Origin: Siphonodentalium dalli
Lineage: Eukaryota > Mollusca > Scaphopoda > Gadilida > Siphonodentaliidae
Assembly: GCA_032622095.1 (NCBI GenBank)
Contig: CP136061.1
Coordinates: 248,569,582-248,633,581 of the forward strand
DNA length: 64,000 bases
Reading direction: 5' to 3'
Part shown: positions 1 to 64,000 of the stretch, piece by piece
Layout: the number at the start of each line of letters is the position of its first letter
Position numbering within the stretch: the first letter of the stretch is position 1
Notes under the pieces: generated by a model
The model's database searches: none
Seen by the model: only the letters and a program-made list of their open reading frames with translations
What the model was told of the DNA's origin: nothing
Translations under genes and position numbers: made by a program

Positions 1-1726
1 GAAATCATTTGAGTGCTGTGCATTAGTCCGAGAGTCTGATAACCTGGGTGTTTAATAGTCCCACTTTTTGGTTATTTTAGAGTCTACATTGTCTCAAAAT
101 TTGTAATCTTCATGCCCAGTTTATAGCAAAGCAGTCAGGTCAGGTATAATTATAGACACCCATTTACACACAAAATATATTGCCCAAAGCATCAGAACAT
201 GTATGTGTAAACTATCAATTGCATAAAAATTGCAATAATTTGTGTATATTTTATGGGCAATACATGTTATGTCTCGAGTAATTGTTTTTGTATGAGGGTA
301 ATACTAGTAGCATACATGTACATGTATATAATTGACTAAATGAATGTGTTGTAAAATACAATCGATACTTTCAAACCCGAGTACCATGAATTGAACCGTT
401 GGACTATTGAACCCTCAAACTATCGAACATCCCGACAATCGAACCCATCGAACTACTAGTAACGAACAATCTGACTGAAGCACAGTACACGATTGAGTTA
501 ATGGTTATGTGACCTCATGAATTGTTCCAAGTTATTTTTCTGCTTTAAATTTCATTCAAATTGTTCCAAGTGTAATGAAGGACCATACACATGTACCAGT
601 ACATGTAAATGTACCAAGAGGCCCAATTTACAATGAGAGGCCGCAAAGAATCACACATTGTGTAACTGCATCAGTATACAAACTAAACCCACTAAGTGAC
701 ATATGGTCTATACCCAAATATAACATATGGTACATGTACATGTACAGTGTAAGTACTGGCACCGATAGTATAAGCCCACGTAGGGCTCTGAGTGTACTGG
801 GCGCACACACGCGACGCTGTGAGAGCTGAATTGCAATACAGTTCCTTTGTAAATTTGATTTCTAAAAGTAGATGACCTTTGACATGCCCTATTGAACTCT
901 AGGTATCGTCTTTTCGAGTCACATATGTAGCGATTGGATGATTGTGTTTGTCTTAACCAATCAGATTGAACGTTGCTCACATACGGTTGTTAGGCAAGTG
1001 ATGCTATTCAAACAAGTGAAAAATCACCACCTCGGATTATTATTTTTCCACGTGTTGCCAACTACAAAACACACGGTGGGCGAGAAAAAACTGCTTAAAT
1101 TATGTTATATAAGGTGAGTACATGTACATGATCAGTATCGGATGTATAGGATGTACAATTGTACGGCTTATTTGACCACGAATGTAACAAATTCAACAGT
1201 CGAGGGCAGACAGAATGGGAACGGGAAGATTCGGCGGAGGGAGGTTTCGGCCATGTATTTTTCGGCGGAATTCTTGTAAAATATTCACTCATAAAACGGG
1301 TCCTACTAAACAACGAACACAAACGAACACAAACGAACATAAACGAACACAGGTCCAAAAAGCGGAGCAGAAGGGTGAAATTTTGTTTGTGGGTGCTCGT
1401 GGGTCCAATCTATTTGTATGTGGTGTTATTTCCAACTGTGATGACTTATTTTTTTTAGTTATTAGCATTATTTTAATACAAAACTACTAAACAAACGAAC
1501 ACAAACGAACATAAGATTAGCGGCAGTGCAAAGGCTACCATGCAGGTGTTAATTAACTACGGCTTACTCTGTCTCCTTGTTTTTACTGCAAGATGATTGA
1601 CAAATATATGTGACAACAGACGATACCCTACATCATTTATGGAAAGACTAAAGACGAAAGTTTTCAATGCTAGAAAACAAAATTCAACAATTCCGAAATG
1701 TTGGACAAATAACAATTATGAAAGCA
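1..1726. other. Non-coding stretch, no gene seen
   Basis: Only short, compositionally ordinary open frames occur here, none with a recognisable domain. The stretch is AT-rich with several TACATGTA-type motifs (around 310-325, 590-605, 730-745 and 1120). A short tandem run of ACAAACGAAC-like decamers lies at about 1311-1350 and again at about 1489-1513. Confidence 0.6.
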
Positions 1727-2193
1727 TTCAAGGTGCGAGAGTCCTTGGCAGTGGGTATTTGCTGTGAAAATATTTCCAACGGTCAAAAACCGACACAAAA
1801 AGGAAAATGTAGACAGACTTTTCCGTATACAAATAAGAAATATCGCATACACAGTATGTTATTGTTATATGTTTGACCAGTGTGTAAACAAAAGCATAAC
1901 AAGTTACTTTCCTGGTGTTTGTTTATATTATGATGGTAAACATAAAGAGCGTTCTTTGTTGCTGAATTCCTGATATGGAACTAATAAAGAGCGTTTATAT
2001 AATTTGTGTGTGATTAGCCAGTAACACTGTGCTGTCTTCTGTGACACAATCAGGCTCTTGCTTAGGTAAAATATAGTAGGTCTTTATGATAGCATGCTGT
2101 TTACACGATGAACGAAACTGTATGCGTTTTCGTGTTTTTCTGTTTACGGTGATTGGAACAAATATGAATATTTTCGACAACTAAGGCCTTTAA
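1727..2193 (+). mobile_element. Dispersed TTAA-type repeat R1, copy 1 (diverged)
   Basis: This segment is a diverged direct copy of the element at 58941-59442. Shared blocks include the stretch around TAGACAGACTTT (about 1810), the segment with GTTTATATTATGATGGTAAAC (about 1920) and the tail ending ACTAAGGCCT. Copy 2 shows the termini clearly: TTAA followed by AGGTACGGTTGGCC, and the inverted form AGGCACGTGAGGCC next to TTAA. In this copy the left terminus has mutated to TTCAAGGTGCGA and the right one is shortened to AAGGCCTTTAA. It has no coding capacity, so it is read as a non-autonomous DNA element. The TTAA target suggests piggyBac- or Kolobok-type mobilisation (inference). Confidence 0.65.
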
Positions 2194-2571
2194 TAATATA
2201 ATTAACAAAAAAATTGACTGAGTTTACAGACAATTTAAATGAAACAGTGACTGACCAACTGCGTGACATTCGAGTGGAGGGGATTTTACATTATCAGGCA
2301 TTGCATCATCTTTGGAACTGAGACACGAAATTTGAACAAATATGACGGCCGAACAATGAGACAGACTAATGCGAAGGCTTCTTAATTTTGTGAGTGACAA
2401 TTCCAAATTCCAAACTTCAACTGACGACAATTAACTATACCCAAAACTACCGCTCTCGCAAAAAAAAAAAACCTGGACAAAAAAAAGGAAAGAGTGCCGA
2501 AGGCGTCAAAAACGAAGACGATCACCAATAAACGACAGAAAGTTAGCATATAATATGCAAATATACATAGA

Positions 2572-2690
2572 GTTTCTATTTTATACGGAATTTATCAACC
2601 GAGTTCACTAAATTCGATTTGAGCCGAGGTTTACCGACGCTCAAATAGAATTTAGTGGACGAGGTTGATAAATTACGTATAAAATAGAAC
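2572..2690. mobile_element. Foldback element, copy 1
   Basis: Near-palindromic: the left arm reads TCTATTTTATACG then AATTTATCAACC, and the right arm carries the inverse (GGTTGATAAATTACGTAT, then AAAATAGA). A related foldback lies at about 5910-6012 with the same GAATTTAGTGGACGAGGTT core. No open frame of note. Read as a small MITE-like foldback. A gene-less stretch with no other recognised feature lies between 2194 and 2571. Confidence 0.65.
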
Positions 2691-2829
2691 GAGTTTGAGA
2701 TACTGTTTATCACATGGTCATATAATCGCTCAAATTTGTATCGAAAAGAACAATAATTAACAGACAGAGAACTTTGTCCCAAAGAGCAGCGTGACGTGAT
2801 TGCACGCGGCGATAGTACACCCCAGCAAA

Positions 2830-3690
2830 CATTCCGGCGCCGTAACGGTACCAGTTCGGTGACTGCCACGGTACCGGGTTTACGGCACATTTCGGTGCCG
2901 TGACGGTATCGCTTTTGCACACCGGGTCGGTACCGAATCGGCACACTGTTTCGGCACCGAGAATACGGTACCAAACCGGCACCAAATATTGCAGTACTTC
3001 ATAATGCCCTGGTCATATCCAAGGAATTGATTAATTAGCAACCAAAATATGCCTCCAGTATTCTCCCACCATGTATATAGGAAGAGCCGGTATCGATTCG
3101 GCATGTTTCGACACCGAAAATACGGCACCGTTTCGTCACCGGGAATACGGCACCGAGTCGACACCATATTTGTCAGTACTTTAAAATGCCCTATATAATT
3201 GTCATACCCCAGGAATTGATAATATTAGCAACCAAATATATATATATATGTAGCCGGTAACGATTCGACATGTTTCGGTACCGAGAATACGGCACCGTTT
3301 CGGCACCGAGAATACGGCACCGAGTCGACACCATATAGTTCACTACTTTAAAATACCCTATTTAATTATAATACCCCAGGAATTGATAATATTAACAACC
3401 AAATTTATATATATAGAGAGCGGGTATCGATCCGACATGTTTCGGTACCGATAATACGGCACCGTTTCTTCACCGAGAATACGGCACCGACTCGACACCA
3501 TATTTGCAGTACTTTAAAATGACCTATGAGATTGTCATATCCCAGGAATTGATTAATTAGCAACAAAATATGGATTCAATATTCTATCACCATACATGCA
3601 TATACTCATGCAATATATAGAGAGCCCGGCATCGATCTTACATGTTTAGTCACCGAGAAGACGGCACCGAGCCGACACCAAATTAAATTT
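2830..3690. repeat. Tandem repeat of about 170 bp with GGCACCG motifs
   Basis: Four to five degenerate tandem units are visible. Each carries clustered ACGGCACCG / GGCACCGAGAATACGG motifs, then a block AGTACTTTAAAATGCCCTAT, then CCAGGAATTGAT and AGCAACCAAA. The AGTACTT anchors fall near 2993, 3174, 3343 and 3509, giving periods of about 181, 169 and 166 bp. The interior GGTACCG/GGCACCG clusters form short inverted repeats with one another. Long minus-strand open frames in it only reflect the repeat. Confidence 0.8.
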
Positions 3691-5127
3691 CAACATAAAA
3701 ATAAATCTAAAAAAACATGTTTATAGCCATTTGAGGATGAAACTATAACAAATGAGTAAAAAAAAAATAAAATATTTTCTGACCATTTGAGGATCAATTG
3801 ATATCAATTAGGTGAAATTATTTTTATTCATAATTAAGTTGGGGGAATATCTAGGGGTGACGTGTCAGTTGTCACACTTAAGTTCTATATATCCGAGATA
3901 GTTCATCATCGGGTAGCTGATGCTATATAGATATGCACATTACGATAGTGTTGTAATTCTCAAAACAGCACAGTATTCTACATGGATATCACGATTACAA
4001 TACCTGCAGAGCATTTCAACTACAATGTGGGAAGCCCATTGATCCACACACATTAGTGCTACTGTAGCTGATGTGAAATTGGCTCCAGATTCATGGGGAT
4101 TCTTTGGAATAGATACTAAATGAGAATAAACTTGTTTATTATAATGTAATAAATAAAATAATACAGCTACCATATAACAATTAACAACAAGAAAAGCATT
4201 CCAGACATCCAGTTAGAACATACAGAATTTCATATATTTATAACACGCCAATCAGCCCTCGATTAATCGAAAACTTAAGTTAGTGACTCTCGACCAATCA
4301 GAATATGTGTTTCAGAGACAAATATTGAAAGTGAATTGCAAGTAAAAATGAACTAAGGCTTCAAATGAAATTATTGAACAAAACGTTTTTAAATTGCATT
4401 TTTAAAGTCACCATGTTTGGTTTTTAACACCCATAAATTACTATTTATTCTGCTTCGAGGGTGAAAAATAGATGATATTGAGTCGAGGAACCTACCCTAC
4501 CCTTTAATGCGCAAACAATATCACCAGAAATATACATGTATATGGACATGTGTGGAAACTGTTATGAAGATGCATTTAGCATGATTTAAAATTATACTCA
4601 GGATAATAAAAGATGACGAAATTTATCACCACAAAAAAAATTGACAGTATCTTGTGACAATTGTCATGATAGGTATATTAATTCCACATTCAGTAATCAT
4701 GTTTTATGCATCAACATAGACAAGTTATAATACCATGACGATCATGTTTCACATAGAAGATGCTCTATTACATTTGTGATGACACATGTTTGGGAATTCC
4801 AGTTCGAACCAGGCACCACCATGTATGAAATGAATAAATTTCAAAAATGTAAATCTAAAAGCTTTGAAGTGTGGGTTCCTTGACTCAAATCTTATATTTG
4901 TTCACCTCTAAAGCATAAGAAATAGTAATTTGGGGTGTTAAATCAGACAGCACGTCTTTAAATATGACAAACCGTTTGAAAGTAATAAAGATAACCAAAG
5001 TTATTAATTGGACCCCCAAAAATTATACGTTAACAATAGCACGCCCCGACGGCGTGCTACAATAAGCCCGTTTCTGGAGTAGAGTGGGGCAAGGTTTAAT
5101 TCATTTGTTTGAAGCCTTTGACTTAAG
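3691..5127. other. No gene seen; faint relic of a dispersed element
   Basis: No convincing coding region. The flanks at about 4440-4500 (TCGAGGAACC near TTACTATTTATTCTGCTTCG) and 4870-4960 (GTGGGTTCCTTGACTC ... AAATAGTAATTTGGGGTG) resemble, in inverted orientation, the inner terminal segments of the TTAA elements at 40131-40607 and 40869-41373. An old member of that family probably spans about 4430-4960. The rest is AT-rich without visible structure. Confidence 0.45.
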
Positions 5128-5460
5128 ACGAAATAAAATCTAAGTCGAAAAAGTGAACATCAACTCAGTCAAAATTATGCGGACGAAACCCATGTTCGAA
5201 CTTGATCTGTATTTTGGGGTGGTAAACTAATATACCAAATTTGGTTCAGTTGACTTGATTCAATCTAAAGTTATCATCCGGAAACTGCAAATCAGGTAAA
5301 ATCTAAGTCGAAAAAGGGACATAACTCAGTCAAAATCATGCGGACGAAACCTATATTCGAACTTGATCTGTATTTTGGGGTGGTAAACTAATATGCCAAA
5401 TTTGGTTCAGTTCACTTGATCCAATCTAAAGTTTTCATCCTGAAACCAAAAGCAGATGGA
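5128..5460. repeat. Tandem dimer of about 165 bp
   Basis: Two successive copies start at ATCTAAGTCGAAAAAG (about 5137 and 5300). Each continues through CAGTCAAAAT, ATGCGGACGAAACC, TTCGAACTTGATCTG, TTGGGGTGGTAAACTAATAT and CAATCTAAAGTT. The block ends in GGACGGACGGAT, a tail style common among dispersed repeats of lophotrochozoan genomes. Non-coding. Confidence 0.75.
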
Positions 5461-5739
5461 CGGACGGATACTGGACATCCATTTACATAATACAACCATT
5501 TTTTCATTTGGATCTATAAAAGGTATATCCAACAAGCCTGCAAATAGTGTCTGTCTTTTGAAAAATGGGGTCCCCAGAGGGTGAATTCAGTAATGCTATC
5601 CGGCACATCGGTCAATCATCACCAAATTCACTCATTGGGGACCTCATTCTGCTTAGACCTGGGAAGTATATATAGTCTCAAATTATTGTTTTTAGTTACC
5701 AGGTACTTTTTCCCTCCTGGAAAGATTCTATATTCCCTA

Positions 5740-5905
5740 ATTTGCAGAAGACAAAATGCATATGTATAGAGAGTATATAGTGAGCAATGATCAGCAATCA
5801 TTTATTTATCATGTATTTATGTGTATAGAGGGTCTCTAGTGAGCAATAATTTATTTATCATGTATTCATTTATCATGTATTAATATGTATAAAGAGTCTC
5901 CAATG
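5740..5905. repeat. Short imperfect tandem repeat
   Basis: Repeated blocks of ATTTATTTATCATGTATT and GTATAGAG(A/G)GT(A/C)T, with AGTGAGCAAT, recur at about 5790, 5845 and 5870. AT-rich and non-coding. Confidence 0.5.
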
Positions 5906-5909
5906 AGTC

Positions 5910-6012
5910 GAAATTCTATAAAAACTGTATTAACCGAGTGATTCAGTTCGAGCTTTACGAGGCTCGAATCGAATTTAGTGGACGAGGTTAATAAAAGTCG
6001 TATAGAATTGCG
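5910..6012. mobile_element. Foldback element, copy 2
   Basis: Inverted arms around TTCGAGC...GCTCGAA, with outer AATTCTATA / TATAGAATT. The core GAATTTAGTGGACGAGGTT is shared with the foldback at 2572-2690, and the downstream ATCACATAATCA segment also resembles the flank of that copy. Between 6013 and 6525 there is no other recognisable feature, apart from an open frame that runs into the minisatellite. Confidence 0.6.
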
Positions 6013-6525
6013 ACGAATTTGACATCAATTGTATCACATAATCACAGTTTAGCAAGGAAAAATGATCGCGAAACGACTGGTGTTAAATTAATATTGATTT
6101 CCTAATATTACAATCACAAACAGAAGTAAAGACACCTTCAAGAAAAAATATAGTTCCATTTAAAATGTGTCTTTCATGTTGACAAAATTGTTCAACCACA
6201 CTTGTCAGCAATGTTTATCTCACATTTAACACTTAATGACCCAACACAAATCGAATATCTTATGATTGTGTGAGCCGATAATACACGTGTGCCTAAATAA
6301 AAACAAAATGAGACCGGGCTTAGGGGCTAATTATGTGATAAATCTCTTCCCACTATACCCCGGATGTTAAGAACATTGTCTGAGCGTTTAAAGTCACATG
6401 TCGATTTGCGCTTTAAAACACACCTAGTTCTGCATCTATTTAAAAAGATTTGCAAACGTTTAGGCTCCTCGTGGGGATTAAAGGGTATGGAGCGGACCCA
6501 ACACCTACACTACCCTGATGAAAAC

Positions 6526-7777
6526 ATATTACACCGTGCCTATAAAACCATACTGCACCGTGCCTATAAAACCATACTGCACCGTGCCTATAAAACCATA
6601 CTGCACCGTGCCTATAAAACCATACTGCACCGTACCAATAACACCATACTGCACCGTGCCTATAAATCCATACTGCACCGTGCCTATAACACCATACTGC
6701 ACCGTACCTATAAAAGCATACTGCACCGTGCCTATAAAACCATACTGCACCGTGCCTATAAAACCATACTGCACCGTGCCTATAACACCATACTGCACCG
6801 TACCTATAACACCATACTGCACCGTGCCTATAAAAGCATACTGCACCGTGCCTATAACATCATACTGCACCGTGCCTATAAAACCATACTGCACCGTGCC
6901 TATAAAACCATACTGCACCGTGCCTATAAAACCATACTGCACCGTGCCTATAAAACCATACTGCATCGTGCCTATAACACCATACTGCACCGTACCTATA
7001 ACACCATACTGCACCGTGCCTATAACACCATACTGCACCGTGCCTATAACACCATACTGCACCGTGCCTATAAAAGCATACTGCACCGTACCTATAAAAG
7101 CATACTGCACCGTGCCTATAAAACCATACTGCACCGTACCTATAAAAGCATACTGCACCGTGCCTATAAAACCATACTACACCGTGCCTATAAAACCATA
7201 CTGCACCGTACCTATAACACCATACTGCACCGTGCCTATAAAAGCATACTGCACCGTGCCTATAACACCATACTGCACCGTGCCTATAACACCATACTGC
7301 ACCGTACCTATAAAAGCATACTGCACCGTGCCTATAACACCATATTGCACCGTGCCTATAACACCATACTGCACCGTACCTATAAAAGCATACTGCACCG
7401 TGCCTATAAAACCATACTGCACCGTGCCTATAAAACCATACTGCACCGTACCTATAACACCATACTGCACCGTACCTATAAAAGCATACTGCACCGTGCC
7501 TATAAAAGCATACTGCACCGTGCCTATAAAACCATACTGCACCGTGCCTATAAAACCATACTGCACCGTACCTATAACACCATACTGCACCGTACCTATA
7601 AAAGCATACTGCACCGTGCCTATAAAAGCATACTGCACCGTACCTATAAAAGCATACTGCACCGTGCCTGTAAAACCATACTGCACCGTACCTATAACAC
7701 CATACTGCACCGTGCCTATAAAACCATACTGCACCGTGCCTATAAAAGCATACTGCACCGTACCTATAAAAGCATAT
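6526..7777. repeat. 24-bp minisatellite, about 52 units
   Basis: Perfectly phased tandem repeat of a 24-bp unit (CTGCACCGTGCCTATAAAAC plus CATA). Units vary at two places, GTGCC versus GTACC, and AAAACC / AACACC / AAAAGC / AAATCC before ATA. About 52 units are countable. Because 24 is a multiple of three and two + frames lack stops, frames of more than 440 codons arise. They would read as octapeptide repeats of the type ILHRAYKT or YCTVPIKP, and the - strand as QYGFIGTV. Blocks of five units near the 3' half are duplicated back to back, and a three-unit block is also duplicated, as expected from replication slippage or unequal exchange. Every unit contains CTATAAA. No evidence favours translation. 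Confidence 0.95.
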
Positions 7778-7844
7778 TTCTGGGGCAGTTTTCTCTCAGA
7801 CTATACTCAATCTGGCAATTATTCCACAATTGTCTTTAGAACCT

Positions 7845-9560
7845 GCTTACTATTATAAGTTGGGAACATTTAGGCGAAGAACTTTCCTTGTACCATATCC
7901 AAATAAAAGTTCCCCAAATTCAAAATGGCGCCCACAATGGCGGACAGATTTTGAAAAATCACCGAAATTCCCTCATATTCCCATTATTGGGCATTATTGT
8001 CGAGACAACTCCACCCATGCTTACAATTTAATTGGAATACTGAAGTGAAGTAATTACCTTACATCTCATGCAAGAAATGGTCTTCCAAATCGAAGATGGC
8101 GGCCAAAATGGCGACCGAAATTTGAAAACACGTCTACATTTCTTTACTTTCTTACGATGGGCGTTATTGTTTCGCGATTTATACCCACCATTACATGTTG
8201 ATATGGAATATTGATATTAAGTATTCATTAGGGTTTGGCAATTGATACTCACAGTGAAGATGGCGGCCAAACTGGTGGCCAGAATTTGAAAAGAAGTCGA
8301 CATTATCACATACTAATTTCAACTTTTTGTCATAATATCGATCTGTCTAGACGAAACGGTACATAATATAAGCCATCTATTAGTTCCAATATAAGTCGTA
8401 GCCTTTTGGAAGGATGAAAACCCACAATCGCGATGTGACATTTCAAAATCCATTCTTGAATATAAAGGGCCCATACTGGTCGTAACCGTATATAGGTGCG
8501 CCGAATAATCAAATTATGACTTCCAAGAATCAAAACAACAGTACCTGAGCTTATTCTGATTTGCCACATTCAGTATTATCTGGACCAGTTTCCGTCTCTT
8601 CGTCAGATTAATCTATCTCGCCCACAACAACACAGTTTTCTACACTTCTTTGTAGAAGGGTCCCACTAATCGGAATGTTTCAAACAATATATATGCTGGT
8701 GTCCAGCTCACGTGTTTGTTTCGAAAGCTTTGAATTCTTATCCTCATTCTTGGCGGGCTTCAGTCGTGGTATAGCTTATGGTATAATTCAGATGCTACAT
8801 ATGGGGTATGGGCGTCATATTGTGCGATAAACTAGACAGCTATTCGGTCGATGCGTATACTAGCTTTCAGAAGGACATATCGATCTACGTATTTTCAGCT
8901 TTGGTGAGCTAATGGGGATAACAACATGTACACCTGGTAATCTTCGCAAACAGCCACTTCTCAATATATGGTTCATCAACTCACATACTCATCTAATGCA
9001 CTGACGTACCCGGACAACTTCTGTATATGGCTTCGAATGTTGAAAGCCTGAGATTTGACTGATGCCTTTCTGCTAAGGCACATGAGACCATAATACATAA
9101 TATGCCCACACTTCTTGAACATGATCATAAGAACAATCTTGTTGGCGTCCAGCAATCGTCTCACCGAACAGATCCAAGCAGATGATAACAATACACACGG
9201 TGCTAGTTTGCGGGAATGTGTCATGATAGTGGAAATGAAATTGGACCATGACTGCACCGCCCCTTATTTTGGTATGTTTTAGATTCAGACAGGATCTTAC
9301 GTGTGGCTTTGCTTTCCTTGTATGCTAAGATTGCATGTTCACATCCGTTTGGAAGCCGTTCTTAATCAACTGGACCAGGCGTGTACCATTGGCTACTACT
9401 GTATAAGCCCCACCCAGACTGGGGTGTAGTCTTAAAGGCGATGCCTTTGATAGTTGGCTGATATGTCATACTCACGATGGGTGGTGGTCGGTATGTTTCA
9501 AGAAAGTAAAAAAGCCATCAACACAAGGATTAAATGTTCAACGCGAAGAACATTCAGAGG
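7845..9560 (+). repeat. Left arm of a large imperfect inverted repeat
   Basis: This arm matches the reverse complement of about 9718-11360 along its length with roughly colinear blocks. The CTTACTATTATAAGTTGGGAAC start pairs with the inverse near 11340. GGCGAAGAACTTTCCTTG, CCAAATAAAAGT, the GATCTGTCTAGACGAAAC area, CACTTCTCAATA, and CTAGTTTGCGGGAATG (partner CTAGCACCGCGAG) follow in order. Arms differ by numerous substitutions and indels, so the inversion is old. The outer part of the arm contains units of about 170 bp, each with an AAGATGGCGGCC-type core. No coding region was recognised. Confidence 0.8.
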
Positions 9561-9684
9561 AATGTTACGTTGATGAGCTCTGGCATACAGTTCAACATAC
9601 GTTGGGCACACCAAGTGATTTCTTACTAACATCACCATTGCGACCATTGTCCTACATGAGACATTAACTACCATATTCTAAAGT

Positions 9685-9713
<29 letters not shown>
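9685..9713. repeat. (TA)n microsatellite at the inverted-repeat centre
   Basis: About 29 bp of alternating TA between the two arms of the large inverted repeat. Such a run at a palindrome centre is prone to cruciform extrusion and slippage. Confidence 0.9.
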
Positions 9714-9716
<3 letters not shown>

Positions 9717-9717
9717 C

Positions 9718-11360
9718 AACGTCCACAGCCATTGCAATCGAGACTATATATTGTGCTTTAAATACATAGTGAAATAAATGCACCACAGTTCCTGACATTT
9801 TCTTGAATAATACAGCCCACATACTGACACTAACCATGCGAGAGAATAACAAAAACGCATACCTTCATGCCATAAAGACATTATCCTTTAGTCCATCCGA
9901 CTGTTTTGGGGGAGGCTAGCAAATAGTATTATCAAGACAAAATTGTTCGTCTGGTCTAGTTGAATCAGAACGGCTTCGAAACGGATGTGGAAATACAATA
10001 TTACCACACCAAAAAAAAAGGCACGCATTACATTCTATATCTTAACCATGCACCAGGTATAGGGGTGGTGTATACCGTTGCCCATTTCATTCCCACTATC
10101 ATGGCGCATGTCCACAAACTAGCACCGCGAGTATTGTTCTTGTCTGCTGGGAGACAACTGCTAAACGTCACACAGTTTGCTTCGGATCATGGTCAAGAAG
10201 TGTGGGTAGTCGGTACATTATGGTCTTCTCCTTAGCAGATAGACATCTGTCCAAGAGAATTCGACAGCTAGCAACCTTCGAAACACTGTCAAAGTTGTCC
10301 ATTGAGTTTGAGTTCGCTGAGTTTGTGAGTTGACGAACCATCTATTGAGAAGTGACTAGCTACCTGGTTCGCCAGTTGTACATGGCGTTATCCCCATGGG
10401 GTATGAGACACATACATAGAGATGACCTTCTGTAAGCTTGTATACTCATCGACCATATACCTTCCTAGTTCAAGATGACGCACAAATCCCATAGTTAGCA
10501 AATATTTAAAATCGTACGCTAGACACCGGAAAATGAGCTGTTGAAACGTTATGATTAGAGGGACCCTTCTCCCAGGAAGTGGTGAATACTTTGTCGGTGT
10601 GAGCGACCTAGATTTATCAGACAAAGAAATGGAAGCTGGTCCAGATAATTATGGACGTGACGTGGCAATTCAGAATCTGTTATCAGGTAATTGTTCTGAT
10701 ATGACCATTCGGCGCACTACGGTTACGGCCATTATCGGCGCTGAGTGGAGAATGGATTTCGAAATGCCACATCGCGATATTAATTGTTGGTTTTCATCTT
10801 TCCAGAAGGATATGAGCTATGTCATGCGTTTTGATACGTTTAAGTTGAACTAATAGATGGTTTATGTACAGTTTCGTCCATACATACCGATATTATGACA
10901 AAAAGTTGAAATTAGCATGTGATAATATCGACTTCTTTTCAATTTCTGGCCGCCAGTTTGGCCACCATCTTGACTGTGAGTATCAATTGCCAAACCCTAA
11001 TGAATACTTCATATCAATATTCCACATCAACATGCAATGGTGGGTAGAAATCGCGAAACAATAATGCCCATCGTAAGAAAGTAAATTTCGGTCGCCATTT
11101 TGGCAGCCATCTTCGATTGGGAAAACCATTTCTTGCATGAGATGTAAGGTAATTACTTCACCTCAGTATTTACAACTCAACTGTAAGCATGGGTGGAGTT
11201 GTCTCTACAATAATGCCCAATGGTGTGAATATGAGGGAATTTCGGTGATTTTTCAAAATCTGTCCGCCATTGTGAGCGCCATTTTGAATTTGGGGGACTT
11301 TTATTTGGATATGGTACAAGGAAAGTTCTTCGCCTAAGTGTTCCCAACTCACAATAGTAA
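9718..11360 (-). repeat. Right arm of the large imperfect inverted repeat
   Basis: Inverse partner of 7845-9560. Clear paired landmarks include GGGATAACGCCATG with GGGATAACAACATG, CGCACTACGGTTACGGCC with GGTCGTAACCGTATATAGG, and the block GTGATTTTTCAAAATCTG with its inverse near 7950. The arms nearly meet at the (TA)n run, so the total structure is about 3.5 kb with a spacer of about 150 bp. No gene seen. Confidence 0.8.
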
Positions 11361-12373
11361 GTAGGTGTGGATTTATCCTGACAATAATGCTCACTGATGT
11401 TAAAATCAGTGATTTTCGGCGATTTTTATTTCTGGTGGCCATTTTGGCCGCCATCTTAGATTAGGGTGAATATTTCTCAACTCAGGTATAAGAGGAATCC
11501 TAGTTCGACTATCTCCTGCACATATATATATGCATGGGTGTTGTTATGATAGCAATAACATTCATTGATTCGAAACATTACATCACGTTATTAGCGTTGA
11601 TTCGGCTTTGACCTATTATACCGGCATTTGGGAAAACGTGATAACGGACAAATATATCCCACAATGAATGTATATTATGGTCCCCATGTCTTCGCCAATG
11701 ACACTTCTATACGATAAATGTATAACATCATGCCAAAATGCCAATATTTTCCCACAGAGACAAACGAAAGGTTGTGAAATGTCAGAAAAATAGCATATTT
11801 TCAGATTTCGGCGGCCATCTTGGCCGCCATATTGGATTCTGTTGTCGGATTTTTGGCTAATTTGTAAGGGTTTTATATTAGCATAACGAATCGAGCGGAA
11901 AACAAGACCGCATGTGATATCATCTTTACTATAACGGCGAGCAAAGAGACCTGGTGCATATACAAAAAAATGGCCACCATGATGGACGCCATCTTGTCTG
12001 GAGTCTCTGCGGCCACTTTTTTTTCTTGTTATCAAGTGAAAAGAATTAGAGGAGACATTAAGAAAGAAAATTAGTGGGGTGAAGTTGAGTCATGGGGGTG
12101 CAGAGGTTGACCAATATCTCCTGGACTATACGGATCAAGTTCGATTTTGGGTTCCGTCCGTCTATTTTCACCAGAGTCACTATGAAGTTACGGACCTTTT
12201 TCGACTTTGAATTTCATGTTTTCTTGGTTTCCGGATGGTAACTGCAGTAACTTTTAGGCTTCCCAACTCACCGATTATGGAATCGTTCTGAAATGCAATT
12301 TGAAACAAACGAATAGCGTACTGTGCTACGTCTGTGCTATTGTCATGGCTATCAATGATGGAACGAGGCATCT
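11361..12373. repeat. Degenerate AAGATGGCGGCC-type units and flank of the array
   Basis: Cores of GGCCATTTTGGCCGCCATCTT (about 11436), GGCGGCCATCTTGGCCGCCAT (about 11810) and GGCCACCATGATGGACGCCA (about 11970) recur with spacer sequence between them, continuing the composition of the inverted-repeat arms. From about 12040 to 12373 the sequence is unrelated, with GGGTTCCGTCCGTC and a non-coding stretch that ends at the TTCA bordering the array. No gene recognised. Confidence 0.6.
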
Positions 12374-12378
12374 TTCAG

Positions 12379-12827
12379 GTTACACACAACTAATTATTTC
12401 CCATAGGCGACAATACTAACGTTTGTATCATTTGTGCTGAAACTGGACCTATTTTCACCAAAACCTCATACTGAGCATGAAGTGGGTCTCAAGCCTGATA
12501 AATTCATACCATGAAACGGACAGGTTTCGGTATTTTTTCCCATTCAAATTTCACCGCTTCCCTGACTACCGAAGGTTCGCAGTAAATTCACAGCTATAAA
12601 AAACACACTACCACAAATTTCTACTTGTGGTCAAATGGACACAATATTCAGCAGGCCCACAAACACCATGCATTTTTTTGTACAGCAGCTTAATTCTATT
12701 ATTTATTTATGTATTTATATTGTCAACATAATGCACCAATCAGTGGCCATGGGATGATTTTTATCTGATTCTAGTTTCCCTACACAATTTCAGGAAGCAT
12801 AACTCTATTGAATTAGTTGTGTGTAAC
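12379..12827 (+). mobile_element. TIR element E, copy 1 (array left edge)
   Basis: A 449-bp element with perfect 17-bp inverted termini GTTACACACAACTAATT / AATTAGTTGTGTGTAAC. Here the terminus is preceded by G, giving GGTTAC, and by TTCA (12374-12377). The right end is followed by C then TATA, which is the start of body B. It has no coding capacity. It resembles a MITE, and a diverged full-length solo relative lies at 33094-33544. Because its left base is G while the five other array copies have A, this left edge probably belongs to a separate E insertion from the one carried inside the amplified unit (inference). Confidence 0.85.
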
Positions 12828-13749
12828 CTATAGCTCACTGAAGATCAAGAGAAATCAACCCAATTTTTTACTGATGTTTTGCTATGAACATTTCCTTCTT
12901 ATTAAAATATATATCAATTTTCATCCATCAATCTGTGTTGAATTATTTACAATGAAGTGACATACCCGTATTCAAAATAAACCAGGGTTGAATCGTCTGA
13001 TCCCAGACATGACGCGTTCAAATTATTCAGCGTCTCTAGCTACTAAGGGGACAGGAAACTCAATAGTCCATTATTTCAGGTCAACTGATATATGTTTATG
13101 TGAATTACATGTTAATACAAGTTGGGAAGTCAACATTAACCCTATTGCAGCCATAAATGTTAACCCTTTGGTTTTTGAAGAATATTAACACAAAAACATT
13201 TAGTAAATTTTGCATATAACTGTCATTTATGTATATAATCTGAACAGCATCATTGGAAAAAGATCAGTTATATAGGCATATGTATACGCATAATTATCAC
13301 AATGAGGAATCCAACCTTTCCGGTATGAGCAATCGTTAACCATTGACCACCAATTCCAGAAAATGGATAATTCAGCTGAGGCTGCCTCAGTAAAGAGGTG
13401 AATTCAGTTCAGTGGGTCACTTTAAAACTCTGAGACTCAATAGTTTCTGTTGCAGCACATCTTCACCTGCAAAGTTACAATGAAAACCAATGGTTTATCT
13501 ATACACAGAATCTGATAATTTGATCAGTTTTGTTTGACACTTAAAATTTATTGGGAAATTTGGCAGTAGGCACAGAGTTAATATAAACAATTCTATTAAT
13601 TGTGCCCAGAACTAACATTTGATTCCAACACACACACACAGCATTTCATATACCCTCAGAACCTAGTTACCTTTAGTTGATATAAAGTTCATACATTTCA
13701 TGGAAAAAGGTTGGATTTCTTACTATGTGATTCATCATTTCTGGACAAA

Positions 13750-15886
13750 ATGGGCAAAATGAGCACAGAGAGGACATACACTGGTCGATTCAGATTCAGT
13801 AATAAAGTTGGTTTTAAACCTGGACATCAGTTAAGTTCTAAACAGAAAAATTCACCAGCTACACAATTAAAGAGAAAATGTTCCAAAATAATTAACCCTT
13901 TGACTGCCAATGGTTGTGAAAACATAACAACCAACACAATGAACACACCAGACAGAGGAATCATGACAAGATCCAGATGCTGTCAACCCAAGAATCGAGA
14001 TCAATTTAGTTCCCCATTAGGAAAACAAAGGTATGTGTCATGTGTCTATAAAGCTATATTTTAATATAGATGCACTACTTAAAAGCTGGCTATGGTTCAA
14101 ACAGCCCATTGACTGTAAACAGAACATATAAGCATGTATCCTTGAATTGAATAACAGTTAAATGCTAGGGGTTAAATGATTCCACTATAACTTTTAAGAG
14201 ATGCTAAAATATGCATCGGATATAATGATCAAAGAAATTGGTCTGAGAATTGTTATTTAACCCTTCTCCACCAATATGAAGGGGCATAATTTCCCAATAA
14301 AGTATTTGGCAGTGTGAGGGTTAAACATCAGACCTGTAGTGGTGCTAGGGGCTTCATTTATTGAAAATACAGCCCCTTACAACACATCCTATATTTTAAA
14401 TGGTTACAGTAAAATTAAATAAGGCGGGTTTTACATTAATCACACAAGCCGGGGGGGGGGGTGTATTTGCAGGTAAAAAAATATACTGCGTGAGATTGAT
14501 CAAATTTTGTTAGATTTCAATGTCTTAAAGAGGTCCATTTTGCCCTTTTCAGGTATGGGTCGCAACGAATATCTCTATCTACATGGGAAAGGGAGAGCGA
14601 CTCATATCGTACAGTTCATGTACGCCTAAATGCTGCGATGTGGAATACTGCATTTAAAGAACATCATGCCTCGCATCCAATTTGTGAAGGGTTCCTCCAT
14701 TCGGATATGAATTCCGAGGAAGCGAGAGGAGTCGGGTGTCGACAAAAAATGGTGTGTGATAAATGCAAATACAAATCAAGTATGTTCACCTTGTTCGAGG
14801 AGGTCCCGACTAAGAGACCAGGTCGACGTAGCGGAAAGCCAAATCTTGGGTTAGCAATAGGTCTTGGTAAAACACCAATAGCAGCACACAGCTTCCGTCG
14901 CATTTGTCTCAGCTCTAATATCCCAGCACCGTCTGCTCATGGCCTGCAGAAAACATCAAATAAGGTTCTCGTAAAGATTGTGGAAGAAAATAAGGCAGAT
15001 ATGGTGAAACGACGTTCACGTCTTATATCGAATCAAAGGCATATGGGCAAAATGAACCCACATGTTATCGATGTTCAAGGCGATGCCATGTACAATAACA
15101 GTATTTATTCCGGTGTGGGGAAAAATCCCTTCCAACCTGCGACTCAATCAATTTATACTGTGGCAGAGAATGTGACAAAAGACCATGACATTATTGGACT
15201 CGCTATCCATAACAAGTTGTGTTCGAAAGGACATCATCTCAAAGCAGCACCGAATCATGAGTGTTTCAAAGGCGACTGCTATGCTACGATACCTTTCGAA
15301 CACAACATTGGTGACGAAAAGGCTCTCGCGAAAGAGGTTCTCACTAATCTTAAAGATACAAGTGGAATTCAGGTTGAGAACATTACCACAGATCCTGACT
15401 GTGCGAGTTACTTGGCGGATCAGGAACTATTTGAAGATGACGTGACTAATGTTCAACCTTTTCATCAATTAGACACGACCCATGTTTCCCGAAATCATCG
15501 GAAATTTGTAAAAAATCACAAATATCTCATTTTCGAGGAATGTTTTTGGGCGTGCACACTCAATGGTGCACTCGGTTAATTGTGGAACAGCGAATTCTAT
15601 AAGGGACTTATGTGAACATGTTGGTTGTCCCATTACCAGCGGGAGTAAAGTCGATCGGTCTCTTAACAGCTATCAGAAGGCAGAAAATAACCGAAAGAAG
15701 CGAAAGAAGAAGTTAACTGTTAAAAAGATAAGAGTAAACAGGAGAGAAACGCTGTACAAACTTCACGCAGAACATCAGGAGGAGCGATTGTATGAAAAGA
15801 ATAAGCTTTTGCCTCAAAATAAAGAGAAAATAGAACATGGCTATAGCAAATTCCATGAGGGGCGAAGGGTTAACAGGAAAAAATGA
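13750..15886 (+). pseudogene. Mutator-like transposase, unit 1, frameshifted in exon 2
   Basis: Same two-exon structure as the intact copies: exon 1 at 13750-14030, intron 14031-14552 with GTATGT donor and TTTTCAG acceptor, exon 2 from 14553. Exon 1 is open. In exon 2 an extra base near 15541 (AATGTTTTTGGG instead of AATTTTTTGGG) shifts the frame. Reading stops at 15579, and the rest of the C-terminal region continues in another frame to 15886. The lost part includes the basic KKRKKK segment. Unit 1 also has private changes: FLHSD for FLHWD, RQKMV for RHKMV, GLGKTP for GLSKTP and LADQE for LAAQE. It is therefore the most diverged copy. See the unit 4 entry for function. Confidence 0.8.
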
Positions 15887-15928
15887 ACACAAATATATGT
15901 ATATATATTATATGCACCTCTTGGAAAC

Positions 15929-16317
15929 TTATATAATGCATTCTGGTGAACACCCTAAACATTGTTCCAAGCTTCGGCATCTAATTCGTTGCTGGTTATG
16001 GAGATGGCTTTCAAATATCAAGTGCGCTATATTGATACAGGCCCTCTCTCCACACAAGTGACTACACTCGAGACTCTCCGGGCCACCATATACAGGAACT
16101 TGGTCCATTGACAACCGATTCTGGATCATATAATTCAAGCGGTGTGTTGGCTGTGTAGCTGAATCATGTTCTCTTTTCCATATTTCTGGCCAAGTCACTC
16201 TCATCTTCCCATATCCATCACTATCTTTGCTACCTTTCCATAAATGACACCCCCACCCCCCTGAATTTCGGTTTTCTCATAAAGCCTGCGATTATACTCA
16301 TAGTAGAAATACTCCAT
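15929..16317 (-). CDS. His-Me finger (HNH) endonuclease, unit 1, split over two frames
   Basis: Counterpart of the unit 4 gene at 28041-28429. The ATG is at 16317-16315, the G-run is the same as in the other copies, and the nuclease frame ends at 15929. All cysteine, histidine and asparagine positions discussed for unit 4 are retained, including SHLC, the HNQQR asparagine and the C-terminal Cys set. The gene is convergent with the transposase pseudogene of the same unit. Whether a functional protein is made depends on how the frame change at the G-run is resolved. Confidence 0.7.
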
Positions 16318-16414
16318 TTTATTATTTTAACCTTTATTGAAGTTATCCAATGAACTACAGCTTTAAATTTTGGGAATATAGCATTCTTGAAATGGACACC
16401 ATCTGTAGCTATAA

Positions 16415-16863
16415 GTTACACACAACTAATTATTTCCCATAGGCGACAATACTAACGTTTGTATCATTTGTGCTGAAACTGGACCTATTTTCACCAAAAC
16501 CTCATACTGAGCATGAAGTGGGTCTCAAGCCTGATAAATTCATACCATGAAACGGACAGGTTTCGGTATTTTTTCCCATTCAAATTTCACCGCTTCCCTG
16601 ACTACCGAAGGTTCGCAGTAAATTCACAGCTATAAAAAACACACTACCACAAATTTCTACTTGTGGTCAAATGGACACAATATTCAGCAGGCCCCCAAAC
16701 ACCATGCATATTTTTGTACAGCAGCTTAATTCTATTATTTATTTATGTATTTATATTGTCAACATAATGCACCAATCAGTGGCCATGGGATGATTTTTAT
16801 CTGATTCTAGTTTCCCTACACAATTTCAGGAAGCATAACTCTATTGAATTAGTTGTGTGTAAC
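16415..16863 (+). mobile_element. TIR element E, copy 2
   Basis: A 449-bp copy flanked by TATA on both sides (16410-16413 and 16865-16868), with A in place of the outer G at the left end. Its body neighbours read ...TGTAGC-TATA on the left and TATA-GCTCACTG on the right, so removal of E and one TATA restores one continuous sequence. This is the signature of E having inserted into B with a 4-bp target duplication. Confidence 0.85.
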
Positions 16864-17785
16864 CTATAGCTCACTGAAGAGCAAGAGAAATCAACCCAAT
16901 TCTTTACTGATGTTTTGCTATGAACATTTCCTTCTTATTAAAATATATATCAATTTTCATCCATCAATCTGTGTTGAATTATTTACAATGAAGTGACATA
17001 CCCGTATTCAAAATAAACCAGGGTTGAATCGTCTTATCCCAGACATGATGCGTTCAAATTATTCAGCGTCTCTAGCTACTAAGGGGACAGGAAACTCAAT
17101 AGTCCATTATTTCAGGTCAACTGATATATGTTTATGTGAATTACATGTTAATACAAGTTGGGAAGTCAACATTAACCCTATTGCAGCCATAAATGTTAAC
17201 CCTTTGGTTTTTGAAGAATATTAACACAAAAACATTTTGTAAATTTTGCATATAACTGTCATTTATGTATATAATCTGAACAGCATCATTGGAAAAAGAT
17301 CAGTTATATAGGCATACGTATACGCATAATTATCACAATGAGGAATCCAACCTTTCCGGTTTGAGCATTCGTTAACCATTGACCACCAATTCCAGAAAAT
17401 GGATAATTCAGCTGAGGCTGCCTCAGTAAAGAGGTGAATTCAGTTCAGTGTGTCACTTTAAAACTCTGAGACTCAATAGTTTCTGTTGCAGCACATCTTC
17501 ACCTGCAAAGTTACAATGAAAACCAATGGTTTATCTATACACAGAATCTGATAATTTGATAAGTTTTGTTTGACACTTAAAATTTATTGGGAAATTTGGC
17601 AGTAGGCACAGAGTTAATATAAACAATTCTATTAATTGTGCCCAGAACTAACATTTGATTCCAACACACACACAAAGCATTTCGTATACCCTCAGAACCT
17701 AGTTACCTTTAGTTGATATAAAGTTCATACATTTCATGGAAAAAGGTTGGATTTCTTACTATGTGATTCATCATTTCTGGACAAA

Positions 17786-19923
17786 ATGGGCAAAATGAGC
17801 ACAGAGAGGACATACACTGGTCGATTCAGATTCAGTAATAAAGTTGGTTTTAAACCTGGACATCAGTTAAGTTCTAAACAGGACAATTCACCAGCTACAC
17901 AATTAAAGAGAAAATGTTCCAAAATAATTAACCCTTTGACTGCCAATGGTGGTGAAAACATAACAACCAACACAATGAACACACCAGACAGAGGAATCAT
18001 GACAAGATCCAGATGCTGTCAACCCAAGAATCGAGATCAATTTAGTTCCCCATTAGGAAAACAAAGGTATGTGTCATGTGTCTATACAGCTATATTTTAA
18101 TATAGATGCACTACTTAAAACCTGGCTATGGTTCAAACAGCCCATTGACTGTAAACAGAACATATAAGCATGTATCCTTGAATTGAATAACAGTTACATG
18201 CTAGGGGTTAAATGATTCCACTATAACTTTTAAGAGGTGCTAAAATATGCATCGGATATAATGATCAAAGAAATTGGTCTGAGAATTGTTATTTAACCCT
18301 TCTCCACCAATATGAAGGGGCATAATTTCCCAATAAAGTATTTGGCAGTGTGAGGGTTAAACATCAGACCTGTAGTGGTGCTAGGGGCTTCATTTATTGA
18401 AAATACAGCCCCTTACAACACATCCTATATTTTAAATGGTTACAGGAAAATTAAATAAGGCGGGTTTTACATTAATCACACAAGCCGGGGGGGGGGGGTG
18501 CATTTGCAGGTAAAAAAATATACTGCGTGAGATTGATCAAATTTTGTTAGATTTCAATGTCTTAAAGAGGTCCATTTTGCCCTTTTCAGGTATGGGTCGC
18601 AACGAATACCTCTATCTACATGGGAAAGGGAGAGCGACTCATATCGTACAGTTCATGTACGCCTAAATGCTGCGATGTGGAATACTGCATTTAAAGAACA
18701 TCATGCCTCGCATCCAATTTGTGAAGGGTTCCTCCATTGGGATATGAATTCCGAGGAAGCGAGAGGAGTCGGGTGTCGACACAAAATGGTGTGTGATAAA
18801 TGCAAATACAAATCAAGTATGTTCACCTTGTTCGAGGAGGTCCCGACTAAGAGACCAGGTCGACGTAGCGGAAAGCCAAATCTTGGGTTAGCAATAGGTC
18901 TTAGTAAAACACCAATAGCAGCACACAGCTTCCGTCGCATTTGTCTCAGCTCTAATATCCCAGCACCGTCTGCTCATGGCCTGCAGAAAACATCAAATAA
19001 GGTTCTCGTAAAGATTGTGGAAGAAAATAAGGCAGATATGGTGAAACGACGTTCACGTCTTATATCGAATCAAAGGCATATGGGCAAAATGAACCCACAT
19101 GTTATCGATGTTCAAGGCGATGCCATGTACAATAACAGTATTTATTCCGGTGTGGGGAAAAATCCCTTCCAACCTGCGACTCAATCAATTTATACTGTGG
19201 CAGAGAATGTGACAAAAGACCATGACATTATTGGACTCGCTATCCATAACAAGTTGTGTTCGAAAGGACATCATCTCAAAGCAGCACCGAATCATGAGTG
19301 TTTCAAAGGCGACTGCTATTCTACGATACCTTTCGAACACAACATTGGTGACGAAAAGGCTCTCGCGAAAGAGGTTCTCACTAATCTTAAAGATACAAGT
19401 GGAATTCAGGTTGAGAACATTACCACAGATCCTGACTGTGCGAGTTACTTGGCGGCTCAGGAACTATTTGAAGATGACGTGACTAATGTTCAACCTTTTC
19501 ATCAATTAGACACGACCCATGTTTCCCGAAATCATCGGAAATTTGTAAAAAATCACAAATATCTCATTTTCGAGGAATGTTTTTGGGCGTGCACACTCAA
19601 TGGTGCACTCGGTTAATTGTGGAACAGCGAATTCTATAAGGGACTTATGTGAACATGTTGGTTGTCCCATTACCAGCGGGAGTAAAGTCGATCGGTCTCT
19701 TAACAGCTATCAGAAGGCAGAACATAACCGAAAGAAGCGAAAGAAGAAGTTAACTGTTAAAAAGATAAGAGTAAACAGGAGAGAAACGCTGTACAAACTT
19801 CACGCAGAACATCAGGAGGAGCGATTGTATGAAAAGAATAAGCTTTTGCCTCAAAATAAAGAGAAAATAGAACATGGCTATAGCAAATTCCATGAGGGGC
19901 GAAGGGTTAACAGGAAAAAATGA
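17786..19923 (+). pseudogene. Mutator-like transposase, unit 2, frameshifted in exon 2
   Basis: Exon 1 is at 17786-18066 (open) and exon 2 from 18590. It shares with unit 1 the extra base (AATGTTTTTGGG near 19578), which truncates the frame at 19616. The C-terminal part remains open in another frame to 19923. Otherwise it is like units 3-5 (FLHWD, RHKMV, GLSKTP, LAAQE). A private change gives AEHNRKK for AENNRKK. The shared frameshift shows that units 1 and 2 share history, through duplication or conversion. Confidence 0.8.
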
Positions 19924-19965
19924 ACACAAATATATGTATATATATTATATGCACCTCTTGGAAAC

Positions 19966-20354
19966 TTATATAATGCATTCTGGTGAACACCCTAAACATT
20001 GTTCCAAGCTTCGGCATCTAATTCGTTGCTGGTTATGGAGATGGCTTTCAAATATCAAGTGCGCTATATTGATACAGGCCCTCTCTCCACACAAGTGACT
20101 ACACTCGAGACTCTCCGGGCCACCATATACAGGAACTTGGTCCCTTGACAACCGATTCTGGATCATATAATTCAAGCGGTGTGTTGGCTGTGTAGCTGAA
20201 TCATGTTCTCTTTTCCATATTTCTGGCCAAGTCACTCTCATCTTCCCATATCCATCACTATCTTTGTTACCTTTCCATAAATGACACCCCCACCCCCCTG
20301 AATTTCGGTTTTCTCATAAAGCCTGCGATTATACTCATAGTAGAAATACTCCAT
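19966..20354 (-). CDS. His-Me finger (HNH) endonuclease, unit 2, split over two frames
   Basis: Same as the unit 4 gene, with one visible amino-acid change (NRLSRDQ instead of NRLSMDQ) outside the predicted active site. ATG at 20354-20352, identical G-run, nuclease frame ending at 19966. Catalytic His and Asn and the zinc-ligand set are retained. Confidence 0.7.
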
Positions 20355-20451
20355 TTTATTATTTTAACCTTTATTGAAGTTATCCAATGAACTACAGCTT
20401 TAAATTTTGGGAATATAGCATTCTTGAAATGGACACCATCTGTAGCTATAA

Positions 20452-20900
20452 GTTACACACAACTAATTATTTCCCATAGGCGACAATACTAACGTTTGTA
20501 TCATTTGTGCTGAAACTGGACCTATTTTCACCAAAACCTCATACTGAGCATGAAGTGGGTCTCAAGCCTGATAAATTCATACCATGAAACGGACAGGTTT
20601 CGGTATTTTTTCCCATTCAAATTTCACCGCTTCCCTGACTACCGAAGGTTCGCAGTAAATTCACAGCTATAAAAAACACACTACCACAAATTTCTACTTG
20701 TGGTCAAATGGACACAATATTCAGCAGGCCCCCAAACACCATGCATATTTTTGTACAGCAGCTTAATTCTATTATTTATTTATGTATTTATATTGTCAAC
20801 ATAATGCACCAATCAGTGGCCATGGGATGATTTTTATCTGATTCTAGTTTCCCTACACAATTTCAGGAAGCATAACTCTATTGAATTAGTTGTGTGTAAC
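20452..20900 (+). mobile_element. TIR element E, copy 3
   Basis: A 449-bp copy with TATA on both sides and the same inverted termini as the other array copies. Confidence 0.85.
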
Positions 20901-21822
20901 CTATAGCTCACTGAAGAGCAAGAGAAATCAACCCAATTTTTTACTGATGTTTTGCTATGAACATTTCCTTCTTATTAAAATATATATCAATTTTCATCCA
21001 TCAATCTGTGTTGAATTATTTACAATGAAGTGACATACCCGTATTCAAAATAAACCAGGGTTGAATCGTCTTATCCCAGACATGATGCGTTCAAATTATT
21101 CAGCGTCTCTAGCTACTAAGGGGACAGGAAACTCAATAGTCCATTATTTCAGGTCAACTGATATATGTTTATGTGAATTACATGTTAATACAAGTTGGGA
21201 AGTCAACATTAACCCTATTGCAGCCATAAATGTTAACCCTTTGGTTTTTGAAGAATATTAACACAAAAACATTTTGTAAATTTTGCATATAACTGTCATT
21301 TATGTATATAATCTGAACAGCATCATTGGAAAAAGATCAGTTATATAGGCATATGTATACGCATAATTATCACAATGAGGAATCCAACCTTTCCGGTATG
21401 AGCATTCGTTAACCATTGACCACCAATTCCAGAAAATGGATAATTCAGCTGAGGCTGCCTCAGTAAAGAGGTGAATTCAGTTCAGTGGGTCACTTTAAAA
21501 CTCTGAGACTCAATAGTTTCTGTTGCAGCACATCTTCACCTGCAAAGTTACAATGAAAACCAATGGTTTATCTATACACAGAATCTGATAATTTGATAAG
21601 TTTTGTTTGACACTTAAAATTTATTGGGAAATTTGGCAGTAGGCACAGAGTTAATATAAACAATTCTATTAATTGTGCCCAGAACTAACATTTGATTCCA
21701 ACACACACACAAAGCATTTCGTATACCCTCAGAACCTAGTTACCTTTAGTTGATATAAAGTTCATACATTTCATGGAAAAAGGTTGGATTTCTTACTATG
21801 TGATTCATCATTTCTGGACAAA

Positions 21823-23960
21823 ATGGGCAAAATGAGCACAGAGAGGACATACACTGGTCGATTCAGATCAGTAATAAAGTTGGTTTTAAACCTGGACATC
21901 AGTTAAGTTCTAAACAGGACAATTCACCAGCTACACAATTAAAGAGAAAATGTTCCAAAATAATTAACCCTTTGACTGCCAATGGTGGTGAAAACATAAC
22001 AACCAACACAATGAACACACCAGACAGAGGAATCAATGACAAGATCCAGATGCTGTCAACCCAAGAATCGAGATCAATTTAGTTCCCCATTAGGAAAACA
22101 AAGGTATGTGTCATGTGTCTATACAGCTATATTTTAATATAGATGCACTACTTAAAACCTGGCTATGGTTCAAACAGCCCATTGACTGTAAACAGAACAT
22201 ATAAGCATGTATCCTTGAATTGAATAACAGTTACATGCTAGGGGTTAAATGATTCCACTATAACTTTTAAGAGGTGCTAAAATATGCATCGGATATAATG
22301 ATCAAAGAAATTGGTCTGAGAATTGTTATTTAACCCTTCTCCACCAATATGAAGGGGCATAATTTCCCAATAAAGTATTTGGCAGTGTGAGGGTTAAACA
22401 TCAGACCTGTAGTGGTGCTAGGGGCTTCATTTATTGAAAATACAGCCCCTTACAACACATCCTATATTTTAAATGGTTACAGGAAAATTAAATAAGGCGG
22501 GTTTTACATTAATCACACAAGCCGGGGGGGGGGGGGTGTATTTGCAGGTAAAAAAATATACTGCGTGAGATTGATCAAATTTTGTTAGATTTCAATGTCT
22601 TAAAGAGGTCCATTTTGCCCTTTTCAGGTATGGGTCGCAACGAATACCTCTATCTACATGGGAAAGGGAGAGCGACTCATATCGTACAGTTCATGTACGC
22701 CTAAATGCTGCGATGTGGAATACTGCATTTAAAGAACATCATGCCTCGCATCCAATTTGTGAAGGGTTCCTCCATTGGGATATGAATTCCGAGGAAGCGA
22801 GAGGAGTCGGGTGTCGACACAAAATGGTGTGTGATAAATGCAAATACAAATCAAGTATGTTCACCTTGTTCGAGGAGGTCCCGACTAAGAGACCAGGTCG
22901 ACGTAGCGGAAAGCCAAATCTTGGGTTAGCAATAGGTCTTAGTAAAACACCAATAGCAGCACACAGCTTCCGTCGCATTTGTCTCAGCTCTAATATCCCA
23001 GCACCGTCTGCTCATGGCCTGCAGAAAACATCAAATAAGGTTCTCGTAAAGATTGTGGAAGAAAATAAGGCAAATATGGTGAAACGACGTTCACGTCTTA
23101 TATCGAATCAAAGGCATATGGGCAAAATGAACCCACATGTTATCGATGTTCAAGGCGATGCCATGTACAATAACAGTATTTATTCCGGTGTGGGGAAAAA
23201 TCCCTTCCAACCTGCGACTCAATCAATTTATACTGTGGCAGAGAATGTGACAAAAGACCATGACATTATTGGACTCGCTATCCATAACAAGTTGTGTTCG
23301 AAAGGACATCATCTCAAAGCAGCACCGAATCATGAGTGTTTCAAAGGCGACTGCTATTCTACGATACCTTTCGAACACAACATTGGTGACGAAAAGGCTC
23401 TCGCGAAAGAGGTTCTCACTAATCTTAAAGATACAAGTGGAATTCAGGTTGAGAACATTACCACAGATCCTGACTGTGCGAGTTACTTGGCGGCTCAGGA
23501 ACTATTTGAAGATGACGTGACTAATGTTCAACCTTTTCATCAATTAGACACGACCCATGTTTCCCGAAATCATCGGAAATTTGTAAAAAATCACAAATAT
23601 CTCATTTTCGAGGAATTTTTTGGGCGTGCACACTCAATGGTGCACTCGGTTAATTGTGGAACAGCGAATTCTATAAGGGACTTATGTGAACATGTTGGTT
23701 GTCCCATTACCAGCGGGAGTAAAGTCGATCGGTCTCTTAACAGCTATCAGAAGGCAGAAAATAACCGAAAGAAGCGAAAGAAGAAGTTAACTGTTAAAAA
23801 GATAAGAGTAAACAGGAGAGAAACGCTGTACAAACTTCACGCAGAACATCAGGAGGAGCGATTGTATGAAAAGAATAAGCTTTTGCCTCAAAATAAAGAG
23901 AAAATAGAACATGGCTATAGCAAATTCCATGAGGGGCGAAGGGTTAACAGGAAAAAATGA
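21823..23960 (+). pseudogene. Mutator-like transposase, unit 3, exon 1 broken
   Basis: Exon 1 (21823-22103) has lost a base near 21868 (CAGATCAG instead of CAGATTCAG) and gained one near 22035 (ATCAATGACA instead of ATCATGACA). The intervening frame meets TAA at 21904-21906, codon 28. Exon 2 (22628-23960) is intact to the normal stop, lacks the extra base seen in units 1-2, and has a private NKANM for NKADM. Initiation at the internal methionine in exon 2 (22713) would still give 415 residues containing the DDE region but lacking the N-terminal segment. Confidence 0.8.
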
Positions 23961-24002
23961 ACACAAATATATGTATATATATTATATGCACCTCTTGGAA
24001 AC

Positions 24003-24391
24003 TTATATAATGCATTCTGGTGAACACCCTAAACATTGTTCCAAGCTTCGGCATCTAATTCGTTGCTGGTTATGGAGATGGCTTTCAAATATCAAGTGCG
24101 CTATATTGATACAGGCCCTCTCTCCACACAAGTGACTACACTCGAGACTCTCCGGGCCACCATATACAGGAACTTGGTCCATTGACAACCGATTCTGGAT
24201 CATATAATTCAAGCGGTGTGTTGGCTGTGTAGCTGAATCATGTTCTCTTTTCCATATTTCTGGCCAAGTCACTCTCATCTTCCCATATCCATCACTATCT
24301 TTGCTACCTTTCCATAAATGACACCCCCACCCCCCTGAATTTCGGTTTTCTCATAAAGCCTGCGATTATACTCATAGTAGAAATACTCCAT
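24003..24391 (-). CDS. His-Me finger (HNH) endonuclease, unit 3, split over two frames
   Basis: Same arrangement and residues as the unit 4 gene. ATG at 24391-24389, conserved G-run, nuclease frame ending at 24003. Convergent with the transposase copy, with a 42-bp gap between stop codons. Confidence 0.7.
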
Positions 24392-24488
24392 TTTATTATT
24401 TTAACCTTTATTGAAGTTATCCAATGAACTACAGCTTTAAATTTTGGGAATATAGCATTCTTGAAATGGACACCATCTGTAGCTATAA

Positions 24489-24937
24489 GTTACACACAAC
24501 TAATTATTTCCCATAGGCGACAATACTAACGTTTGTATCATTTGTGCTGAAACTGGACCTATTTTCACCAAAACCTCATACTGAGCATGAAGTGGGTCTC
24601 AAGCCTGATAAATTCATACCATGAAACGGACAGGTTTCGGTATTTTTTCCCATTCAAATTTCACCGCTTCCCTGACTACCGAAGGTTCGCAGTAAATTCA
24701 CAGCTATAAAAAACACACTACCACAAATTTCTACTTGTGGTCAAATGGACACAATATTCAGCAGGCCCCCAAACACCATGCATTTTTTTGTACAGCAGCT
24801 TAATTCTATTATTTATTTATGTATTTATATTGTCAACATAATGCACCAATCAGTGGCCATGGGATGATTTTTATCTGATTCTAGTTTCCCTACACAATTT
24901 CAGGAAGCATAACTCTATTGAATTAGTTGTGTGTAAC
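24489..24937 (+). mobile_element. TIR element E, copy 4
   Basis: A 449-bp copy with TATA on both sides. It lies between the 5' side of the unit 3 nuclease gene (- strand) and the 5' side of the unit 4 transposase gene (+ strand), so each internal E occupies the divergent intergenic region of the tandem array. Confidence 0.85.
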
Positions 24938-25859
24938 CTATAGCTCACTGAAGAGCAAGAGAAATCAACCCAATTTTTTACTGATGTTTTGCTATGAACA
25001 TTTACTTCTTATTAAAATATATATCAATTTTCATCCATCAATCTGTGTTGAATTATTTACAATGAAGTGACATACCCGTATTCAAAATAAACCAGGGTTG
25101 AATCGTCTTATCCCAGACATGATGCGTTCAAATTATTCAGCGTCTCTAGCTACTAAGGGGACAGGAAACTCAATAGTCCATTATTTCAGGTCAACTGATA
25201 TATGTTTATGTGAATTACATGTTAATACAAGTTGGGAAGTCAACATTAACCCTATTGCAGCCATAAATGTTAACCCTTTGGTTTTTGAAGAATATTAACA
25301 CAAAAACATTTTGTAAATTTTGCATATAACTGTCATTTATGTATATAATCTGAACAGCATCATTGGAAAAAGATCAGTTATATAGGCATATGTATACGCA
25401 TAATTATCACAATGAGGAATCCAACCTTTCCGGTATGAGCATTCGTTAACCATTGACCACCAATTCCAGAAAATGGATAATTCAGCTGAGGCTGCCTCAG
25501 TAAAGAGGTGAATTCAGTTCAGTGTGTCACTTTAAAACTCTGAGACTCAATAGTTTCTGTTGCAGCACATCTTCACCTGCAAAGTTACAATGAAAACCAA
25601 TGGTTTATCTATACACAGAATCTGATAATTTGATAAGTTTTGTTTGACACTTAAAATTTATTGGGAAATTTGGCAGTAGGCACAGAGTTAATATAAACAA
25701 TTCTATTAATTGTGCCCAGAACTAACATTTGATTCCAACACACACACAAAGCATTTCGTATACCCTCAGAACCTAGTTACCTTTAGTTGATATAAAGTTC
25801 ATACATTTCATGGAAAAAGGTTGGATTTCTTACTATGTGATTCATCATTTCTGGACAAA

Positions 25860-27998
25860 ATGGGCAAAATGAGCACAGAGAGGACATACACTGGTCGATT
25901 CAGATTCAGTAATAAAGTTGGTTTTAAACCTGGACATCAGTTAAGTTCTAAACAGGACAATTCACCAGCTACACAATTAAAGAGAAAATGTTCCAAAATA
26001 ATTAACCCTTTGACTGCCAATGGTGGTGAAAACATAACAACCAACACAATGAACACACCAGACAGAGGAATCATGACAAGATCCAGATGCTGTCAACCCA
26101 AGAATCGAGATCAATTTAGTTCCCCATTAGGAAAACAAAGGTATGTGTCATGTGTCTATACAGCTATATTTTAATATAGATGCACTACTTAAAACCTGGC
26201 TATGGTTCAAACAGCCCATTGACTGTAAACAGAACATATAAGCATGTATCCTTGAATTGAATAACAGTTACATGCTAGGGGTTAAATGATTCCACTATAA
26301 CTTTTAAGAGGTGCTAAAATATGCATCGGATATAATGATCAAAGAAATTGGTCTGAGAATTGTTATTTAACCCTTCTCCACCAATATGAAGGGGCATAAT
26401 TTCCCAATAAAGTATTTGGCAGTGTGAGGGTTAAACATCAGACCTGTAGTGGTGCTAGGGGCTTCATTTATTGAAAATACAGCCCCTTACAACACATCCT
26501 ATATTTTAAATGGTTACAGGAAAAATTAAATAAGGCGGGTTTTACATTAATCACACAAGCCGGGGGGGGGGGGGTGTATTTGCAGGTAAAAAAATATACT
26601 GCGTGAGATTGATCAAATTTTGTTAGATTTCAATGTCTTAAAGAGGTCCATTTTGCCCTTTTCAGGTATGGGTCGCAACGAATACCTCTATCTACATGGG
26701 AAAGGGAGAGCGACTCATATCGTACAGTTCATGTACGCCTAAATGCTGCGATGTGGAATACTGCATTTAAAGAACATCATGCCTCGCATCCAATTTGTGA
26801 AGGGTTCCTCCATTGGGATATGAATTCCGAGGAAGCGAGAGGAGTCGGGTGTCGACACAAAATGGTGTGTGATAAATGCAAATACAAATCAAGTATGTTC
26901 ACCTTGTTCGAGGAGGTCCCGACTAAGAGACCAGGTCGACGTAGCGGAAAGCCAAATCTTGGGTTAGCAATAGGTCTTAGTAAAACACCAATAGCAGCAC
27001 ACAGCTTCCGTCGCATTTGTCTCAGCTCTAATATCCCAGCACCGTCTGCTCATGGCCTGCAGAAAACATCAAATAAGGTTCTCGTAAAGATTGTGGAAGA
27101 AAATAAGGCAGATATGGTGAAACGACGTTCACGTCTTATATCGAATCAAAGGCATATGGGCAAAATGAACCCACATGTTATCGATGTTCAAGGCGATGCC
27201 ATGTACAATAACAGTATTTATTCCGGTGTGGGGAAAAATCCCTTCCAACCTGCGACTCAATCAATTTATACTGTGGCAGAGAATGTGACAAAAGACCATG
27301 ACATTATTGGACTCGCTATCCATAACAAGTTGTGTTCGAAAGGACATCATCTCAAAGCAGCACCGAATCATGAGTGTTTCAAAGGCGACTGCTATGCTAC
27401 GATACCTTTCGAACACAACATTGGTGACGAAAAGGCTCTCGCGAAAGAGGTTCTCACTAATCTTAAAGATACAAGTGGAATTCAGGTTGAGAACATTACC
27501 ACAGATCCTGACTGTGCGAGTTACTTGGCGGCTCAGGAACTATTTGAAGATGACGTGACTAATGTTCAACCTTTTCATCAATTAGACACGACCCATGTTT
27601 CCCGAAATCATCGGAAATTTGTAAAAAATCACAAATATCTCATTTTCGAGGAATTTTTTGGGCGTGCACACTCAATGGTGCACTCGGTTAATTGTGGAAC
27701 AGCGAATTCTATAAGGGACTTATGTGAACATGTTGGTTGTCCCATTACCAGCGGGAGTAAAGTCGATCGGTCTCTTAACAGCTATCAGAAGGCAGAAAAT
27801 AACCGAAAGAAGCGAAAGAAGAAGTTAACTGTTAAAAAGATAAGAGTAAACAGGAGAGAAACGCTGTACAAACTTCACGCAGAACATCAGGAGGAGCGAT
27901 TGTATGAAAAGAATAAGCTTTTGCCTCAAAATAAAGAGAAAATAGAACATGGCTATAGCAAATTCCATGAGGGGCGAAGGGTTAACAGGAAAAAATGA
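25860..27998 (+). CDS. Mutator-like (MULE-type) DDE transposase, two exons, intact (unit 4)
   Basis: Join 25860-26140 with 26666-27998, 537 codons. The ATG has a good context (ACAAAATGG). Donor AAAG|GTATGT and acceptor CCCTTTTCAG|G join a split AG|G codon in phase, and exon 2 is open in that frame through 28 codons before its first ATG. The N-terminus is short and basic (RTYTGRFRFSNKVGFKPGH). A WNTAF-EHH segment, a C-x5-C-x2-C knuckle (about residues 156-165) and a PAPS-x-GLQK block follow. Then comes DVQGDAMYNN with Asp 267/271, a Cys/His-rich insert (317-336), TTDPD with Asp 374/376, a DTTH motif (401-404) and a basic tail (about 473-493) that may be a nuclear signal. This order matches Mutator-like transposase proteins common in aquatic invertebrates (recalled, not searched). 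It is expected to cut DNA at element ends. The catalytic Glu is not assigned with confidence. Confidence 0.8.
26367..26434. repeat. TTAA-bounded 68-bp inverted-end segment in the transposase intron
   Basis: The intron contains TTAACCCTTCTCC ... GTGTGAGGGTTAA, a short segment with CCCT/AGGG ends inside TTAA. It occurs in all five units. It resembles a tiny piggyBac-type MITE, but the inverted match is short, so chance is possible. A G-run of variable length (about 10-13 G between units) lies further on in the same intron, near 26563. Confidence 0.35.
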
Positions 27999-28040
27999 AC
28001 ACAAATATATGTATATATATTATATGCACCTCTTGGAAAC

Positions 28041-28429
28041 TTATATAATGCATTCTGGTGAACACCCTAAACATTGTTCCAAGCTTCGGCATCTAATTCG
28101 TTGCTGGTTATGGAGATGGCTTTCAAATATCAAGTGCGCTATATTGATACAGGCCCTCTCTCCACACAAGTGACTACACTCGAGACTCTCCGGGCCACCA
28201 TATACAGGAACTTGGTCCATTGACAACCGATTCTGGATCATATAATTCAAGCGGTGTGTTGGCTGTGTAGCTGAATCATGTTCTCTTTTCCATATTTCTG
28301 GCCAAGTCACTCTCATCTTCCCATATCCATCACTATCTTTGCTACCTTTCCATAAATGACACCCCCACCCCCCTGAATTTCGGTTTTCTCATAAAGCCTG
28401 CGATTATACTCATAGTAGAAATACTCCAT
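28041..28429 (-). CDS. His-Me finger (HNH-type) endonuclease, split over two frames (unit 4)
   Basis: Read on the - strand. ATG at 28429-28427 (AAAATGG context) opens MEYFYYEYNRRLYEKTEIQ and then enters a G-run (CAGGGGGGTGGGGGTGT). The nuclease region lies in the -1 frame: CHLWKGSKDSDGYGK, then from the internal Met at 28316 a 91-residue stretch to the stop. Counting from that Met: SHLC with His 49, Cys 51, Cys 56, His 61, Asn 70, Cys 76, Cys 82, Cys 85 and Cys 89. I-PpoI has His98, Cys100, Cys105, His110, Asn119 and Cys125, the same spacing, plus a second zinc cluster at nearly the same distance. The I-PpoI Cys41 equivalent would be the Cys of CHLWKG, which lies upstream of the internal Met, so the full fold needs the upstream frame. 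Total length with one -1 shift would be 129 residues. Alternatives are a short upstream exon or simple decay. The product would be a Zn-dependent DNA endonuclease. Confidence 0.75.
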
Positions 28430-28526
28430 TTTATTATTTTAACCTTTATTGAAGTTATCCAATGAACTACAGCTTTAAATTTTGGGAATATAGCATTCTT
28501 GAAATGGACACCATCTGTAGCTATAA

Positions 28527-28975
28527 GTTACACACAACTAATTATTTCCCATAGGCGACAATACTAACGTTTGTATCATTTGTGCTGAAACTGGACCTAT
28601 TTTCACCAAAACCTCATACTGAGCATGAAGTGGGTCTCAAGCCTGATAAATTCATACCATGAAACGGACAGGTTTCGGTATTTTTTCCCATTCAAATTTC
28701 ACCGCTTCCCTGACTACCGAAGGTTCGCAGTAAATTCACAGCTATAAAAAACACACTACCACAAATTTCTACTTGTGGTCAAATGGACACAATATTCAGC
28801 AGGCCCCCAAACACCATGCATTTTTTTGTACAGCAGCTTAATTCTATTATTTATTTATGTATTTATATTGTCAACATAATGCACCAATCAGTGGCCATGG
28901 GATGATTTTTATCTGATTCTAGTTTCCCTACACAATTTCAGGAAGCATAACTCTATTGAATTAGTTGTGTGTAAC
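28527..28975 (+). mobile_element. TIR element E, copy 5
   Basis: A 449-bp copy with TATA on both sides and the same termini as the other array copies. Confidence 0.85.
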
Positions 28976-29897
28976 CTATAGCTCACTGAAGAGCAAGAGA
29001 AATCAACCCAATTTTTTACTGATGTTTTGCTATGAACATTTCCTTCTTATTAAAATATATATCAATTTTCATCCATCAATCTGTGTTGAATTATTTACAA
29101 TGAAGTGACATACCCGTATTCAAAATAAACCAGGGTTGAATCGTCTTATCCCAGACATGATGCGTTCAAATTATTCAGCGTCTCTAGCTACTAAGGGGAC
29201 AGGAAACTCAATAGTCCATTATTTCAGGTCAACTGATATATGTTTATGTGAATTACATGTTAATACAAGTTGGGAAGTCAACATTAACCCTATTGCAGCC
29301 ATAAATGTTAACCCTTTGGTTTTTGAAGAATATTAACACAAAAACATTTTGTAAATTTTGCATATAACTGTCATTTATGTATATAATCTGAACAGCATCA
29401 TTGGAAAAAGATCAGTTATATAGGCATATGTATACGCATAATTATCACAATGAGGAATCCAACCTTTCCGGTATGAGCATTCGTTAACCATTGACCACCA
29501 ATTCCAGAAAATGGATAATTCAGCTGAGGCTGCCTCAGTAAAGAGGTGAATTCAGTTCAGTGTGTCACTTTAAAACTCTGAGACTCAATAGTTTCTGTTG
29601 CAGCACATCTTCACCTGCAAAGTTACAATGAAAACCAATGGTTTATCTATACACAGAATCTGATAATTTGATAAGTTTTGTTTGACACTTAAAATTTATT
29701 GGGAAATTTGGCAGTAGGCACAGAGTTAATATAAACAATTCTATTAATTGTGCCCAGAACTAACATTTGATTCCAACACACACACAAAGCATTTCGTATA
29801 CCCTCAGAACCTAGTTACCTTTAGTTGATATAAAGTTCATACATTTCATGGAAAAAGGTTGGATTTCTTACTATGTGATTCATCATTTCTGGACAAA

Positions 29898-32033
29898 ATG
29901 GGCAAAATGAGCACAGAGAGGACATACACTGGTCGATTCAGATTCAGTAATAAAGTTGGTTTTAAACCTGGACATCAGTTAAGTTCTAAACAGGACAATT
30001 CACCAGCTACACAATTAAAGAGAAAATGTTCCAAAATAATTAACCCTTTGACTGCCAATGGTGGTGAAAACATAACAACCAACACAATGAACACACCAGA
30101 CAGAGGAATCATGACAAGATCCAGATGCTGTCAACCCAAGAATCGAGATCAATTTAGTTCCCCATTAGGAAAACAAAGGTATGTGTCATGTGTCTATACA
30201 GCTATATTTTAATATAGATGCACTACTTAAAACCTGGCTATGGTTCAAACAGCCCATTGACTGTAAACAGAACATATAAGCATGTATCCTTGAATTGAAT
30301 AACAGTTACATGCTAGGGGTTAAATGATTCCACTATAACTTTTAAGAGGTGCTAAAATATGCATCGGATATAATGATCAAAGAAATTGGTCTGAGAATTG
30401 TTATTTAACCCTTCTCCACCAATATGAAGGGGCATAATTTCCCAATAAAGTATTTGGCAGTGTGAGGGTTAAACATCAGACCTGTAGTGGTGCTAGGGGC
30501 TTCATTTATTGAAAATACAGCCCCTTACAACACATCCTATATTTTAAATGGTTACAGGAAAATTAAATAAGGCGGGTTTTACATTAATCACACAAGCCGG
30601 GGGGGGGGGTGTATTTGCAGGTAAAAAAATATACTGCGTGAGATTGATCAAATTTTGTTAGATTTCAATGTCTTAAAGAGGTCCATTTTGCCCTTTTCAG
30701 GTATGGGTCGCAACGAATACCTCTATCTACATGGGAAAGGGAGAGCGACTCATATCGTACAGTTCATGTACGCCTAAATGCTGCGATGTGGAATACTGCA
30801 TTTAAAGAACATCATGCCTCGCATCCAATTTGTGAAGGGTTCCTCCATTGGGATATGAATTCCGAGGAAGCGAGAGGAGTCGGGTGTCGACACAAAATGG
30901 TGTGTGATAAATGCAAATACAAATCAAGTATGTTCACCTTGTTCGAGGAGGTCCCGACTAAGAGACCAGGTCGACGTAGCGGAAAGCCAAATCTTGGGTT
31001 AGCAATAGGTCTTAGTAAAACACCAATAGCAGCACACAGCTTCCGTCGCATTTGTCTCAGCTCTAATATCCCAGCACCGTCTGCTCATGGCCTGCAGAAA
31101 ACATCAAATAAGGTTCTCGTAAAGATTGTGGAAGAAAATAAGGCAGATATGGTGAAACGACGTTCACGTCTTATATCGAATCAAAGGCATATGGGCAAAA
31201 TGAACCCACATGTTATCGATGTTCAAGGCGATGCCATGTACAATAACAGTATTTATTCCGGTGTGGGGAAAAATCCCTTCCAACCTGCGACTCAATCAAT
31301 TTATACTGTGGCAGAGAATGTGACAAAAGACCATGACATTATTGGACTCGCTATCCATAACAAGTTGTGTTCGAAAGGACATCATCTCAAAGCAGCACCG
31401 AATCATGAGTGTTTCAAAGGCGACTGCTATGCTACGATACCTTTCGAACACAACATTGGTGACGAAAAGGCTCTCGCGAAAGAGGTTCTCACTAATCTTA
31501 AAGATACAAGTGGAATTCAGGTTGAGAACATTACCACAGATCCTGACTGTGCGAGTTACTTGGCGGCTCAGGAACTATTTGAAGATGACGTGACTAATGT
31601 TCAACCTTTTCATCAATTAGACACGACCCATGTTTCCCGAAATCATCGGAAATTTGTAAAAAATCACAAATATCTCATTTTCGAGGAATTTTTTGGGCGT
31701 GCACACTCAATGGTGCACTCGGTTAATTGTGGAACAGCGAATTCTATAAGGGACTTATGTGAACATGTTGGTTGTCCCATTACCAGCGGGAGTAAAGTCG
31801 ATCGGTCTCTTAACAGCTATCAGAAGGCAGAAAATAACCGAAAGAAGCGAAAGAAGAAGTTAACTGTTAAAAAGATAAGAGTAAACAGGAGAGAAACGCT
31901 GTACAAACTTCACGCAGAACATCAGGAGGAGCGATTGTATGAACAGAATAAGCTTTTGCCTCAAAATAAAGAGAAAATAGAACATGGCTATAGCAAATTC
32001 CATGAGGGGCGAAGGGTTAACAGGAAAAAATGA
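29898..32033 (+). CDS. Mutator-like (MULE-type) DDE transposase, two exons, intact (unit 5)
   Basis: Join 29898-30178 with 30701-32033, again 537 codons. Splice sites and phase are identical to unit 4, and the DVQGD, TTDPD and DTTH motifs are all present. The visible protein difference is YEQNK for YEKNK near the C-terminus. Two neighbouring units with full-length open genes, beside three broken ones, suggest either very recent duplication or retained selection in this part of the array. Confidence 0.8.
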
Positions 32034-32075
32034 ACACAAATATATGTATATATATTATATGCACCTCTTGGAAAC

Positions 32076-32464
32076 TTATATAATGCATTCTGGTGAACAC
32101 CCTAAACATTGTTCCAAGCTTCGGCATCTAATTCGTTGCTGGTTATGGAGATGGCTTTCAAATATCAAGTGCGCTATATTGATACAGGCCCTCTCTCCAC
32201 ACAAGTGACTACACTCGAGACTCTCCGGGCCACCATATACAGGAACTTGGTCCATTGACAACCGATTCTGGATCATATAATTCAAGCGGTGTGTTGGCTG
32301 TGTAGCTGAATCATGTTCTCTTTTCCATATTTCTGGCCAAGTCACTCTCATCTTCCCATATCCATCACTATCTTTGCTACCTTTCCATAAATGACACCCC
32401 CACCCCCCTGAATTTCGGTTTTCTCATAAAGCCTGCGATTATACTCATAGTAGAAATACTCCAT
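32076..32464 (-). CDS. His-Me finger (HNH) endonuclease, unit 5, split over two frames
   Basis: Same as the unit 4 gene. ATG at 32464-32462, conserved G-run, nuclease frame ending at 32076, with all predicted zinc ligands and the catalytic His and Asn present. Only the final E (32562-33010) lies upstream of it before unique sequence begins. Confidence 0.7.
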
Positions 32465-32561
32465 TTTATTATTTTAACCTTTATTGAAGTTATCCAATGA
32501 ACTACAGCTTTAAATTTTGGGAATATAGCATTCTTGAAATGGACACCATCTGTAGCTATAA

Positions 32562-33010
32562 GTTACACACAACTAATTATTTCCCATAGGCGACAATACT
32601 AACGTTTGTATCATTTGTGCTGAAACTGGACCTATTTTCACCAAAACCTCATACTGAGCATGAAGTGGGTCTCAAGCCTGATAAATTCATACCATGAAAC
32701 GGACAGGTTTCGGTATTTTTTCCCATTCAAATTTCACCGCTTCCCTGACTACCGAAGGTTCGCAGTAAATTCACAGCTATAAAAAACACACTACCACAAA
32801 TTTCTACTTGTGGTCAAATGGACACAATATTCAGCAGGCCCCCAAACACCATGCATTTTTTTGTACAGCAGCTTAATTCTATTATTTATTTATGTATTTA
32901 TATTGTCAACATAATGCACCAATCAGTGGCCATGGGATGATTTTTATCTGATTCTAGTTTCCCTACACAATTTCAGGAAGCATAACTCTATTGAATTAGT
33001 TGTGTGTAAC
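32562..33010 (+). mobile_element. TIR element E, copy 6 (array right edge)
   Basis: A 449-bp copy preceded by TATA of body B and followed by C then TTCA (33012-33015). That TTCA matches the TTCA before copy 1. The left side of this copy therefore belongs to the amplified unit, whereas its right flank matches the left flank of the array. Confidence 0.85.
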
Positions 33011-33093
33011 CTTCAAGTTCAGGCGATGGGCGACAAATACTCACCGCAATGTGCAAGGTTGGGTTGCCCCTCTTGATTCATAGCTCGCTTTAG

Positions 33094-33544
33094 GTTACAA
33101 GCAACTAATTATATAGAGTTACGCTTCTTGAATTTGTGTAGGGAAACTTGAGTCAGCATAAAAAAAAATATCTGGCTGCTGATTGGTTGATTATCATTGA
33201 GGGAAATATCCCTAAGCGGGAACATAAAATCATAGCCTACGTAAATATGGCGATCATGCATGATTGGATGTCCAGGAAGAGTCTGGTGGGGTCCCGATGT
33301 CATGGAAGGGGTATGGGTATTTTTATGCCTCTGATATTTGTGCAGTAAATGGGGTAGTAGTGGAAATGCAAGATTATCGTTTGAAAACAATACTGAAAAG
33401 GGCGCGTTTGCCGTCACAGACTGGTGCAGCGGATGGCATTCTAAGGGAAAATTGACCACTTGAAGTTCAAATAGGCATAACCCATGGCCGGCGGGACTTC
33501 TAGTTAACACTGTCACCTATGTGAAATAATTAGGTGTTTGTAAC
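33094..33544 (-). mobile_element. Solo diverged relative of E, inverted
   Basis: A 451-bp element with termini GTTACAAGCAACTAATTAT and ATAATTAGGTGTTTGTAAC. With the outer bases it reads GGTTAC...GTAACC between direct TTTA repeats (33089-33092 and 33546-33549). In reverse orientation its end TTTCCCTACACAAATTCAAG matches the corresponding E segment TTTCCCTACACAATTTCAGG, and the opposite end (CATAGGTGACAGTGTTAAC) matches CATAGGCGACAATACTAAC. The interior is more diverged but similar in length. This shows that E is an independent mobile family and not merely part of the tandem unit. Short open frames inside it are not supported. Confidence 0.85.
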
Positions 33545-33549
33545 CTTTA

Positions 33550-34283
33550 AACTACGACGTGTAACATGTAAAGCATATAGAGCGACCCCAGTATGGTGTT
33601 AAAGGTACGGATGGGCTTCGATACAGGTTAAAATTTAAAAATAACAGTTGCAAAATTATTAAAATTCCTCAAGAATATACTAACAGTATAGTATATAATG
33701 AAAGTATGAATGCTCTATTATCCACATAACACACTTTGTATGTGAGTCGAACGTTTGTATATATGTTTGTATATTTGAAGCTATCCATGAGAGAATACAG
33801 CATGAAGACTTAATCTGCGTGCGACTGGGTATTTGGGCATCACTTTCACCACGTCCTAATTGTCTCACACAGGGGATACATATATCTGGCTCCTACTTTC
33901 TCGACGTGGGTGTGCACACTGTCCACAGTGCCCTTTATGCAAAAAATAGCCATATAGTGCCAATGCACGTTTGGTCCAACTTAAAGGACTCGGTGGCAAA
34001 TAGAGTTGTCGTTCCAATGGCTTGTGTCTGTCTCCCATTGTAGGTATCCTCCTAATCCGCATTTGTAAATACATGTATGTATATATGTTTTGCATGTATA
34101 TACTTCTAGTCCAGTGAGGCGAAATAAGTTGTTCGGAACGACATGACAAGCGCATGCAGTCGTGTCTGGATTCGGGCCCGCAAGGACGAATGAAGTTTTG
34201 ACGAAATGGTTTTCAATAAACGGACATGGGTCGTTCGAACCCCAAAATTATGTATACACAATTTGGTAAGAGGTATCTCAAAC
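33550..34283. other. No gene seen
   Basis: AT-rich sequence without a recognised gene or clear repeat. Overlapping short open frames on both strands lack domains. A phrase starting AAACGGACATG (about 34216) is related to one near 51138. Confidence 0.5.
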
Positions 34284-34386
34284 CATACAGTTAATGCCCA
34301 AAATAATCTCAGAGAGCTTTCCGTGAATGGCAACAAGCCATATTTCCGACTAAATCCTGAAAAATTACCCATAATTCTGCTGTGAT
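34284..34386. mobile_element. Half copy of the TA-type palindromic MITE
   Basis: Starts at TACAGTTAATGCCC and includes GAGAGCTTTCCGTGAATGG and AAGCCATATTTCCGACTAAAT, ending near ATAATTCTGCTGTG. These blocks match the right halves of the foldbacks at 41552-41762 and 60393-60565, but the other arm is missing. Confidence 0.6.
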
Positions 34387-34394
34387 CAGAGACG

Positions 34395-35150
34395 TGGCGA
34401 CAGTTGGAAATTTCATACCTGCCAAAAAAGATTAGTTGGAAATTTCACACCAACAATAGGTTGAAAACGTTCTTGTAGTTTTGATTTTCAAACAATTTAT
34501 TGGGGGAAATTAATTGTTTTTGGACCAATATTTGCATATTTTCCTATTTTTTGTCAAAATTTTGGACTGAAATGGTCATCAGTTGGAAATTTTCCAACCT
34601 TTGGGGGGGGGGGGGGGGTGACAGGTTGGAAATTTCCAACACTTGGAAAGCTTGTGTCCTGGTCCCTCCCCCGTGGCCAGTCAAAAACTGCTAGTTAATT
34701 TAAGAAAACAATACTGTCATACATTTGGTCAACATTGTCATTGGCATTGTCATCAGTTGGAAATTTTCCTAAGTGGGGTGTCAGGTTTGAAATTTCCAAC
34801 TCTAGGAAGGCTTGAGGCTAGTCTAGATGCTAAGATTTTGGTCGGCCCGGTGTGTCATTGTCCGTCCCCGTGGCATACACACAACTGCTAATTAGTTTAA
34901 CAAAACAATATTTTACTACATTTTGTCAAACTTGTGGACTGAAATGGTCATCAGTTGGAGAATTTTCCAACCTGAGGGGGGTATGAGATTTTGAAATTTC
35001 CAACACTAGGAAAGCTTCAGTTGAGGCCAGTCTAGATGCTATAGGATTTGAGATTTTCTTGTATAGTTTTCAATTTTTTTTAACACCGGGCCGAACAACC
35101 ATGGTCAGCCCGGTGTGTCCTGGTCTCTCGCCCGTAGCCGTGTGCATTTT
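34395..35150. repeat. Degenerate tandem repeat of about 200-250 bp with GGAAATTTTCC motifs
   Basis: Three units recur, each with TGGTCATCAGTTGGAAATTTTC (or a variant), AGGTT(G/T)GAAATTTCCAAC, GGAAAGCTTG-like blocks and AACTGCTA(G/A)TTA. The motif GTTGGAAATTTTCCAAC is itself palindromic. A run of about 20 G lies near 34603-34618. Non-coding. Sequence from 35151 to 35661 shows no gene. Confidence 0.7.
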
Positions 35151-35661
35151 TCTGGAGTTAGACCACTAGATGTTAGGGTTTATGCAATTTTTCAGGTTAA
35201 AATATCTGAATGTTCTTATACCGGGAATATAGAACCATGGTTTATGAATATATAGGATATTAGGCCTGAGCACTGTGGTGCAAGGGGGTCTGATTCTGAT
35301 TCAAGGGGAGGGGGCATTACTGTACATACGCGGAAGATTTCCGAACAAATTAGTAGCCCACAATACGTGTTTTGTTTCTTATATTTTTCAATAAATTTGA
35401 GGTTGTTTCGATTGTCAGTTCTAATTGTTTAATAAAAGACATATTATGCAATTGTTCGGGTGCGTGAAACTGATAAGTTAGTATACAGACGCTATGCCAA
35501 TTGAAGGAATATAACATTCTACTAACATCGCCGAAAATATGAAGCAAATCGGCAGTACCACTCCATAGAAAACATTCAATTAATATATAAGAATGACGGT
35601 GTGTGCTGTGAATTTTGATTCACTATTTATAAAAGATACTACTTTGAACAAGAATGTTCTC

Positions 35662-35773
35662 TATTTCTGTTTGATTACCATACCGGAGTGTTTCACATCA
35701 CTTTAATCAGCGGTCACGTAAAATTTACACATGCATGTAGACCATCTTTAGCTCTCTTCGCTCTGAAACGTTT
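35662..35773 (+). repeat. Long target-site duplication, 3' side of the LINE
   Basis: About 112 bp (TATTTCTGTTTGATTACC ... CTCTGAAACGTTT) that matches 39954-40060 with a few substitutions and one 5-bp indel. It ends directly at the poly(T) marking the 3' end of the minus-strand LINE. Confidence 0.75.
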
Positions 35774-36119
35774 TTTTTTTTTTATAATATTTTTATTCAG
35801 ACAAGATAATTTCAAAATTAGAGAAGAAAACAGATACACATAAATGTTATACAATTTAAACATATTACTTGTCTACTGTTTTATCGCCATTATCTGTTTT
35901 TTTTATATATTTGTGGGGAGGGGTGGGTTGGGAAGGGCATACATAAATACACAAATGTATTATATTTCAATGGTCATTTAAAATAATAATGGGTTGTTTG
36001 TCTATTTTATTGGAGAAACTATATCGGGATGGCTATATATGTCATAGTAAAGTTATCTTGTTGTTATATAAACATGCACAGGCAGTGTGGTATGTCCCAG
36101 AGCAGCAATATGAAAAATG

Positions 36120-37603
36120 CATATCATAACGAGAGGCTTATTTGATTAACTGTCCCAAAATGAACCATCGTTGTATGAATTGATTGTATCTACATTGATT
36201 GTAGTAAGATACACGTTCTGCCTGAAAGTATGCGTTCAATTCTCTTTTTAAGCTATTAATATTTGGTTTATTGTTGTTCCACTTTGATCTATAAATATGA
36301 TATCTGACAAACAGTAAGAAGAAACGTACACATGGTGTAAGCTCATTGTCGGACGAAGCGCTAAATATTGGCATTTCTACGGTCAAATGCATTCCATAAC
36401 TTGTGATATTATATACCCACATCTCCACGTTTTTCCAGAATGCTTGAATGATGGGGCATTCCCAGCATTCCCAGAAAATATGCGATATCGATTCAGTATT
36501 GTATTTGCAGAAAGAGCACGAATCGTCGTTATTAATTTTTATTGTTTTTAATCATTTATTCGTACAAATTATGCGCGTGTTAATTCTATACTGAAACCAT
36601 TTAATCTTAATATCATTGGCATGATAAAACGGACAGCGAAAAACCTCAGTCCACCATTCTGTAGTGTGGGTTTTGTTCAATTTGCCTTCCCATTTACGAA
36701 TTTGTTTATATCGTAGTCCTGTGGACAGCAGTAGTTAATATGCCGATTTAGTACAAGTTGGTGTGTGTAAGTATTAATTTCAGTTGAAACGGAACTAAAG
36801 GATACAGTATATTATCGCTTTTACTTAGAGCTTTTTCACGCATTTTTATAGATTTTATAATTCCATTATACGTCAAGAAATCAAGTTTTATTCCTTGTAA
36901 TGAAATAAAGTCTTCGTGTGTTAAGAAATTTCCGGACGAGTCCTGGAAGTCAGATATGTACGTGATATTGTCCTTCGTGAATACGTTCAAGCGAGGTTCT
37001 ACAAATTTGACAGTGTCTACCAAACTAATTAGAGGTAGAGACTTAAAGTCACACTGGTTTTTCGGCTCTATTTTGTCGCAGTATAACATCCAAGCTTTTA
37101 TCACATTCTTCCAGAATTGATTATCAATTGATTTGGATTGTTTTTTCAGGATGGAAGGTGCCATAAGGTACCAACACTTTTGAAATATAGGTGCAGAATT
37201 TTCCAATAAAGAAACCCACGTAGACTGTTGTGTTATCGCTCGTTTAACCCATGATATTTTCAAAGAATTTATAAAGGATTTAATTTCAACCATCTTGCAT
37301 CCGCCCGCAGAATAATCTTGGGTGAGTTGTTTTCTACTTATTCTATCAGGTCCATTATTCCAAATAAAACCAAACATTGTTTTATTCAAATCTTTAATAA
37401 ATTGGTCGGGGGGATTTGGTAGCGCTAAAAAAAGGTGCACTAGTTTTGAAATAGCAAGTGATTTTAGTACTGTTAATCTGCCCAGCACAGTCAGATTGCG
37501 TTTACTCCACGCAACAAGAGTTTTTTTTAATTGGATCAGACCTTTTGAGAAATTAATATCAATCATACGTTCAGTGTCATTGTGAAATTCTATGCCGAGC
37601 ATT
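36120..37603 (-). pseudogene. LINE C-terminal region (thumb to Cys/His tail), decayed
   Basis: An open stretch at 36748-37602 begins MLGIEFHND and contains WSKRNLTVLGRLTVLKSLAI, LVHLFLALPNPP and MFGFIWNNGPDRI. These are typical of the L1-group region after the RT palm. It continues, with frameshifts, through KWEGKLNKTHTTEWW and WFQYRINTRIICTNK (about 36560-36700). A Cys-rich tail follows, CSFCKYNTESISHIFWEC (about 36470-36530), then an open stretch ending at 36138. The WFQYRI and HIFWEC signatures support L1/Tx1 assignment. Non-functional. Confidence 0.8.
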
Positions 37604-37973
37604 TTAACCCTTTACCCAACAAACCGGCCAAAACCGGCCAAATAAAGCTTCAACAGCCTAAAATATCTTCGGTCTGTCTCAATAGAACCATACAAATATG
37701 GGTATCATTGGAACCGGCTCCTTGACCACATTGTGATAGTTACAGTTATGCCCTGTGCCAATGCATTCTCTTATATATGCGAGTCGACCATAGGCCTAAA
37801 AAAAATCTTTTTTTAACACTTTTTACCATTTTTTCTTACATTCTTTAACAATTTTATAATTTTTAATGTGTTAAGCCAATGCATTCTCTTATATATGCGA
37901 GGCGACCTATGGTCGACTCGCATATATAAGAGAATGCATTGGCACAGGGCCGTTCTGTTGGGTAAAGGGTTAA
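37604..37973. mobile_element. TTAA-flanked MITE (piggyBac-type), copy 1, inside the LINE
   Basis: Reads TTAA-CCCTTTACCCAACA ... TGTTGGGTAAAGGG-TTAA. Removing it with one TTAA rejoins the LINE sequence as ETFKMLGIEF in one frame, which proves insertion after the LINE. It carries a palindrome of about 66 bp near its right end (37873-37942) and a truncated half near 37780. The TTAA target and CCCT terminus match piggyBac habits (established for that superfamily). The second copy at 47659-48048 is almost identical. Confidence 0.85.
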
Positions 37974-38015
37974 ATGTCTCCGGATTCCAGTGTCACATAT
38001 AGTTTCTGTACAATC

Positions 38016-38590
38016 TCATTTGGTGCCAATCCACGTTGCCTGCGTTTTATTATAATTTATCTTAAGACCCGAAACGTGCCTGAATTTTTCAAGCACATGC
38101 ATTGCTGCTTCTATGGACCCCGGTGACCCGTCAAGGAACAGCGAGGTATCATCAGCATACTGGGACAATCTTAGATTTTTATTTCCCACGTCAATCCCGT
38201 TAATATGTTTCGAGTGTCTCACCATAATCCCGAGGATTTCGGCACATAATAAACAAAAATAAGGGGATATGGGATCGCCTTGCCTACAGCCCCTTTCTAG
38301 TTTGAAGAATTTTGATATCTGCCCATTAATGTTTATACACGACGAGGATTCGATGTATATAGTTCTTATATAATTAATAAAGGTTTCGCTAAAGTTAAAA
38401 TATTTCATAGCAGCAAATATGAATTTCCATGATATTGAGTCAAATGCTTTCTCAAAATATATCATCAACAAGAGACCTGGTATTTTGTTTTTCTTTGTAA
38501 ATAACATCATATCCATCATTAGTCTTATATTTTCACTAATATACCTTCCGGATATAAAGCCAGTTTGATCTGAGTGTATTAGGTAAGGGA
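38016..38590 (-). pseudogene. LINE reverse transcriptase palm/fingers, fragment
   Basis: Reads through LIHSDQTGFISGRYISENIR, DMMLFTKK, FEKAFDSISWKFI, GCRQGDPISPYFCLLCAEIL and the catalytic YADDTSLFLDGS, with ATWIGTK at the end. These are the canonical RT motifs of L1-group LINEs. An in-frame TGA follows WIGTK. Upstream, a TAA precedes VLPYLIH, and the sequence of about 38600-39250 is too decayed to assign. Confidence 0.9.
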
Positions 38591-39254
38591 GAACTTATAT
38601 ATATATTCCTTTATTTCCTCCATTGCTGGAGAGCCAGTAAATATTTAAATGCAATACAAATCACAATACATATATGGCTGCATATATATAATATAAAATA
38701 TACAATGATAAATATAACCAAAAATAGAAATTAAGTACGTCACATGGTATGGTATATATTTGGGGTCAGAGACCCCGCCTACAAAGACCTTCTAGCGAGA
38801 AGTTCACTTGCATGTGTACGTGTATAATAAAAGTTGCAGAGTAAATTCGTACATAAAGACCTGCTGTGGCCATGACAATTAATGCATCGTATGTGTGCAT
38901 TGAGCGCATGTTGTGCATGCGGTATATAGTGTGTCATCCCAGCGCAGGTTTATCCCCAAATCAGTAAATATTTCCACTGATTTTGAATTAGTATCTAACT
39001 CTTCATTTTCTTTTTTTTGGGAGGATAATAAAGATATACTGCTTCACAAGATTACAAGTTTGTCCTTCGCTATGCGGATGGTGTTGAGGACTCTGAAATT
39101 GTGCCAAAATGCGGCTGTATGTGAAAATGAAGTTACCGTACCATTTCCGCGTACGTTGTCCATAATAGAAATGTCCTTCTGGTCAAAAAAGTGATAAATT
39201 CAGTAACAGATTCTACGTGGCGACTGACAGTTTCTGGTACGCATGCTAGAAACA

Positions 39255-39816
39255 CTAGCATATGTTCGTTGGATTATTTAATCTCCACACATCAACTAAG
39301 TCTAATTTATCTATCATTTTAAAAACTTCTTCTCGCACATTCTGGTTATTAAGAGCAACGTAGTTTAAAAGATCAAGATCATGGTCTATAACCAGGTTGA
39401 ATCTCCACATATCACAATACTGCCGTCGGATATTTTTCAAGAGTTTCCCTAATATCTTTATAGAAAAGTGGTTCATCATTATTAGGACCATATATATTTA
39501 CTAACGTCATTAGTTGATTTTCAACTTCTGCACGAATGATGATGAGATTACATGCCTGGTCAGATTGTGTTTCTAATAACTTAAAGCTGAAGTTATTTTT
39601 TATTAGTATTGCGACCCCTCTTGATAGGCTGGTAAACGAATTGAAGGCGACCTCATATCCCCATTCTGCTCTAATGCTATTTTCCATTTCTTTTTTGAAA
39701 TAATCATCTTGTAAACATACTAGCCCGTAGTTTTTTCCCCGAATGTAGTTGAATACGTCCCCACGCTTCCTCGAGTCACCAAGGCCCCTGCAGTTCATGG
39801 ACATGATACTAATCAT
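39255..39816 (-). pseudogene. LINE APE-type endonuclease, N-terminal part, frameshifted
   Basis: Starts MISIMSMNCRGLGDSRKRGD, then GLVCLQDDYF, SRGVAILIKNNFSF and MTLVNIYGPNNDEPLFY. These correspond to the N, QE/QD and NIYGPN motifs of apurinic-type endonucleases. A frameshift near 39412 moves the continuation (FNLVIDHDLDLLNY) to another frame. The catalytic glutamate of the QE motif is Asp here, as in several Tx1-like elements (from memory). The part with the terminal SDH motif is not recognisable. Confidence 0.8.
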
Positions 39817-39953
39817 ATTTTGACAAGAACTCTAAGTATGTTACCAATACCGACATAGAATACAACAACAACATATATTTAAAAAAACCACATGTATGCG
39901 AAGCGCCCAGGGTGGGGTGGGGGATATACACTGAAATAACCTTCCGATCATCA

Positions 39954-40060
39954 TATTTCTGTTTGATTACCGGAGTGTTTCACATCACTTTAATCAGCGG
40001 TCACGTAAAAATTACCCATGCATGTAGACCACCTTTAGCTCTCTTCGCTCTGAAACGTTT
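39954..40060 (+). repeat. Long target-site duplication, 5' side of the LINE
   Basis: About 107 bp matching 35662-35773. The sequence beyond the shared CTCTGAAACGTTT runs on as ATGGTGCCAC, which represents the empty-site continuation. Confidence 0.75.
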
Positions 40061-40130
40061 ATGGTGCCACATACTTTTCACGATTACAGCAAAGAGAAAG
40101 CAGTGTGTGATGTTTTAAAATTGTTTCATG

Positions 40131-40607
40131 TTAAAGGTACTCAACCCGATAAAACTCCTCTCAATTACTAGTTCAATGGCTTCGGGGGTCAAAAATATTT
40201 GATTCGAGTCGAGGAAGTCACCCATCAAAGCTCAGATTTGTTAGATATCGATTTTAGAAATCTATTATTTTTCATTATCGGGAATACTATCTGGCCCAGA
40301 ACTCAGTCAAGATTGCGTTAAAATTACCACTTGATTTTAGAGTTATTCATCCTTGGCTGTTTGAATAGATTTGGAGTACACACCCAGAGCAGATTACGGC
40401 AGTTATTAGTACTGATCTCGAGAACATAACAAATTTGAAAAATCAATATCTAATAACTCTGAGCTTTGTTTGATGGGTTCCTCGACTCGAATCAAATATT
40501 TTTTACCCCCAAAGCCAAAGAAATAGTAATATAGGACCCTCTGATCGGATTGTTGTTGTTGGAATCTGTTGAGATGGGGACCCTCTTTACGGGTTGAGTA
40601 CCTTTAA
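40131..40607. mobile_element. TTAA-flanked TIR element with AGGTACTCAACCCG ends, copy 1
   Basis: Reads TTAA-AGGTACTCAACCCG ... CGGGTTGAGTACCT-TTAA. The terminal about 110 bp is inverted, with inner match TTGATTCGAGTCGAGGAAG / TCCTCGACTCGAATCAAATA. No coding capacity. TTAA targets suggest piggyBac- or Kolobok-type transposition. Confidence 0.8.
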
Positions 40608-40868
40608 TATAACGCAATATACACTGTATACTTTTTTCCGGAAGTCGCGCGTTATTCCGTTTCCGATTCTAGAATTGCAATGAATACAAATGTCGTAATA
40701 CTTGATCGTGATCCGACCATCCTGTTCGAAGTTGTATTAATTTTGTTATGACTTCAATGGTTCCTTCTGGGACATACATGTATAATGCTCAAATACAGGT
40801 AGTTCATGTATTTATATTATAAGCGAATATTATAAGGTGTATTTTGGAGCACAAACCATCATGTGGCT

Positions 40869-41373
40869 TTAAAAGGTACTCAATCCGATCAGAGGGCTCC
40901 CATATCATCAAGATACAACAACAACAACAACAAACAACAACAACAAGATACAACAACAACAACAACAACAACATTTCTTCAAAATAAGCTTTAGTAATCA
41001 GAATCGATTAATTGCAACAAAATAATGCTAACCACTGTCAACTATGGTATCAAATTTCCTAAAACGTGTTATTTATCAACATTTTGTTCAACGAAATATG
41101 GCCATATTATCACTTGAGTATTCACGAAATTTGGCCGTGTTACCCTTGTTTATAGAGTTATCCATCTTCATCCGCAATTTTGACCGAGACCATCCTTTTG
41201 GTCGGCGTGTTTCTGGGCAACAAACAATAGAAATAACAAACTTCAAAAATCGATATCTGATCACTCTGAGCTATGATGGGTAGGTTCCTCGACTCGAATC
41301 AAATATTTTTTTACCCCCCACGAAGCCAAAAAATAGTAGTTTAGGGGTGTTTAATAGGATTGAGTACCTTTAA
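40869..41373. mobile_element. TTAA-flanked TIR element with AGGTACTCAATCCG ends, copy 2
   Basis: Same family as 40131-40607. Left end TTAAAAGGTACTCAATCCG, right end GGATTGAGTACCTTTAA, with the inner TCCTCGACTCGAATCAAATA block near the right end. A (CAA)n microsatellite (about 40915-40972) replaces much of the left inner arm. Confidence 0.75.
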
Positions 41374-41551
41374 GCTAACACATTGATCAAATATGGCGAT
41401 ATGTATTTAACATACCTGTTTCTAAATAAATAAATACTTCAATTGTTCATTAACACATATCGTTGTGGAGTCACACGTACATATCTCCGTTACATATACA
41501 CGACCCCGAGCTCGGAAAGGAGACATAGACTATCATAACGTATACATGAAC

Positions 41552-41762
41552 AGTAATGCCCTAAATAATCGACTCCTTAACCACATCAAAATTATGGGTA
41601 ACTTTTCATGATTTAGTCGGAAATATGGCTTGTTGCCATTCATCGGAAAGCTCTAACTGAGAGCTTTCCGATGAATGGCAACAAGCCATATTTCTGACTA
41701 AATTCGGAAAAGTTACCTATAATTCTGCTGTGGTTAAGGAGTCGATTATTTAGGGTATTACT
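41552..41762. mobile_element. Palindromic TA-type MITE, copy 1
   Basis: Foldback of about 211 bp. AGTAATGCCCTAAATAATCG is mirrored by CGATTATTTAGGGTATTACT, and the arms contain GGCTTGTTGCCATTCATCGG with its inverse, meeting at GAAAGCTCTAACTGAGAGCTTTC. A related copy at 60393-60565 is flanked by TA, a mariner-type target. A half copy lies at 34284. Confidence 0.8.
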
Positions 41763-41873
41763 TTAGACTATTATGCTGTATGAGAGTATTGGAAGAGATC
41801 TGTGACGTAAACCAGCATATCGAACAACCATACAAACTGGTAGAAGGAAACTTGGACTATATATCACAGTGTA

Positions 41874-42058
41874 GGGCCACCCGAAATACCTATATATCAT
41901 AATGTACATGTATTGTCCCCGCACACCTTACATCTGATATGGTATGAAGGCGCATTAAATAGGGCCGCCCGAAACACCTATATAAAGTATATATCATAAT
42001 GTACATGTATTGTCCCCGCACACCGTACATCTGATATGATATGAAGGCGCATTAAATA
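41874..42058. repeat. Tandem duplication of about 90-97 bp
   Basis: Two copies run from GGGCC(A/G)CCCGAAA(T/C)ACC to GAAGGCGCATTAAATA (41874-41961 and 41962-42058). A third start, GGGCCACCCGAAACG, begins at 42059 and forms the left end of the following element. Confidence 0.8.
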
Positions 42059-42061
42059 GGG

Positions 42062-42376
42062 CCACCCGAAACGTCACCGCACCCCCAAATGTACAAATAT
42101 ACAACTCGTTATAACGACTTCCAACAACTCGTTATAACGACTTACATGTATAACTCTTTGTTGTTAGAAGTCGTTATATAACGAGTTGTAGAAATAAAAA
42201 CAATTCGATATAACGACTTGTAGAACAGTTTATGTTATAACGAGTTGTGACAGTCGTTATAAAGACATGTAGGTCGCTATAACGAGTTGTTGCAAGTCGT
42301 AATAACGACTTAATTGCGAGTCGTTATAACGAGTTGTGAATTTGCATATTTGGAGGTGCGGCGGTGTTTCGGGTGG
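42062..42376. mobile_element. MITE packed with CGTTATAACG palindromes
   Basis: Inverted termini of about 50 bp. CCACCCGAAACG...CCGCACC then CAAAT on the left pair with GGTGCGGCGGTGTTTCGGGTGG on the right. Between them about nine versions of ACTCGTTATAACGACTT lie in alternating orientation within about 240 bp. The core CGTTATAACG is self-complementary. No coding capacity. Confidence 0.8.
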
Positions 42377-43190
42377 TATTATAGAGTAAAATATAGGGGC
42401 TTGATTTTGATAAAATTTAGTATTAGAGAATTTTAACAGTAAGAAGTTTTTATCGCTCAAAAATCACGATTAATTCAAGAGTTCATTTTGTTTACCGTGA
42501 CGGCGCAAACCCGTTGCATTGTGTACTGTCTGCCAGAAAAGGCCAAAAAACTTACATAACTGAGCGTTACTATGCGATAAACTGAAAGTGTATCACAATA
42601 CTCTTTTGTCAGCTGTAGTTCAACATTCACTGATACCATCTAGAAAAATTACATAACGCGTTCCTGCATGGTATGTGCCGCACAAGAGTGCAGCTATAGA
42701 GTTACAAACTTCATCATAAAAATTTTACATAACCGGCTACTTAGGTAAATATAGATTCCGGATGACTTCACACATCTCTGCAGCCTCCAGAATTGTTGTT
42801 ACGTATCTCTTCGTTTCCAGATCCAATCCAGGTACTAAAGATAATTTCCCCACAAAAGGTCTCTATCATAGTGCCCCTACTAATAATGTGCTTTCGTAGA
42901 ATCCGAATTGGAATTTAGTCAGTGTCACGCGGATTATGTTGAGTGCACACGCTGTATATAAGTTCATTCACCTGATAAAAGTTGACAGATAATATATCTC
43001 GGTTTACAGGTCTATGCATAAATACGAAAGAAATGTCAATATGACTATAGACACCGCACTATCTGATGAGTTAAGATATATCATGAAAATGCTAATCGGC
43101 TACTTAACTGGAGCGAACGTAATCTGAGATGTCGACTCTTACTCTCGATATTAAGGGGGTATTCTAGTCCGCGTTTCCACACCTGGGCCA
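42377..43190. other. No gene seen
   Basis: AT-rich sequence with no recognised gene, repeat or RNA. Confidence 0.5.
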
Positions 43191-43702
43191 TATAAGGATT
43201 AACTGTCATGTGGACTGTTTTTATGGATATGTAACCGTGAGGTAAGTGGACATAACTTGTGTAAAACCCGAAGGTTTTACATGCAAGTTATGACCACTTA
43301 ACTCACGGTTACATATCCATAAAAATAGTCCACATGACAGTTAATCCTTATATTTATATAGATTTAGTGAAAAAGCCACTTTTGTAAATGTATTTAATTC
43401 GAAAAGTGTATCGTGACAAAAACAGCCCAAAATACCCAATAGCACCCTTGGCAAAAGTTAATAGGAACAATTTCTCTTCATATTGAAACCCGATGATGTA
43501 TAAAGTCAATCCTGCGCGAGTCCAAATGCGCCTAAAACATTACGCGTTCGTCTTTCCAAACCCAATGACGTATCGATGTTGTTATGAGCTTGGTGTTATT
43601 GAGCGTTGCGCATTCACCGAGAAATAACTGCAACTAGCCACGTGGGCGCCGACCAATCAGAATGCTGGATTTAGTGATGACAACACATAGTATGTAAATA
43701 TA
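43191..43702 (+). mobile_element. Dispersed repeat with palindromic head, copy 1
   Basis: Opens with an inverted repeat of about 165 bp (TATAAGGATTAACTGTCATG ... CATGACAGTTAATCCTTATA) followed by about 350 bp shared with 60721-61203. The shared part includes ATAGCACCCTTGGCAAAAGT, CAATTTCTCTTCATATTG and GCCACGTGGGCGCCGACCAA. Direct orientation, non-coding. The copy 2 palindrome lacks the central ACCCGAAGGT loop. Confidence 0.8.
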
Positions 43703-43750
43703 TATATATAAAAACACCAAATAAGTAAGTTCCCCTGATATAGTACATAG

Positions 43751-43797
43751 AGAATACCTACGGATTTTGGTTGAATTCAAAACCCGTAGGTGTTCTT
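43751..43797. repeat. Short hairpin
   Basis: GAATACCTACGGATTTTGG and the inverse CCCGTAGGTGTTC around TTGAATTCAA. A C-run of about 10 follows at 43820. No associated gene. Confidence 0.5.
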
Positions 43798-43829
43798 TTT
43801 ATTATATGCGCTACGTTATACCCCCCCCC

Positions 43830-46115
43830 CCACTGCTAGTTTTGTCCTATACAGTTCACTTCAAATTGTTAGAAAGCTTCGACGTCTGGATTTTGTTTAC
43901 ATTCCATCAATTGATTTGCTCACCACTGAATGACAAATATCGAGCATATAAACCGGAAGTAATCTCCGAGTAGGTAATACTATTGTGTTATCCATCGTCT
44001 CGGTCAGTGTTATCCATCGCCTCGGTCCAGTCGATGGATATACCGCTCTACGACACGGCAATTTTTCACTATTTAACGGGGAAGCATATAATAAACTCTT
44101 ATCTCAAGAATCCTAACGACGATTGTGAAGTAATTTACACGTACATTCAGTATAATAGTATACTGACTGATGAAGTGAGACATACATACAGTATAAGAAG
44201 TTTATTAGTACTGACTGACGAATTGAGCTAAAGTCGACCCACTGGATAAGCAGCGCTCAATTCAAAAGTAACAAAACCGTTACGAGGGTAGAAAGTTCAT
44301 ATAACACTTTCTATACTATATAATAGTATAGATCCCCATTTAACAGCATTCGGCGGAATTCCTACCAGTATGTCTTTCATTGTTGATTGTGATTCAGCAT
44401 GATTGTGTCGATAAGTCTTATTTTACAATATGTTTCGATGATAAATTATTTATATGGTATTTTTGGCGAGCCATCTATTTACTGAAATTTAATTAAATAG
44501 GAAACACTTTGCCTGTGATGGGGGAGATGGGGGTGATTGGGGTGAAGGGCCCGAATGTTGCATCTTCTGATGTCGATAGTACTCGATTTTCATAGTCTTG
44601 TGATTTACAAGTAGTCGCTTACACTCTTAATTTATCGAGGTTTATTGTACTCAACAACTTATGTGCTGCTCATAGCATCGTACTTGTAGTTTAATAGTGT
44701 AAGACGCTGGTAGACTCAGGTCGAGTGGTTCTGTTGGTTGGTCCTGCTGAGTTATCTATACTGTTGGTGAGGCAATATGATTCTGTTAATAAAATCTGCT
44801 ATTTATTTCAAATTGACATTTCCGCGGTTTTAAATAATCCGAGCGATTCGACGTGAAGCCAATGTTTGCGTGAAGCATAATTCAAAAACATTCTGAAATA
44901 GTTTAATGATGGCCGCGCGTGCTGGTTGTTTCAAAACAATCAGCTGATTCATCTTCCGCTGAGTCATCTTGTACATAGTCATCTCGTACAGAGTCACCTT
45001 GTACAGAGTCATCTTGAGTGGTGGCCGGTTTGCAACAACAAAAGCAGCTTTACATTAATGAAATAAACACCCCAATTGGATGGATTTTGATGTAACTTTA
45101 CGCAAATGTTGAGTGGTAACTGAGACACAACCTGTGCGAAGCACAGTCCTGTGAGTAATGTTATGGCCGACTGAGCATGAATTGAATGGAAGAGGGGTTA
45201 TTTTAAAAAGTTGCAAAACACTGGTGAAGAGTGGACATACAGTCACTCCAGTGTTCCATTGTTCACAAGTTGTTACTGGCTGTAAATGTGGTCCAAAAGT
45301 GACACTGTGAGTCCACATTAACATGCCCGCTGCATGCAAATTTAAGCCATTAAATCTAATCACATTCACTTGGAATGACGCCTTAAAGTTTCATGCCGTG
45401 AGAAACACAGAGTTATTGAAATAAGTCTCTTTGAAGCCATTTTTCAGTAAACCATGTTTCCCACTCTGTAGGTCATTGAGGTACCAACCGATGATCTGAG
45501 CACGTGCGAGAAATGGGAGACCGAGGCACAGCCGAATGACTGATCACTCAACTTGTGTGTTTTCTTTTGAAAAGTGCCCCTCTTCCATTCAATTCGTGCT
45601 CACTCAGCCATATCTCACCTCACACCAGAGCGCTTAGCACACTTGACTTCTCTGGTACCACAAATCTTTTGTGGATCACAAATCGTCGATTATCGGGCAT
45701 CGATCAAATTCGCCATTGTTAGACGGCTTATGTATGACAACATACATGTATAATACATGACATATACATGACATACACTACACCAACTGAGTCAAATGTG
45801 GTCCCTTCATATATATACTAGTTTATCGAACACAAGTCACGTATGGATCTTTAAAGTTTTCTGCAGAATTTCTCCCATGCACGTATGTATATACATAAAC
45901 TAGTTGCGTTGCATGCACCTTAATATAATGTGATCTCATTTGTAACTCAGTCTATTTTTTTGATAAAACTATATAATAGAATTTCAAAACAAACTGAATT
46001 ATGTATGACATGGTTCTACACACACTTACGGATACAGGCGGTATAGGCTAGTTGTTGTTAACGTCAAATATTCGGGTATTTAAGGGTATGCCGGTAGGCT
46101 TGAATACGATTTACA
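43830..46115. other. No supported gene; scattered repeats
   Basis: Open frames of up to about 100 codons lack domains. A short tandem of AGTCATCTTGTACAGAG-type units lies at about 44930-45015. An inverted pair (ATGAATTGAATGGAAGAGGGG near 45178 and its inverse CCCCTCTTCCATTCAATTCG near 45577) brackets about 400 bp and may be a relic TIR element. Confidence 0.45.
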
Positions 46116-46390
46116 ATGTCGCGGCACAGCCACGCGCATCTCGATCTAGCATCCAGCTGTTCTTGCCATAGCTCGGAGTATCACCACAGCAACCATGATC
46201 ATCACCAACACAACGATAATCACCATGGACACATACACAGCATCCAACACTATTTGTGTTACCACTTTCACCACAACCATAATCACCATCGCCACCACAA
46301 CGAACACAATCTTACCAGCAAGAGTGTCCATCAGGATTTAGCCAAACTTGAAGGCGAGGGAATTTCCATCATCTCGCATCGGAAAGCCAG
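46116..46390 (+). CDS. His-rich open frame, possible first exon (weak)
   Basis: ATG at 46116 after a TATTTAAG motif about 35-40 bp upstream. The frame runs about 91 codons and is rich in His/Asn (HHSNHDHHQHNDNHHG type), encoded by CACCA/CAACA low-complexity DNA. It then continues DLAKLEGEGISIISHRKA and meets AG|GTAGGT, a good splice donor, just before a long G-run (about 46408-46422). The non-repetitive tail and donor allow a host exon, but the His tract could simply come from a (CAN)n microsatellite. No family recognised. Confidence 0.25.
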
Positions 46391-46429
46391 GTAGGTCATA
46401 TGGGAGGGGGGGGGGGGGGGGGCAAGGTG

Positions 46430-47658
46430 GTTGATTTGTCGCATATATACGTGGACCAAATGAGCTATAAACTGGAAATTGTTATCATTAATGGGGAGGT
46501 CAAGTGACCAATTTTGAATGGGGATTTCCACGCAAATCTGCAGAGCAAAAGTAACAGAGTTGCGCATACTTCTGAGTGTGACTTGATGTTGTATTGGAAA
46601 CAGCAGGTATTTGTCTGGTTGGTCCACTTGGAACTTGTTGCATTAAAATGTTGGTATATTTAATATTGAATTTTATATTGATTTTTCAAATGTAGGTCAT
46701 GTGATTTAATTCCAGAAAAAAATTCTCAAAAATTTATTTATTGCAAAAGTTTTAATTTACTTAGCGCATCTGCCAGTTAAATGTTGTGACCGTTCATGAT
46801 ATGCTAGTTCAGACATGAACGTATTGCGTATCCTTCTACGTTCAGTGTAGTGTCATTATAAAGTACCGGGGGTTTGCGCCGGGTCACCTGGCGCAACGAA
46901 TAACGTCAATTATACGACCGCTAGAATTAAATCTTTGTGCTCCGTGGGTAGTTCTTAACTCTATTCTGTTACAGGGCCCGGATTTTCCTTCAATAGGAAA
47001 TGTATTTAGTTATTTCATCGTGTTTTATTAGAAAAATACTTCCTCGAAATTGTAAAGTATTAAATTGTACAGTCTGCGCATGCGTGACATCTGCAACAGA
47101 TGGTAATGTAAAATGACGGAATCATTAAATTTCGGAACGAAATGTTCCGTAATTCGGGTCTTTTGATAAATTGTCACATATATTAAGGACCAAATAAATT
47201 ATTTCTCTCCAGAATATTGAGCTTACAATATATTTCACTGGATAAAAGCAAAATATATTTGGGGATAGTGAGCACCAAATATCACCGTCTCGATTGAGTT
47301 CAACCATTCGTTCCGTTTCCGGCTCCTATCAGAGAAATGTTTTATTTCTAAAATGGTGGCCGTCGTGGATTTTCTCGCTTCGATTGGCAATCTTTTAATA
47401 AAATGAGCTAATGTGTACAAGTTATCACTCACTGTGGTGAATTTTCTTGTTTACAATGTTATTCATTTGTTAAAGTTGAGAAACTATTCTCTATATCCCT
47501 AATTGCAAACACCCAGTAAATCTATACAGAGCGACTTGACCGCTGGAAGCAGCAATCTGCGAAAGCGGTCATGTTGACCTAATGATATGCCTGGTTTGGT
47601 TCCCGAACAACTGCTTCATACATAACTTTTGTTCCGGAGATTTGCATGGAAATCCCCA
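46430..47658. other. No gene seen
   Basis: AT-rich sequence without recognised genes. Short open frames on the - strand only. Confidence 0.5.
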
Positions 47659-48048
47659 TTAACCCTTTACCCAACAAACCGGCCAAAACCGGCCAAATAA
47701 AGCTTCAACAGCCTAAAATATCTTCGGTCTGTCTCAATAGAACCATACAAATATGGATATCATTGGAACCGGCTCCTTGACCACATTGTGATAGTTACAG
47801 TTATACCCTGTGCCAATGCATTCTCTTATATATGCGAGTCGACCATAGGTCGCCTCGCATATATAAGAGAATGCATTGGCCTAAAAAAAATCTTTTTTTA
47901 CCATTTTTTCTTACATTCTTTAACAATTTTATAATTTTTAATGTGTTAAGCCAATGCATTCTCTTATATATGCGAGGCGACATATGGTCGACTCGCATAT
48001 ATAAGAGAATGCATTGGCACAGGGCCCTTTTGTTGGGTAAAGGGTTAA
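47659..48048. mobile_element. TTAA-flanked MITE (piggyBac-type), copy 2
   Basis: Same element as 37604-37973, with TTAA-CCCTTTACCC at the left and GGGTAAAGGG-TTAA at the right. This copy keeps two full palindromes of about 66 bp (47812-47880 and 47951-48018), of which copy 1 retains one and a half. The very high identity between copies indicates recent activity. Confidence 0.85.
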
Positions 48049-49220
48049 AACAATTGACGTTTTACGTATTGCTTTCGGTAGTTAAACATTGTGTATGTCT
48101 ATGTCACGATGCTGTTAGTTTTAGTTGCGGAAGTAAGACCGCACAGAGATGAAATATTCCTCGAAAATAGCACAACTACACATCAAATCTACCCTCACGT
48201 GACACATATACATGTACCCAACCCTCCCGTGACACATATACATGTACCCCTGCTCATGAATCCGAACACTAAGTCTTTCTGTCAAATTGCTTCATAAATT
48301 CGAAATTATTCGAAACAGCGGGCGAGGCTCAACGCGAAGCTATCTTTGGTCGACAATCGATAAGACAACATATGATTATCCAAAACAAGGGGATTAGATC
48401 GACCACTATCATTGATCGCAATGACATAACAGAAAACGTGCTACTTGGTTCTTTCAATTATGAGCAGCGTTTATGTGTACTAAAGTCCACGTACTTGAAA
48501 ACTAATAGACGGAAGTATCTACCAGCCAAATTATTTGGCACTCATTCTGCTGAAATAGTCGCAGCCGCTATTTATTCGTGAGGCGGTGTCTATAGGCAAA
48601 TGGCAAATCGGATGATTGGGTCAATCATATCGGAATCGACGACAGCGTGTGTCGTAAAGGATATAGTGTGGTCGTTGGGCGATTAGACCTGGAATAAATT
48701 GGTAACGAAACCGGTTTGGTCTCAAAATGTGCGGATTGGTTTGCAGAATGAACATTTAAAAATCCACTAAATTCTACAAAATTTCCAATTAAACCTGGCG
48801 TCCAAAATGGCTGTTCGTATCGTAAAATGCTGAATTTCTGTGGTAGGTCCACTAATTAATGCGAAATTCCTATTAAATTGAAGCATACACAAACAATTCT
48901 TGGGTCGTAAACATATAGCTGTCGAATGTCTGTCCCGCAATGGCAGCCACAATCGAATAAAACTTACAATTTGTACAAATTTGAATAGCCAGTCCTATAA
49001 GAGAGAACACTTGCGAGAAAGAATGGGTGCAGAGTATAAGAGACACTTTTTGTTATCAGAGATGTAAGAATTATCTCTAATGTATCTCACGAGAGAGCAA
49101 GCGAAAGCAGGGTCTCACACAACGGTTAAATCACGACTTTTGGGCGCCCTGAAATGGAAAAATAACGCAGTTTTGTCTGTACTGTTTATCTTGATTCGTG
49201 TGCTATAAGCTATGTGTAAT
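48049..49220. other. No supported gene
   Basis: A 27-bp direct repeat (GTGACACATATACATGTACCC) occurs twice at about 48199-48250. An open frame at 48372-48581 (about 69 codons) matches nothing I recognise and has no splice or codon evidence worth calling. Confidence 0.4.
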
Positions 49221-49309
49221 GGTTAGAGCACAAGAATAGTTCTTTACCAGAATAAATCGAGTCGGAGACGAGATTTATTCTGGTAAAGAACTATTCGCGT
49301 GCTCTGACC
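49221..49309. repeat. Long hairpin (arms of about 38 bp)
   Basis: GGTTAGAGCAC ... GAATAGTTCTTTACCAGAAT AAATC pairs with its inverse ending GCGTGCTCTGACC, with only a short loop (about GAGTCGGAGAC) and near-perfect arms. Without flanking family evidence it may be a tiny foldback element or a transcribed hairpin. Confidence 0.7.
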
Positions 49310-52300
49310 TACTTAGAGCACAATTGACCGCACATAATGCGATTATCTCGAAATACGCAATTGATCGTAAGTTGAATACGACGTACAATCCGTGCGCTGA
49401 CCGAGATGAACACAATGACCCGTTAGCCACACCAATCATCGTGATTACCCATGCAGTGATCGCCGTTGAATGTGAATAAATATGTCCGAAGCGACACGGA
49501 TTAACGTGTGACGCGTTTTCACAAACCAAGTCACTCGCAGATGTGTTTGTAAAGTCAAATGTGGAAGTCGCATGATTGTGTCTTACTATTACTATATACA
49601 TTGTATAAGTGGATCATGAATTCCGAAGAAGTCTGTCTCCCAGAATGATGACATGGAATTTGGACCTGTAACCAACAACCAACTACTTTTTGCCAAAGGT
49701 AATGCGGCACATCATTATTATGTGACAAACGTGTCGCCTTTTCAAGAAACTGTTTCGAAATTACTACCATAATAGTCCATTGGTTCCTCCAGATTCTCCA
49801 GATACAAGTTCTATTGTTAGTTATATCGGATATGTGGAGCGCTATATAGTGAAGTGGTGATTCTGTTGGATCATTGGATATATCACTATTTAGTGGTTCT
49901 AAATGTAAATGTTAATTCGTTTACTTTCATCGTTGGATTAGTGGTCCTGAGAATATTTTCGGAACTGGATTAGTTTTGTGGAATAATTATAATAAATGTA
50001 ATTATTCTACTAGTTAATAAATAATTCAACCAATGCATGTGTTACTATTGCCACTCCCTGCGTTCGTCTTGTTGATGTATGTATATATATTGTATTTTTG
50101 GTAAATCACACCCAATTCCCAAGGCTGGCAAACTAATATTTCAGTGATATCCCATTGTTCGAGACGCGCCACTCTTAACAAACAAATCGCGCGGTCGTTT
50201 CAATGTAGCTTCAGTTATTATACAAGAGAACGTGCATCCCCCCACCCGCACTCCCCTTATACGCCGTCCCTATATATGTGCCTGCTTAGTATATTAGAGG
50301 TGCATACATAGTAACGGCGTATAATGGCAGTGTGTTTGGGGGAAGCAGAGCGCTGTTCGTGCCCCTGTGGCCTCTGGTAATTGAAGCGACTTCGAAGCGA
50401 CCGTGCGATTTGTCTGTTGTGAGTTGAGTGTGCCTAACAATGGGGTAATCATTGAACTATTCATTCGCCAGCCTTGGGATTCGGTGTGCTTTACCAAAAA
50501 TCAGGGAACGATTGCAACAATGGGATTGTGCTCTAAGTAATTATACAGTTAAATTGGATTTAATATGGATGTATTGATTCTGTGACCTGTTCTAGAATCA
50601 GAAATATATGTACTCAGATCAGTCTCGTGAATGTGAACTATCATCATTTATTTTGATATCTACAGCATCAAACCTTTCAAAATTCGCTGCTATAGAACAG
50701 TATGAGAGATATTCATCGAGTACTGGGAAACGGTGTAGATCACATTGTCTCAAATTAGTAGTCATAGTTGCCTCCAATCAAGTGGTGAAAAACGAATATT
50801 TTGCTTTTATCACAATAATTTATGGTGGTATATATACTATGTAAGCAATATATCAAAACATAGAGCACCACAGACTATCTTAAATAGATCCTAAACTTGA
50901 CCAACATTGCCTACACACTCTACGGCAGATACTGTGTTTATACCTGAAAATTATATTTGGTTATATTTAGCAAGGTCACATATACATGTATGCGAAACGT
51001 ACTACCTTTTCTGCAAACGCATCACCAAGTGTACACTTTCTTCCTACTGTTACACGTATACATGTACGATGTCTTTTGCATACAATACCATAAGTAGCAA
51101 CATTAAGTGAACTGTCATCGCGGAAATAACAGCTTTAAACGGACATGACTAATTCAAACCCTAAAATCTGTGTATACGTAATTCGGGAACAGGGGTCTCA
51201 AAATATACACATTTTAACTATTCCTGAGCGAATTCGTCGATATAGCGATAAAAACGGGTTTTGTTTGTTATATTATTTGATAAATTGTATATCGTTTCAT
51301 CTGTTCCGGTTACATTTTTCTAATCAGCCGATCTTCCGAGTGATGCCGACAGCATTCGTGTGTTTTCGGAAAACAGTGCAGTCTCGATACCGCCATGTTT
51401 GTGACGTTGTTGTTTTCCAAGTTTCCCCAGCGTCTCTATCATATTCGGTGCGCGATAAGGCGTTTCTGTTGAATCTTATTTGTCCATGCGAGAACAAAGG
51501 TCTCTGTTGACAATGATTTAAGGAGGGAACGGTTCTCTAGTTTGTTACACAATGTCAACATGGATTTTAGTCATTTACTTTTTATCTACGGAACACATTA
51601 ATTTTTCTCAACTATATATTTGAGTCACATCGCAATTTTATATAGTCAATAACAGTTGATCATGACACTATACACTATAATTCGATGGTCCGCGTATCAC
51701 AAGATAAAAAAAACAATAAAACAACAACAATTGAAACCCTCTAACAGAGACACTTTTGTCACGTCCTTGGTTCAGGGTTGAATTGTTCGTGACTCGACTA
51801 TTTTCTGACTTGAAGTTTTGAATTTTTTAAATGTTTTGTTTGAAGCTGAAGTGGTCACACAATCAGCCTTGTTATGTGACGACACCCTGCTAACTGCGTT
51901 CATCTTTAATGAGTCACTGTGCGTCAACGGTATACATATCACCCATAAATAGCATCAATCAAGAGCGCACACAGTACCACAGCTTTGTCCTCCTCAGAGC
52001 CGTCATCACTACAACAGTATCACTCCCAGTGTAACACACAACCAATCACACATAAATAGATCGCAACTGTGTGTGAAGCAGCACGATGACACAACGACGG
52101 GTGGAATTCAGAAACCTGACACTCGCCAGGTTAGACAACAGTCTACCGATCCAAAAGCTCCAACCACGAAATCAGTTACTCAACATGTAAAAGACAAAAT
52201 CCATCATTCAACTCGACGAAACAGACAGACCCGTGGATAATTCAATAGCAGCTGACACCTCCACCACGCCTAGCCTCCAGCCAACTACATGTACAGTACC

Positions 52301-52433
52301 AAACAACCAGCGCCACTCACATCAACGCGCGCGCCCATGACTGTGTACATAACGACTAAAATTATTGCTTCTTGGTCCTGATCGAAGTCAAATGGTGCAT
52401 GGTGATGTAGTGGTCACATTATGATGAAAGTAC
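49310..52433. other. No supported gene
   Basis: Several open frames of 60-121 codons occur, the longest at 51145-51510 on the + strand. That one starts inside a dispersed repeat phrase (AAACGGACATG, also near 34216) and shows no domain. AT-rich, with repeats of low clarity. Confidence 0.45.
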
Positions 52434-52602
52434 CTGCAATATGTGACCCGCCATATCAAATCCAGTTGGAAGTCGGGATTTTTTTTTACCCTGTGCCAAT
52501 GCACTGATTCTCTTATATATGCGAGTCGACCATATGTCGCCTCGCATATATAAGAGAATGCATTGGCCTAACAATTTTTTACAATTTTAATAATTATACT
52601 TC

Positions 52603-53035
52603 CATGGTGTAACCAAGGAAGTATATTGTTTTTCTATTGGGGCCGTTTTCCGTTTTATTGAAAATACACAGAAACTAATTGGAGGAGGACCGTGAAATCT
52701 CTAGGGAACGTAGGCATCTAAGGGATACTGAAAATGAAGGTATCGCGATCTCGCCAGAACGCTTCGCCACGGAATGAAATTAAAAAATAAAATATTTTTC
52801 ACTATTATTATTATTATACTTCCATATTTTAATATGGGAGTATATTGTATTTCTGTTGAGGCCGTTTGCCGCTTAATTTGACATACTGAGAAAAATAATG
52901 GCACTAGGAACGCGAAATTTCTTGGGAATGTAGGCACCAGAGAGCCACTTAAAATAAAGGTGTCCGGATTTCAACCTAATGTTTCTTTACAGAGTTATCG
53001 CCCATTTATGTTTCTCCATTTTTCTCTATTATTAT
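52603..53035. repeat. Tandem dimer of about 215 bp
   Basis: Two diverged copies each start at TATACTTCCAT, pass through GG(A/G)AGTATATTGT, GGCCGTTT(T/G)CCG and GGGAA(C/T)GTAGGCA, and end near an ATTATTATTAT run. Non-coding. Confidence 0.65.
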
Positions 53036-53630
53036 TATTCTTCTGCCCTTATATCTCAGGAACCGCTAAATGCAGAACGCTGAAATTTGCTGTGTATGTA
53101 CAGCTCATACAGTCGATGGCGGTCGAGACATTACGAACTTTGTCCAATCATTGACTGCAGAGTGGAGGAAGGGTGTTCAATGTCGTAAAAAGTAAATTCC
53201 TCCGATCGCGACCAAACTTACATGTCATGGTCTACATTTCACTCTGATAACGATGCCGTGAAAATTGACAGAATGTTCAAAATAATAAATTTCTCTCCCT
53301 AATGGAGGAAATGGCTGTTGTTGAAGCTGGAGCGCAAGAGAGGGTGAGACCAGGCCCGAGAAAGCAGTAGGACCATGCCGGGGTTGTGAGACCAGACCGG
53401 GTGGTGAGACCAGGCAGACCGGTGGCGGATGTAAACGTCAGATTTAGCAACAAAAAAAAAAAAAAACAACAAAAAAACAAGTCCAGCGCTGTAAAAAAAA
53501 TTATTGCTTTTTTCGAATTGGGAGAGTGATGCTGACCCTATTGTACTACTTGTTAGTTTTTTGGCCCAACCGTTACCGACCTTCGACCGGGACAAAAAAT
53601 TATCTATTTATAGCATCACATCTAAATGGG

Positions 53631-54310
53631 CTAATTATTGAGCAAGATTAATACAGTAGCAGTTACGGCGGTATCCAGTAGTTACGATTCGAAAGTTTGA
53701 CCACTCTACTGTAAAAGCAACCTGCCCAAAAGCGACCTCGCTTCCGGCGGGTTCAAACTTTTGACAAATTTCAACGAAAATCAAAGGGGGGAAATTTTTC
53801 AAAAAATCAGACATCAAGATAAAACAAATTTGATAAGTGGATGTGATAGCTAATGATCAGGCGCAACTTTGTCATGTCTGCTTCCATCGCCCTAAAGCCG
53901 ACGGTTTTCTCTTGGCGAGGCTTTATAAGGTAAATGAGAATAGTTAAGTGCTGTACCACTAACCTATTTTTTCTGCCAAATCGAAACGGGCAAACGAAAG
54001 AGCGAGCTAATGCAGGACCGGGTATTTTGATATACCGTAGATAATTTCCCAAACTTTGAGCGTTCTACTATATAAGCAACCTGCCCAGCAGAGAGCTCGC
54101 ATTCGGGTGGGTCGAAATATGTAAATTCCACCGAAAACGAAAGGTGGAAAAATAATCCAAAAATCAAACATGGGGATATAACGTTTTTGATAAGTGGATG
54201 TTATTAGGAGTATCAACGCGCCACTTGAGTGCGATTTGCTGAGTTTTGGAGTGAACGGATTACTCATGGCGACGCTAGAATTGTATCGCATAACGTACGT
54301 ACCACTAACT
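53631..54310. repeat. Degenerate tandem repeat of about 340 bp, block 1
   Basis: Two units share GTAAAAGCAACCTGCCCA-like, CGGGTTCAAA-like, CGAAAATCAAAGG and TTTGATAAGTGGATGT phrases at a period of about 340 bp. A further block with the same phrases lies at about 56105-56800. Confidence 0.6.
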
Positions 54311-55344
54311 TAATCGTATCTTGTATGTGATCATGGAATAATATTTACCGTTTATATCAAGAAAAATAGTATGACTATTTGTGCACTCAATTGTCATGTC
54401 TTGACATTACACCCCAGTCCGTGCAAATTTCACAAATTCGCTTTAAAAAAAAATGGAAACAGATGCAGCATGTCCGTTGTGCGCCCGATCGCATATTATG
54501 CTACGCACCTGTCCGACTAGGTCAGTTCGATTCTATTGTCTTATATTAATAGCATTTCATTGAATACGAAACAGTTCTTACGTTAATACATATCACACAT
54601 GTAACTATTATAATCCATGCCAATATATTCGAAGCGTTTGCCAATGCTAACATCGAGATGATGTTCAAGCTTTTAGGCATTTCATTTTTGTTATCTGTTC
54701 CATGATGTATATCAGTGTTTGTCGGGCGGCAAATATGTATCGTAAACTTGAATCATTCCAATCACATACCACCCACTGTATATAGAAATCACCGTCATCG
54801 TGCAGTATCTGACAAACTTTACAAGACATTTATTTCCGTGAAACACAAATCGGCTCTTGTTTGGATTTGAAAGGGCCATATTCGCATTTGTTGGAAGACA
54901 TAACAATGCGACCTACATGTAGTTCGCGATAACATTAACAATCTGAACAATGTGATCGCCATGTTGCGATGAAAGGGGGCCATGTATTATTTTGTTTATA
55001 TTTAGTGTATATATAAAGGGATGTGCAGTGGACTAATGTACTATCTAAGCCTCCAAATAATTAAAGGGCTGGCAACGTTTGTGTTGAATAGGTCGGTATA
55101 CTATACACAGTGGTGCATTGGATACATTACATTAAGCCATCGTGAATTTATCATTGTTGCGTTATTACTATTACGCCACCGGGGTATACTGTGCTTGAAA
55201 ATTTAATATCCAGTTATCCACTGGTGTTATGTGGGATTAGGTCGATGCTGCAAATGGGTCACTTTAAAAGCTGTAGCGCTTTAAAAGCTGTAGTGTTACC
55301 CCAAATGCGGTATTTTCAATAAAATAGTCCGACACAGATTAGCA

Positions 55345-55520
55345 CATCGTAACCCCGACCTGACCTTGACCTTTAAAACTGCCAATTCAAGGTCAAATTG
55401 GGTAAAACGGATGGATTTCGACGACATTTGATACCTAGGGTTACTTTTCTCCGGTGTTTTAGAGTGGACCACGACCTGACCTCCGACTTTTAAAATAGTC
55501 AATTCAAGGACGAAGTCGGG
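55345..55520. repeat. GACCTTGACC-type dispersed repeat segment
   Basis: Contains TGACCTTGACC, ATTCAAGGTCAA, GATACCTAGGGTTAC and ACGACCTGACC phrases. The same phrases recur, inverted or direct, at 56930-57310. This style is common in lophotrochozoan dispersed repeats. Non-coding. Confidence 0.5.
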
Positions 55521-56104
55521 CCCACTAGCCAGTGTAATAAAACGCGAGACAGTTTAGAGAATGTAACGTATGACACGAGAAACGGGAAAACGTGGTATAT
55601 GGAAGTATCCAAATTTCCTACATGGAATTTGAAAGCTAGTTATTATTAAAATACTCCACACTTTTATAATCACTTTATTTCGGAAAGTATGAGTAGTAGA
55701 AAACTAAAAGTTGGTAAGTATGTTGGGGCAAATGAGTTTTATGCCTTAGTCGCCTAACGAATATTGTCCGCGCTTTCTTCGCAGAGTTATCTCCCCTTAT
55801 ACGAAAACATGTCATTTTATTATCTCGGAAATTATAAGGAGCAGAGCATCGAAAATTGGACCGTATGCACAACTCGATATGCCCTACAGACCAACGGCAT
55901 CAAAACTTGTGTCCGAGCTTTTCCTGAGCAGTTACCGCCCATAAAAATGGACACACTATACATGTACACCAGGATGAATAAACCAATGAGTACAGAGCTC
56001 AATTGTTTTTATTGCATATTCCGAATTGGACGAGAGATTCGGACTCGAATATACCGCTTGAAAATGTAAAAACCAGTACTTTCCGCGTTACTGGGTACGG
56101 AAAT

Positions 56105-56800
56105 ATTGCAACTACTTTTCCCACCAAATCCAAACCGGCTGGTTAAAGAGCAAGATAATGTCGTAGCATGTACGTTGACATACTTTATGTACGTCCCAGA
56201 AGTTTGACGGCTATACTATAAATGTAAGATGCCCAACGGAGAATGCGTGTCAGTGTGGGTTGAGACTTTAGGAAAATTCCACGAAAATTGCAAAGGGGGG
56301 AAAATTCAAACATCGAGATAATTTGTTTTGACGAATACATCTGATGGCTAGTGTTCACGCGCATCCAGAGGGCGATTTTCTAATTTTCAGATGGAACGGT
56401 TTACTCGCGACAACGCTAAATATCATAAATATGTATACTTCTGTAGTCTATCACTAGCCGATTTTTAGCCCCAAATCCAAACGGGCTAATGTAAGAGCGA
56501 GTTTAATGCGGTGTTATGTAAGCCGATATACTGTAGGTATGCCTAAACAATTTGACCTCTCTAATATAAACGCAACCTGCTCAAGAGAGTGTTTGTGTTG
56601 GGTGGGTTCAGATTTGGCAAATTCCACCGAAGATCAAATGGGGAAAATTACTCCGAAAATCATATATTGAGATAAAAACTTTTCGATGAGTGGATGTGAT
56701 AAGTAGTATCTAAACGCAAGATTAGTAAACTTGTTAATGATTTATATTGAACGGTTTAACCCTGGTAGCGTATAACGTTGTAACGGGTGATATATATATA
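56105..56800. repeat. Degenerate tandem repeat of about 340 bp, block 2
   Basis: Further units of the block 1 repeat, with AACGGTTTACTCGCGACAAC, CAACCTGCTCAAGAG, ATTCCACCGAAGATCAAATG and ATGAGTGGATGTGATAAG. The units of the two blocks are too diverged for recent expansion. Confidence 0.55.
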
Positions 56801-56929
56801 ACTCAAATTCAAACCCTCTCTTCATGACGCAAATTCAAACGGACTTATCAAGAAGCAAGGCAAATGCATGAATATGCTCACCGATATACTATATAGGTAT
56901 GTCCGCTCTACTGTAAAAGTAACCTATTG

Positions 56930-57310
56930 TCACGATTTGACCTGTCCAAAACACTCCCCGGACAAAAGTTTTCCTAGGTATCAAAGTTCGTCGAAATCCG
57001 TTCGTTTTACCAGATTTGACCTTGAACTGACCATTTCGAAGGTCAATGTCAGGTCGGGGCCACGACTTGACCCACCCAAAAGACTCCCCGGACAAAAGTA
57101 TCCCTAGGTATCGAATTTCGTGGAAATACGTCTGTTTTACTCGATTTGACATTCGATTGACCTTTTAGAAGACCAATGTCAGGTCGGGGGTCACGATTCG
57201 ACCCGTCCAAAACACTCCATGGACAAAAGTACCCACATTTATCAGATTTTGTCAAAATCCGTCCAGCAGTTTTCCCGGCCATAGCTGACAGACAAACAAA
57301 CAGACAGACA
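56930..57310. repeat. Tandem repeat of about 125 bp ending in GACAGACAGACAGA
   Basis: Nearly three units share CACGA(T/C)TTGACC, CAAAA(C/G)ACTCC(C/A), GGACAAAAGT, CCTAGGTATC and AATGTCAGGTCGGGG. It ends with TCCGTCCAGCAGTTTTCCC and the ACAGACAGACAGAAGT tail. Non-coding. Confidence 0.75.
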
Positions 57311-57784
57311 GAAGTACCAAAATATATATTAAATTTAGAAATGTCAATGCAAGTCCACCATCGGATTGTAAGGCACCGATATGCATTCGCACGAAGAGGA
57401 ACACACATTATACGCATAACACTCACATTGAAGTATATCTGATTCCATGGAATCTGACCTCTAGTTTGTTCTTGTATTCTTTAATAATTTTATAATTTCA
57501 CCCATACAGAGCCCCAGACAAACATGAGCAGACGACACTCTTCTATATGCTTCTATATATGTGTGGGGCTCCCTGCAGGGTAATGGATGTTTTTTATTTT
57601 ATGTCCTAAAAATTGTAAGAAACAGTTATTTAAAAAACATGATAAAAAATTGTTAAGCCAATGCATTCTCTTATATATGCGAGGCGACATATGGTCGACT
57701 CGCATATATAAGAGAATGCATTGGCACGGGGTAAAAAAAATCCCGACTTCCGACTGGATTTGATATGGCGGGTCACATATGCAG

Positions 57785-58202
57785 TTCGACTATCCTACCC
57801 GGACTTCGGCTGGTAACGTATCAACTACTACCGAAGCAGCACATTTATTTGCAGAGTTGTATGTGACTCATTATATACTGATTGAGAAATTACGCCAACC
57901 ATATGCTTTGGGTTTAGAAAAGGCATGGTCATTTCTGGATGTTTCCACCTTCTTCTGTGTATATATGCCGATATATACATGTATTTAGATATATACTAGT
58001 GGATGAACCAGGCGTTTCACGGGTAAAGTTGGCAAAATTAAAATTGAGACAGTTACAATAAATTAGGAACTGTTGATTGCTAAAGCTCCCTTCATCCTTT
58101 TTCCGGGCTTGTGACCGGCTGATTGAGTAGAGGACAGTGTAAAAGGCACAGCAATCTATTATAAACAGTCAATGATAAAGAGCGCACGTATCGTGCTTTG
58201 TC
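57785..58202. other. No gene seen
   Basis: An open frame from 57779 begins inside the terminal repeat and shows no domain. No other feature. Confidence 0.45.
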
Positions 58203-58230
58203 TTCATTCTCACTCACACTCACACTCACA

Positions 58231-58278
<48 letters not shown>
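58203..58278. repeat. (CA)n microsatellite with (CTCACA)n start
   Basis: CTCACTCACACTCACA-type hexamer repeats pass into a pure CA run of about 44 bp. From 58279 to 58940 there is no recognised gene. Confidence 0.95.
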
Positions 58279-58279
<1 letters not shown>

Positions 58280-58940
58280 CAATATCCCGTCGAGATAGAG
58301 ACTTCGTCAAGGAAAAATTGCTACCGTAAGTAGAAATGTGAATGATGCAATATTCCCTTGGTTTGTGATAAATGATCGAGTTCGAGGAAATGTTACAGAC
58401 TGGTTTATGCGATACCATATATATATCGATGTACTCGGCAGAAATATTATGAAATTAGGTGTCACTCGACTGACTCGAGTATTGGATAGAAACCCAATTC
58501 ACTCCAGTTTTCCGCTTGTGGGATGTTGATATCAATTACATAGTAACTCGCACATTAGTTTTCCCTCAGTTCATGCTGCCACGTACTGCATTATTTACTG
58601 GCACCTGGGAAATGCGTGTCACAAAATACAAAGTACATCATAAAACCCGAACAAAAATTAACAAACACGGGTATGTGCATCGAATGAATCTGCCGACAAA
58701 TGAGCTAACTTCTTATAATAAGACCAGCGATGATAGCCCAGATTCAGAATCCCAGACGTAATATTCAGAAGCCGAATTGGTTTGGATCATTCAATGGTTT
58801 CCTAAATTCTTCTTCATGCTTCCGATTTGATGCATCTATTCATGTGGAAATATATCAATAATTAGGTAAACGTGTTACATAAATTAAATGTAGCATCATA
58901 TATTCCATGTACTGATAGTCTTTTATGAAAACTAAGACGT

Positions 58941-59442
58941 TTAAAGGTACGGTTGGCCTTGGCGGTGGGTATCCTGTGAAAATATTTCCACCCGTCAAAA
59001 ACCGCCACAAACAGACAGAACAACAAAATGTAGACAGACTTTGTCCGTATACAAATAAGAAATATCGCATAAACAGTATGTTATTGTCATATTTTTGACC
59101 ATTGTTATGTAAACAAAAGCATAAAAAGTAACTTTTCTGGTGTTTGTTTATATTATGATAGTAAACATAAAGAGCGTTCTTTGTTGGTGAATTCCTGATA
59201 TGGAACGAATAAAGAGCGTTTATGCCATTTGTGTGTGATTAGCCAACAGCATTGTGCTGTCTTCTGTAACACAATCAGACTCTTGCTTAGGTAAAATATA
59301 GTAAATCTTTATGATAACATGCTGTTTACGCGATGGTCATGGTATATATGAACGAAACTGTATGCGTTTTAATGTTTTTCTGTTTACGGTGATTGGAACA
59401 AATATGAATATTTTCGACAACTAAGGCCTCACGTGCCTTTAA
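58941..59442 (+). mobile_element. TTAA-flanked element R1, copy 2 (reference)
   Basis: TTAA-AGGTACGGTTGGCC...CTTGG at the left and the inverse (CTAAGGCCTCACGTGCCT-TTAA) at the right, 502 bp. Direct copy of the diverged element at 1727-2193. Its first bases (AGGTAC) resemble those of the elements at 40131 and 40869, so these may share a mobilising enzyme (inference). Non-coding. Confidence 0.75.
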
Positions 59443-60390
59443 GCGTGTTTAAACCGCCATCTTGGTAGCCATCTTTGAAACTATTATCAATTATTAAGCT
59501 AACAGATATTTAGTTTGGTCTAGAAAACAACCATTTGTCTATTCTCTGATTTGATGTATTTTTTTCAACTCCGTGGTAGTACAAGCCGTTGTTTTGTGAC
59601 AATTTGGGCCATATTTACCACCATCGTTGTTTTTATTTCCTGATTTCTCAAATTCCCCAAGGCAGATGGCGGATCAGACGGTGGATTCTTGAGAAGCGGA
59701 CCCTACAACGGAATCCGTTGAGAAAAAAAAAGCGTTATACGCTAAAACATGCATTGGTGTGTTGCCGTCCGGACTATTGATGTTATTTAAAAACAGACAA
59801 CACTTTTGTGATGATATGCTGTTACGGCTCTTAAAGGTACTCAAAGCATTCGGAGTGGGTTCGTTCGAAATCAAATAAACGTATGTAGAACAACTACCAA
59901 CAAGTACACGTAAAATTAGATTATTATTTTGTGTTATTGACGACTATCCAATAATGTGATTTCGCATGTCAAAACAATTTGTATGGTATGTAAACATTAA
60001 TGTTGCAGTGGAATTTCCGTCATGGGGTATTACCGAATAGCAAGGATATTTCACTCGCCCATGACAGGCGCGGTTGGGGTGAATAACTTATGTAAACTTA
60101 TCAACAGATGGAAACTTTATGCCTGAAACAATGGATTTAAAAAAACAAAAGCTGACGTTTTAGGCTGAACTGACTTTTGTAAAAGCACACTTTTTCGTTA
60201 TGGTCAAACATTCATGGCTTACGTGATTATGCACAACCACGAGTTTAAGATCCCTCTAAATATGTTCATAAAGAAAATTCAAGCTGACTTAAAATTAATT
60301 ATGCCATGTGGTTGAAAGTTTCGACAATATCATGGGAGTGGGACACACACATGCAGTTTGGGACTTGTAACTATCGACATGGGACATAAC
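59443..60390. other. No gene seen
   Basis: Contains a CCATCTTGGTAGCCATCTTT phrase of the AAGATGGC type (about 59457) and a solo TTAAAGGTACTCAAAGC end (about 59833) of the TTAA family. The rest is unassigned AT-rich sequence. Confidence 0.45.
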
Positions 60391-60392
60391 TA

Positions 60393-60565
60393 CAGTAATG
60401 CCATAATTAATCGACTGCTTAACCACAGCAGAATTATGGGTAACTTTTCAGGATTTTGTCGGAAATATGCATGGCTTGTTGACATTCATCGGAAAGCTCT
60501 CCCCGAGAGCTTTCCGGTGAATGGCAGTCGATTAATTAAGCAGTCGATTAATTAGGGCATTACTG
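60393..60565. mobile_element. Palindromic TA-type MITE, copy 2
   Basis: CAGTAATGCCATAATTAATC ... GATTAATTAGGGCATTACTG, bounded by TA on both sides (60391-60392 and 60566-60567). The inner arms GAAAGCTC...GAGAGCTTTC match the copy at 41552. TA targets and CAGT ends fit Tc1/mariner-type mobilisation (established pattern; assignment inferred). Confidence 0.8.
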
Positions 60566-60720
60566 TACATGGCATGTATTCAAATTCTGTGTAAATTGTT
60601 CATTAAACCAACTTATGGGAAATATGTTATTCCAAATTAAAACAACAATATCAGCTGAGCTTGCACAGGGTAAATATATCCAATATTCAATGCATGTTCA
60701 ACCAAACAACATGGTAGTGA

Positions 60721-61203
60721 TATAAGGATTAACTGTCATGTGGACTGTTTTTATGGAGATGTAACGGTGAGGTAAGTGGACATAACTTGTTATGACCACT
60801 TACCTCACCGTTAAATCTCCATAAAAATAGTCCACATGACAGTTAATCCTTATATTTATATACATTTAGCGAAAAAGCCACTTTTGTAAATTTATTTAAA
60901 TCGAAAAGTGTATCGTGACAAGATCAGCCCAAAATACCCAATAGCACCCTTGGCAAAAGTTAATAGGAACAATTTCTCTTCATATTGAAACCCGATGATG
61001 TATTAAGTCAGTCCTGCGCGAGTCCAAATGCGCCCAAAACATTACGCGTTCGTCTTTCCAAACCTAATGACGTATCGATGGTGTTATTAGCTTGGTGTCA
61101 TGAGGCGTTGCGTATTCACCGAGAAATAACTGCAACTAGCCACGTGGGCGCCGACCAATCAGAATGCTGGATTTAGTGATGACAACACTTAGTGTGTAAA
61201 TAT
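60721..61203 (+). mobile_element. Dispersed repeat with palindromic head, copy 2
   Basis: Direct copy of 43191-43702 with a slightly shorter central loop. It ends near the (TAAATA) phrase, after GATGACAACACTTAG. Non-coding. Confidence 0.8.
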
Positions 61204-61257
61204 AATGAAAATGAGTTGATGGCTCGAGTCATTAACTTATTTTCATTATAATTAACA
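61199..61257. repeat. Short hairpin
   Basis: AATATAATGAAAATGAGTT and the inverse AACTTATTTTCATTATAATT, around GATGGCTCGAGTCATT. It overlaps the edge of the preceding repeat. From 61258 to 62244 no gene is recognised. Confidence 0.55.
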
Positions 61258-62244
61258 TGTAGGTTGCATCATTCATAGAACACATGAGTGTATTTTGCAC
61301 TAATCCATGGCCCACATTCATTCATTGCATATACATGTATTATGTTGAGTATAAAAGGAGATGGTCCCATAAATGGCCGGATTTAGTGTACAGTACTCCT
61401 TTAATTACGAATGAAATCGTCTGCTCAAATCCCATCAGCCTATATAATGTGTTTCTGACATTTTAGCACGATGGCCATTATTAAGGGTGTGGAAGTGACA
61501 ATTAATAGTGGCAGACTCACTAAAAAGTTGTAAATTGCTGAAAGACAAAAATTTATACAAGCGAAATGAGACTCCTAACTCCTGTAGAGATAATACATTA
61601 TTAAGGAACAGGTAATAACTAAGAAGTATGTTACCTACACTGTTTTTTCAATGTTATACACTTCATTGTCACAACATCAAAAAGTTCCCAGGTTTTGTAC
61701 TGCACTACTGGTGGAATATGATATATACGGGTGTTAACCAAAGTAGAGATGCATGGTGTGATCTAGGGTTGGGATGAAAACGAAATCCCCCAGATTTGAG
61801 ATTGTTATGGTTCGAAGAGGTGCAATTAGAAATTATAAGAAAACCCTCTAGCCACATCACTGGCAATACATATTTAATGAACCACTGGGAATCAAAGGCG
61901 CACTAACTCACGAGTGACATTTAGGTTAAAGCGCACTCGTTTCTTACCGAAGTCTCTCACCTCTCGAGAATTATTTAACGTAATTCTCGGAACCAAATGA
62001 TTATCTGTATATATTTTACCCTTCAAATTATTACAACAACTACGGCTTATCCTTATCACTGAAGGTTTCTCATTCACCACACCAGAAAGGCATCTAAACG
62101 CGGACCAAATATATACTAATCGGATTGAATACACCCCCGATACTTCGCAATACGACCTTTAGTCTTCATTTCAACTGAGACAATGTTATCTGCAATATTA
62201 TGCATTGTATTTCCGCAATAAAACCATCAAGAGTGGCACAGCCA

Positions 62245-62585
62245 TTGTTCATATCGAAATCAATTAACGCGGTCATAAAAGTTACATGCTGCATCAATGA
62301 GACATCCGCGAAGAGACATCCGCGAATACGCACACCCTGCAAAAAGTCTAACCGGTACGCACATAGCGCGTACGTATTTAATAATATTTTCCCCATAGCT
62401 CCTTGACACCACCATATCAGCACACCTAAATATCGAAAGCAATTAACGCGATCATAAAAGTTACAAACTGCATCAATGAGACATCCGCGAAAATATATCC
62501 GCGAATACAGACACCCTGCAAAAAGTCTAACCGGTACGCACATAGCGAGTACGTATTTAATAATATTTTCCCCATAGCTCCATTG
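62245..62585. repeat. Tandem dimer of about 180 bp
   Basis: Two copies run from TCGAAA(T/G)CAATTAACGCG through GCATCAATGAGACATCCGCG, ACACCCTGCAAAAAGTCTAA, CCGGTACGCACATAGCG and AATATTTTCCCCATAGCTCC. Overlapping open frames on the - strand are by-products of the duplication. Confidence 0.8.
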
Positions 62586-64000
62586 TCAAGCCAAAACAGG
62601 CTGACATAATACAATCTAGCTATGGAGGGCGTAAATAATCGCATCGATGATCGAGCAGACGTGGTCGTTACAGAGCGCGGTATTACAAGCCACCAGAACC
62701 ACAACAGTATCACTGACACCAACCAATCACAAATAAATGAAACGATAATGCGAAGCGGAACATGTGTGGTGCAGCCGGGGGTATGAATTGTTACTTTATT
62801 GCACACAATACATCATAACATGACATAAACATTCACTTGAGTAACTCTGTAATGTCGCGGAAGGTATATTATTCAGTAGCGACGGCTGCGGGCTGGTGAC
62901 GAGCCGAGAAGTATAGAACTGAGCCTGTTTGTGCATTCGATGGAAAATCGGGGACTCCTCCATTAACTCTGATGTCTGACTTCTAGGCCTTTAATTTCCG
63001 ACATAGCAATCGTGTGTGATGTCGTGACACTAAGGAGACAACGCGGTCCTACATTATATTGTTCATTTCCACTTGTCTGGTTGTCGCTATATACATGACG
63101 GAGAAATGTTTTCCGCGCTCGCATTCAGAATCCAATATTGAGGAGTTTTTTCTTAATAATACTCAGCACCAGCCTGGTATTTCGTGGCTATTATTGTCCA
63201 GTGTTGCAATCATTTGAGCGGTTGTAACATTAAGAAACTGGATTGAATTCCCGATTGGGAGACCATTCCACGACATGCTGTGAATATCTGGATTCTCGTC
63301 CTGTTATTACGCCGTCTGTGAATTGATTGATATCAAGTATCAACCCGGCGCCTTTGCTCGAAGCTAGAAAACATTCTGGTCCTATCGTGATTCAAACATC
63401 CTGGACAGTGCATTCCAAAGCGAACTCTCTTACGACTTCTTCCTGTTTCCAGGTTAGCAACTAACGGCTGTTTACTGCAAATCAATCTCTTCTTTTCTTA
63501 CGGAATATGTTCTGTCTCGTCGTCTAACAAGACGAGGTTGCGTGACTCTTGGCGTTTCATTTCCTTATAATAGATATCAAACGTACTTAAGACCACATTT
63601 GTCATGGTAACAGGGAACTGTTAACCCGTTTCCGGATTTCGATCATGAGACTTCAGCCGGAACCGATTGGATACGACATGCGACAAGCCAGGTGAGATAT
63701 ATGAAGACTTTCGCTTGACATACGGGGGGGGGGGGGATTTTTTTCCGGGCACGTATGCCGGGGTGGGGGGTTGGTCGATGGGACCAACAAACAATTTTTT
63801 CCGTAACTCAAATTTTTTCCCCTGCAAGTCTTTTTGACTGATTTTGCAATGAGTTTGGATTAAAACACATTAGAATGTCAATATTAACATAAATGCAAAA
63901 TTTCATGATGATCAGACAAACAGTATAGCCTGTAGCCCATGCTAATGGATTGAATTTTGAAATCCAAGATGGCCGCTGGCAGCCATGTGTTTTTGGCCGA
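62586..64000. other. No gene seen
   Basis: Unassigned sequence with a G-run at about 63724-63735 and an AAGATGGCCGC core at 63967. The segment near 62700 (CACAACAGTATCACTGACAC) resembles one near 52010. No coding region recognised. Confidence 0.45.

Follow-up and report, generated by a model that had tools for sequence, protein, structure and literature searches.

The window analysed here (the whole stretch of DNA, 64 kb) contains an array at positions 12378-33011 built in alternation from a 451-bp element, E, present six times (starts at 12378, 16414, 20451, 24488, 28526, and 32561), and a segment of about 3.6 kb, B, present five times. The original prediction had described an (E-B)5-E arrangement that stops exactly at the ends of an element with terminal inverted repeats (TIRs), between two TTCA words, and this is confirmed: the outer ends, GGTTACACACAACTAATT...AATTAGTTGTGTGTAACC, form a perfect inverted repeat (18/18 bp). 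An array architecture of this kind has already been described in print for KolobokP, a group of animal DNA transposons with ends that are small transposons in their own right, where E corresponds to the long terminal direct repeat (LTDR) and B to the internal region (INT). The components are as follows:

12374..12377, no strand: left target site duplication, TTCA
12378..12828, + strand: LTDR 1 (E1), GG start, TTCA on the left and TATA on the right
12829..16413, + strand: INT 1 (B1), TATA at both ends, mosaic, left part divergent
14867..15419, no strand: mosaic switch interval of unit 1, where fixed differences from units 2-5 cease
16414..16864, + strand: LTDR 2, AG start, TATA on both sides
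16865..20450, + strand: INT 2
20451..20901, + strand: LTDR 3, AG start, TATA on both sides
20902..24487, + strand: INT 3
24488..24938, + strand: LTDR 4, AG start, TATA on both sides
24939..28525, + strand: INT 4
28526..28976, + strand: LTDR 5, AG start, TATA on both sides
28977..32560, + strand: INT 5
32561..33011, + strand: LTDR 6, AG start, TATA on the left and TTCA on the right
33012..33015, no strand: right target site duplication, TTCA

Borders, flanking words and neighbouring elements

The E copies are nearly identical (0-2 mismatches per 448 bases, first base excluded). Mismatches between B copies range from 2 to 30, with 2-4 among B3 to B5, and 42 variable columns of the unit alignment tell the units apart. 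Every E copy ends in GTAACC on the right. On the left, the first base is G in E1 only, which gives the GG start, and A in E2-E6, which begin AGTTAC. The inner copies E2-E5 have TATA at either side, E1 has TTCA on its left and TATA on its right, E6 the reverse, and INT 1 both starts and ends with TATA. Equal 4-bp flanks arose by chance in 0.57% of 20,000 random placements in the 64-kb window, and base composition gives about 0.005. Three duplicated words are found (TTCA, TATA, and the TTTA of the neighbouring element described below), and these sites support reading E as mobile, with target duplications of 4 bp.

The neighbouring element, at 33093-33545, is a 453-bp solo LTDR-like copy of a related family in opposite orientation with its own TTTA duplication, and 73 bases separate this duplication from the right TTCA of the array. 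Its TIRs match at 16/18 bases (counted by eye), and its similarity score to E is 331, compared with a maximum of 198 in 200 shuffles.

Other parts of the window carry repeats of other kinds. A 24-bp minisatellite (about 52 copies), in which several reading frames stay open, occupies 6521-7776. A large imperfect inverted repeat at 7913-11466 has 224-nt arms (8143-8366 and 10862-11085, 93%) and is possibly a long-TIR element. On the minus strand, 36138-39831 is broken and probably a non-LTR retrotransposon; it contains a reverse transcriptase match (PF00078 at 38016-38594, E 1.3e-23) and a weak zf-RVT match below cut-off at 36138-36551, both also on the minus strand. Rfam and tRNA scans of the 64-kb window gave no matches.

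Transposase and nuclease frames within INT

Two kinds of reading frames were found in INT, on opposite strands:

25791..26174, + strand: candidate transposase exon 1 of unit 4, an open frame that may be read as an exon
22575-23960, + strand: transposase exon 2-like frame of unit 3, similar to that of unit 4
26613..27998, + strand: transposase exon 2 of unit 4 (PF20700)
30648-32033, + strand: transposase exon 2-like frame of unit 5, similar to that of unit 4
15929..16276, - strand: His-Me nuclease core, unit 1
19966..20313, - strand: His-Me nuclease core, unit 2
24003..24350, - strand: His-Me nuclease core, unit 3
28041..28388, - strand: His-Me nuclease core, unit 4 (PF05551, E 1.9e-10)
32076..32423, - strand: His-Me nuclease core, unit 5

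Units 1 and 4 were scanned against Pfam for the transposase, and both matched the 'Mutator-like' transposase family PF20700 on the plus strand (E 2.5e-37 and 1.4e-38, respectively). We infer that this model holds Kolobok enzymes. The match ends at model position 288 in unit 4 and 287 in unit 1, of 357, and the unit 4 frame carries the motif DTTH at residue 325. About 20 residues past DTTH, the frame of units 3-5 enters what we take, by related proteins, to be a putative C-terminal part; in units 1 and 2 the frame (359 aa) stops sooner after DTTH. Beyond DTTH, a zinc finger and the last catalytic residue would be expected; both appear to be missing, and with them part of the catalytic region. 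Cysteines are present at residues 241, 255, and 260 with histidines nearby, in an order that is not clearly CCHC. The shortened frame is common to all five units. The open frame further upstream may be exon 1 of the same gene: splice-like GTATGT and TTTTCAG follow it in 5/5 units, and all units except unit 3 have a listed frame of 100 aa or more. It had no Pfam match above cut-off.

The unit 4 transposase frame also contains a perfect 15-bp inverted repeat (27329-27343 and 27405-27419, arms 61 bases apart). Its counterpart in unit 1 lies within the mosaic switch interval, which may be coincidence.

The nuclease core is I-PpoI-like, with a His-Cys box, and lies on the strand opposite the transposase. 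In unit 4, the one unit scanned against Pfam for this frame, PF05551 was above cut-off, and residues S, H, H, E, and N stand at the KolobokP spacing in 5/5 frames. The first in-frame ATG stands only at residue 25, and sequence comparison with PDB chains gave no match up to E 10; both count against a nuclease of the KolobokP type. As a nuclease target inside the LTDR, we considered ACCACAAATTTCTACTTGTGGT, which has 8/9 half-site bases around a 4-bp centre. The match is weak: 16/300 shuffles of E also reach 8, and the site is absent at the aligned place in the neighbouring LTDR relative at 33093-33545.

Probable assignment to KolobokP

KolobokP elements, in the portions of the original description on which we draw (Kojima and Bao, 2022; PMC9587614), have two LTDRs of about 450 or 660 bp, each with its own TIR of up to 18 bp and RR..YY ends, and a target duplication of 3-5 bp. 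Their transposase is encoded on the direct strand and a His-Cys box His-Me nuclease downstream on the complementary strand, with S, H, H, E, and N at residues 97, 98, 110, 114, and 119. A C/DxxH motif is typical of Kolobok and relatives; in KolobokP a CCHC zinc finger is placed after the first D, and the catalytic region has a zinc finger and a last E following the D..H motif. The group includes nonautonomous families, and multimers of the form (LTDR-INT)n-LTDR with target duplications outside are reported. In KolobokP-1_MeMe, INT starts and ends with TATA and a single TATA stands at INT-INT junctions, which are attributed there to LTDR or monomer excision. For the growth of multimers, the same portions give unequal exchange between flanking LTDRs and entry of an LTDR-INT circle into a resident LTDR (model 5b), as models awaiting experiment.

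The array corresponds to this description in most respects. All six LTDRs are 451 bp long with RR..YY ends, and their TIRs match at 18/18 bases in E1 and in the outer ends and at 17/18 in the five other copies. TTCA is duplicated outside the array and TATA around the four inner LTDRs, and five units stand in multimer form with the target duplications outside. The transposase lies on the direct strand (PF20700, with DTTH as its C/DxxH motif) and the nuclease on the complementary strand (PF05551 in unit 4, S-H-H-E-N in 5/5 units). A solo LTDR relative lies nearby, and TATA at the start and end of INT is as in KolobokP-1_MeMe (PMC9587614, in part). Two differences stand against these likenesses: the catalytic region, which in KolobokP has a zinc finger and last E after D..H, appears incomplete here, and the mosaic unit 1 switches inside INT, whereas the multimer models printed in the portions drawn on place exchange in the LTDRs. 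Putative membership in KolobokP is thus supported by anatomy. New here are the TATA-flanked inner LTDRs, the shortened transposase, and the mosaic unit 1. An LTR retrotransposon was rejected on the Pfam results for five scanned frames of the unit, none of which matched a reverse transcriptase.

Searches for relatives in two contig collections gave no second KolobokP sequence for comparison. For the transposase, 3 pattern-matching stretches in viral_contigs and 22 in genome_contigs were found, none confirmed, and for the nuclease 3 in viral_contigs, again none confirmed. The left-end pattern of E and a pattern common to E and the neighbouring element each had 0 matches in viral_contigs, and a stretch of the neighbouring element alone had 0 in genome_contigs. 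In our literature search, the term KolobokP was met in PMC9587614 only.

Bacterial composite transposons, compared with KolobokP in the same source (PMC9587614, in part), likewise have ends that are mobile alone and outer ends that carry the middle. They differ in that the transposase here lies in the middle and not in the ends, and the window reads as eukaryotic. In maize Ac/Ds, the paired elements are neighbours by accident, whereas the paired architecture characterises KolobokP as a family. What maize macrotransposons and alternative transposition have in common with the array, in the portions of the two sources cited, is that the termini of two nearby elements cooperate (PMC9910405, PMC4270019).

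The mosaic unit 1 and the probable growth of the array

Fixed substitutions at 23 sites (six gap columns left out) set unit 1 apart from every one of units 2-5; in the 4040-column alignment, 22 of them lie no further right than column 2493 and the remaining one is at column 3046. The changepoint is significant with all 23 sites (permutation p 0.0008) and with INT sites only (20/21 on the left, p 0.0013). A low mutation rate on the right side is an unlikely reason, since unit 2 has private changes over its full length, seven in all, with three beyond 3300. We simulated array growth with exchange either confined to LTDRs or allowed anywhere. With a fixed left-cluster criterion, the first simulation did not separate the two models (1/150 qualifying runs with LTDR-only exchange versus 4/339 with exchange anywhere, from 2999 and 2467 five-unit runs, respectively). 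The second simulation used the changepoint statistic, chosen after seeing the result of the first, with more mutations and three settings pooled; a switch this strong was seen in 0/182 qualifying runs under LTDR-only exchange and in 27/112 under exchange anywhere, from 698 and 259 five-unit runs of 3600 each. Given the mosaic changepoint and the second simulation, at least one exchange or conversion probably occurred inside INT, at 14867-15419 (about 2.5-3.0 kb into unit 1). Exchange among units 2-5 is hinted at by single sites: unit 3 agrees with unit 2 at 297 and 2910, with units 4 and 5 in the 3169 length difference, and with unit 1 at 1038.

The fixed substitutions of unit 1 (12378-15419) include 12/23 A-C/G-T changes, compared with 44/149 in nine other repeat pairs hand-picked from the repeats of the window (p 0.05; transversions as a whole, p 0.08). 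Against an assumed transversion share of 0.4 the p-value is 0.004; the share of the window itself is 0.49.

Taken together, we consider it very probable that the array is a five-unit (pentameric) insertion of a KolobokP-type DNA transposon, formed by insertion of a monomer at TTCA and subsequent recombinational expansion. An LTDR-INT-LTDR monomer would have moved whole, with the left terminus of the first LTDR and the right terminus of the second serving as transposon ends; the ends and flanks suggest that this insertion duplicated TTCA. The repeats would then have recombined out of register, by unequal exchange, conversion, or capture of an LTDR-INT circle, as in the models in print, and expansion to five units would have left the outer ends and TTCA intact. 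The mosaic supports at least one exchange or conversion having fallen inside INT. Units 2-5 would then be young, and the left 2.5 kb would represent the old edge; shortening of the transposase probably preceded expansion, since the shortened frame is common to the five units. The original prediction took the coincidence of array ends and element borders as a surprise; it is weaker than claimed, because whenever the two direct repeats within a monomer recombine, the product is (E-B)n-E bounded by element ends and the original duplication, which removes the puzzle. Its composite transposon using the outermost TIRs fits the E-B-E monomer, and the unequal exchange and circle entry that it proposed coincide with the KolobokP models in the portions drawn on (PMC9587614), while movement of all 20.6 kb is unneeded.

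Several observations bear on how expansion took place. Under unequal exchange, the right LTDR should supply the left part of each inner LTDR. The bases agree with this: positions 1 and 282 are A and C in E2-E6, and G and A in E1 alone. The same E1-specific bases are expected of a resident left end into which one or more extrachromosomal LTDR-INT circles entered by homologous recombination, the resident being a solo LTDR or a monomer at TTCA. The TATA-TATA frame of the inner LTDRs suggests that the end and start of INT adjoined before an LTDR separated them, as neighbours around one LTDR in a circle or a tandem, and the route is printed as model 5b (PMC9587614, in part). Capture of circles is nevertheless a possibility that we regard as rather unlikely: unequal exchange yields the same E pattern without a circle, and after a single crossover in INT the right edge would be expected to retain resident-type sequence as well, whereas past column 3046 INT 5 and INT 1 are alike except for a single substitution and a single length difference. 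The end products of chromatid exchange and circle capture are much alike. The right edge of the array has no divergent tract, and such one-sided divergence is allowed but not predicted by the expansion model, and counts against it.

Two further explanations concern the array as a whole. Its construction elsewhere and movement to TTCA as a 20.6-kb composite through the outermost TIRs would agree with the position of the sole GG-start left end at the left edge, with AG in the five others and GTAACC at all right ends; yet monomer insertion and expansion explain the same ends, the GG...CC pair is also present in E1 alone or in a monomer, and the units carry a shortened transposase frame, although transposase supplied by another source could act. 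We regard such a movement as highly improbable. That an assembler produced the unit number or the array ends seems quite improbable as well: ends that match TIRs and an exact duplication are not expected from an assembler, and 42 variable columns separate the units, even if the 2-4 mismatches among B3 to B5 are hard for short reads. Haplotype switching in the assembly is a possible source of the unit 1 mosaic.

A more speculative reading, which we consider improbable, is that the array is a selfish tandem repeat that expands independently of its own transposase, the frame of which is shortened in all units, with breaks made by a His-Me nuclease and repaired from a shifted partner adding LTDR-INT units. 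The nuclease could come from the array itself or from another copy. With the expected sequence AGC-TATA-GCT (a 10-bp palindrome), an INT-INT junction could be one cutting site, its four central bases being such that they match the TATA duplication of the LTDR; in the semi-palindrome scan of that junction it is weak and falls outside the five best.

Under the preferred reading of monomer insertion and recombinational expansion, an odd array is identified as a published transposon architecture, and one KolobokP multimer is added in which at least one exchange event can be located, inside INT. The gain is modest, and it bears on how KolobokP multimers grow; since the units share the shortened frame, this growth may not need the array's own transposase.
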